Source: a virus. Taken from it: DNA of 35,198 nt. The DNA is taken from positions 1 to 35,198 of the IMG/VR virus record IMGVR_UViG_3300032134_000010, one strand, 5' to 3'. The notes under the pieces are model-generated. The model was given only the letters and a program-made list of their open reading frames with translations, was not told the DNA's origin and made no database searches. This document shows positions 1 through 35,198 of the stretch, in pieces. The translations under genes were made by a program, and so were the position numbers. Numbering within the stretch: the stretch's first letter is position 1; each line of letters opens with the position of its first letter.

Positions 1-112
1 CGATGCGGATCGTCTGATCGCCGTCTTGCGGCTTCCAGAACCACCGCTTACCGTTGCCTTTTGATTGCAGCGCAACCTGCTTCTGCTTCATCTTTTTCAA
101 ATCTAATGCCAT
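1..112 (-). CDS. 32: ssDNA-binding protein gp32, N-terminal part (cut by left edge)
   Basis: Only the first 37 codons are in the window. The start is the ATG at 112, preceded by a clear AAGGAG site. The N-terminus (MALDLKKMKQKQVAL) followed by a WFWKPQDGDQTIRI segment is the pattern I know from gp32-type single-stranded DNA-binding proteins of marine T4-like phages: a basic cooperativity arm, then the start of the OB-fold core. gp32 coats ssDNA during replication, recombination and repair. It is preceded by its own sigma70-like promoter and a leader hairpin, which fits the strong, self-regulated expression known for T4 gp32. The rest of the protein, including the zinc region and acidic tail, lies outside the window, so the call rests on this short stretch plus the neighbouring polymerase gene. 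Confidence 0.72.
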   Translation of the reverse strand, partial: MALDLKKMKQKQVALQSKGNGKRWFWKPQDGDQTIRI

Positions 113-136
113 TTTATTTTCTCCTTAGAAATTATA

Positions 137-157
137 GGCTGGGTTGTTTTCCCAGCC
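137..157 (-). promoter_or_regulatory. Leader hairpin upstream of gp32
   Basis: A perfect 7-bp stem (GGCTGGG at 137-143 with CCCAGCC at 151-157) encloses a 7-base loop. It lies between the promoter at 167-194 and the gp32 ribosome binding site. There is no T-run after it on the minus strand, so it is not a convincing terminator. It may stabilise the mRNA or serve as a translational operator, as the gp32 mRNA leader does in T4; that role is inference. Confidence 0.5.
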
Positions 158-166
158 CGCACTATA

Positions 167-194
167 AGTATACCTCATTCTGAGCTATTGTCAA
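167..194 (-). promoter_or_regulatory. Sigma70-type promoter for gp32
   Basis: On the minus strand TTGACA (194-189) and TATACT (172-167) are separated by 16 bases, close to the bacterial housekeeping consensus. The -35 box overlaps the stop codon of the tubulin-like gene, and the -10 lies about 55 bases upstream of the gp32 start. This suggests transcription of gp32 by unmodified host polymerase. Confidence 0.6.
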
Positions 195-1030
195 CTGTTT
201 TTTTCACCCTGAATGAAATTTGTGTATGCTTCAACATATGTGAAATTTTCCTCATATGTCGTCGCTGTTATATCATATGATACACTAGTAAACTCAGATT
301 GTCCAGCGTTTTTTATCTGTGTGCTAATTTTATTCAGAAGGTTTTTTTCCTTGTTCAGCGTCTCTTCGCCAAATGCAAAATAGAACTGCTTTTCGCGAAG
401 ATAGTCCAAATCAAAAAAGTACTTTTCTTTCCCGGTCTCCATGCAAAATATACCAATGGTGCAAATCCTATTAATTTCGCGAGGGGGCGATATGCTACTC
501 ATAATAGATTCGCTATTTTTAAAGTAGTTCACCATGTGAAAAGAATCGGCGACAAATGAGTTGATTTTCTGACGATACTCTACAATTGATAGGTTTCCTA
601 AAATATTGGCTACGCGTCGGTCGTCTATTAGAACGATCTTTTCGAACAGCGCGGATCTGGCGTATTGCTGCAATATATTGAACGTAACCTTTTCCTGTAG
701 CCTTTCTTTTTCGCTAAGTAAGTCCAAATCTGGACGAATATATACAACATTGATTTTCAAACTTTTGAATTGTTCCAGCGTCGCCAAAATGGAGCCACTA
801 GAGATTTCATGGCCGCTACAAAAAAAGAATAAGCGTTCGTCAACCTTCTTTACAAGTTGCAAAAAATTAGGCGTCTTCTCTTCGGCTTCTTCTGCGCTGC
901 TGCTGTCTGGTAAAGCATAGCAGTTGAGGCCGACAAGGCCGGTATCTATATAAAAAACGTTATATTGGGGGCGATCAGCCAATTGCTTTGCAACGGCGCA
1001 ACCAATTTTACCAAAGCCAACTATGTCCAT
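191..1030 (-). CDS. Diverged tubulin/FtsZ-superfamily-like protein
   Basis: 279 aa. It opens with a Rossmann-like turn (VGFGKIGCAVAKQL). Around residues 70-105 a beta strand (LFFFCSG) is followed by a Ser/Gly-rich turn, a helix and a second strand (INVVYIRPD), the arrangement that surrounds the GGGTG(T/S)G loop of FtsZ and tubulin. A long helix and VLIDDRRVANILG then resemble the core-helix region of the family. The canonical GGGTG and NxDxxD motifs are absent, so GTP hydrolysis cannot be assumed. From memory, similar proteins occur in marine T4-like phages, usually as hypotheticals. The gene overlaps the polymerase gene by 10 bases and has a good GAGGA site at its ATG (1030), so it is co-expressed with replication genes. 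An unrelated Rossmann-fold protein is the main alternative. Confidence 0.45.
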   Translation of the reverse strand: MDIVGFGKIGCAVAKQLADRPQYNVFYIDTGLVGLNCYALPDSSSAEEAEEKTPNFLQLVKKVDERLFFFCSGHEISSGSILATLEQFKSLKINVVYIRPDLDLLSEKERLQEKVTFNILQQYARSALFEKIVLIDDRRVANILGNLSIVEYRQKINSFVADSFHMVNYFKNSESIMSSISPPREINRICTIGIFCMETGKEKYFFDLDYLREKQFYFAFGEETLNKEKNLLNKISTQIKNAGQSEFTSVSYDITATTYEENFTYVEAYTNFIQGEKNS

Positions 1031-2202
1031 TTTATTTTCCTCATTTCACCAAAATTCTTCCCAACTTGAGTTGAAACGCTGAACTCTCCTAGATCAGTCT
1101 GCGAAAACACCTTAAGTGCCTTCGTTAACAACCCCATGTCCTCCTTCGCCAAATCAATTACTAGCGAATCGTGAATCATAAAGGCTATATGTGATTTAGA
1201 ACCTTTAAGTAGGTCGTAGACCTTAACCGCTTGTCTCAAAACCATATCTGCTGTCGTACTTTGGATCAAATAGTTCAAAGCGTGAAAGCCATCAGCCTCT
1301 ATCTCTCTGCCATATGGCGTCTTTACTATTTTACCATCCCAATATTTTTCTTTTACTTCCTTTTTATCATAAGTCCCATTTGCTAAATGATCCTTGGAGT
1401 CTGGATTATATAGCCAAGCGAATATCCGCTCTTTAGCTTGCTTCCTTTCTATGCCACGAAACACATTCTTGGCATTCCAGTCGTGTATATCCCCCTTTGG
1501 CTGTTCTTTGTCCATCAGAGATAACAACGTCCTCAGTTCAGCAGCGTTAAAATCTAACTCAACAAATAGGTCGTTGTTTGGCTCTATAATAGAGCGGAAT
1601 TCTTTCTTAAGTGTCAGAATGGGAAAAGAGTTTGGCTCGGTCGTGAGGCGGCCGGTTTTAGTACCAAAAATATTGTATTTTATGCTCTTTTCAGTCTTTT
1701 TGAGCTTTTTCAAGAAGTTTCTAGTTGCAGTATGATGGTTTAGGCCGCTTAGCTTGCTTGTTTTTAAATTTAACGGCTGTGTTTTTATGTTTTCGCTCAG
1801 AGCGGCCAAGTTCAATAAAAAATTATAATTCTTTGGCCTATCATGGTTCTCTAAAACATGTTCCGTTATCTGATTCTTTACTCTACAGAAGTCCAAAAAA
1901 AAATGTTGTGGTACTAATTCGTATATGCAGTGCTCTTCTAGCGAAATCTTCGCCTGTATAAAGGCGTTCAAGTGAGCTTTCCACTTGCCTGTTATTTCTT
2001 GCCACTCTTGTTGTAGATGCTCTGGACACATCTCATGAATATTTTTTCCGTTGCAGTATAGCTTTGCGAATTCGACGCCGGCAGGAGTGTCGGCTCTAAA
2101 TTCCCAAGTGCCGCTTAAGTTCTGGGGGGCTTCACTACAAAGAGTGCCACCGGCATAAACTTTTTTACACTTAGTTGGATAATCAAATGTTTGAAAAATC
2201 AT
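1021..2202 (-). CDS. Family A DNA polymerase, short form without exonuclease domain
   Basis: 393 aa. All three polymerase motifs are visible: motif A, DFNAAELR (Asp217, matching the DYSQIELR pattern); motif B, KERIFAWLY (Lys257, Phe261, Tyr265, matching KxxxFxxxY); motif C, IHDS (His344-Asp345). TGRLTTEPN near residue 183 and QSTTADM near 314 are further palm/fingers signatures. Both metal-binding aspartates are kept, but motif C reads HDS rather than the usual HDE. There is no room for a 3'-5' exonuclease domain; the first ~170 residues are not recognisable. T4 itself uses a family B polymerase, so this is a replacement or an extra enzyme. The start ATG overlaps the stop of the upstream gene by one base, indicating coupled translation. 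The gp32 and tubulin-like genes lie downstream. Confidence 0.85.
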   Translation of the reverse strand: MIFQTFDYPTKCKKVYAGGTLCSEAPQNLSGTWEFRADTPAGVEFAKLYCNGKNIHEMCPEHLQQEWQEITGKWKAHLNAFIQAKISLEEHCIYELVPQHFFLDFCRVKNQITEHVLENHDRPKNYNFLLNLAALSENIKTQPLNLKTSKLSGLNHHTATRNFLKKLKKTEKSIKYNIFGTKTGRLTTEPNSFPILTLKKEFRSIIEPNNDLFVELDFNAAELRTLLSLMDKEQPKGDIHDWNAKNVFRGIERKQAKERIFAWLYNPDSKDHLANGTYDKKEVKEKYWDGKIVKTPYGREIEADGFHALNYLIQSTTADMVLRQAVKVYDLLKGSKSHIAFMIHDSLVIDLAKEDMGLLTKALKVFSQTDLGEFSVSTQVGKNFGEMRKIKWT

Positions 2203-3659
2203 TAAAACTCTAACAGGTCAGGAATAAGTATAATACTTTCTTCCCTGATTGTCAAGCTCTTATTTATCTTGCCGGCCTTCAATGCGAGGGCGCCCAGAGC
2301 ATATTCAACATACTCAATTGCCATAGAAACTAGATATTTGTTATCAGGCAGACCAGCTAAGTAAATGTGGTGTGCTTTGTTGGCTATTCTTTTTAGCTTT
2401 TTAGAACCGACTGGGCTTTTCTTCTCTACATTCCTGATTTCAGCGTACCACTTTATCCACTTTTTTTCCAGCAATTTATTTAGCGGCTCTCTTTTAATAG
2501 AAGCTGGTTTGTTTGCAATAATTTTTACATATTCTGGATTTTGCGAAATAAAATCGTTATACATATCAGTAATAGTGTTGACAAAGCTGGTGCTCTTTTC
2601 TTTGAAGTTACCATAGTTTGCAAAAGGGGTGAAAAGCTTTGAAAACACATCTTCTATCTCCACTTTATCAAAAGTTGTCCCTGCATATTTTGGTAGCTGC
2701 CAAACAGAAATATACGGCCACATCTTATCGGAGGTCACATCGGCAATTGCTCGCCAAGGAATATTTGGATCGATCTTAAAGCCGTGCATATTCAGAGCAT
2801 ATTTAAATAATTCAAAATTTGGATCTTCGTAAAATTTAATCTTTTCTTGATCAGAGGTTATATCTCCGTCAAATAAGTCATATACGAGGCCGCTGCTGTA
2901 TGGAGTGCTAAATTTGCTTTCCATAAAGCCGGCAAACGTTACTGTTAAGTCTGTGTTTGTTATATATCTCTTAAAGATATTATAAAAGTCATCAATGTTC
3001 TTGATGGCAGGATCATTAGCATAAAAAGATAGTTTTGTTTCTGTAAAATTACTATAGAGTTGTTCTAAGTTGTTCTGGAAGGCTTGATTTCTCTTGTTAT
3101 ACCCTTTCGCTATTTTAATCTGCTTGATCAAGCTATCTTTTGGCTTGTAGCGATTTTGAAAGAGCTTTTCAACGTCGGTCAGCGCAGAAACAATAAAGAG
3201 GGGGATTGTCTCCTGTCCCGGTTCACCTAGAAGATCTCTGAGGCCGGCGACAACTGAAGAGTCTTTCTTCGACCAGCCATCTTTTGGATCTTCTCCGCAT
3301 TCTGGCTCTTTCTCTTTCCCTTCAGATTTTCCGTGTAATTCTAGAAGCTTCCTTAGCATATCTTCTTGCAACGGGGTATTCTCAATGCCGGCAACGAGGC
3401 CGTGACGGCTCACTTTTCCGTAAAGCGGATTACGATACCAAGTATCAATTGAATTGGTTTCAAAGTCATTATATGCCTGTCTGAAGTTTATCCGGTCTTG
3501 GTATAGCTGTTTCGCAGAGGCGCCTTTTTCTATGTTGGAAATGTTCCCAAATTTATCAACAATTGATTGTTTTACAGCCTCTTGTTTGGAAACTATAGAT
3601 TGCTTGACTTCTGTCTTTTCTTCAAGCTTGGCTAAATTGAATTCAACTTCCAACGTCAT
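2202..3659 (-). CDS. Unknown, probable virion/baseplate-associated protein
   Basis: 485 aa, not recognised. The first ~60 residues are rich in Lys, Gln and Glu and probably helical; the rest looks globular, with aromatic-rich stretches such as WRAIADVTSDKMWPYISVW around residues 300-320. There is no signal peptide or transmembrane segment. Its ATG (3659) overlaps the stop of the 1013-aa hub-like gene in an ATGA arrangement, and its stop overlaps the polymerase start by one base, so the three are probably translated in sequence. The link to the tail genes is strong by position, which makes a baseplate or tail-associated role more likely than a replication role, but no residue-level evidence shows a function. 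Confidence 0.7.
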   Translation of the reverse strand: MTLEVEFNLAKLEEKTEVKQSIVSKQEAVKQSIVDKFGNISNIEKGASAKQLYQDRINFRQAYNDFETNSIDTWYRNPLYGKVSRHGLVAGIENTPLQEDMLRKLLELHGKSEGKEKEPECGEDPKDGWSKKDSSVVAGLRDLLGEPGQETIPLFIVSALTDVEKLFQNRYKPKDSLIKQIKIAKGYNKRNQAFQNNLEQLYSNFTETKLSFYANDPAIKNIDDFYNIFKRYITNTDLTVTFAGFMESKFSTPYSSGLVYDLFDGDITSDQEKIKFYEDPNFELFKYALNMHGFKIDPNIPWRAIADVTSDKMWPYISVWQLPKYAGTTFDKVEIEDVFSKLFTPFANYGNFKEKSTSFVNTITDMYNDFISQNPEYVKIIANKPASIKREPLNKLLEKKWIKWYAEIRNVEKKSPVGSKKLKRIANKAHHIYLAGLPDNKYLVSMAIEYVEYALGALALKAGKINKSLTIREESIILIPDLLEF

Positions 3660-6600
3660 TTATTTTTTTCCTGCTTTTCGTCTCTTTTTTCAAGTGCTTT
3701 TTTGCGTTGCTTTTTATACTCCGCAGCTTCTTCTTGAGTGCTGCACTTGCCATTTGAAAACGTGCGCTTGGGCGAGCACTTACACTTCTTTTCTTTTTCA
3801 TTCCAAGTGGCATCAACCCCTTTACACTCCCCCTTTGATGTAGGAAGCTCATTGACGCGTTTAAACTCTACTTTTTTCGAAAAATAGAGGTTTGCTATTT
3901 TTTCGTCTAAAATCAAACTTTCAGTAATATATTTAACAATATTATGCTCTGCATGAATTCCAAACTTAGCCTTTTTCGCTTTCAAGTCCTGTTCTGGTTT
4001 TTTATTTTTCTTTTCGTCAAAGTTGTGGCCCATATTAAAGCCCTCGACAGAAGTAGTATACTGCCCTACAGAAATCACGTCTGTTACAGAATTAATTCGA
4101 TAATAACCTCTAATACCCGGATCGTCTTCGTCGCTTATCCCTAAAGGATTATGAGAAATAACGAAAAAACGACCTTTATTAAAAAGATTGTTCCCGATCA
4201 TTGTGGGGCTGGCTTGATATGGCTGTTTCAAGAATTTTGCGGCGCTGTCGACCAAGTTTTCTAACCACAGTGCGGTTCGCAAAGCCGAGTTGTCCATATA
4301 ACTAAAGTCTATTTGTCTAAGAATCCCCCGGTCCTCGCCCACCATCAAATGGTACATCCCGTCGCTGTGGTCTTTCCATCGATTAAATGTGCGCTGGCCC
4401 ATGTCTGTCATTAAAGGGCCGACAGCCTCTGTATCATTGACACTTGGGCTGGATTTTTGTCTATAATAAAATAGAGATGTGTCTGTTTCGTCATCTTTCT
4501 TTTTAACTTCCATTGCTAAAGCCGCGAGCGCATTATGTGAGGCGGCCGAATCCTTGCTCGGGTCTTGTGACAACACCCCGCTTGCCCATGAGGTCGCCCA
4601 GCCCGGGCTGCCGACCTGATATGGTTCCTTAACGATGTTTCCGAAGTTTGTGTTAGGCGACTGCAGGGCTCGCGGCATTAAATCGTATACCACACTATCC
4701 ATAAAATTGCCGAACGTCCATTTACTTCTGCCAACAGACTCAACATGTTTGAAGAACCACTCTTTGTAAACGCCCACCTCGATTAAAACATCTCCAATAT
4801 TAACCCACATTTCCTTGTCTAGAGCGCGAATGATCATATTTCCAAATGCGACGGTCGGCATAATATTTCGTTTTTCTTCGCCTAGGAGCTCAAACATCGC
4901 CGATATTAGAGCTTTAAGCGGAAAAAACATAAAGTTGCCAAAAGTGCGATCAATCTGTCCCAAGCCGCCAGTATCCTCGTCGGCGCCATGGCCGCAGTTT
5001 GTCAAAGCACATAACATGGCATGTAGCCTTTTTTCTAGCTCATTCTTATAATCTACTCCGGTGGCCTTAATATCGCCGCCGTTCAAAAGTCGCAGAATAT
5101 ATTTTCCTGTTATTTCTTTCTTTTCAATTATAGCAGATATCTCGTCTACGACCTCTTTTAAGCTGAATTCTGAATCTTTTGATATTGTAACTCCACTCTT
5201 TTTAAGGTATTCGCTTAAACCCGAATTTGATGTTCCGGACGTGCCCAACTCTTTTATGTCCGATAAAGCTTTAGCCTTCATTGACTTTCTAGATGTAACT
5301 GTACTAACTGCAGTGTTTAAAACAAAGTTTGGGGAGGCGCCGGCGGCAGCAGCGGTTTGTGAAAAACTGACTTTAAAAAGCTGATTTTCGTGAGCAATTA
5401 TTTCTAATATGATCTGTTGTAGAGTTAGCGCGGTTGCTTTCTTAATTCTGTTTATTCTTTTGTTTAAAAATAAAATTTTATGTCTACCTTCTTTCTTAAT
5501 TTCTTCTAGAAGCTTAGCCTCTTCTTTGCGCTTTTCCGCGGACAGGGACTCGCGGCGTCTTTTTTCGGTGCCGGAACAATCATTGAAAAAGTTTTCGACT
5601 TTCTTTGCCTCTTCTTTAAGCTCCTTTAGCTCGTCCATCGTTGCTTTGATTGTCTTTTTTTCTACGCTAATTTTACCAATCTTTGTAAGATCAACAATTT
5701 CTAGAACGTCATTCTTTTCACTCTCAGCATATGCCGTAAACTCAGGGGCGCCCTGATAGCTTACGTTTAAGTTAATTTCACCGTTTTCGCCAAATTTAAA
5801 ATCGTGTTTTGTCCACCTTATATTAAACACTTTTCGCTCTTCTTCTCTAAAGACCTGTCTAACATCAAAAGGCACCAACTCGTCCGGAGTATCCTTTTTA
5901 AACTTCCACCCATATTCAACATACAGATTCTCTTCCATCACTTCAACTGTTTTTAAGCCATCGCATTTAGTTCTTTGTCCCTTGGGAATGATCAGCTTAA
6001 GGTAGTCTTTCTTAGACCAGCCGCGAAGCAGATCAATTGGGTGTCCCTCGGCAAAGGCTTTCATACTGCTAAAATAAAACTCAACCTCAAAATAGAAGGA
6101 GTTACTCAGGCCCCAACTGGGAAATTCCCTTTTTACTGTCATTTGTTTAATGCCAGCAGAACCAACCCTAGCAAACTGGTTGTTCAGAATAAACTCCTCG
6201 TCTACAAACTCTTTAAAAATAATATCTTTTCTTTGCCATGGGTTGTGATTCTTGTGCCCGGGCTTGTCACGAACAGACTCTTCTGCCGGTCGACGCGTCT
6301 TAGTAAAAAATGTCATATAAGGTATTAGAGCAGCGTGTTGAGCGGGAGTCATGTTTAGAAGAAACTCCGCATATCTCATTTTTGGGTTTGTCTCAGATAA
6401 AAACTTTCCAGTAGTAACCAAAGCATCAGCAATAACATTGCCTACTTTGCCGGCTGATGAGGGTGATAGTGTCGGCAGTTTTTCCTCAAAATTATTTTTA
6501 TGTTTGGGGTGAAAAGTTATTAGTTTTCCCCGGGCGTTCTTAAACGATGCATCAACCTTATGCTTTTCATGTTCGCCATAAATCAACTTTTTAAGCTCTT

Positions 6601-6697
6601 CGTTCTCTGGCCTGTATATCTGACCCAATAGCATTTCTGTTAACCAGCCTTGTGGCGTCAGCTTGCGCGGCAAGAAGAATGTAGATTTTTTAGACAT
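3656..6697 (-). CDS. Large baseplate hub-like structural protein
   Basis: 1013 aa. The C-terminal third has features of phage tail-hub proteins: a Gly/Asn-rich GNNLFNKGRFFVISHNP stretch followed by GYYRINSVTDVISVGQYTTSV, like the hub beta-barrel ending of gp27-type proteins. The middle (about residues 360-440) is strongly charged and likely coiled coil. The final ~60 residues hold a small cysteine-rich unit (CKG...CKC...KCS) that resembles an EGF-like or knottin-like fold, then a Lys/Glu-rich tail. It follows the gp53-like gene with 2 bases between and overlaps the next gene by ATGA. Its size exceeds T4 gp27 (391 aa), so it may combine hub functions. The hub assignment is inference from position and these patterns; an undefined minor structural protein is the alternative. 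Confidence 0.5.
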   Translation of the reverse strand: MSKKSTFFLPRKLTPQGWLTEMLLGQIYRPENEELKKLIYGEHEKHKVDASFKNARGKLITFHPKHKNNFEEKLPTLSPSSAGKVGNVIADALVTTGKFLSETNPKMRYAEFLLNMTPAQHAALIPYMTFFTKTRRPAEESVRDKPGHKNHNPWQRKDIIFKEFVDEEFILNNQFARVGSAGIKQMTVKREFPSWGLSNSFYFEVEFYFSSMKAFAEGHPIDLLRGWSKKDYLKLIIPKGQRTKCDGLKTVEVMEENLYVEYGWKFKKDTPDELVPFDVRQVFREEERKVFNIRWTKHDFKFGENGEINLNVSYQGAPEFTAYAESEKNDVLEIVDLTKIGKISVEKKTIKATMDELKELKEEAKKVENFFNDCSGTEKRRRESLSAEKRKEEAKLLEEIKKEGRHKILFLNKRINRIKKATALTLQQIILEIIAHENQLFKVSFSQTAAAAGASPNFVLNTAVSTVTSRKSMKAKALSDIKELGTSGTSNSGLSEYLKKSGVTISKDSEFSLKEVVDEISAIIEKKEITGKYILRLLNGGDIKATGVDYKNELEKRLHAMLCALTNCGHGADEDTGGLGQIDRTFGNFMFFPLKALISAMFELLGEEKRNIMPTVAFGNMIIRALDKEMWVNIGDVLIEVGVYKEWFFKHVESVGRSKWTFGNFMDSVVYDLMPRALQSPNTNFGNIVKEPYQVGSPGWATSWASGVLSQDPSKDSAASHNALAALAMEVKKKDDETDTSLFYYRQKSSPSVNDTEAVGPLMTDMGQRTFNRWKDHSDGMYHLMVGEDRGILRQIDFSYMDNSALRTALWLENLVDSAAKFLKQPYQASPTMIGNNLFNKGRFFVISHNPLGISDEDDPGIRGYYRINSVTDVISVGQYTTSVEGFNMGHNFDEKKNKKPEQDLKAKKAKFGIHAEHNIVKYITESLILDEKIANLYFSKKVEFKRVNELPTSKGECKGVDATWNEKEKKCKCSPKRTFSNGKCSTQEEAAEYKKQRKKALEKRDEKQEKNK

Positions 6698-6699
6698 TT

Positions 6700-7047
6700 T
6701 TAATATCCATATACTTTTAGAACATCATTCAAGGGGAGGGGAATCTTAACTAAATCACCCACTTTGACGTGCTGTTCCGTGGGTTTCTTGTTGAACCAAG
6801 CAATCACCCACCAATATTTGGAATGACCATAGTGTACATGAGATAGTTTATAATAGCGATCACCCAACTTCCATATATGATTGGCAAAGGTTAATAGTTT
6901 TATCTCATCGGGCGTAGGATAATTCATATCTAGAGTTTCATAATGACGAATGGCATCTCTGTCATCGTATCTTGACTTAAACTCTTTCTTATATCCTATG
7001 TCGTCATTGACAAGGATATCTGTTTTTTTATACCTTGAATCAGCCAT
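6700..7047 (-). CDS. 53: gp53-like baseplate wedge protein with LysM-like end
   Basis: 115 aa. The C-terminal half carries the LysM-like pattern typical of gp53-type baseplate proteins: WKLGDRYYKLSHVHYGHSKYWWVIAWFN, then a GDLVKIP strand. In contractile tails these small proteins sit at the baseplate-tube junction and help assemble the wedge. It is shorter than T4 gp53 (196 aa) but similar to the compact LysM proteins of many contractile systems. The ATG at 7047 follows a good TTAGGAGAATAAA site. It lies between a tube-initiator-like gene and the hub-like gene, the usual neighbourhood. Confidence 0.7.
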   Translation of the reverse strand: MADSRYKKTDILVNDDIGYKKEFKSRYDDRDAIRHYETLDMNYPTPDEIKLLTFANHIWKLGDRYYKLSHVHYGHSKYWWVIAWFNKKPTEQHVKVGDLVKIPLPLNDVLKVYGY

Positions 7048-7048
7048 T

Positions 7049-7927
7049 TTATTCTCCTAAGATCGATGCCTCATTATATTCATCTCCAAGTCCAATCCCG
7101 GGGTCGGCCTTGGCGACCTCTTCATGGGCTTGCTTTCGAACATTGTATGGAAAGTTTTCGTTTCCATAGAATTCGCCGCCGGTTGAGTTGTTCCACCCTA
7201 TTGTTGATTCGTGTAGTGGGCTAAAAGAGATGTTGAACCCAATAGCCCGTGGCAATAAATAGCCGCCTGTGCTATCTTTGTCCAATATAACACCTTTTGG
7301 CTGGATTCCAAAATCACTAGAAAAGCTGGTGATATATCCCAACAGACCCTTCGCTGGATTTTTATGATTAATAAGTAAGTTGGCGAATTTAATTCGAACC
7401 AGCGGCGGGCTATCAAGAACCTTTTGCCCAGAAGCATTAACCTCTTCATAACCCGGGTATAAACTCTTTATAAGCATATTTAACTTTTTCAAATTTTCAT
7501 TTGCGTCAGCCTTACTAAAACAAGGAATCATAAGCCCTAAAGTTATTGCTCGTGTCGTGTTAGAGTAAGTTGGAATTGCATCTGCTCGTCCAAAGACGGC
7601 CGTTGAAGTCCAGTTGGGAGTGAAGCTGTCGGCAAACGCTGTTATATAAGCCGGGAAGCTCAAGCGCTGAAACTTTCCAGACTTGCCAGTTAGCCCGGCA
7701 GTGGTCGGAAAAGTAAAGTGAATATCTGAAAAATCTAAACTATTTCGTAAAGCTACCTCGCCGGTATCGGCGGTCTTAAGGGTTGGATCTGGCTCTGGTG
7801 CACTGGCGCCGAGCGTGCCGGCGCGGGTATCTAAGCCGCCAATAAAACGACCCTCCATGCGCCCAGCTTTCTTGGCAAAATCCTGTCCTAGATTAGCCGC
7901 CTTATTTATATTATCCTTCCAACCCAT
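7049..7927 (-). CDS. Tail tube initiator/baseplate protein (gp48/gp54 class candidate)
   Basis: 292 aa. It has a pattern I associate with baseplate proteins of contractile tails: a strand with a FGRADAIPTYSNTTR motif, then a charged helix (ENLKKLNMLIKSLYPGY), a PPLVRIKFANLL strand, GLLGYITSFSSDFG, and near the end LPRAIGFNISFSPLHESTIGW. Such proteins sit between the hub and the first tube ring. The first ~60 residues are low complexity and the ATG (7927) follows AAAGGAG. It lies between the tape measure and gp53-like genes, as expected for a tube initiator. Which T4 protein it matches (gp48, gp54 or another) cannot be decided by eye. Confidence 0.55.
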   Translation of the reverse strand: MGWKDNINKAANLGQDFAKKAGRMEGRFIGGLDTRAGTLGASAPEPDPTLKTADTGEVALRNSLDFSDIHFTFPTTAGLTGKSGKFQRLSFPAYITAFADSFTPNWTSTAVFGRADAIPTYSNTTRAITLGLMIPCFSKADANENLKKLNMLIKSLYPGYEEVNASGQKVLDSPPLVRIKFANLLINHKNPAKGLLGYITSFSSDFGIQPKGVILDKDSTGGYLLPRAIGFNISFSPLHESTIGWNNSTGGEFYGNENFPYNVRKQAHEEVAKADPGIGLGDEYNEASILGE

Positions 7928-7955
7928 TGTTCATATTCTCCTTTATTCTGCCGGA

Positions 7956-9371
7956 CTACCACGGCGCGGGGCCATGTTTTATCTCTCTAATTTGTGTTTT
8001 CTGTAACGCGTTGATAGCGTTTGTATCTTTTACAAATGTCATCATAGTCTCTAAAAATAATTCTATTTTCTTTCTAAATCCGGAGTCATCCATTTGTTTG
8101 TTCAATGCTGCGGTGATAACCTCTGAAGATTCTTCAACGGCGCCGGCTATCTTATTTATTAGCCCTTGTCCCATGGTGGCGGCCATCTCTTTCCCCACCG
8201 CCACTATTTGGCCTTGGGGTATACCGGCGACGCCCGCGCCCACTGCCATAGCTTCGTTGCCGCTCATTCCAAAGGTTGCGCTTTTCATTTGTCCCACCCC
8301 AGTCATCCGTTGCGCTAGAGTCCTTTCTTGTGCAATGCCCATGGGCCCGGGCACACCACTGCCCGCTAATTGATTTGCATCAAAGTTGATCAGCTTTCTA
8401 ACTTCTGTCGGACCGAAGCCCGCGGCGGTGAAGGCGTTCATATAAGCACGCTGAACGCGTGGGGCGGCGCTCTTCAGCCTAGGCGCCACTTTCTGAATGG
8501 ATTGAACAATGTAATTCATTCTTTCCGGGTAGTCCATCGCAGATGCCTTTACCGCGTCAAAGCTGCCGCCCAGCGAAGTAAGTACAGCGTTTAGTTGTGC
8601 GCCGGTCTGTTGGGCTGAGTCGAGATTCTCAAACTTACCCATGATGCCGTGCAGCTTGCCCATTTCCATTCCCATAGCTCGGGCGCGCCTCTGGAACATA
8701 AAGGCATTCTTTTGGGCGGCGGCATTGTCTAAATTATCATGAAACAGGTGCATGTTGGCAGCCATGTCCTTAAAAATTCGATTAACATCCTGTCCGGTGT
8801 TGACAGCAAAATTGGTCATTGTTCTTCCGAATGTCGTTATTTCTCTTGTTGACATTCCCATGGTAGTATCAAAGTCATTTATCAACCCTGTTGAAGTCTC
8901 GATCTGAACGCCCATTCGTTCCCACATCATGGTCTGCTTAACTAATTGCCCTTGGGTCTTTTCAAACCCTTTCCGCACTTTGCTGTTCAACACAGTTGAT
9001 AAGGTGTTGAATCGATCTGTGGTCTGTTGTAAATTAAAACCCAAGTCTCTAACTTGGGTGCTATATTTAACTATTTGATTAAGTGCATCGGACTGCGCCT
9101 TGGTGTTGTTGGCAAACGCGGCGTTGCTTTTTGAAAGTCCGACATTTAACTGATCAATATATTCTACAAAACTTACCGCTTTTTTTGGTGCGCTAGTGCC
9201 GGTTTTATCCGACTTCTTGCCGCTGGCGATTGTTTTTTCTAGTCTAGCTACTGCCCTAGCTGCCTTGGTCCTTTCGCCACCGCTAAGACCGGACAAGAGC
9301 GACTTGGCTTTGGAGAGCGAGCCGTCTGCAATCGCCTGAAGAAATTGATTATATTCCGCCGATGCTGCCAT
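7956..9371 (-). CDS. Tail tape measure protein
   Basis: 471 aa, almost entirely Ala/Gln/Asn-rich helix with no signal peptide. The segment from about residue 170 (MSTREITTFGRTMTNFAVNT) through a QTGAQLNAVLTSLGG motif is like tape measure proteins of marine T4-like phages. The tape measure spans the tube lumen, sets tail length and exits at infection. At roughly 0.15 nm per residue it would give a tail near 70 nm, shorter than T4. It directly follows the G/GT-type chaperone genes, the classic order in tailed phages, and precedes baseplate genes. The ATG (9371) follows a GGGGG-containing site. T4 gp29 is 590 aa, so this one is somewhat short. Confidence 0.65.
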   Translation of the reverse strand: MAASAEYNQFLQAIADGSLSKAKSLLSGLSGGERTKAARAVARLEKTIASGKKSDKTGTSAPKKAVSFVEYIDQLNVGLSKSNAAFANNTKAQSDALNQIVKYSTQVRDLGFNLQQTTDRFNTLSTVLNSKVRKGFEKTQGQLVKQTMMWERMGVQIETSTGLINDFDTTMGMSTREITTFGRTMTNFAVNTGQDVNRIFKDMAANMHLFHDNLDNAAAQKNAFMFQRRARAMGMEMGKLHGIMGKFENLDSAQQTGAQLNAVLTSLGGSFDAVKASAMDYPERMNYIVQSIQKVAPRLKSAAPRVQRAYMNAFTAAGFGPTEVRKLINFDANQLAGSGVPGPMGIAQERTLAQRMTGVGQMKSATFGMSGNEAMAVGAGVAGIPQGQIVAVGKEMAATMGQGLINKIAGAVEESSEVITAALNKQMDDSGFRKKIELFLETMMTFVKDTNAINALQKTQIREIKHGPAPW

Positions 9372-9391
9372 TTAATCTTACCCCCTGCCCT

Positions 9392-9400
9392 ATAAATAGT
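9392..9400 (-). promoter_or_regulatory. Intergenic ACTATTTAT motif upstream of tape measure
   Basis: The 9-mer ACTATTTAT on the coding strand starts 29 bases and ends 21 bases upstream of the tape measure ATG. Exact copies lie in other intergenic gaps before structural genes (17544, 18493, 21356), with a near copy at 14528. It is a candidate late promoter or processing signal; no function is proven. Confidence 0.3.
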
Positions 9401-9414
9401 TTTCAACAGTAAAA

Positions 9415-9582
9415 TTAACTTTCGTCTTTCACCGAGTCTTCAAAGAACTTTATCATGCGTTGAAAAAACCAGTCACGTAGCTTAATTGGAAGAGCGTAAA
9501 GTTCAAAGAAGTTCCAATTGCCCTTTTGCTTCATATAAAAGAACAATTCATATACGCTGTCAATATACTTACTCGTCAGGCC
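9415..9582 (-). CDS. T extension of G/GT tail chaperone, reached by frameshift
   Basis: This 55-aa reading frame continues from GGC at 9582 to the TAA at 9415. It lacks a convincing start and ribosome site of its own: the open frame extends back inside the upstream gene. Its sequence (YELFFYMKQKGNWNFFELYALPIKLRDWFF, of which only the pattern matters) resembles the T domain of tail assembly chaperones, an aromatic helix followed by a MP/LP-x-x-LR-x-F/W motif. A +1 (or -2) shift at the run of seven T (9589-9583) would fuse it to the first 266 residues of the upstream product and give a 321-aa protein. The tape measure gene follows directly, the classical G-GT-H order. Independent translation from an internal start is the alternative. 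Confidence 0.6.
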   Translation of the reverse strand, partial: GLTSKYIDSVYELFFYMKQKGNWNFFELYALPIKLRDWFFQRMIKFFEDSVKDES

Positions 9583-10381
9583 AAAAAAAGTCTGCCAAGA
9601 CAGGCACGACCCCCTTGTTTTCATATTCACAGTTTGTGCACACAACTTCATACACAAAATCAATATCTGGTACAATTTGAGAATATTTTCTTTTCAAAAA
9701 TAAAGAATCAGCAATTGGTAGTTTTGAAACAAGGTCATTTATGACCAAGATGTTTTCGGCGCCATTTACTGAAACTATCAGTTGGCGTAAGCGATCGGAA
9801 GCTAAAGTTTCTGGCAAGTTGTGTTGCGCTTTTTGTTTGGCTCTTGTTTCTATTTCTTCTTCATCTTCGCTGGTTAAAAACTTAAGCTCTATGTTTGCTT
9901 GGGTTTTTGGTAATTTGATAATAAACGTACCCCGATCGGTGAACTCTACATCCTCTTGGTTGTTCTCTTTTATCCCAACGGCGTCTAAATCGACTGCATG
10001 CTTATTGGGGTGATCACATATCGCACACGATATTTGGATTTTATACTCTGGACCATAAGCGTTTTTTCTAGCATTTATTAAAATAGCGCTTTTGTCGCCC
10101 GGCAATAGAGTATCTGCTTTTACACTCTTTAGAAGTAAGCTCTCAACGAGTTTATCTATAACCTTGCCCTGTTTTGCATATGCCGTAGACACCAATATGT
10201 CCTCTTCCTTTGTCGTCATGAATCCAACTTCAACCTCTTCAACTTTGTGAAGTGGGTGTTCTTTGGAATAAAACTTTCCAGCAGATGGTAGTTTTACTAT
10301 GTCGGTTGGTGGTGTATATTGATGATTTACTTGTGCGGCGGGGTCTGGCGTGTTTTGTTTAAGTCTGTCTTGGTTTCTCAT
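9569..10381 (-). CDS. gp26/T4_baseplate-type tail assembly chaperone (G form)
   Basis: 270 aa. The opening IVKLPSAGKFY and the EVGFMTTKEEDIL motif near residue 50 are typical of the phage T4 baseplate/gp26-gp51 family, with a KxxxKLVESLL helix after it. Two CxxC pairs (Cys119/122 and Cys248/251) probably bind one zinc ion. The second pair lies just before the slippery run, so it would be kept in both the short product and the frameshift fusion. In this family the protein is a chaperone or hub-assembly factor; by analogy with lambda gpG it may coat the tape measure. The start ATG (10381) has a GAGGAG site. It lies between the tube genes and the tape measure gene. Confidence 0.65.
   Translation of the reverse strand: MRNQDRLKQNTPDPAAQVNHQYTPPTDIVKLPSAGKFYSKEHPLHKVEEVEVGFMTTKEEDILVSTAYAKQGKVIDKLVESLLLKSVKADTLLPGDKSAILINARKNAYGPEYKIQISCAICDHPNKHAVDLDAVGIKENNQEDVEFTDRGTFIIKLPKTQANIELKFLTSEDEEEIETRAKQKAQHNLPETLASDRLRQLIVSVNGAENILVINDLVSKLPIADSLFLKRKYSQIVPDIDFVYEVVCTNCEYENKGVVPVLADFFWPDE
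9583..9589 (-). other. Putative +1/-2 frameshift site (T7 run)
   Basis: On the coding strand the zero-frame reads GAC TTT TTT TGG CCT GAC GAG TAA, with the stop 18 bases after the run. The downstream frame GGC CTG ACG begins one base later. Slippage on the T7 run would join the two frames and yield a longer C-terminus with a tail-chaperone T-like motif. Confidence 0.5.
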
Positions 10382-10390
10382 TATCTCCTC

Positions 10391-10933
10391 TTATTTTTTA
10401 TGATATATTAACTCTGCCCAATCATATGATACCGTAATTCCAATTCCTGTTAAGTCCTGAGAGTTATAATTTACTTCACTAAATTTTGCATCAGTCACGA
10501 AAGCACCGTGTAATTTCCACTCTTCGTACATTTCCCCTTCTGGTGTTAGCATTTGAATGGAGACTCTTCCTAGGGAAGTCATCAGATCTTTTTTACTAAG
10601 ATCTTTTAAAGCGGTTTCATCTATATTATCCGGGTAATCATATGCCCTATCTAATAGTTTCCCCATTGTAAGGGCCGCGATAGTTTCTTTTACGTCTCTA
10701 GAGAATATCTCTCTTATTGTAAAGTTTATTGGACTCCATTTAATTTCCGTTGGGTGATTAAAATAATGATTTAATAGTTTGTATGGCGCTGTGGATATCG
10801 TGTATGATGGACGAGATACATTGCTTATATAGGCTACAGGGAAATCATTTATTCTTAAATAAAATCTAAATGATTGTTGAGCCTGTGTCTCAATTAATCG
10901 GTCGTTGGTTAGCATCCTATTAGTAATTATCAC
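10391..10933 (-). CDS. Tail tube protein paralogue 2 (gp19-like)
   Basis: 180 aa from a GTG start that overlaps the TGA of the upstream tube gene (GTGA); an ATG at 10915 is an alternative start. It has the gp19-type layout: FRFYLRINDFPVAYISNVSRPSY near the N-terminus, a central helix segment, and a C-terminal GITVSYDWAEL strand. The same elements occur in the neighbouring paralogue (FKFILTFGDIPAWVVKTAGRPN ... TVTLTFDYA). Two tube-fold genes in tandem suggest one forms the main tube and the other a specialised ring, for example at the baseplate or neck. Which is which is not visible in the sequence. Confidence 0.65.
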   Translation of the reverse strand: MIITNRMLTNDRLIETQAQQSFRFYLRINDFPVAYISNVSRPSYTISTAPYKLLNHYFNHPTEIKWSPINFTIREIFSRDVKETIAALTMGKLLDRAYDYPDNIDETALKDLSKKDLMTSLGRVSIQMLTPEGEMYEEWKLHGAFVTDAKFSEVNYNSQDLTGIGITVSYDWAELIYHKK

Positions 10934-11478
10934 TCAGCGGAAAAAACTTCGTGGCTGGCGTAATCAAATGTTAGCGTAACTGTAATGCTCATTAAATCTT
11001 CGCTGTCATATCCAACATCATCGTAGTTGACTTCCTTGACCCAAGCGTTCTTTAAAGTCCACTTTTCAACGTCGCGGCCACTTGAATCGATCGTCTTGAT
11101 GGCAATATCGCCCTTGGTCGCGTCGATCGATTTAAGCTTAGAAGGGCTTATTTTCCAACCTTGGTTGTCCATCGTCCATTCTGATGGAGCAACGTAGCCG
11201 GCGTCTTTAAACATTTTAAACATTACAGAAGCAACATCTGGGTCGATGGGATCAACAAGTACAATTTGTATATCGCTGTATTGAACTCTGCCCGGGAATT
11301 TAAACTCGTGTGCTAAAAACTGATGCGTGGCACCGGCTGTTAGAGTCAAGTTTGGCCGGCCGGCGGTCTTGACAACCCAAGCTGGAATATCGCCAAAGGT
11401 CAGAATAAATTTAAATTTACGCTTTGGCTCAATATTTGGCGTTTGCCACTGGGGTAACGGTGTTGCTTGTTTTGGCAT
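10930..11478 (-). CDS. 19: Tail tube protein (gp19-like)
   Basis: 182 aa, close to T4 gp19 (163 aa). The N-terminal strand pattern KFKFILTFGDIPAWVVKTAGRP and the C-terminal GYDSEDLMSITVTLTFDYA match the tube-protein fold, whose hexamers stack inside the sheath. The start ATG (11478) has an AGGAG site and an intergenic motif (TAATTACT) about 22 bases upstream. It directly follows the sheath gene, as gene 19 follows gene 18 in T4, so this copy is the more likely main tube protein. The second paralogue overlaps its end. Confidence 0.75.
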   Translation of the reverse strand: MPKQATPLPQWQTPNIEPKRKFKFILTFGDIPAWVVKTAGRPNLTLTAGATHQFLAHEFKFPGRVQYSDIQIVLVDPIDPDVASVMFKMFKDAGYVAPSEWTMDNQGWKISPSKLKSIDATKGDIAIKTIDSSGRDVEKWTLKNAWVKEVNYDDVGYDSEDLMSITVTLTFDYASHEVFSAE

Positions 11479-11500
11479 CTACTTTTCTCCTAATACTCCT

Positions 11501-11508
11501 AGTAATTA
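11501..11508 (-). promoter_or_regulatory. Intergenic TAATTACT motif upstream of tube gene
   Basis: The octamer TAATTACT (coding strand) lies about 22 bases before the tube start. The same octamer lies before the gp13-like gene (17210-17217), before the second tube gene (10922-10929) and before the scaffold gene (21362-21369). It may be part of a late promoter or only part of a shared leader. Confidence 0.25.
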
Positions 11509-11511
11509 GTG

Positions 11512-14496
11512 TTAATCCTCAAATGCTGCTCCGGTATTTGTGACAATAAAGTCAACAGCAATAAATTCAATTGCTCTGGCCGGCTTTAAGAATACCTTTG
11601 CATACATAACGTTGCGATCAATTAGATCGTCCGTCGTGGTGGTTTTATCCAGTATTAACTTATAATCAGTCAGGCCGAAGCGAGCTTTAACGTCTGCTAA
11701 GAACGGCTCTGCTCTGCCTATGAATCTATCCCACGTCTCTTGTACGTTTGGCTCAAACAAAATGTCTGAAGCTATTCTGGCAATTCCCTTCTTAACATAC
11801 AGCAACAACCTGCGAACGTTAATTCTGTCTAAAGCGCTTCTTGTGATCTGAAGCGTTTTCTGCCCAAAAATCACAATACCTTCATTCGGGAAGGAAGCAA
11901 TTGGGTTAATATTTGCATCATAAAGAGTATCTCTCTCTTTTGAAGTCAACTTTTGAGTTACGTTAATCACCGGCAGGCCGGCGACTCCACTTGATAGGCC
12001 ACCTCTGTTAAAGCCGGCTGGTGCGAACCATGGGGCGCGGACGCGATCAGTATACGACATTGCGCCGATCGCAGCTACAGAAGGGGGCATAAAAACGACG
12101 TTGCCGTTAATTGTGTCTCTGATCTGTACCCAAGGGTAGTATGCACAAGCATAGCTTGAATTTAAGCCACGCGCTTTGAGGGCATCGACCGTTGTAGTAA
12201 CCGCGCCATAGGCTTTGGCCGTACCATCTTCCTCTGGTGTAAAGTCACCCTTGAGGTCGATTACAGCAAGGGCGTCCGCTCTAGATTCGACAGTCTCAAT
12301 TATGTGAGTAGTTAACCCTTCGTGGTACAGCCCGGGCATTGACATTAAGTTATAATCAGCAAACTCTGGGTCTCTACAGATGTCTATGGCCTCTTTTGTA
12401 CTATTAAAGGCATAATTAGAAAGCTCTGTTTTGTCTTCGAGTCCCGAACTTCTAAACTGATCCTTTTCCGTTATATCTAAGCCGTCCGAGCCTCCATATA
12501 ATAGAGCGGTGAATGAATAAATCTCTTTATCCAAGATGTCCTTATATGAGCCTCCTGAACTGGTGCTATTAAGAGCCTTGCCGGCGTTTCTGGAGCCCGG
12601 TACCCAATAATAATCGCCGGCCGATGCAGTGATACTAGCCGAGGAAACAATCTCATCAAGTGAAAAAGCCCATGAGTGTTCTGTAAAGTTAGTCTCTGCA
12701 GTAAACTGATTTAAACCACTGGCCTTATTCTTAACAAGATCAACGATATCATTGTTGAATCTGCCATTTGCTTTTGTCTTTCCGGTGTAGGCACCGAAGT
12801 AAGCGTCTTTATTGTTTGAAAGGCCATCTTGTGAAGCGGATATGCGCGCAGGAACTCGTGGGAACAAGAACTTCATCTGCTTCTTAAATGAGCCCGAAAC
12901 AGAACCCGAATCGGCGTGTTTAAGTAGGCCGGTGTAAGCGTGTGGTCTTGCAATGGTCGTGGAACCAATAACCGGACTGGCTGTTGCTGCAACGCCAAAA
13001 GAGGCTGACCAACTGCCAGTAACGAACGGGCTCAATTCAACCGCCTTATATTTAATCGGTCCAAAAGTGCCAAAAGGTAGGTTTTCCGCGTTAGTTGAGG
13101 CGTTAGAGCCCATCTTTATGCGAATATATTTAGAGTTGTTTGGCCATTCGCCCTGCGGCCTTAAGACTCTTTCAGTAGCATCAAACTTAACATACTGATC
13201 GCCAATTTTTCTGGCAACATAATTAACAGAATCTGGATTTAAATTACAATTGCTAAATCTTTCTAAAACAGTTAGTGATTTATCTGTATCTTTGAGCGAT
13301 CTAACTAGTACATCAAACTGCCCCCACTTATCAAAGTCGTCTTTTGAATATTTTATGTTTGTAATGGAAATTTTAATATTATTCTGAGCCCACTCGGCAT
13401 GATCAAGAGCAATGAACTTAAATAACTTTGTCATGTTAGCTGGAGCATAAGCAGCCTTCGCGCTGCCGCCACCCAAGTCTTGTGCAAAGAAATATCCCGT
13501 TTGAGGGTTGCCGTTAGCGTCTTCCTCTTGTGTATATGGGGTTTGTCTTGTGCCGTGCTCGCCAGAAGCGCCGCATTTAAGTCCTAAAATAACACCCATA
13601 TATTTTGCTGAATTGGGGGCTGCGTTGCCGTTGCTGCCAGTTACTTTTTCTACTGTTTCCACGGTCGAACCAGCAGACATAGTTAGATAGCTCGTGCCGG
13701 CAACTTGGTGTAAAAGAGTGTTCTCAAATGTTTCACCCAGCCAATATATTTGTGCGTCGGCGCCGGCAGTAATCGTGCTATTAGTCAGCGTGGGATTCGT
13801 GTTAAAAACTTTTCGAATATAATTTTTATGAGATGAACCCATATTAAAAGTAATTTTCTTTTCCGTCGAACCAGCCTTAATCATTGCCGTAAAATTACCA
13901 GCCGTGTCAGCTTGGATTAAGTTTGCCGTACCTGAAAGATTTGTTACTGTTCCTCCAGCCATATCAGTGCCGATTAATGCCATTGAACCTGAATCGACAT
14001 ACCAGATCGCTGCCAGCGAACCAGTCACTTTGCTGGCCGTGCGGCTGGCGCCGAAGCCGGGGCCGTTAAATATCCACAGGCCATAAGCGCCGCCACCATG
14101 ATTCTGAAATTTTCCGGATGTAGATAAGGTATTTGTCGTCTTCCAGCCGGCTTCGCCGCCGCTAGACTTGTTAAGGTGTTCTTTCCCAAGAAGCCTGACA
14201 ACATTAATGGTTGGTGAGTTTTTAAGCCACGCTTGGGCCGCGTAAGAGGCGTAAGTAGGCGCCAACTGATTATCGTCTCGCCATGGATCTGAACCTACAC
14301 CACCATGTTGGGGGGCGCCAAACACGTCAACAAAATCTGAAAAAGAATCAACCTGAACGGGCCTCATTGCTGGGCCTCTCAGCGTTCTACCAACAACTAG
14401 GGGGCCGATGTCTCTTGGCTCGCGGGGCAATTGAGAATTGTCTATTTCATTTAAGAAAATGCCCGGTGAAACAAATCTAAACTTCTTTGCACTCAT
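11512..14496 (-). CDS. 18: Tail sheath protein (gp18)
   Basis: 994 aa. The N-terminus (SPGIFLNEIDNS, then IGPLVVGRTLRGPAMRPV and a SFSDFVDVFG strand) and the C-terminus (RRLLLYVKKGIARI, FEPN, then ARAIEFIAVDFIVTNTG) are the conserved ends of contractile sheath proteins, which link neighbouring subunits by donated strands. Between them lies a long Ser/Thr/Gly/Ala-rich region, making it about 330 residues longer than T4 gp18 (659 aa), probably as surface-exposed insert domains. The region from about residue 700 with DPEFADYNLMSMPGL is also typical. The ATG at 14496 has a GGGAGA site. It lies between the neck genes and the tube genes, as in T4. Confidence 0.9.
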   Translation of the reverse strand: MSAKKFRFVSPGIFLNEIDNSQLPREPRDIGPLVVGRTLRGPAMRPVQVDSFSDFVDVFGAPQHGGVGSDPWRDDNQLAPTYASYAAQAWLKNSPTINVVRLLGKEHLNKSSGGEAGWKTTNTLSTSGKFQNHGGGAYGLWIFNGPGFGASRTASKVTGSLAAIWYVDSGSMALIGTDMAGGTVTNLSGTANLIQADTAGNFTAMIKAGSTEKKITFNMGSSHKNYIRKVFNTNPTLTNSTITAGADAQIYWLGETFENTLLHQVAGTSYLTMSAGSTVETVEKVTGSNGNAAPNSAKYMGVILGLKCGASGEHGTRQTPYTQEEDANGNPQTGYFFAQDLGGGSAKAAYAPANMTKLFKFIALDHAEWAQNNIKISITNIKYSKDDFDKWGQFDVLVRSLKDTDKSLTVLERFSNCNLNPDSVNYVARKIGDQYVKFDATERVLRPQGEWPNNSKYIRIKMGSNASTNAENLPFGTFGPIKYKAVELSPFVTGSWSASFGVAATASPVIGSTTIARPHAYTGLLKHADSGSVSGSFKKQMKFLFPRVPARISASQDGLSNNKDAYFGAYTGKTKANGRFNNDIVDLVKNKASGLNQFTAETNFTEHSWAFSLDEIVSSASITASAGDYYWVPGSRNAGKALNSTSSGGSYKDILDKEIYSFTALLYGGSDGLDITEKDQFRSSGLEDKTELSNYAFNSTKEAIDICRDPEFADYNLMSMPGLYHEGLTTHIIETVESRADALAVIDLKGDFTPEEDGTAKAYGAVTTTVDALKARGLNSSYACAYYPWVQIRDTINGNVVFMPPSVAAIGAMSYTDRVRAPWFAPAGFNRGGLSSGVAGLPVINVTQKLTSKERDTLYDANINPIASFPNEGIVIFGQKTLQITRSALDRINVRRLLLYVKKGIARIASDILFEPNVQETWDRFIGRAEPFLADVKARFGLTDYKLILDKTTTTDDLIDRNVMYAKVFLKPARAIEFIAVDFIVTNTGAAFED

Positions 14497-14527
14497 ACTT
14501 GTAATTCTCCCGTACTCTTATACATAG

Positions 14528-14540
14528 TAAATAGTAATTT
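14528..14540 (-). promoter_or_regulatory. Intergenic AATTACTATTTA motif upstream of sheath gene
   Basis: The coding strand reads AAATTACTATTTA in the 60-base gap before the sheath gene, its 3' edge 32 bases from the ATG. It combines the two recurrent intergenic pieces AATTACT and ACTATTTA seen before the scaffold gene. A late promoter role is inference. Confidence 0.3.
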
Positions 14541-14556
14541 CAAACTCAAAACCCCC

Positions 14557-15444
14557 CTAGTTATCAAATGGGAAAGGCTCTTTGTGTCGAGGGCGCAGTG
14601 GTTCCTTGTCTTTATTGTCATCGATACCGTACTCATTGATATCGCCAAGAACAACCCTTTCGCGCTGAAATTTGAGTTCTACGGCATTTTCACGTATCAC
14701 CATTTTTGGAGTCTCTTGATTCTTTCCTGAACCCAAAATGAAGCCCAGCACTTTTAATGTTACTGTTGTTTCATATTTCTTTTCCTCTTCAGAAAGATTT
14801 GAAACGTTATTATCTGAAGGGTAGTTATCTTCAATAAAAGCTTCATATGAATAGCCATCTTTTTCTAAAATGAATTGATTGATACCACCGGCAAGGACCA
14901 TAAATGGCTGCATTATCTCATTCATCTGTTGCTGATAGTCCGTTCTAATGTTGATTGTATATGATAAATCATAATAAACCGGCATGGGCGCGGTTATTGT
15001 TTGATAAACAACTTTTTGATTTGGAATTTTTTTCCCAAACGAGTCTTTCCATGGAAAATTATTTTGTCCATATATATCGATGCTATCTGCGTTTCTAAAG
15101 TTCTTCGTTTTTTCCTGATTTATTCTCTTATGGATTCTATACGAACCTTTTCTATAATCGCGCACTGGAAAAACGTTGCCGGGAATAGGTCGTGAAGCAA
15201 CTGCGGTCTTACCTACTGAAGTCCTCTCTACAGATATCATTGGAAAGATCAGTGCGTCAGCGCCGTTCGTTCTGCGACGTTCTCTCTGGGCCGCACGCTC
15301 TGCGGTGAGCCACATAACATGAACTTTTTTCCACCCTTGGTTTGTAGTTGAGTAAATGTCTAAAATCTTATCAATCCAGTTAAAAACTGCCGAGTCGATA
15401 GTTTCAAAGTTCGATGGCTTAAGTGTTTTTACTTTATGAGGCAT
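14557..15444 (-). CDS. gp15-like tail terminator/sheath stabiliser
   Basis: 295 aa (T4 gp15 is 272 aa). The segment MPVYYDLSYTINIRTDYQQQMNEIMQPF in the middle is the main family feature: a strand followed by a helix of the kind found in gp15-type tail terminators, which cap the tube and sheath and join the tail to the neck. A C-terminal charged tail rich in Lys, Asp and Pro follows. The start overlaps the end of the gp14-like gene by 11 bases. The order gp13, gp14, gp15, then sheath matches T4 except that the terminase is elsewhere. The exact homology is by pattern and position. Confidence 0.6.
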   Translation of the reverse strand: MPHKVKTLKPSNFETIDSAVFNWIDKILDIYSTTNQGWKKVHVMWLTAERAAQRERRRTNGADALIFPMISVERTSVGKTAVASRPIPGNVFPVRDYRKGSYRIHKRINQEKTKNFRNADSIDIYGQNNFPWKDSFGKKIPNQKVVYQTITAPMPVYYDLSYTINIRTDYQQQMNEIMQPFMVLAGGINQFILEKDGYSYEAFIEDNYPSDNNVSNLSEEEKKYETTVTLKVLGFILGSGKNQETPKMVIRENAVELKFQRERVVLGDINEYGIDDNKDKEPLRPRHKEPFPFDN

Positions 15445-15931
15445 TGAATTTTCCCTTCCTTGCTCTTATACACTTTGCAGCAATTTCATACTTCGTATCA
15501 GACTGGCCGAACAGCTGGTGTGGCTGATCTAGTGCGACTATCTCATAATAAATCGTGCCATATAAAATAAAGTCACCTTCTCTAACAAAAAGATCTTGAT
15601 CTTCTGTTAGTCTTCTTTTGTGAAAGTGTACAGTAACCGATGACTTTTTGTCGATACCAAACTTACCAGTTTCCGTAGTTATGCCTTCCCACGCTATCAG
15701 TGCATATACTCTAACCGGTGGCAAAAATGTTTTTTCAATAGCCTCGCCATACACCTCGTGATAATTTGTGTATTTTGCGCTGATCGGATAATACAAAATA
15801 GTTTGGCCTACGACCCTTTCAACCACCTCGTTGCTTATTTGTTTAATGAGATCTTTCTCTTTTTTACCAACAAATAACGGCGGCGGTGGTGCGGCCGGTT
15901 GTGACCAATTGTCTTTTTTTTCATTCGCCAT
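15434..15931 (-). CDS. gp14-like neck/head-closure protein
   Basis: 165 aa, shorter than T4 gp14 (256 aa). A Pro-rich stretch near residue 15 is followed by a helix (EKDLIKQISNEVVERVVGQTILYYPI), then YTNYHEVYGEA, the kind of helix-strand-YGE pattern found in neck proteins. The rest is mostly beta. In T4, gp13 and gp14 form the neck ring that closes the packaged head. It lies between gp13-like and gp15-like genes, overlapping the latter by 11 bases. The position supports the call more than the sequence does. Confidence 0.5.
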   Translation of the reverse strand: MANEKKDNWSQPAAPPPPLFVGKKEKDLIKQISNEVVERVVGQTILYYPISAKYTNYHEVYGEAIEKTFLPPVRVYALIAWEGITTETGKFGIDKKSSVTVHFHKRRLTEDQDLFVREGDFILYGTIYYEIVALDQPHQLFGQSDTKYEIAAKCIRARKGKFNAS

Positions 15932-15936
15932 CTAGT

Positions 15937-17187
15937 TTATCCCACAAAAATTGGCAAAGGAACAAAGCTCTGCGCTTTACTGGTACTATCAGCCATGGCA
16001 GCATCCCTTTCTGCTAACTTAGCATAAGTCAACTCATCCAATACAGTTTTTAATTCTTCTCTTAAGTCTTTTTGTTCCGCTTGCGCTTGCGATACTAGAT
16101 CGCCGCCGTTTAAGGAGAGTGTCTCGCCCGGGATCGGAATAGAGCCGCCAAATTTGTTTCGGACATGTCCCAACATCTCTTTAGCCAAAGATAGAGCAAA
16201 CCTACGAATCCATTGCTTTCCTATACTATTAATATTTTTATATGGAATATTTGCGTAAGGTAGCGTATTTATATTGTTGACGCCATCTGTGCCGTTCTTT
16301 CGATCTGAGTGCTCTTCCCACGCGTCCTTCTTTACTGTGAATTGAACCCAAAATTTATCATCAGTTGAAAAGCCCGAGGGCGCGGGATACAACCTTAATT
16401 TGTTATTGTGTAATTCGTAAGAATAGTTTGAAATTCTAGTTTGTATGCTGTCTTCATACTGAATTGCTTGCAGCTTATTTTGCCAAGTTGGGATTACCTC
16501 AAAAGTTGAGTCGTCCGCGTACTGGCCATAGGTTGACATGTTTCCGATTACATTTAAGCCGCCATAAAAAGCATAGAACCTCCATTGGGCCCTAGATGAA
16601 AGATAATAAACTTTTCTAATTGTGATCTTGTTATTTGCAATTGTGTCTGTGCCGTCAAACGTACTGACAGAACTTGAGATGAGGGACTGCAAATCGTAGT
16701 CTTGTTGATCGGCGACTGCAGTAAATGACCCTGAATATACAGTTAAATCACCATTTATACCAGCCTCGGTGGCCATTCCCTCTGCGGCACGTTGGGAATG
16801 CTGAAATGTATATCTGGGATATTTTAAAGAAATACTTGAAATCGTTGAGCCTGAGATCTCACCGTCATGATCAAACGACGCTGTTGTATTTCCTAATAAG
16901 TCGCCTAACGAGTTTTTTGCCTGATGTATGTTAACTAAATAAGAGTATTCTAGGCATGCCTCTTCATATGCAGTGTATACATTTCCCGGCGTTATTTCAA
17001 TGTCTAATATATCGCCGCCTAGTTTTTTATAAACATAGGAGACTTGCTCTGCGGCGCCGCTTAAAAAGTTATTATCAGAGACATAAATACCATACGGAAG
17101 GGTTGCCGACACTAAAGAGGTCGATCCCGTCGATGTCAGTATAACTTCGCTGGTTGTACTCGCCGGTGTTAAAGTTGGTGTTGCCAT
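15937..17187 (-). CDS. 13: gp13-like neck protein
   Basis: 416 aa (T4 gp13 is 309 aa). The C-terminal quarter holds the recognisable part: WIRRFALSLAKEMLGHVRNKF, a short PIPG loop, LNGGDLVSQAQAEQKDL and a long helix, typical of T4-like neck proteins. The centre is Ser/Thr/Tyr-rich beta structure, with several YEDS/YSYEL strands. gp13 binds the portal vertex after packaging, with gp14. The ATG (17187) follows a GGGAGA site. It opens the neck-tail series gp13, gp14, gp15, sheath, tube, downstream of two small genes that share the promoter at 17811-17839. Confidence 0.65.
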   Translation of the reverse strand: MATPTLTPASTTSEVILTSTGSTSLVSATLPYGIYVSDNNFLSGAAEQVSYVYKKLGGDILDIEITPGNVYTAYEEACLEYSYLVNIHQAKNSLGDLLGNTTASFDHDGEISGSTISSISLKYPRYTFQHSQRAAEGMATEAGINGDLTVYSGSFTAVADQQDYDLQSLISSSVSTFDGTDTIANNKITIRKVYYLSSRAQWRFYAFYGGLNVIGNMSTYGQYADDSTFEVIPTWQNKLQAIQYEDSIQTRISNYSYELHNNKLRLYPAPSGFSTDDKFWVQFTVKKDAWEEHSDRKNGTDGVNNINTLPYANIPYKNINSIGKQWIRRFALSLAKEMLGHVRNKFGGSIPIPGETLSLNGGDLVSQAQAEQKDLREELKTVLDELTYAKLAERDAAMADSTSKAQSFVPLPIFVG

Positions 17188-17209
17188 TCACTAATTCTCC
17201 CAATACACA

Positions 17210-17217
17210 AGTAATTA
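17210..17217 (-). promoter_or_regulatory. Intergenic TAATTACT motif upstream of gp13-like gene
   Basis: Exact TAATTACT octamer on the coding strand, about 23 bases before the gp13-like ATG in a 56-base gap, the same octamer and distance as before the tube gene at 11501-11508. Its function is unknown. Confidence 0.25.
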
Positions 17218-17243
17218 GTTGAGCGGCTTTAAAAAAGAGCGGA

Positions 17244-17513
17244 CTAAGTGGTTTTAGGCTTGGTTGTTTTTCTTATCACCGAGTTTATTGGCTTTCTGGC
17301 GGCCGGTTTCTTGGTTGTGGGCGCTCTTGGTACTTCCTTCGCAACCGGTTTTGGCGGCGGCGGCGGGGGCACTTCCGGCTCGGCCGGCGTTGGCTCACCC
17401 CAGCCGAGTTGGCCGCGGATTGCTTTTGCTTCGTCACTGGACACTTCCAGTGTTGCCAACTTAGCTTCTAATACTTGGCGTTTTGCGCGTGGTATAAATT
17501 TTATTTTAGACAT
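17244..17513 (-). CDS. Small Pro/Lys-rich protein, unknown
   Basis: 89 aa. The first ~40 residues form a short amphipathic helix region (KRQVLEAKLATLEVSSDEAKAIR), followed by a run of Pro (EVPPPPPPKP) and a basic Lys/Pro/Thr tail. The start ATG (17513) has a strong GGAGG site, so it is almost certainly translated. An overlapping plus-strand frame is rejected because it lacks context. The basic tail could bind DNA or RNA, or it may be a minor virion protein, but nothing in the sequence decides this. It lies between a 75-aa gene and the neck genes. Confidence 0.65.
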   Translation of the reverse strand: MSKIKFIPRAKRQVLEAKLATLEVSSDEAKAIRGQLGWGEPTPAEPEVPPPPPPKPVAKEVPRAPTTKKPAARKPINSVIRKTTKPKTT

Positions 17514-17543
17514 AATGGTTTTCCTCCAACCTTAGTGGTTGTA

Positions 17544-17552
17544 ATAAATAGT
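17544..17552 (-). promoter_or_regulatory. Intergenic ACTATTTAT motif upstream of 89-aa gene
   Basis: Exact 9-mer on the coding strand, just after the stop of the 75-aa gene. Its 3' edge is 31 bases before the 89-aa start, the same spacing as the copy before the scaffold gene (21356). Candidate late promoter element. Confidence 0.3.
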
Positions 17553-17553
17553 T

Positions 17554-17781
17554 CTATTCTTCAGAAGGTTCCTCAGAGATTTCTATAAGGGCGCTTACTA
17601 TCTCTCGGAGATGGCCGTATAGGCGCGCTTGGGACTCAGCAATTGCACTAACTTGTTTCTGCAAAGCGTAAATCTTGCCATCCGGAGTATGTGCGTAGAG
17701 AGCGCCTAGCGTAGGAACATCTTGTATCTTGCCCTCTAGTTCATCCTCTTCTTTGTCTTCAGTTGTTTTATTATCTAGCAT
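17554..17781 (-). CDS. Small acidic helical protein, unknown
   Basis: 75 aa, acidic. After an acidic N-terminus (TEDKEEDELEGK) come a YAHTPDGKIYAL turn and a long helix (LQKQVSAIAESQARLYGHLREIVSALIEI) that could form a coiled coil. The start ATG (17781) has a TTAGGAG site. It is the first gene after the terminator at 17844-17878 and its own sigma70-like promoter, so it opens the neck/tail transcription unit. No homologue recognised; an assembly factor or minor head-tail protein is possible. Confidence 0.65.
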   Translation of the reverse strand: MLDNKTTEDKEEDELEGKIQDVPTLGALYAHTPDGKIYALQKQVSAIAESQARLYGHLREIVSALIEISEEPSEE

Positions 17782-17810
17782 ATTTTCTCCTAATGTGTCG
17801 ACTTATATTT

Positions 17811-17839
17811 AATATAACACATTAAACTCAGTTTATCAA
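17811..17839 (-). promoter_or_regulatory. Sigma70-like promoter after terminator, start of neck/tail unit
   Basis: On the minus strand TTGATA (17839-17834) and TATATT (17816-17811) are separated by exactly 17 bases. It begins just 5 bases after the stem and T-run of the terminator at 17844-17878 and lies about 30 bases before the 75-aa gene start. The -10 falls in an AT palindrome (TTATATTAAATATAA). A terminator followed at once by a promoter implies separate control of head and tail genes. Confidence 0.45.
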
Positions 17840-17843
17840 CAAA

Positions 17844-17878
17844 AAAACCCCACCTCCCAAAAAAAGAGGTGGGGTTTT
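17844..17878 (-). terminator. Rho-independent terminator after small structural gene
   Basis: A perfect 13-bp stem (AAAACCCCACCTC at 17844-17856 with its complement at 17866-17878) encloses a 9-base loop. On the minus strand it ends in GGGG followed by seven T. It follows the 149-aa gene (17902-18351) by 23 bases. A/T flanks on both sides mean it could work in both directions. Confidence 0.8.
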
Positions 17879-17901
17879 AAGTTTGCGTGCCTGAATAAAT
17901 G

Positions 17902-18351
17902 TTATGCTATAACAGGTAATCCAGCCACCGCGGTGGCGCCGGCGGCTACGCCGCCGCCTCTCGATGTGATAGCCCATCCACTGCCTGACCATACAAAAGT
18001 TGCATTTTCTCCTACTGTGGTGAAAGTAATTTTTGTATATGCGCCATCTGTAGTAGCTGGCGTGACCTTCCACGAGTTAGCTGATGAAGAAGCATAAACT
18101 ATTTTTATTTGGCCCGCGGTCGTGCCATCGGCTAGAGTCATAGCTTGGTCGGCGCCGGCGGCAAGTACTTTCGATATCGGAATAGTAATACTCAAGGCGC
18201 CGGCAGCGGATTTTACTTCTGTACTCAACGAAAGGCCGGCGGCGCTAGTAATCGTTGGTGATGTCAACGTTGTGTTCGCGAGGTTAAGGTCTCTGTCGAC
18301 CGCTTCCATAAGAGCTTCAAGGCGCCCCAGTCCCATTCTTCTATTTCCCAT
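17902..18351 (-). CDS. Small structural protein, probable head-associated (hypothetical)
   Basis: 149 aa. It starts MGNRRMGLGRLEALMEAVDR, a motif I recall in small virion proteins of marine T4-like phages, followed by a Ser/Thr/Ala/Gly-rich beta region with repeated short strands that ends WSGSGWAITSRGGG. There is no signal peptide. It has a very strong ribosome site (AAGGAGG) and sits alone between two terminators, directly after the major capsid gene. This suggests high-level, separately controlled expression, as for a decoration or minor capsid protein. The decoration role is inference. Confidence 0.65.
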   Translation of the reverse strand: MGNRRMGLGRLEALMEAVDRDLNLANTTLTSPTITSAAGLSLSTEVKSAAGALSITIPISKVLAAGADQAMTLADGTTAGQIKIVYASSSANSWKVTPATTDGAYTKITFTTVGENATFVWSGSGWAITSRGGGVAAGATAVAGLPVIA

Positions 18352-18387
18352 AATTTGTTTCCTCCTTCAAGGTGTGTTGTTTGATAT

Positions 18388-18401
18388 GGTTATCGATAAC
18401 C
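18388..18401. promoter_or_regulatory. 14-bp palindrome in leader of 149-aa gene
   Basis: GGTTATCGATAACC is a perfect palindrome. Three bases upstream of it on the minus strand is a TATAAT box, so it would cover the transcription start if that box is a -10. It could be a protein-binding operator. No matching -35 is evident. Confidence 0.3.
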
Positions 18402-18418
18402 CGATTATAATCACAAAA

Positions 18419-18469
18419 TATAGCCAGCCACTTCGGCTATAAATCTTTAAGGGTCAGTGGCCCCGACCC
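18419..18469 (-). promoter_or_regulatory. Structured leader region (two hairpins)
   Basis: Two inverted repeats lie in the 218-base gap after the capsid gene: TATAGCC/GGCTATA (18419-18425 with 18435-18441) and GGGTC/GACCC (18451-18455 with 18465-18469). They lie upstream of the 149-aa gene and downstream of the capsid terminator. A transcript from further upstream would fold here; purpose unknown. Confidence 0.35.
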
Positions 18470-18513
18470 CGAAGAAAACTCTCAAGTTACTTATAAATAG
18501 TTTACCACAAAAG

Positions 18514-18540
18514 AAAACCCCCGCTCCGAAGAGCGGGGGC
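18514..18540 (-). terminator. Rho-independent terminator after major capsid gene
   Basis: On the minus strand a 9-bp G+C-rich stem (CCCCCGCTC / GAGCGGGGG) is closed by a TTCG tetraloop and followed by TTTTCTTTT. It lies 30 bases after the capsid stop codon. The C(UUCG)G loop is exceptionally stable. Confidence 0.85.
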
Positions 18541-18569
18541 CGGAATACAATTCCTATTTAGCTAATTAG

Positions 18570-20345
18570 CTACGCACCAGACTCACCAAGGAGTCCGCGT
18601 ACAACAACCAAGCCATACATATCAGGACGCACCATCTTCTTCGCGTAACGCGTCATGACACCCTTACGGGGCACGAAATCGTCCGGTCCAAAGATAGTCG
18701 GCGTGACCTGTAGCGGCACGTAAGGACTATAAACATAGCCGCTTTCAAGGAAGCTATTACCCTTACGACCAACTAGAACAGCGTTTCTTGGGAAGTAGGG
18801 GTCAACATAGACATCCCACTTCTTATTAACGCTGCCAGACTTGAGAGTACCAGCAGTACCCCTGTCGCCATCGACGGTGACAGAAGCGCGGAAACCGGCT
18901 GTCATCTCAAGGATGCTAGCGATTTCTGGCGAAGTAACAATGAAGTTAGCTCCACCACGCAACGTCTTACGATGAATCTGTGCAGAAACGTCATTGACAG
19001 TCTCTAACAGAGTCTCATACCACTCGCTAACCGTACCAGTGAAGTCAGGGGCTGCTGACGTAGCACCAACCTCTGCACCGGTAGTTCTGTTAACGAACAA
19101 GCCGGGTGATCTTGACCAGTAATAAGTACCGGCAGTCGCACCCTTAATGAGATCTTCCAGAATCTCGCGGTCAATTTCCAGAGCAATCTGCTCTGAAAGA
19201 ATACCAGTAAGCTCAACCTCGGCATCCATATTGTGGTAGGCATTAAGATCCTGACCCAATTCTGGCGACCACTTGGCCTTAAGCTTCTTAGTCTTCGCAG
19301 TGACACTGATTGAATCAACCTTGATGTCGATCTCGGGAATTTGAGACTGATTCTCAAGATCCCATAAGCTGGCACCCACGACACCACCTAACGCACGCTC
19401 GCCCACATTGTCGAAGTTATCAACAATCGGGAATTCAACCTTGCGGAAGCCGGCGGTCGTGCCATTACTAGCACTAATCGAAGCTCCAAGCGTACCATGA
19501 GAAACGCCAGTGAGGCCCTTAAAGACCATGATGCCCTTATAGACAGTTGAGCTTGGCAGGTTATTAGCCGAAGCCGTCGAAACCTGAGTCAATCGGCGAA
19601 CGATCGTACCCGATGTTGGGTTAGGACCGTTGATGGCCGGCGCGACGCCGTCATTTTGTGAAAGACCAACTAAGTTATTCACATCCATCTGTGCTAATGC
19701 CGCAGAACCAGTCCATGTACAAACAACGACTGCCGAACCTTGAAGGTCTGGGTCGTGACGACAAAGCCTGTTAAGCTCTTCGCCGTAAGAACCACTACCC
19801 GGGAGTGTACCGGAGTGTGATGCGACCAGCGTAAAGTGGTCCGTAGACGAGGTTGGTGACGCGAAGCCGTTATTTAAATTATAAAAGCTCTTGTCAACCG
19901 CGCCGCCGGCTTCGGTAAGATCGACACCGCCGGTGATCTGACCAGCGACAACGCCTCCACCATACAGTGAGTCGTTGGCGTCGTAGCCGAGTCTTGCAGA
20001 ATTACCAGCGACTTGGAAATCCATGAAGAAGATGAGGCCCGAAGGCAGACTCATCGGTTGAACTGAAACCAGTTCGTTAGCGATCAAGCCGCCAAATACA
20101 CGTCGGACGATCGGAAATGCTACGGACGCGAAGCCCTCAACATCACCGCCGGCCATTGAGCTTGCTTCACGAAGAAGCTCTTTTGCTTGGTTCTCAAGCA
20201 GTACCGCCATAGTGTTTTTATCACGGTCATTGTCCATCCCCTCTAAAAGGCCGGTGCGCTCCCACTTCTGAAGTAGAGCCGCCCCTTCTTTCGCGAGGTC
20301 ACGATGCACAATGTTTTCTGTAAGTCTTTCAACAATACTAGACAT
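18570..20345 (-). CDS. 23: Major capsid protein (gp23)
   Basis: 591 aa from the ATG at 20345, which has a GGAGG site 7 bases upstream. A TTG codon at 20360 would add five residues but has no site of its own. Features of gp23-type HK97-fold capsid proteins are visible: the G-rich start of the mature region, FIVTSPEIASILE in the middle, and the conserved ending VPLQVTPTIFGPDDFVPRKG ... MVRPDMYGLVVVRGL. Residues 1-40 (ERLTENIVHRDLAKEG ... GLLEG) contain a possible (L/I)xE site for the prohead protease, which in T4 removes 65 residues. It is slightly longer than T4 gp23 (521 aa). The scaffold gene precedes it and a strong terminator follows. Confidence 0.9.
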   Translation of the reverse strand: MSSIVERLTENIVHRDLAKEGAALLQKWERTGLLEGMDNDRDKNTMAVLLENQAKELLREASSMAGGDVEGFASVAFPIVRRVFGGLIANELVSVQPMSLPSGLIFFMDFQVAGNSARLGYDANDSLYGGGVVAGQITGGVDLTEAGGAVDKSFYNLNNGFASPTSSTDHFTLVASHSGTLPGSGSYGEELNRLCRHDPDLQGSAVVVCTWTGSAALAQMDVNNLVGLSQNDGVAPAINGPNPTSGTIVRRLTQVSTASANNLPSSTVYKGIMVFKGLTGVSHGTLGASISASNGTTAGFRKVEFPIVDNFDNVGERALGGVVGASLWDLENQSQIPEIDIKVDSISVTAKTKKLKAKWSPELGQDLNAYHNMDAEVELTGILSEQIALEIDREILEDLIKGATAGTYYWSRSPGLFVNRTTGAEVGATSAAPDFTGTVSEWYETLLETVNDVSAQIHRKTLRGGANFIVTSPEIASILEMTAGFRASVTVDGDRGTAGTLKSGSVNKKWDVYVDPYFPRNAVLVGRKGNSFLESGYVYSPYVPLQVTPTIFGPDDFVPRKGVMTRYAKKMVRPDMYGLVVVRGLLGESGA

Positions 20346-20364
20346 AGTTTTATCCTCCAATTGT

Positions 20365-21324
20365 TTAGTCTATGCCCGCTAAACGCTTCATGCGTTCAGC
20401 GAAGTCATTATTCCCACTCTTCTCTTCGCTTCGTACACGAGATCTAAGAAGAATAGAAGACGAAGCTCGCTTACTTACTACTTCGCTAAGTGATTTTGAT
20501 CTCTTTTTATTAGAAATACCCACCGTGCTCTGAAGTGTCTCGTATACAATCTTCGCTTGCTCCAAAGAGCTAACCTCACCAATAGACTCGACAATTTTCT
20601 TCTTTTGTCGCTCATTCAAGGAGTCATCCATTAAAGTTTGATTCATGTAATGAAGCTTCCCGCTTGTTAGCTGGGCTTCATCAAATTTTTCTTTTATTTT
20701 TTCTGCTGTGTTAATTAATTCGTTTTTCATTTCATTAAGCTTTTTATATTTTGCCTGTAATGTTTTATTTTCTTTTTTGAGTTTGCTGTTCTTTTCTTCT
20801 AGGTCATCGTTATATTCGCTAATTGCAGCAACCAGTTCTGCAACATTTTCTCTACTATCAGCGTAATCTACAGGTGGTCTCATTTGCCCGTTGGCAAATC
20901 CCCCATCTGGCTTCATCTCATAATCAAATTTAAGTGACTCGGCGATTTCTTCTAACTCAGACTCCTCTATTTCTACAGACTCTTCTTCTAGCTCTTCGAC
21001 ATCTTCTTCTATCTTCTTTTCAGAAACAGTTTTGACATCTTCTTTTTCTAGATCACTTGCTTCTAAGCTGTGTAAGTCGATTTCTAATATCTTATCATCG
21101 TCAATTTCCATATGGAAAGCCTCTGGCAGTTGAGAATCTAAATCTTTTGCTAAAACAGCATCGGCATCTTGAGCTTCGGGAGTCTCTTCTTGTTCTAGTA
21201 AACGCTCGACGGTATCTTTTATCTGATCTGAAAATTGTTCTACTACAACTTGCTCCGCACTTTTGATCGCGGCCGACCGCAAAGCGGCGGCATCTACTAT
21301 TGCTTGTTCTAACATTGTCGACAT
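20365..21324 (-). CDS. 22: Prohead core scaffolding protein (gp22-like)
   Basis: 319 aa. A very acidic segment (about residues 90-135, Glu/Asp-rich) is followed by a long Lys/Glu coiled coil (about residues 170-230, EKNSKLKKENKTLQAKYKKL and on) and a conserved C-terminal helix (NERQKKKIVESIGEV, then LEQAKIVYETL) typical of T4-like scaffolds. The protein forms the inner core on which the capsid assembles and is cut up by the prohead protease; (L/I)xE motifs are frequent in it, for example LEIDL and ESLE-like stretches. The ATG (21324) follows GGAG. It lies directly before the capsid gene, as gene 22 precedes gene 23 in T4. Confidence 0.8.
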   Translation of the reverse strand: MSTMLEQAIVDAAALRSAAIKSAEQVVVEQFSDQIKDTVERLLEQEETPEAQDADAVLAKDLDSQLPEAFHMEIDDDKILEIDLHSLEASDLEKEDVKTVSEKKIEEDVEELEEESVEIEESELEEIAESLKFDYEMKPDGGFANGQMRPPVDYADSRENVAELVAAISEYNDDLEEKNSKLKKENKTLQAKYKKLNEMKNELINTAEKIKEKFDEAQLTSGKLHYMNQTLMDDSLNERQKKKIVESIGEVSSLEQAKIVYETLQSTVGISNKKRSKSLSEVVSKRASSSILLRSRVRSEEKSGNNDFAERMKRLAGID

Positions 21325-21336
21325 CGGAGGCTCTCC

Positions 21337-21369
21337 TATTTATATCTAGCTATGAATAAATAGTAATTA
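21337..21369 (-). promoter_or_regulatory. Candidate late promoter upstream of scaffold gene
   Basis: On the minus strand this stretch holds TAATTACTATTTAT (21369-21356) and, 11 bases on, TATAAATA (21344-21337), identical to the T4 late promoter core. It lies 13-45 bases before the scaffold ATG. It is the only intergenic TATAAATA in this orientation that I found; the neighbouring ACTATTTAT is recurrent. Either could be the late start signal. Confidence 0.4.
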
Positions 21370-21405
21370 AAAAAGTAAAGTGACATAGAAAGTGTTATCA
21401 GTGCT

Positions 21406-21768
21406 TTAGAAAGTGGAAAGAGAGACAAAACACCGGTTAGCAGCATCACTATTATTGCCGCCGTGTGTGACTCTTACCTTGTCTGCGCCAGCAGTTTCAT
21501 AAATTCTCACCGTAGAGGCTGCAACTATAGCTTGTGACCACGTTCCGTCGCCGTCATCAATGTGCATAGTGGACCATGTTGCGCTGGCATGATAATATAA
21601 TTCTATTTTCGTTACTGCTGCGGAGGCACCGCACTGAATATGCATAAATCTCTGGTTTTCGGTAGTGTATGCAACGGTTGACAGAACATGATCCGTACTG
21701 GTTCCTCCGTTTGCATTTTTTGGGCGCCGGGTTCGGCCCCAACTCTGGTGTACTTTAAAAGTCGACAT
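21406..21768 (-). CDS. Small beta-rich protein in head cluster, unknown
   Basis: 120 aa, Ser/Thr/Ala-rich, apparently all beta, with no signal peptide. Strands such as RFMHIQCGASAAVTKIELYYH and VRIYETAGADKVRVTHGG suggest a small beta-sandwich. The ATG (21768) has an AGAGG site. It lies between bS21 and the scaffold gene in the head cluster, so a minor capsid or decoration protein is the best guess. I do not recognise a family. Confidence 0.6.
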   Translation of the reverse strand: MSTFKVHQSWGRTRRPKNANGGTSTDHVLSTVAYTTENQRFMHIQCGASAAVTKIELYYHASATWSTMHIDDGDGTWSQAIVAASTVRIYETAGADKVRVTHGGNNSDAANRCFVSLSTF

Positions 21769-21792
21769 TTCTTTTCCTCTTTAATAATTAGT

Positions 21793-22002
21793 TTATTTTT
21801 TTGATTTAGTTTTTGTTTCTTTAATTAGTTCTTTCTTCCTTCTAATTCTTTCTCTTCTTTTTTTAGTAGAAGGTTTCTCATAGTACATTCGTTCTCTTAT
21901 CTCGTCTATAATACCTTCATTCCGAACTTTTTTACTAAATCGTTTAATCATCTTTTCAATAGTTTCGTTTCTACGCAAAGAAACTTTTACATTCACAGCC
22001 AT
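21793..22002 (-). CDS. rpsU: Ribosomal protein bS21
   Basis: 69 aa from the ATG at 22002, which has TAGG upstream; longer open-frame starts further 5' overlap the previous gene and add a non-homologous segment. The core RNETIEKMIKRFSKKVRNEG followed by RERMYYEKPSTKKRRERIRRKK is the ribosomal protein S21 signature. bS21 binds the 30S platform beside the anti-Shine-Dalgarno region of 16S rRNA and aids initiation. Virus-encoded bS21 is known from marine phages, including pelagiphages, and is thought to replace the host copy on ribosomes so that phage mRNAs are favoured. Here it is embedded between capsid-assembly genes, 7 bases after the 130-aa gene. Confidence 0.92.
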   Translation of the reverse strand: MAVNVKVSLRRNETIEKMIKRFSKKVRNEGIIDEIRERMYYEKPSTKKRRERIRRKKELIKETKTKSKK

Positions 22003-22009
22003 TTTATAC

Positions 22010-22402
22010 CTACTTATCAGCCAATAATTTCCAATTTCCCATACCCGGAATTTGTGATATGTCCACACCAGCATCACCAGAGCCAACTCCAGATAGCGGG
22101 TTTCCGACAGACGACTCGTTCATGGGCTGAGTGCCTTCAAATAAATCTACACCGCCGTATGCTTCTGCGCCCATGGCATGTAAAAGTTTATTTTTTGTTT
22201 CATTTATTTTTTGTTTCATTTCGTTGTCAGGTTTAGTTCTACTTTTCGCTCTTGGCTGTTTCACTTCTACTAGTTGTTTATTAGAAGTTCCTTTTATAAC
22301 CTCTGAAATAATACCTGATAACACACCATTTTCGAAGATAACTTCCTTAATACACTCTTTTATTAGCGGCTTTAAAATCTGTTTTAATTCGGCTTTCTTC
22401 AT
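22010..22402 (-). CDS. Head-cluster protein with N-terminal helix, unknown
   Basis: 130 aa. The N-terminus (MKKAELKQILKPLIKECIKE, a charged amphipathic helix) resembles the putative capsid-targeting helices of the accessory block at 30-33 kb. The rest is Gly/Asn/Ser-rich and probably disordered, ending GMGNWKLLAD. The ATG (22402) follows GAGGAT right after the protease gene (1-base gap), and bS21 follows. I recall similar proteins in the head clusters of marine myoviruses. A core or internal head protein processed by the adjacent protease is plausible. Confidence 0.65.
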   Translation of the reverse strand: MKKAELKQILKPLIKECIKEVIFENGVLSGIISEVIKGTSNKQLVEVKQPRAKSRTKPDNEMKQKINETKNKLLHAMGAEAYGGVDLFEGTQPMNESSVGNPLSGVGSGDAGVDISQIPGMGNWKLLADK

Positions 22403-22403
22403 C

Positions 22404-23015
22404 TTAATCCTCTAAAACACTATTTAGCACGCGGTTGATTCTATCTGCTTTTGTAAAAATTTTGTTAAGCGGATCTCTATTTTCTGTTAAATTCATAAAC
22501 GCGCCGGGCGTTGAAGGGTCGCTGACAATATCAAAGCATATAAGCTGAAAATCATCTTCTACTAAAGTTTGGCCATTGTTTTCTGTTACAGAGCCCAAGC
22601 CGCGTGATGAAATACCGACCTGTACGCCACCATTAATAAGCTCATTTAAAATCTTTCCGGAGGGGGTATTCAATACCTTTATTTTGCCCATGACTGATGC
22701 GCCGTCCATCCACACCTCTGTACACATGTGAGAGACATTCTGAAGGTTAATAACGGATGAGTCCGGATGATCTAATTCGCCGAGGGCGCGCATCTCTTGT
22801 ACTAATTTTCCGTAATTCTTAATTTCTCTTTCCATTATTGCCTTGGGGTACACGCGGCCGTTACCGTTCTGTACGTCGGCCTCTTGCAACTTACCGGTTA
22901 AAAAGACTACTTTATCTTCCACCACTTGTCGTTTTTCCTCTTCTGTGAGCATATCTTGGCATGTGCCGCCGTCACATAAAGCATAGTATTCTCTTAAAAG
23001 ATATTTCTTTGACAT
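22404..23015 (-). CDS. 21: Prohead maturation protease (gp21, family S80)
   Basis: 203 aa (T4 gp21 is 212 aa). The catalytic pattern is visible: GELDHP with His83, GISSRG with Ser136 or Ser137, and FDIVSDPS with Asp162/Asp166, the arrangement of herpesvirus-like serine proteases of the T4 type. After NGNGRVYP (near 51-57) it matches the family well. The enzyme sits in the prohead core and cuts scaffold, capsid protein and internal proteins after (L/I)xE motifs. Its ATG (23015) has GAGG. It is the expected partner of the N-terminal modules ending in IKE/LKE encoded at 30-33 kb. Confidence 0.88.
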   Translation of the reverse strand: MSKKYLLREYYALCDGGTCQDMLTEEEKRQVVEDKVVFLTGKLQEADVQNGNGRVYPKAIMEREIKNYGKLVQEMRALGELDHPDSSVINLQNVSHMCTEVWMDGASVMGKIKVLNTPSGKILNELINGGVQVGISSRGLGSVTENNGQTLVEDDFQLICFDIVSDPSTPGAFMNLTENRDPLNKIFTKADRINRVLNSVLED

Positions 23016-23028
23016 CCTCTTTTCCTCA

Positions 23029-23130
23029 TTAAGCGGGCATCACCCGCGTGGTTTGGCAGCCTTTTTTGCAAAGCCGCGGCGGTTGTAACATCCAGTGGTT
23101 CTCGACAAAAATATTAATTCCTTTTGACAT
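23029..23130 (-). CDS. Candidate 33-codon ORF in gap before protease
   Basis: An ATG at 23130 inside the end of the DUF1360-like gene (out of frame), preceded by GAAGGA four bases away, opens 33 codons to a TAA at 23029. The product has a basic CKKGC stretch. No homologue recognised, and a competing frame (GCYNRRGFAKKAAKPRG, which looks more protein-like but has no good start) covers the same bases. It may be a real small gene or chance. Confidence 0.2.
   Translation of the reverse strand: MSKGINIFVENHWMLQPPRLCKKGCQTTRVMPA
23033..23047 (-). other. Small hairpin before protease gene
   Basis: GCGGG/CCCGC with a CATCA loop, ending 18 bases before the protease start. There is no T-run, so it is not a terminator; it may affect protease translation. 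Confidence 0.25.
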
Positions 23131-23410
23131 TGATTCCTTCATCTCCAAATAATATACTTAAAGCATAAGATGTGCCCGAACTTAAGCTTCCCAAAATTAT
23201 TGGGTTAACCCAGTTCAGGTCAAATGTAAATAGTTCTGTGTAGAAAGAAATTCCGTAAAGAAAAACGCCAACCCAAAATCCCAGACACATCGGGCAGTGA
23301 AAAAGCTCTCCAAAGAACCCCTCTTCTGGTCTCACTTTGTTAAAGATACTACCGTATACCAAGGTTTGTGTTAAACCCCAAGCGGCCAATATAAAATATA
23401 ATAATTCCAT
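23114..23410 (-). CDS. DUF1360-like small membrane protein
   Basis: 98 aa with two or three predicted membrane segments: LLYFILAAWGLTQTLVYG at the N-terminus, FWVGVFLYGISFY in the middle, and a C-terminal WVNPIILGSLSSGTSYALSIL. The CPMCLGFW motif (CxxCxGFW) is like that of the DUF1360 family found in phages and bacteria. Its function is unknown; the protein probably sits in the host inner membrane. It lies between head genes with 1-base spacing, an odd place for a membrane protein, which may mean a role in anchoring prohead assembly at the membrane; that is speculation. Confidence 0.6.
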   Translation of the reverse strand: MELLYFILAAWGLTQTLVYGSIFNKVRPEEGFFGELFHCPMCLGFWVGVFLYGISFYTELFTFDLNWVNPIILGSLSSGTSYALSILFGDEGINVKRN

Positions 23411-23411
23411 T

Positions 23412-24038
23412 CTAAAGCCTGTAAATCAGCCCATACGGCTTATGGCCCGGGTCAATCGAGCCCTTCTTCTTTTCGTGCGGAACTTCCCCTAGTTCAGTTG
23501 TTTCATCATCATCGGGGTCTGTATAGTGGCTTGATACTTCGTCATCGTAAGTCATTGATTGTTTAACAATAATGACTTCATCTTTTAAGAATTGATAGAT
23601 AGTAAAAAGGAGTGTCTCTAGGGTGTCTATTTTATCATTGATTGGATACTTGCACTCCAACGAACCAAATATATTTCCGGACTGTACGCTGTCTAGTTGC
23701 GCCATGCCGCGCCTGATTAAGAAATCAAAAAACTTGTCTTGGTAAGGATAAGGGTCATAATTTATTCCTCTTTTAGCAAAAGTTATTATTTTGTTCTTTG
23801 AAGGATCAATAATTATATCATATATCGGGTGATCAAAAATCATATAATTGCCGTCTAGAGTCTTTCTTATTTTTAGATAAACTGTGAGCGGATCTCTAAT
23901 TTTAATCTTTATTTTCGGTTCGGCCTTTTTGACAATGACCCTTAATAAATCTTCTTCTGGAGTTTGTTCTTCCGGAAGCTCTTCTTCTGGGTTTACAAAT
24001 AACTTAATAGCTTCTAAGATTTCGCTTTCTCTAATCAT
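23412..24038 (-). CDS. Conserved head-cluster protein, unknown
   Basis: 208 aa. An acidic Pro/Glu linker (PEEELPEEQTPEED near residue 17) is followed by a basic strand-rich domain (KIKIKIRDPLTVYLKIRKTL), YPYQDKFFDFLIRRG and a helix-rich C-terminal part, ending in a basic tail. No catalytic motif is visible. It overlaps the preceding core-like gene by 8 bases. In T4 the genes between portal and protease (67, 68) encode prohead core proteins, and that is a reasonable but unproven guess here. Confidence 0.55.
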   Translation of the reverse strand: MIRESEILEAIKLFVNPEEELPEEQTPEEDLLRVIVKKAEPKIKIKIRDPLTVYLKIRKTLDGNYMIFDHPIYDIIIDPSKNKIITFAKRGINYDPYPYQDKFFDFLIRRGMAQLDSVQSGNIFGSLECKYPINDKIDTLETLLFTIYQFLKDEVIIVKQSMTYDDEVSSHYTDPDDDETTELGEVPHEKKKGSIDPGHKPYGLIYRL

Positions 24039-24852
24039 TACTTTGTATCTCGCTAACCAACTCTTGTATTTTTAAGATCTTCTTAAGAATCTTTTCATTT
24101 ATATACTGCTCTTTGAAGCCGTCTATAACGCCGATCACCTCATTCATTTTGCTAAGCATGCCGGCATCTTTTTTTATCTCTTCTGTTTTTAGGGAGGTCT
24201 CTATGTGGCCTTTCAACCTTCCCAACTCTTCATTCAAAAAATACCTTAACTCTAAGCCGCTATCCTTAAAAGAACCTACATATTTTGAAAGCAATTCTTT
24301 TTGTTCTTCCAAGAGATTTCCGTATGTTTCATTAAACTTTTTAGAAAACACTTTAAGTTCAGTAGTATTAAGCCTCTTGGTTTTGACAGCCTGAGCCACT
24401 GGCTGAATCATATATGATACGATTTGTTTTTCCAGCATTATTTTCTTTTTTATCGGAGTACTTTGATTAAAAATCTGAGATATGCTAGCTATAGCCTTGT
24501 AGTTCGGAACAAAATTAGTAAAAACATCTGCAGACACCTTTTTGTTTATTCGCGACACAAGTTGTGATTGTGTGTCGAAGACGTTGCTGCTATTCAAGGA
24601 AAGATATACTCTTTTAACCTCGCTTACGATCTTCTCAGCGTCGTCTCTAGAGGCGCCCTTTGTTTCATATAAGTTCTTGTACAAAGAAAGCTCTTGAAAC
24701 AGCACTGTATTCTTATTGAAAAACTCAACCAAAACATCTTTGACAATCTTTTCTCTTGCGCGATCATCCCGAAGAGCCGCCTTTGTTAGCTCTCTAACAA
24801 GTGCTTCGAATAAAAAAGCTGTATTTCTCCGCTTATTGTGCTTCAACTTCAT
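24031..24852 (-). CDS. Putative prohead core/portal-associated protein
   Basis: 273 aa, Lys/Leu/Asn/Glu-rich and nearly all helical; it starts MKLKHNKRRNTAFLFEALV. I recall this N-terminus in marine myovirus proteins encoded next to the portal gene. The gene overlaps the portal end by 20 bases and the next gene by 8, so it is translationally linked to both. There are no membrane segments or enzymatic motifs. By position, between portal and protease, it matches the T4 core genes. A core protein is my best guess. Confidence 0.6.
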   Translation of the reverse strand: MKLKHNKRRNTAFLFEALVRELTKAALRDDRAREKIVKDVLVEFFNKNTVLFQELSLYKNLYETKGASRDDAEKIVSEVKRVYLSLNSSNVFDTQSQLVSRINKKVSADVFTNFVPNYKAIASISQIFNQSTPIKKKIMLEKQIVSYMIQPVAQAVKTKRLNTTELKVFSKKFNETYGNLLEEQKELLSKYVGSFKDSGLELRYFLNEELGRLKGHIETSLKTEEIKKDAGMLSKMNEVIGVIDGFKEQYINEKILKKILKIQELVSEIQSND

Positions 24853-26872
24853 CTCTCTTTTTCTCCAAGTTTCTAATCAAATTTTCGATTTCATTGCTTG
24901 ATCTAAACAATTTCTTTTCCGCGATAATGTTATAATTAGCTTTGTTTTCTGAAACTATTCCCTTAGACAGGCTATCAAAATTATATTTTAGGCCCAGACC
25001 TCTTTTGCCGCCTTGTCTGTGGCCGGCTTGAGACATCATGTTTTTCTTGCGAGGTACCGATCCTTTTCTCTTATCTAGTTCTTTTGGCACGGGCTTATAC
25101 CATTTGCCCTTTGATTTATCAGTTGTTGTTTCTGTGTTTCCAAGCATATCTTGTTTCTTAACTTTGTGCCACATATATTCGCCTTCGTCTCTCTTACCGG
25201 GCGGTGGGCCGGCCTCTTCTGGGGCCGCAAGGAGGCCATCAAAGCCCTCACCGGCTTCGGCTGGGGCTTCTGCTGCTTCTGGTGTCGGGGGCTCGCCGGC
25301 CATGTCTTCCATACCACCCATGTCTTCCATGCCGCCCATGTCTTCCATGCCGCCCATATCACCTAGGGCACCCATCTCGGCGGCTCCAGCAGCATCGCCG
25401 GCCACTTCTGCCACCTTGGCCATAGAAGCTTCAAGCTTTTTATCATAGAAACGTTCTCTCTGGTTTCTTACAAACTCCTCTTCGGAAATGGAAAGAATAT
25501 TTTTCGCGACCCATCTCTTACTAAACATTTGGCCAATGGCAGTGTCAACTAGGGCTAGTTTAGTATTCCAGTGTTCAAGCTCTTGCATCTCCGCAATTTT
25601 TGAAGGGTTGTGTAGTTTCATCTTAAAAGAAGTTAAATCTTCCCCTCTGTAACCCAGCGTGTATAAATGAACGATCGCTATTTTTTCTAATTCGGAAACA
25701 AGTGATCGCTGCAACCTTTGAATTGTCCGCGCAAATCGAATATCTTTTTGAGCTAATGTTGCCTTGTCTTCTTCGCCGCCTTCGCCGCGAATAAGATATG
25801 ACATTGGAATTTTAATTGCAGCAAACAGCTTGTCGCGCATATACTTAACATCGTCAATGGCAGTGGCCCATGTTGTGCCGCTTAAGTTTTCAATTTTAGT
25901 CCCGCTCTGCCCGCCGCGAACTGGAATATAAAAGTCTTCTTCGATCGAAGCCGGGTTATATCTCAAATCAACTTTGCCAGATTGTGTGTCAATAACGGAG
26001 TGACGCTTCATCTGAGTCATCGCTTTCTGCATGAATTGTTCGACATCTTCCGGAGGTACACCGCCGACATCGATATAAAAGATACGGCGATCGGGTGATC
26101 GTACAATACGATAAGCCATCATCGCATCTTCAAGCATTGTCAGTTGGCGCCAAATTCTTCTAGCCGGATCTAAAATACTAGTTCCATATGGCGCATATTT
26201 GTCGTTACCTAAAACCCTGAAGTGTGCGACTTGCCAATTTTCTAAAGTCATACCAGCGGCATTCCACTGAAACTGAATATAGCTTGGGTTGGTTTCATCT
26301 TGGCCTTCCAGTCTTTCGACTTCAGAAGGTGGCAGTCCTATAACATTTTTTATGCCTATTTCCTCATCAATGTCCAAGTATAAAAAGAAATCTCCATACT
26401 TAGACATTGTGCGGGCCCAGCTGTATAAGTTGTTTTCGACGTTTAATACTTGATAAAAAAGTGTATTTAATATTTCTTTGATTTCCAAGTTCAAACAATC
26501 AACTACGAGTAGCGGGCTATAATTTGTATGTGTTGTGATCTCGTCTGCATAAATATCGAGTGCCGAGGCCAACTCCGGGGTGAACTCCATTTGATCAAAA
26601 TCGGCATATCTTTCTGATCGGTTTTGGTTAAACATAATGTTTGCCAAAACGCTTTCAAACGGATTATAAGATTTCTTCTTAAATTGTTGGCCACTTGCTG
26701 ATTTAAACCTTTTTGCTGACTTATCTAAGTGGTGCTTTCTGCCCACTCTTACTTGCTGCCTTCTATAATTAACAATCGGGCCCGACAGCAACCTAGTTAA
26801 TTTCTTAAATAAGGTAGATTCTGAATTTCTTGGATTTCTTGGCGTAACTTGTCTTGTGTTTTTTCTAACCAT
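24833..26872 (-). CDS. 20: Portal protein (gp20)
   Basis: 679 aa. The body (about residues 1-490) has the gp20 pattern: FDQMEFTPELASALDIYADE near residue 93, PPSEVERLEGQDE, an arginine-rich RRIWRQLTMLEDAMMAYRIVRSPDRRIFYIDVGG stretch (read as pattern), and IKIPMSYLIRGEGGEED. T4 gp20 is 524 aa; this one carries an extra ~170-residue C-terminal region made of low-complexity Met/Gly/Glu/Asp repeats (three near-identical MEDMGG units), an Ala/Pro/Glu linker and a basic tail. Twelve copies should form the portal vertex that drives head nucleation and DNA entry. The terminase gene precedes it with 11 bases between. Confidence 0.88.
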   Translation of the reverse strand: MVRKNTRQVTPRNPRNSESTLFKKLTRLLSGPIVNYRRQQVRVGRKHHLDKSAKRFKSASGQQFKKKSYNPFESVLANIMFNQNRSERYADFDQMEFTPELASALDIYADEITTHTNYSPLLVVDCLNLEIKEILNTLFYQVLNVENNLYSWARTMSKYGDFFLYLDIDEEIGIKNVIGLPPSEVERLEGQDETNPSYIQFQWNAAGMTLENWQVAHFRVLGNDKYAPYGTSILDPARRIWRQLTMLEDAMMAYRIVRSPDRRIFYIDVGGVPPEDVEQFMQKAMTQMKRHSVIDTQSGKVDLRYNPASIEEDFYIPVRGGQSGTKIENLSGTTWATAIDDVKYMRDKLFAAIKIPMSYLIRGEGGEEDKATLAQKDIRFARTIQRLQRSLVSELEKIAIVHLYTLGYRGEDLTSFKMKLHNPSKIAEMQELEHWNTKLALVDTAIGQMFSKRWVAKNILSISEEEFVRNQRERFYDKKLEASMAKVAEVAGDAAGAAEMGALGDMGGMEDMGGMEDMGGMEDMAGEPPTPEAAEAPAEAGEGFDGLLAAPEEAGPPPGKRDEGEYMWHKVKKQDMLGNTETTTDKSKGKWYKPVPKELDKRKGSVPRKKNMMSQAGHRQGGKRGLGLKYNFDSLSKGIVSENKANYNIIAEKKLFRSSNEIENLIRNLEKKRDEVEAQ
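25301..25354 (-). repeat. 18-bp tandem repeat in portal gene
   Basis: Three head-to-tail copies of an 18-base unit (CATGTCTTCCATRCCRCC, plus strand) encode GGMEDM hexapeptides. The last two copies are identical; the first differs at two bases. A fourth, diverged copy follows at 25355-25372. Confidence 0.85.
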
Positions 26873-26883
26873 TATCTATTGCC

Positions 26884-28452
26884 CTATTTTACAAAAAACG
26901 GAATGCTGTTGAAATCATATCCTTTTTCCGAATTATTTTTTCTATAGCCGGCCATGCCCTTCATCTTCGTATCAAAAACACTTTTAGATGTCATGATCGA
27001 GCCGAGCATGGCCTTCTTGTATTCAGTCTCGTGGTGATTAGCAACCAATGCGGTTTCGCGGACCCAACATGCGATGGCGATTGCTAAAACTAAATCATCG
27101 TTATAGCCCCGCAAAGCTTCTGCCTTTCCGTTGTTCCAAACAAAAGTTTTGAGTTCGCTAAAGAGGCGCATTGACTTCACTCTTATGACCTTATTTCTTA
27201 CCAACTCTTCTAGCTTTGCCACAATGAGTGGCCGCGTTTTAACAGTCGTTGCAAACCCCGGGGTTGCGGAGCTCTGATGTTCCGCTAAGTATTGGTTAAC
27301 GTGCTCGTGGGTACCTTTTCTAGAGAAATATATGTTTGGGTGTTTTAATTCTCTTAGTTTATCTAAAACTGACATTCCTATAGAATTATTTTCAACCACC
27401 GTTAGACAAAAGCCATATTCTCTGCTCGTCTCGTAGAGCAGCGAAGCGTACATATCTAGAGGTAATTTTCCTTGATATTCTGCAACCTGTTCCATTGTTT
27501 CCGAATTAAAGATGTGAAAAGCAGAGTTGTCTTGTCCGTCCCCGCGTGCCACATCAGCAATTAAAAAGTATTTTTTTGTTGCGTCGAAGGTCTCCCAAAT
27601 CCATAAATTACGGTCGAAACCGGTTTTGTATTTTGGTTCTGTGGTACCTTCCTTTATTCTTTCTAGATCTTCGCCGGTCAGCAGTGTTTCGCCAGACATG
27701 TTGAAATTACACTGAAGCTCTTGTGCAACTTCCCGAACTGACATGTTGCGGCGCTCTTTTTCAAACCACTCATAATCTCTCTCTGGGTGTACATCCCACG
27801 GTAGACATATATTATTAAAATCATTTATGCCCTGCTCAGACTCGCTATATATCTTATGAAACATGTTCCCCACACCCTTTGGCGTAGAAGCAATGATACA
27901 ATCGCCGCCAGTGGACAGCGTTGGCAACAGACCAGCCCATAACTCGTCCAAACCCTCGATGATGGCGGCCTCATCAATAACTAATAAAGAAAGCGCCTCG
28001 GAGCGGCCGGCATCGCCAGAGGTTGAAATGGCCTTCACTTCGCTTTGGTTGTCTAGTTTAAATGAATTTCTGTTGTCGATAACTATCTTTGAGATCAACA
28101 TCCAGTCCGGTAAAGATTTTATAGCCAATTTAGTTTTTTTAACTAAGTTTGCAGCCGTATTTAATTTGGTTGCCATTACAACAACGTTCTTCCCTTTGTG
28201 AAATAACAAAAGCCAAGCCACATAAGCAGATATTGTAGTAGATATCCCAAGCTGTCGGGCCTTAAGAACGACATTGTAGCGGTGATCTATAAAATCCTTT
28301 ACTGTGTCCTTCTGAAAATCATAAAGCTTAAATGGTATTAATCCCTTAATGGGATGCGTAATCCTCACATAGTTGTCGATAAAATAAACCGGATCTCTGC
28401 CGCACTTAAGAAGTTCTTTTCTGATCTCTTTTTTGGTTAAACGGTATTTCAT
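26884..28452 (-). CDS. terL: Large terminase subunit (TerL, gp17)
   Basis: 522 aa (T4 gp17 is 610 aa). The ATPase half shows a deviant Walker A (KARQLGIST, residues 64-72), Walker B (LLVIDEAA, residues 156-163, with Glu161) and motif III (IASTPKG, residues 187-193). The nuclease half shows the RNase H-like acidic triad: IADVARG with Asp300, VVENN with Glu354, and YNDDLVLA with Asp452/453. TerL is the motor and headful nuclease that packages DNA through the portal. No clear Shine-Dalgarno site lies before the ATG (28452), so coupling with the upstream gene 11 bases away is likely. The portal gene follows directly, unlike T4, where genes 18 and 19 intervene. Confidence 0.95.
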   Translation of the reverse strand: MKYRLTKKEIRKELLKCGRDPVYFIDNYVRITHPIKGLIPFKLYDFQKDTVKDFIDHRYNVVLKARQLGISTTISAYVAWLLLFHKGKNVVVMATKLNTAANLVKKTKLAIKSLPDWMLISKIVIDNRNSFKLDNQSEVKAISTSGDAGRSEALSLLVIDEAAIIEGLDELWAGLLPTLSTGGDCIIASTPKGVGNMFHKIYSESEQGINDFNNICLPWDVHPERDYEWFEKERRNMSVREVAQELQCNFNMSGETLLTGEDLERIKEGTTEPKYKTGFDRNLWIWETFDATKKYFLIADVARGDGQDNSAFHIFNSETMEQVAEYQGKLPLDMYASLLYETSREYGFCLTVVENNSIGMSVLDKLRELKHPNIYFSRKGTHEHVNQYLAEHQSSATPGFATTVKTRPLIVAKLEELVRNKVIRVKSMRLFSELKTFVWNNGKAEALRGYNDDLVLAIAIACWVRETALVANHHETEYKKAMLGSIMTSKSVFDTKMKGMAGYRKNNSEKGYDFNSIPFFVK

Positions 28453-28463
28453 TAAACATTTGA

Positions 28464-29018
28464 CTAATAAGCTTTGTTATTTTTACCCAACTTCAAAAAG
28501 TTTTTAACGGCGTCATCAACACTTTTGATGTGCGGGTCTAACTCTCTGTCGTTGGCGTCCACAGCCATAGTGTCTTTCATATTCCCAATTGTGTAATATT
28601 TCGAAGATTGTACCCAGTTTCGCACACTGTTCATGCGTTGAATTACGGAATCAGCTTCGCCATCTGGTGATAAAGAGAGGCTTGTTCCTATCACCTTTTT
28701 ATATTCTTTCTTAAGAAACTTCACAATGTCATTAAACATTTGCTCAATTTCTTCTTCATATCTCGCTGGGCCGCGTCGGTGGATGTCTTTTAAGCTGACC
28801 TCTCCATGGTATTTAATACAAAGTTTGTTTCCATGGAAGTTCACACTAAAGCCATCCATTACCCTCTTATCGAGGAGGGGATTGCCTTTTTCCCTTTTAA
28901 GTCCAACTTCTATTCTTTCACCTTTGCTGTCATATCCATCATAGGCGTTTGCGGCAGCTTGGGAAATTCCCCTGACTATATCTAAAGTAGTCATCTTTTT
29001 ATTTTTTTTCTTGGGCAT
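28464..29018 (-). CDS. Conserved unknown beside terminase (small-terminase candidate)
   Basis: 184 aa. The first 10 residues are very basic (MPKKKNKKMT). The middle has a strand pattern FSVNFHGNKLCIKYHGEV followed by a helix-rich part (EEEIEQMFNDIVKFLKKEYKKVI) and a C-terminal region ending FLKLGKNNK. It lies directly before TerL and overlaps the Zn-finger gene by 20 bases, the usual place for a small terminase subunit, but no helix-turn-helix or coiled-coil ring is obvious. A DNA-packaging or structural role is inference; I do not recognise the family. Confidence 0.6.
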   Translation of the reverse strand: MPKKKNKKMTTLDIVRGISQAAANAYDGYDSKGERIEVGLKREKGNPLLDKRVMDGFSVNFHGNKLCIKYHGEVSLKDIHRRGPARYEEEIEQMFNDIVKFLKKEYKKVIGTSLSLSPDGEADSVIQRMNSVRNWVQSSKYYTIGNMKDTMAVDANDRELDPHIKSVDDAVKNFLKLGKNNKAY

Positions 29019-29397
29019 TTTCTGGTCTCCATCCTTTTAACCATCTTTCTTCACGGTTCTCGACGTAATGTACGAAGCATTTAAAACAACATTCATACTT
29101 ATTCATATAAATGTCGTCTTCTGCTTTAAAAGAATATGTCTCGCATACAGGACATATTCTCTTTACCTCTCTATTAATTAGTTTCTTGGGTACAAAAAAA
29201 CCACCGGCATCAATCTTCTCTTCATATTGTAATATATGCTCTTCTTCTGCAGAGCTTTCTTGTAGTTGTTTCAGATACTTTTCTTCTTTCTCTTTGTTCC
29301 AATAGCTTTCGGGGTTTTGAATCGCGGTTTCACCATATTTCTTTGCGATTGCTTGTTCAACTTTGGCTATATAATTTAAATCCTTTTTTGGCTTCAT
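28999..29397 (-). CDS. Zinc-finger protein of unknown role
   Basis: 132 aa. A Glu/Lys-rich helical first half is followed by a C-terminal zinc-ribbon-like set of cysteines: CPVC, then about 22 residues on, CCFKC. WLKGWRPENAQ ends the chain. The stop of the preceding gene overlaps its start (ATGA at 29397), so it is translated together with the membrane protein, and it overlaps the next gene by 20 bases. Position beside the terminase genes suggests a packaging or head function, but nothing in the sequence shows it. Confidence 0.65.
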   Translation of the reverse strand: MKPKKDLNYIAKVEQAIAKKYGETAIQNPESYWNKEKEEKYLKQLQESSAEEEHILQYEEKIDAGGFFVPKKLINREVKRICPVCETYSFKAEDDIYMNKYECCFKCFVHYVENREERWLKGWRPENAQEKK

Positions 29398-29843
29398 TTC
29401 GCAGTCTGCACCGCTGCATAGAATATGCCCATGGCCACAGATACGCCGACAATCACCCCACCTGTAAAGAACCAGTGATTATAGTCGTTGGGCTTTTCAA
29501 GCGTTATTTTCTGAAGATGATCGATTTCATTATTTTTAATTCTTATAATAGCATCGTATTTTTTTTCTGTAGCTTCCAGCGAAGTCTTAACCACAGAGGT
29601 AAACATATCACATCTGGCTGTTTCTTTGGCTAAGTTGTGCTTAAGCTGTAGTGTACACTCTAGTTGGCCCTTCTCTTTGGAGGCTAATAATACGGCGTTT
29701 GCTTGGTAGTTGTAAAGAATGCCGTTGAAGGGGGCCTTCTGGCCTTGTTTTATTTCTGCTACTTTGGGGGTTTCTGCGAAGGCAGTTAAGGGAAGCCAGA
29801 CTAAACTAAAGATCAGTGCCGTCGTGTAGATTTTTTTCATCAT
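29394..29843 (-). CDS. Exported protein with C-terminal membrane segment (lysis-related?)
   Basis: 149 aa. A signal peptide (KKIYTTALIFSLVWLPLTAFA, cut after AFA) is followed by a short GQKAPFNGILYN motif, a coiled-coil-like helix with two Cys (QLECTLQL, ARCDMF), and a C-terminal transmembrane segment (WFFTGGVIVGVSVAMGIFYAA). Both ends would be in or at the inner membrane with the middle in the periplasm. I recall the APF-G-L/Y start from phage proteins of this type. The start ATG pair (29843/29840) lies inside the 3' end of the i-spanin-like gene (38-base overlap), as for Rz/Rz1 pairs, but there is no lipobox Cys, so it is not a classic o-spanin. Lysis regulation is the best guess. Confidence 0.5.
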   Translation of the reverse strand: MMKKIYTTALIFSLVWLPLTAFAETPKVAEIKQGQKAPFNGILYNYQANAVLLASKEKGQLECTLQLKHNLAKETARCDMFTSVVKTSLEATEKKYDAIIRIKNNEIDHLQKITLEKPNDYNHWFFTGGVIVGVSVAMGIFYAAVQTAK

Positions 29844-30255
29844 CTGTTATAACCAGTTCAAAGCCAAATTGTTCAGCTATTTTTTTGACTCTGCCTTCAG
29901 GATCATTATGAGTCTCTTTGACAATTTCTTTAACCCTTTTCTTTTCCCACTCGCGCATTTTGAGGTTTTGCTTCTTATATTCATCATCAAGCTTCATAAG
30001 GGTTTTGCTGTAGTCCAAGATGAGTTTTTCTTTTTTATCCACCTCTTCTCGGTGGATCCGATTGATTGCGGATATTTCTTCTTTGTGGGATTGCTTGGTT
30101 AGTTTAAATGTTTGTTTGATGCTTTCGGTGTTTTTGTTTTTTCTAAATAAAACGACCACAACTACAGTGTAAGCAGCGAGAGCGAAGTATTGCCAGTATT
30201 TAATAATGGTTACGTATGCTTTCTTAAAAAATATTTTAATTGCTAACCAAGTCAT
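29806..30255 (-). CDS. i-spanin-like inner-membrane coiled-coil protein
   Basis: 149 aa. An N-terminal membrane segment (YWQYFALAAYTVVVVVLF, residues 20-37) is followed by a periplasmic Lys/Glu/Ile coiled coil (about residues 40-110), the layout of Rz-type inner-membrane spanins, which fuse inner and outer membranes at lysis. The ATG at 30255 has an AAGAG site. It overlaps the next gene by 38 bases, similar to Rz/Rz1 nesting. It would need an outer-membrane partner with a lipobox, which I do not see here. A structural membrane protein is an alternative. Confidence 0.5.
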   Translation of the reverse strand: MTWLAIKIFFKKAYVTIIKYWQYFALAAYTVVVVVLFRKNKNTESIKQTFKLTKQSHKEEISAINRIHREEVDKKEKLILDYSKTLMKLDDEYKKQNLKMREWEKKRVKEIVKETHNDPEGRVKKIAEQFGFELVITDDEKNLHDGTDL

Positions 30256-30263
30256 TTTTACTC

Positions 30264-30521
30264 TTAATAGCTATCATCAGGTGTATACATATGTTCACCA
30301 TCATATTCATCGTCGTAACCTTCATCGTCGCCCATCATCTCGGCCGACCAAGCCAGCAGCTTTTTTATAATTGATTCTAGAGCAGTGCGAGCGCCCGGAT
30401 CTTCTACACGGCTCACGGCCTTGTCAAGATCATCGATTAATATCTCCAGACGGACTGACGGTTTTGGTCGCTCGTCTTCCTCTTTCAAGTGCTTTCGCCA
30501 GTTTTCTAATAATAGTTTCAT
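30264..30521 (-). CDS. Cassette A1: small acidic protein with capsid-targeting-like N-terminus
   Basis: 85 aa. The first 15 residues, MKLLLENWRKHLKEE, are identical to those of A2 (30545-31060) and almost identical to A3 (32097-32435). After them come a charged helix and an acidic, Tyr/Asp-rich C-terminus. The tag ends in LKE, matching the (L/I)xE cleavage consensus of T4-type prohead proteases, so the tag may be a capsid-targeting sequence and the rest an internal head protein. The leader and coding tag are identical at DNA level to A2 over 57 bases. The protein body is unrelated to its neighbours. Function of the body is unknown. Confidence 0.7.
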   Translation of the reverse strand: MKLLLENWRKHLKEEDERPKPSVRLEILIDDLDKAVSRVEDPGARTALESIIKKLLAWSAEMMGDDEGYDDEYDGEHMYTPDDSY

Positions 30522-30534
30522 TGTTTATTTACCT
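30478..30534 (-). repeat. Cassette A repeat, copy 1
   Basis: 57 bases covering the ribosome site and the first ~15 codons of A1; identical to copy 2 (31017-31073) and similar to copy 3 (32396-32449). The repeat stops within the tag, and the protein bodies beyond it differ completely. Confidence 0.9.
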
Positions 30535-30550
30535 TATGTTTTTTCTAAAC
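30522..30550 (-). repeat. Shared leader, copy 1
   Basis: 29 bases identical to 31398-31426, running from just before the start codon back through the stop codon of the upstream gene (GTT TAG on the minus strand). It includes the AAGG ribosome site and TAAATAAACA. Confidence 0.85.
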
Positions 30551-31060
30551 TGACGCCGGATCATAGAGATCTAAGCCGTCATCATTATATTTCATGTAGT
30601 ATTGTTCACTGCCTGATGCGTAGTTGTCGATGTAATCCATGAGTTCTTTACGCGTAAATCCAGACTCTTTTTCTGCCTCATCCCACGGAATGAAACCGTC
30701 GTCATCGCCGGAAGGAGCGGCGCCGTGAATGTACGACCAGATGCGGCCATCACCGGTGTCATCAAGCTGGGCTTCTTCTTCGGGTGGCGCGGCGGCCTCT
30801 GCGGCGAAGTCCCTTACAAGCTTAAATATTTTTAGCAACTCATAATCAGGGTCTTCGCCGGCTTGTTCTTTCTCTGCTTCTGCTTGTGCAGCAGCCGTCG
30901 CGTCCTCGTCATTGGTTGCCCCTTCGATGAGCTCAACACCGATCTCGCCATACGATTTCACCTGCGCGTAATATGTGGCAGCAGCTTCAGCGGATCCTTC
31001 AGTTGGCAAGGTTGACTCCTCTTTCAAGTGCTTTCGCCAGTTTTCTAATAATAGTTTCAT
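30545..31060 (-). CDS. Cassette A2: acidic Ala/Glu-rich protein with capsid-targeting-like N-terminus
   Basis: 171 aa. The N-terminal 15 residues equal those of A1. The body is very acidic, with Ala/Glu/Asp-rich stretches (for example DEDATAAAQAEAEKEQ), WSYIHGAAPSGDDDG near residue 118, and an ELMDYIDNYA helix near the end. There is no membrane segment. The start has GGAGAGG. The gene follows cassette B1 so closely that the B1 stop TAA lies inside the shared leader. Like its siblings it is a candidate internal head protein; nothing more can be said of its activity. Confidence 0.7.
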   Translation of the reverse strand: MKLLLENWRKHLKEESTLPTEGSAEAAATYYAQVKSYGEIGVELIEGATNDEDATAAAQAEAEKEQAGEDPDYELLKIFKLVRDFAAEAAAPPEEEAQLDDTGDGRIWSYIHGAAPSGDDDGFIPWDEAEKESGFTRKELMDYIDNYASGSEQYYMKYNDDGLDLYDPASV

Positions 31061-31073
31061 TGTTTATTTACCT
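31017..31073 (-). repeat. Cassette A repeat, copy 2
   Basis: 57 bases identical to copy 1 (30478-30534). It covers the A2 start and reaches into the stop codon of B1. Confidence 0.9.
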
Positions 31074-31397
31074 CTCCAAGGCTGCAGCGTCTTCTTGTGC
31101 TTGGTACCAAGCAGCGGTTTTCTCGGCCTCGGTGGGGGTACCGCGTGCTATTTTGTCAAGTTTATAGATCGTCATACCTATATCGAGTATAAATTCAACC
31201 TTGTCATCGATCAAGAGAACCACTTTGCCGTCCTTGTTCTTGCCTATATCGACCACGCTGCTCGCGCCTGCAAAATCCAGTTCGTGATTATACTCACCAG
31301 CATCCACTGTTACTCTATAAGTTTCAGGCCCTGCGCCAAGTTCTGCTTCAAGCTCTTCTTTAATAATGCGCTTTAATGCTTGTTTTGTTAGTTTCAC
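31068..31397 (-). CDS. Cassette B1: small protein with a second capsid-targeting-like N-terminus
   Basis: 109 aa from a GTG start. The N-terminus MKLTKQALKRIIKEELEAEL is nearly the same as that of B2 (31421-32035), with IKE at the expected protease site. The body has a compact beta pattern (YRVTVDAGEYNHELDFAG, KVVLLIDDKVEFILDIG) and a helix-rich end. The GTG start should give lower expression than the ATG copies. The leader matches that of A1 at DNA level although A1 carries the other tag, so leaders and tags have been combined in different ways. Confidence 0.7.
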   Translation of the reverse strand: MKLTKQALKRIIKEELEAELGAGPETYRVTVDAGEYNHELDFAGASSVVDIGKNKDGKVVLLIDDKVEFILDIGMTIYKLDKIARGTPTEAEKTAAWYQAQEDAAALER

Positions 31398-31409
31398 TGT
31401 TTATTTACC
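31341..31409 (-). repeat. Cassette B repeat, copy 1
   Basis: About 69 bases covering the ribosome site and the first 19 codons of B1, highly similar to 31979-32048. Confidence 0.85.
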
Positions 31410-31426
31410 TTATGTTTTTTCTAAAC
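31398..31426 (-). repeat. Shared leader, copy 2
   Basis: 29 bases identical to 30522-30550. It includes the stop codon of B2 (GTT TAG) and the B1 ribosome site. Confidence 0.85.
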
Positions 31427-32035
31427 GTTAGTATTGAATACGATTTTCCACATATAATCGCACCCACCTGTCTCCTCGTGTTCGGGATATAGTTCTTTTA
31501 ATTGAGCCACTGTCGGAAATCCGTGTTTGGCCAGACCCGGGTCAACACTTCTGGCTATTGTGCAGCCCTGATTGCCGCCGTAAGTAATTGTTAACTTGTT
31601 TCGCTCAATCTTAAGTCTGACGAGACCGAATCGATGTTGGCCAACACCAAGCTTTGCGAGAAGTGCTTTCATTTCCTCGCCATCGACAGGCGTGGCTGTT
31701 GCCGCGGCTGGCGCGGTCGCAGCCCATGGAATAACGTTGGGTTCTACGCTCGGATTGATCTGGTTCATCCCCGGCTCGGGGCTATAGCTGGGAACTTTTT
31801 CTGTAACGTAGGCATGCCCCTCTTCTGTAAGTTTTGCGTAAAGACCACTACTGTCATGAGGTATGGTAAAAGACGCTGGCAACTCTACAGTTGCAAGGTC
31901 GATCCAATCCCTGCCGCTCTTATCGCCCGGGCGTAAGCCCTTTACGGTGAACCACTTCTTTTGATCAGATCCTTCAAGCTCTGCTTCAATCTCTTCTTTA
32001 ATAATGCGTTTTAATGCTTGTTTTGTTAATCTCAT
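31421..32035 (-). CDS. Cassette B2: 204-aa protein with capsid-targeting-like N-terminus
   Basis: 204 aa. The tag MRLTKQALKRIIKEEIEAEL is followed by a body with two beta-rich halves: KWFTVKGLRPGDKSGRDWID near residue 27 and RFGLVRLKIERNKLTITYGGNQGC near residue 140, joined by a Pro/Ala-rich linker (PWAATAPAAATATP). There is no catalytic motif that I recognise. The leader upstream contains a partial copy of the 3' end of the holin-like gene. As for the other cassette proteins, delivery into the head is inferred from the tag only. Confidence 0.7.
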   Translation of the reverse strand: MRLTKQALKRIIKEEIEAELEGSDQKKWFTVKGLRPGDKSGRDWIDLATVELPASFTIPHDSSGLYAKLTEEGHAYVTEKVPSYSPEPGMNQINPSVEPNVIPWAATAPAAATATPVDGEEMKALLAKLGVGQHRFGLVRLKIERNKLTITYGGNQGCTIARSVDPGLAKHGFPTVAQLKELYPEHEETGGCDYMWKIVFNTNV

Positions 32036-32048
32036 TGTTTATTTATCC
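31979..32048 (-). repeat. Cassette B repeat, copy 2
   Basis: About 70 bases similar to 31341-31409, including the B2 ribosome site and tag-coding sequence. Confidence 0.85.
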
Positions 32049-32080
32049 TTTGTTAATGGTTGCCCTGTTTTCCAAGTCAT
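32036..32080 (-). pseudogene. Duplicated 3' remnant of holin-like gene
   Basis: This stretch is a diverged copy of 32436-32480, the last 12 codons and leader of the holin-like gene. It still encodes MTWKTGQPLTKDK then a TAA, against AWKTGQLLTKDK in the intact gene. It shows that cassette duplication took along part of the upstream neighbour. It is an open 13-codon frame with an AGAGG upstream, so a leader-peptide use is possible though unlikely. Confidence 0.75.
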
Positions 32081-32096
32081 ACTGCCTCTTCTTCCG

Positions 32097-32435
32097 CTAC
32101 TGGTCGAACGCGCCCAAAGGGAGATCCGGGGCTTGCCACTCGTCGGTGTCTTCATCAGCCTCATCGTCTTCGGCCGGTTCCAATGTTTCAATGGCAAATT
32201 GTAATGCCTCGATGAGCGCTGCTTCTTCGTCAGAACGGCCCGGTATATTCAGATTCAGATCACCGCTTTGGGCAAGTGCACCTTTGAGCTTTTTGAACTG
32301 TTCAATTGCGTTTTTCCGCGACTGTTCTTTTTGTTGGTCTTCGGTTCCCGGCGGGGTGGAACCGATAGGACGACCCTCGTAACGGTCTTGGCCTTCTTTT
32401 AAGTGCTTTCGCCAGTTTTCTATTAATAGTTTCAT
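32097..32435 (-). CDS. Cassette A3: small protein with capsid-targeting-like N-terminus
   Basis: 112 aa. The tag MKLLIENWRKHLKEG is a near copy of A1 and A2, with one Leu to Ile change and a final Gly. The body starts with a Gln/Glu/Lys-rich helix and ends in a very acidic tail (ETLEPAEDDEADEDTDEW). It follows the holin-like gene by 3 bases and is followed by the duplicated remnant of that gene. The (L/I)xE site is LKE before Gly. Role as for the other cassettes. Confidence 0.7.
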   Translation of the reverse strand: MKLLIENWRKHLKEGQDRYEGRPIGSTPPGTEDQQKEQSRKNAIEQFKKLKGALAQSGDLNLNIPGRSDEEAALIEALQFAIETLEPAEDDEADEDTDEWQAPDLPLGAFDQ

Positions 32436-32449
32436 TGTTTATTTATCCT
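32396..32449 (-). repeat. Cassette A repeat, copy 3
   Basis: A diverged copy of the A1/A2 repeat, differing at a few positions, with the TATCC rather than TACC leader variant. Confidence 0.8.
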
Positions 32450-32654
32450 TTGTTAGTAGTTGCCCTGTTTTCCAAGCCACAGCAATATCTGCCACGCCTT
32501 GTGATCCAATATAGGCTAGGGCTATAGCCACCCACTGTTCGCTGTTAACGTATTCTGTTAGGAGTAGTGCTGTCGTGGAGATCCACACCAGCAGCTTCCT
32601 TGACATAAACCTTTCTAAATATTTGTCCGCAAACGCTTTTGTTCTTGCCATCAT
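32439..32654 (-). CDS. Holin-like small membrane protein
   Basis: 71 aa from the ATG at 32654 (or the next ATG at 32651), which has a strong GGAGG site; a longer GTG start at 32735 overlaps the cysteine-rich mini-ORF and has no such site. A basic N-terminal helix (TKAFADKYLERFMSRK) is followed by two membrane segments (LLVWISTTALLLTEYV and WVAIALAYIGSQGVADIAVAW) and a short charged tail, the class II holin layout. The gene lies in a block with spanin-like genes, supporting a lysis role. Its last codons are duplicated downstream at 32036-32080. A general membrane protein remains possible. Confidence 0.55.
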   Translation of the reverse strand: MMARTKAFADKYLERFMSRKLLVWISTTALLLTEYVNSEQWVAIALAYIGSQGVADIAVAWKTGQLLTKDK

Positions 32655-32655
32655 C

Positions 32656-32748
32656 TCACCCTCCGGTTTGGTCGCTCTGCATACAGCAACAGGTGCAGTC
32701 GCAGTTATACTCACAATCACACTGTTCGCAACCACACATAGCTGCCAT
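32656..32748 (-). CDS. Cysteine-rich 30-aa mini-protein (metallothionein-like)
   Basis: 30 codons. Nine of the residues are Cys (positions 5, 7, 10, 12, 16, 18, 20, 21, 22), in CxC, CxxC and CCC arrangements like metal-thiolate clusters of metallothioneins. Acidic residues lie between them; the last eight residues have none. The ATG shares bases with the stop of the upstream gene (TAATG), and the TGA ends one base before the next ATG, so it sits exactly between two genes with translational coupling on both sides. Such fit is unlikely by chance. It may bind zinc or copper, or be a disulphide-rich peptide. No family recognised. Confidence 0.6.
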   Translation of the reverse strand: MAAMCGCEQCDCEYNCDCTCCCMQSDQTGG

Positions 32749-33236
32749 TATTCTTCATTCCCAAAAGCAGTTAACAACTTTTGATAAACCATCTGTTCTA
32801 ATTTCTTTGATTCGTATGGGAAATTTTTGCCGCTAGCCTTGCTAGCTTTCTTAGGCTCGTTGCCCTTTTCTTTTTTCTTTTTGGGCTCGTCTTCGTCTTC
32901 GTCTTCATCTTCGTCATCTTCCCACTCTTCGTGTGTCTGGTCGGGGTGCACTTCTTCACATTCTTCTTCACTGTGATCTTCGGGCTTTTCGCCGTCTACT
33001 AGTTCCTGAATGTCTTCAGCATATGCTTGCCAACGTTCTTCGTCAGAATCGTACTCAGCCTCTTCCCACTTTTCTAGGATGTCTTTTAGCTGCTGTATGT
33101 GTGCAGGCTCTTCCGGTTCGGGCGGTGACTCGTCGGAACCCTCTTCAGGCTCTTCTTCGTCTCTTTTATATTTTTTTGTGGCCAAAGACAACTCTTCATT
33201 TATGATCGTCTTCAGGCGCCCAACAGTAATTTTCAT
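32748..33236 (-). CDS. Acidic protein with capsid-targeting-like N-terminus
   Basis: 162 aa. The N-terminus MKITVGRLKTIINEE resembles the B-type tags (basic amphipathic helix ending I-N-E), followed by an extremely acidic Glu/Asp body (for example EDDEDEDEDEDE near residue 105), a Lys-rich patch (PKKKKEKGNEPKK) and a final helix. It may be an internal head protein or a DNA-mimicking acidic protein. The ATG (33236) has GGGGA. It follows the gp46-like gene and ends in a TAATG overlap with the cysteine-rich ORF. Confidence 0.65.
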   Translation of the reverse strand: MKITVGRLKTIINEELSLATKKYKRDEEEPEEGSDESPPEPEEPAHIQQLKDILEKWEEAEYDSDEERWQAYAEDIQELVDGEKPEDHSEEECEEVHPDQTHEEWEDDEDEDEDEDEPKKKKEKGNEPKKASKASGKNFPYESKKLEQMVYQKLLTAFGNEE

Positions 33237-33246
33237 TTTTATTCCC

Positions 33247-35198
33247 CTATTGATTTACATACGCAAAGCTATTTTTCTTCGTAATATCAATTGTCATATC
33301 AACAGTATCTTTTAAAGATTCTATGTGAGTAATTAGTATCACAATATCAAAATAACTCTTTAACATATCCAAAATGCGGGTGAAGCTTTCAAGATGTTCT
33401 TCATCCAAAGCTGCTCCCGGTTCGTCTAGTATAATTAGATTGCACTTTGGCATATTGCTGATATTTAACAAAGCAATTCTAATGGCAACAGCAGCAAGTG
33501 TTTTTTCTGCTCCGGACCCGTTCTCTAGTGGCCGAGCTTCGTGCTTTGGGTGATGGATAAATATGTCCAATTTATTGCCGTCTTTCTCAAAATAAACTTC
33601 GAACTCAACAATGTTAGCCAGCACCTTTGAAATCTCTTCATTGATAACCGGGAGTGCCTTATTAATAATATCAAATGCAATGCCGTTACTGTGCATGCAA
33701 CGTAGGAACAAATCTGTTGCGGCAAACTCTGCTTGTAACTTAGCCAACTCTTCTTTTTGTTCTTCAATGTTCTCTAACTTCTGAGCCAAAGAGCCGTGAT
33801 TAACTGCCAGTTCATAAAGTTGCTCTTCACACGAAACTAAAGTCTCATTTAAGTTTTGTGCAGATTGTTCTTGTTCTTCCTTTTCTTTCACCAACTCATT
33901 GTGGTTCTCAATTACCTCTTTGTTCTCGTTGTAATAATCGATTTTCTTCTTTAGTTCAGCAGCGCTGTTTTTGTGTTCAGAAATCTTATTAAGATTTTTT
34001 TGAATATTTAATTCACATGATGCGTTATCTTTTTCGGTTGCTGTTTTTTTCTTAACCAACTCCTCATAATTCTGAATATGTAAACGAGCCTTTGGAGCGT
34101 CAAGGGCTATGATTTGTTTGTTTGTTTGGTTTCTCTTGTTTTTCTTCTTTCCTAACTCTTTCTTTGTGTTATCAATCTTTTGTGAAGCAGAATAAGCATT
34201 CTTAATAAAACTACAAGAAGTTACATAATCACTGCCGCAGGGGATTCCTTTGAGAACACACTGTTGTTTCTCGTATGATTGCAGTGTCTGCGCTTGAAGG
34301 GCTATGTCGCTGGTGATTTTTTGTACATGTTTTTGTTTTTCTGTTTCGGCAGTTAGCTTTCCCTTAAGAGCTTCTAGATTAAACTCTTTCAAAAAAGTCT
34401 TAGTCGACCCTAAAAACAAAGTGTTGTCTTTAATTTTCTGTTTGAGTTCTTCATTTTCTTCCTTCAAAGCGCTCTTTGTTTCGTTTCGCTTCTTTCGCTC
34501 GTTTAGTACTTTGTTAATATCAATTGACTCGGCAGGTACTGCTGCAATCTTCTTTTCTAAATCGTTGATTGCTGTTTTAGAGTTTTCAATTTTCTTTTTG
34601 ATTTTGTTACACTTACCCTTCTTCTTAAGGGTGTCCGCTTCGTTAGCAAAGAGTTCCTTTCTGGCAGCTGATATTTCTTCGTCGTATTCCTTATCTTCCA
34701 TTCGGCGCAGGGTGCCCTTGAGGCCGGCAGACTCTTCTTTTGCTAATTTGAATTTCTTTTCAAAGAACTCCAAATCTAAAAACTTGGCCAAGATCTCTTT
34801 TCGCCTCGTTGAACCTTCGTTGATGAACTGCATTGAGCCAAGCTGAGAAGACATCGAGGTTAGAAGGAAATCATCCAGCGAGCCGAAGATCTTCTTAATG
34901 CTCTTGTCTGTGCCGTGTCTCTCGGTTGAATTAAAGTTGTATGTTTTCTTCAGTACGTTATCGGTGCATGAAAACTCTACATCGGTCTTTGCTTCATTCG
35001 TAACGACGCCCTTAAGTTTCTTAACATATTTATCAGATTGCCTTGATATCTTGTAAGTTTTATTACCAACCTCAATCTCCACCACACCAGATCCTTGATC
35101 TCGGTGTTCATTGATAACGTTGTAGTTTTTTCGAATATTCTTAGAAGTGCTATTATAGATTGTATAGAGCAATGAATCAACGATGCTAGATTTGCCAC
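33247..35198 (-). CDS. 46: Recombination nuclease ATPase subunit gp46/SbcC/Rad50-like (partial at 5' end)
   Basis: About 650 visible codons; the 5' end runs off the right edge, and the visible part starts in the Walker A loop (GKSS, codons at 35196-35185). A long Lys/Glu coiled coil fills the middle, with a non-standard Cys turn (CVLKGIPCGSDYVTSC) where Rad50/SbcC proteins carry the CxxC zinc hook. The C-terminal lobe has the ABC signature (NGSGAEKTLAAVAIRIALL), Walker B (LIILDEPGAALD) and a switch His (LITHIES). In T4, gp46 with gp47 resects DNA ends for recombination-dependent replication and degrades host DNA. The gp47 partner would lie beyond the right edge. The TTG at 35172 is inside the gene, not its start. 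Confidence 0.88.
   Translation of the reverse strand, partial: GKSSIVDSLLYTIYNSTSKNIRKNYNVINEHRDQGSGVVEIEVGNKTYKISRQSDKYVKKLKGVVTNEAKTDVEFSCTDNVLKKTYNFNSTERHGTDKSIKKIFGSLDDFLLTSMSSQLGSMQFINEGSTRRKEILAKFLDLEFFEKKFKLAKEESAGLKGTLRRMEDKEYDEEISAARKELFANEADTLKKKGKCNKIKKKIENSKTAINDLEKKIAAVPAESIDINKVLNERKKRNETKSALKEENEELKQKIKDNTLFLGSTKTFLKEFNLEALKGKLTAETEKQKHVQKITSDIALQAQTLQSYEKQQCVLKGIPCGSDYVTSCSFIKNAYSASQKIDNTKKELGKKKNKRNQTNKQIIALDAPKARLHIQNYEELVKKKTATEKDNASCELNIQKNLNKISEHKNSAAELKKKIDYYNENKEVIENHNELVKEKEEQEQSAQNLNETLVSCEEQLYELAVNHGSLAQKLENIEEQKEELAKLQAEFAATDLFLRCMHSNGIAFDIINKALPVINEEISKVLANIVEFEVYFEKDGNKLDIFIHHPKHEARPLENGSGAEKTLAAVAIRIALLNISNMPKCNLIILDEPGAALDEEHLESFTRILDMLKSYFDIVILITHIESLKDTVDMTIDITKKNSFAYVNQ

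Follow-up and report, generated by a model that had tools for sequence, protein, structure and literature searches.

Shared N-terminal leaders resembling the T4 capsid-targeting sequence on unrelated proteins of a variable viral gene slot

Gene content of the tagged array

The window analysed is a stretch of 35,198 nucleotides (IMG/VR record IMGVR_UViG_3300032134_000010) from an uncultured, T4-like and probably marine virus. On its minus strand all five of the adjacent genes described in the original prediction (30264-32435) are present, their products starting with one of two N-terminal tags in the order A B B A A. The features of this region, in the direction of transcription, are:

32748-33236, minus strand: sixth tagged gene (162 aa), with a B-like tag (MKITVGRLKTIINEE) and a very acidic body
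32439-32735, minus strand: gene for a small transmembrane protein, bordering the putative cargo slot on the left
32097-32435, minus strand: the array's first gene, with tag A (MKLLIENWRKHLKE at 32435-32394) and a product of 112 aa
32040-32081, minus strand: remnant mini-ORF of 13 codons (MTWKTGQPLTKDK-stop) that duplicates the end of the gene for the transmembrane protein, directly before the 32035 gene
31421-32035, minus strand: tag B gene (204 aa); tag MRLTKQALKRIIKEE at 32035-31991
31068-31397, minus strand: tag B gene (109 aa) with a GTG start codon; tag at 31397-31353
30545-31060, minus strand: tag A gene (171 aa) with an acidic body; tag at 31060-31019
30264-30521, minus strand: tag A gene (85 aa) with an acidic body; tag at 30521-30480
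29806-30255, minus strand: gene (product MTWLAIK...) bordering the slot on the right, kept in all syntenic relatives

The transmembrane gene lies between the sixth tagged gene and the five-gene array, and its 3' end and ribosome-binding site are partly duplicated ahead of the 32035 gene. A homologue of the sixth tagged gene is present at the equivalent location in the relative L004. Between the transmembrane gene and the MTWL gene the window has five tagged genes, and its relatives have one, two, one, at least one or none. The tagged bodies in this slot are all unrelated, as predicted (ten bodies from the window and four relatives, best non-self E value 0.12). Some homologous bodies bear tag A in one phage and a different CTS-like tag in others (for example tag C in G035, 35-71% identity). 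The modular tags and exchanged bodies of the original prediction are supported.

Tag families in virus genomes

At the DNA level, the A tags of the window are copies of a 57-nt repeat with identities of 100% and 89%, and the B tags are copies of an 80-nt repeat with 89% identity; both repeats include a ribosome-binding stretch (GGTAAATAAACA or GGATAAATAAACA). Repeats that span a ribosome-binding site and reach 100% identity over 57 nt might be taken for a nucleotide element, such as a recombination hot spot, translation enhancer or regulatory RNA, that is read as protein by chance. Across viruses, however, 140 A tags are encoded by 132 DNA versions with varied synonymous codons, and they follow 137 different upstream sequences. 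Given this codon diversity, a nucleotide element is very improbable and was rejected; conservation of the tag is at the protein level, not the DNA level.

The search of phage genome collections proposed in the original prediction found many unrelated body families behind both tags. In IMG/VR, tag A (MKL[LI]xENWRK[FYH][LI]xE) is the start of at least 140 distinct proteins in approximately 86 body families, and tag B (MK[IL]TKxxLKxIIKEE) is the start of at least 174 proteins in approximately 146 body families. The DNA pattern of tag A has at least 120 matches in IMG/VR, versus none there for a codon-permuted control, and none in 84,980 cellular genomes. Tag sharing is therefore far above the chance level. 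Unsupervised clustering of N-termini recovers ipI, ipII, ipIII and gp61.1 of T4 as one cluster, unprompted. In G009 and G015 it finds the A and B groups, and in G035 a tag group of 36 genes; no comparable tag group emerged from phiKZ or SPO1. Queries of tag length, which have little power because they are short, had no tblastn match among cultured phages, and tags A and B had no match in the open literature searched. The leader sequences themselves (ENWRK and TKxxLKxIIKEE types, 14-22 aa) are new.

Cleavage motif and register of the tags

Every tag ends in (L/I)xE, as had been noted from the window: LKE or IKE in the array, INE in the 33236 gene and IKE in the 22402 gene. The Glu of the motif is residue 14 in 78% of the A tags (n = 145) and 95% of the B tags (n = 189), against a background of 1-2%. 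Conservation of tag A is approximately at background from residue 16 on, whereas tag B has a second [LI]xE peak at residue 21/22, after which its conservation drops. Thus P3 and P1 are conserved, and conservation is lost soon after P1.

In the T4 capsid-targeting sequence (CTS), residues 4 and 7 serve targeting and residues 8 and 10 serve processing, and the gp21 protease cleaves after L/I-X-E (PMC9026906). Residues W8, F/Y11, L/I12 and E14 of tag A are spaced like Y4, F7, I8 and E10 of T4 IPII/IPIII (MKTYQEFIAE/A, the slash marking the cut), and L8, I11, I12 and E14 of tag B also have the spacing of the T4 CTS. The targeting positions P7 and P4 are aromatic in tag A and aliphatic in tag B. 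The capsid-targeting-like design proposed for the tags is therefore matched by the residue spacing of a proven T4 signal. The residue at P1' is Glu in 25 A tags and, at the first B site, in 157 B tags, whereas the T4 sites have Ala or Ser there; it is mixed in tag A, and at the second B site Gly or Ala is commonest.

Amphipathic helix-like repeats are common, and the tags might be general docking helices that serve some other machine of the phage (membrane, tail, transcription or replication complex) and end in LxE incidentally, the more so as some tagged enzymes are plausible in the producing cell: a tagged nucleotidase, DnaQ-like exonuclease and M23 peptidase could all act there. The C-terminal [LI]xE, however, is the most selectively kept feature beyond the search pattern, and it is mostly kept where homologous bodies bear another tag. 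General docking helices are accordingly improbable.

Prohead protease and head gene cluster

The window also includes a cluster of head genes:

22404-23015, minus strand: prohead protease of the T4 gp21 family (Peptidase_S77, PF03420, E value 5.7e-31; phrog_207)
22010-22402, minus strand: conserved head-cluster protein (MKKAELKQILKPLIKECIKEVIFE...) with two LxE/IxE-like helices; not cargo
20365-21324, minus strand: probable gp22-like scaffold, so assigned from its composition and its position between protease and capsid
18570-20360, minus strand: gp23-like major capsid protein; use of the TTG start would place a candidate propeptide site (ELLRE/A) at Glu65

The original prediction of a phage-encoded T4-type prohead protease holds for the gp21 type, but the enzyme belongs to family S77 rather than S80. 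S77 is encoded in 22 of 22 tag-bearing records of at least 150 kb and in 38 of 50 of at least 95 kb; its presence in all near-complete tag-bearing records is a further point against general docking helices. As evidence the co-occurrence is weak because S77 is common among large phages, and the controls of at least 140 kb number three. Among A-tagged fragments of 38-90 kb, S77 is found in 2 of 27, and a size-matched S77 test does not discriminate there. No S77 match was found in phiKZ. In near-complete records the A genes are mostly tens of kilobases away from the protease gene.

In G015 and G009, homologues of the probable scaffold gene lie immediately ahead of the capsid gene. The gene starting at 22402 had been grouped with the sixth tagged gene as a carrier of a similar basic helix. 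The B-like tag of the latter stands, but the former has 34 homologues, including some in relatives without the array, and is not cargo, since it is a conserved head-cluster gene in many relatives whether or not they have the array.

Properties of the tagged bodies

The bodies of the window have no significant family in PHROGs or Pfam, the product of 31421-32035 has no match in cultured phages, and sequence searches of the PDB gave chance-level matches only. The AlphaFold2 model of this 204-aa B protein (single-sequence, pLDDT 37) was too poor for a fold search, and so was that of an A-tagged, possibly ADP-ribosyltransferase-like protein with a YHYT motif (pLDDT 44). Among the A bodies, matches to enzymes include P-loop and protein kinases, acetyltransferases, a C5 DNA methylase, an exonuclease and NUDIX. 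Ahead of tagged genes there is no enrichment of the T4 late promoter (TATAAATA). A CTATTTA element is approximately 10-fold enriched there versus random windows, but versus other genes the enrichment is modest for tag A (14.9% versus 8.7%, p 0.012) and absent for tag B, so the element is no main line of evidence here.

Net charge per residue is -0.10 to -0.23 for five of the six tagged bodies of the window and -0.03 for one, whereas T4 internal proteins are basic (+0.03 to +0.06). Because the window bodies are strongly acidic, unlike those of T4, the tagged proteins could be accessory prohead-core (scaffold) proteins like gp67 and gp68 of T4, which would be docked, cut and expelled before DNA filling, and would tune head assembly without ever being injected. 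The DE-rich run in the body of 32748-33236 resembles T4 gp67, and the conserved head gene adjoining the protease opens with a similar double LxE helix. Scaffold parts are expected to be conserved, however, yet several relatives have nothing in the slot and the others have unrelated bodies there; moreover, enzymes occur among the approximately 86 A-body families and would make poor scaffolds. A core role seems unlikely on balance, less so than general docking helices.

Proposed function of the array

The array is best explained, with somewhat better than even confidence, as an accessory slot of a T4-like phage whose genes encode internal proteins that are targeted to the prohead, cleaved by the gp21-type protease and probably injected. 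We infer docking, cleavage, packaging, injection and cargo function along the following lines. The product of each array gene would be a cargo body preceded by a cleavable N-terminal helix for targeting to the prohead core, of the form (aromatic or aliphatic)-x-x-(aromatic or aliphatic)-[L/I]-x-E. As the prohead assembles, this helix would dock the cargo on the core; cleavage behind the Glu by the gp21-type S77 protease would then release the cargo amid the DNA. The cargo would then enter the next host with the genome and may act on its defences or physiology. Tags A and B would be interchangeable address labels, and recombination at the shared stretch of ribosome-binding site and tag may allow bodies to be gained, lost and swapped behind them.

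A more speculative extension, of low probability, is a modular delivery system in which bearing one of the interchangeable address tags is what makes a protein part of the virion's load; the set of delivered proteins would be open, would exchange fast and would reach dozens per virion in the largest genomes. Tags A, B and C would dock to different prohead-core partners as parallel loading routes for larger, partly enzymatic cargo (A and C) and small cargo (B). If delivery in the head is correct, a 14-residue tag would allow the probable head-carried proteins of uncultured T4-like viruses to be listed straight from metagenomes. Many candidates for anti-defence and host-takeover proteins would follow, together with new cleavable tags to load proteins into phage heads.

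Comparison with known systems

The ejection (E) proteins of SPN3US/phiKZ-type giant phages are likewise numerous and head-packaged, and their maturation involves cleavage of some of them by a prohead protease (PMC7411985, PMC10052503), but they belong to another lineage, and phiKZ has neither an S77 match nor such a tag group. The Dar antirestriction proteins of P1, a different phage, are several head-packaged proteins that are co-injected with DNA and block restriction (PMC12810830). T4 gp67 and gp68 are acidic and cut at L/I-X-E in an S77-encoding phage, but are encoded in the head cluster, in contrast to the variable array outside it.

The closest likeness is to the T4 CTS and the internal proteins IPI, IPII and IPIII (PMC9026906, PMC3012670, PMC12373910), in which a short N-terminal leader is found on otherwise unrelated small proteins: the leader ends in [LI]xE with P7-P4-P3-P1 spacing identical to that of IPII/IPIII, a gp21-family protease is encoded, the bodies vary and the loci are variable. 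The differences are that up to 36 tagged genes occur in one genome versus three or four in T4, that some tagged bodies match enzymes, that those of the window are acidic, and that P1' is often Glu. The window bodies have no homology to a known internal protein in PHROGs or Pfam; the bodies of the T4 internal proteins are also mutually non-homologous (PMC12373910). Three internal proteins of T4 each block a different GmrSD restriction enzyme (PMC12373910), and this analogy suggests that many of the unannotated tagged bodies could be counter-defence proteins.

Variable gene array in the window

The window, a linear IMG/VR record of 35,198 bases, encodes T4-like head and tail proteins (major capsid protein, portal, terminase, sheath and prohead protease). 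The protease belongs to family S77 (gp21), not to S80 as originally predicted, and the gene at 22402, formerly counted with the tagged set, is not cargo but a conserved head gene. The tagged-gene array was correctly observed: five adjacent genes bear one of two short N-terminal leaders (tags A and B) in the order A B B A A, accompanied by a sixth tagged gene.

32748-33236, minus strand: sixth tagged gene, downstream of an SbcC-like gene
32439-32735, minus strand: small transmembrane-protein gene, between the sixth tagged gene and the array
32097-32435, minus strand: tag A gene
31421-32035, minus strand: tag B gene
31068-31397, minus strand: tag B gene, GTG start
30545-31060, minus strand: tag A gene
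30264-30521, minus strand: tag A gene
29806-30255, minus strand: conserved gene beginning MTWLAIK (MTWL gene)

Relatives retrieved via the terminase and via the tag keep this gene order, and the content between the transmembrane-protein and MTWL genes varies: five tagged genes in the window, two in L005, one each in L004 and L074, at least one in L367, and none in L354, L355, L357, L359 and L364. The MTWL gene is 63-69% identical among tag-bearing relatives; the ten tagged bodies (protein remainders) compared have no mutual relationship. Homologous bodies (35 to 71% identity) occur under differing tags, with A in one phage and a third class, tag C, in the 288-kb genome G035, and homologous bodies follow another leader resembling the T4 capsid targeting sequence in the cultured Microcystis phage Mel-JY01 and Flavobacterium phage immuto; a few homologues lack a visible tag. 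The tags in the window are repeated at the nucleotide level, ribosome-binding stretch included, and shared upstream stretches together with a 13-codon remnant of the transmembrane-protein gene point to recent recombination at this module.

Structural genes (those for scaffold, sheath and tail tube) of the window and of the tag-rich genomes G009 and G015 are preceded, at a distance of about 25-80 nt, by an orientation-specific element that mostly reads ACTATTTA. It occurs on the minus strand of the window at 21363, 17551, 14534 and 9399, and at many tag-bearing loci. The element precedes 8.7% of genes, and its reverse complement 1.0%. The element may act as the clade's late promoter, in place of the TATAAATA of T4.

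Tag anatomy and the T4 leader

Search patterns for both tags left residue 13 onward free. Among A tags (n = 145), Glu14 is present in 87% and [LI]xE ends at residue 14 in 78%, with conservation near background from residue 16; among B tags (n = 189), [LI]xE ends at residue 14 in 95%, and a second peak falls at 21/22 (38%). The residue after this second motif is often Gly or Ala, and a two-step or alternative cut is possible there. T4 IPII and IPIII begin MKTYQEFIAE/A (T4 record); targeting by the T4 leader depends on residues 4 and 7 and processing on 8 and 10, and gp21 cleaves after L/I-X-E (PMC9026906). Counted back from the cut, the T4 leader has aromatic residues at P7 and P4, Ile at P3 and Glu at P1; with like spacing, tag A has Trp, Phe/Tyr, Leu/Ile and Glu, tag B has Leu, Ile, Ile and Glu, and tag C (e.g. 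MKHLRRYIRKLLAEE) keeps the same register. Tag A DNA exists in 132 versions among 140 tags, with synonymous codons freely variable; therefore, selection acts on the peptide. The tagged proteins are probably targeted to the capsid core and cleaved by the gp21-type protease.

Unsupervised clustering of N-termini, performed without knowledge of the heptad motif, recovered groups with tags A and B in G009 and G015 and a group of 36 genes with tags B/C in G035. In T4 it placed ipI, ipII, ipIII and gp61.1 in a single cluster; no such tag group was found in phiKZ or SPO1. The N-terminal enrichment of the heptad motif, relative to protein interiors, is 3.7-fold in the window, 3.8 to 5.8-fold across the three tag-rich genomes, 3.3-fold in T4, 1.6-fold in SPO1 and 0.9-fold in phiKZ.

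T4 gp61.1 (NC_000866 18966-19130, locus L568, annotated as hypothetical), which starts MKTFKEFIKE, is thus by sequence a candidate fourth T4 internal protein. Three unrelated proteins of the cultured S77 jumbo phage Xanthomonas phage XacN1 (117330-117659, 190362-191417, 238329-239063) start MKFLQSLIEA, MRFVQYLIEA and MRFTSYLIET, possibly a capsid-targeting leader. Seventeen small G035 proteins (L439-L453, e.g. 11200-25081, minus strand) starting MKxGDLV are probably an expanded SH3/KOW-like domain family, not a tag.

Tag frequency and association with the S77 protease

The degenerate tag A pattern has at least 120 matches in IMG/VR, nearly all at open reading frame starts with differing bodies, versus none for a codon-permuted control of the same composition and none among 84,980 bacterial and archaeal genomes. 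Of 160 distinct matches to an unanchored version of the pattern, 134 have ATG exactly three codons ahead of the match, and 11 more have GTG or TTG there. Tag B has at least 120 IMG/VR matches versus 10 for its permuted control. A stricter B pattern matched four contigs in cellular genomes, all within metagenome-assembled genomes; these are probably misbinned phage contigs, because both assemblies bearing several B tags also encode S77. Tabulation of bodies, as the original prediction had proposed, gave at least 141 A-tagged proteins in 86 clusters and at least 174 B-tagged proteins in 146 clusters among the matches listed.

S77 is encoded in 38 of the 50 tag-bearing records that are 95 kb or longer, among them every one of the 22 that reach 150 kb, versus 2 of 17 random IMG/VR contigs (both weak matches); it is present in only 2 of 27 A-tagged fragments of 38-90 kb, and in near-complete records it mostly lies tens of kb from the A genes. 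This co-occurrence is supportive of a protease link, not decisive, because the random contigs include few long ones and large phages commonly encode S77. Divergent S77 domains in two random IMG/VR contigs (G052:C1:12079-12438, G053:C1:104823-105182) lie within 747-aa open frames, possibly proteases fused to another head protein.

Putative cargo and comparison with T4

Most tagged bodies belong to no family. Pfam identified P-loop and zeta-toxin-like kinases, protein kinases, GNAT acetyltransferases, C5 DNA methylase, NUDIX, exonuclease, nucleotidase, HAD and M23 peptidase among 91 A bodies, and almost no families among 100 B bodies. T4 Ip1, Ip2 and Ip3 have only the leader in common, and the three block different GmrSD restriction enzymes, one each (PMC12373910); by analogy, we infer that tagged bodies may be delivered counter-defence or takeover proteins. 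Most window bodies are strongly acidic. Such a charge suits DNA mimics or gp67-like core proteins no less than injected effectors, and this is the main uncertainty. Injection with an effector function is, on the T4 analogy, slightly favoured, and the complete reading, of prohead-targeted, cleaved and injected cargo, is reasonably likely. In the open literature (subscription journals and preprints aside), the tag families appear undescribed, as do their scale (as many as 36 of these genes in a single genome) and their partly enzymatic cargo; the known precedent for a system of this kind is T4.
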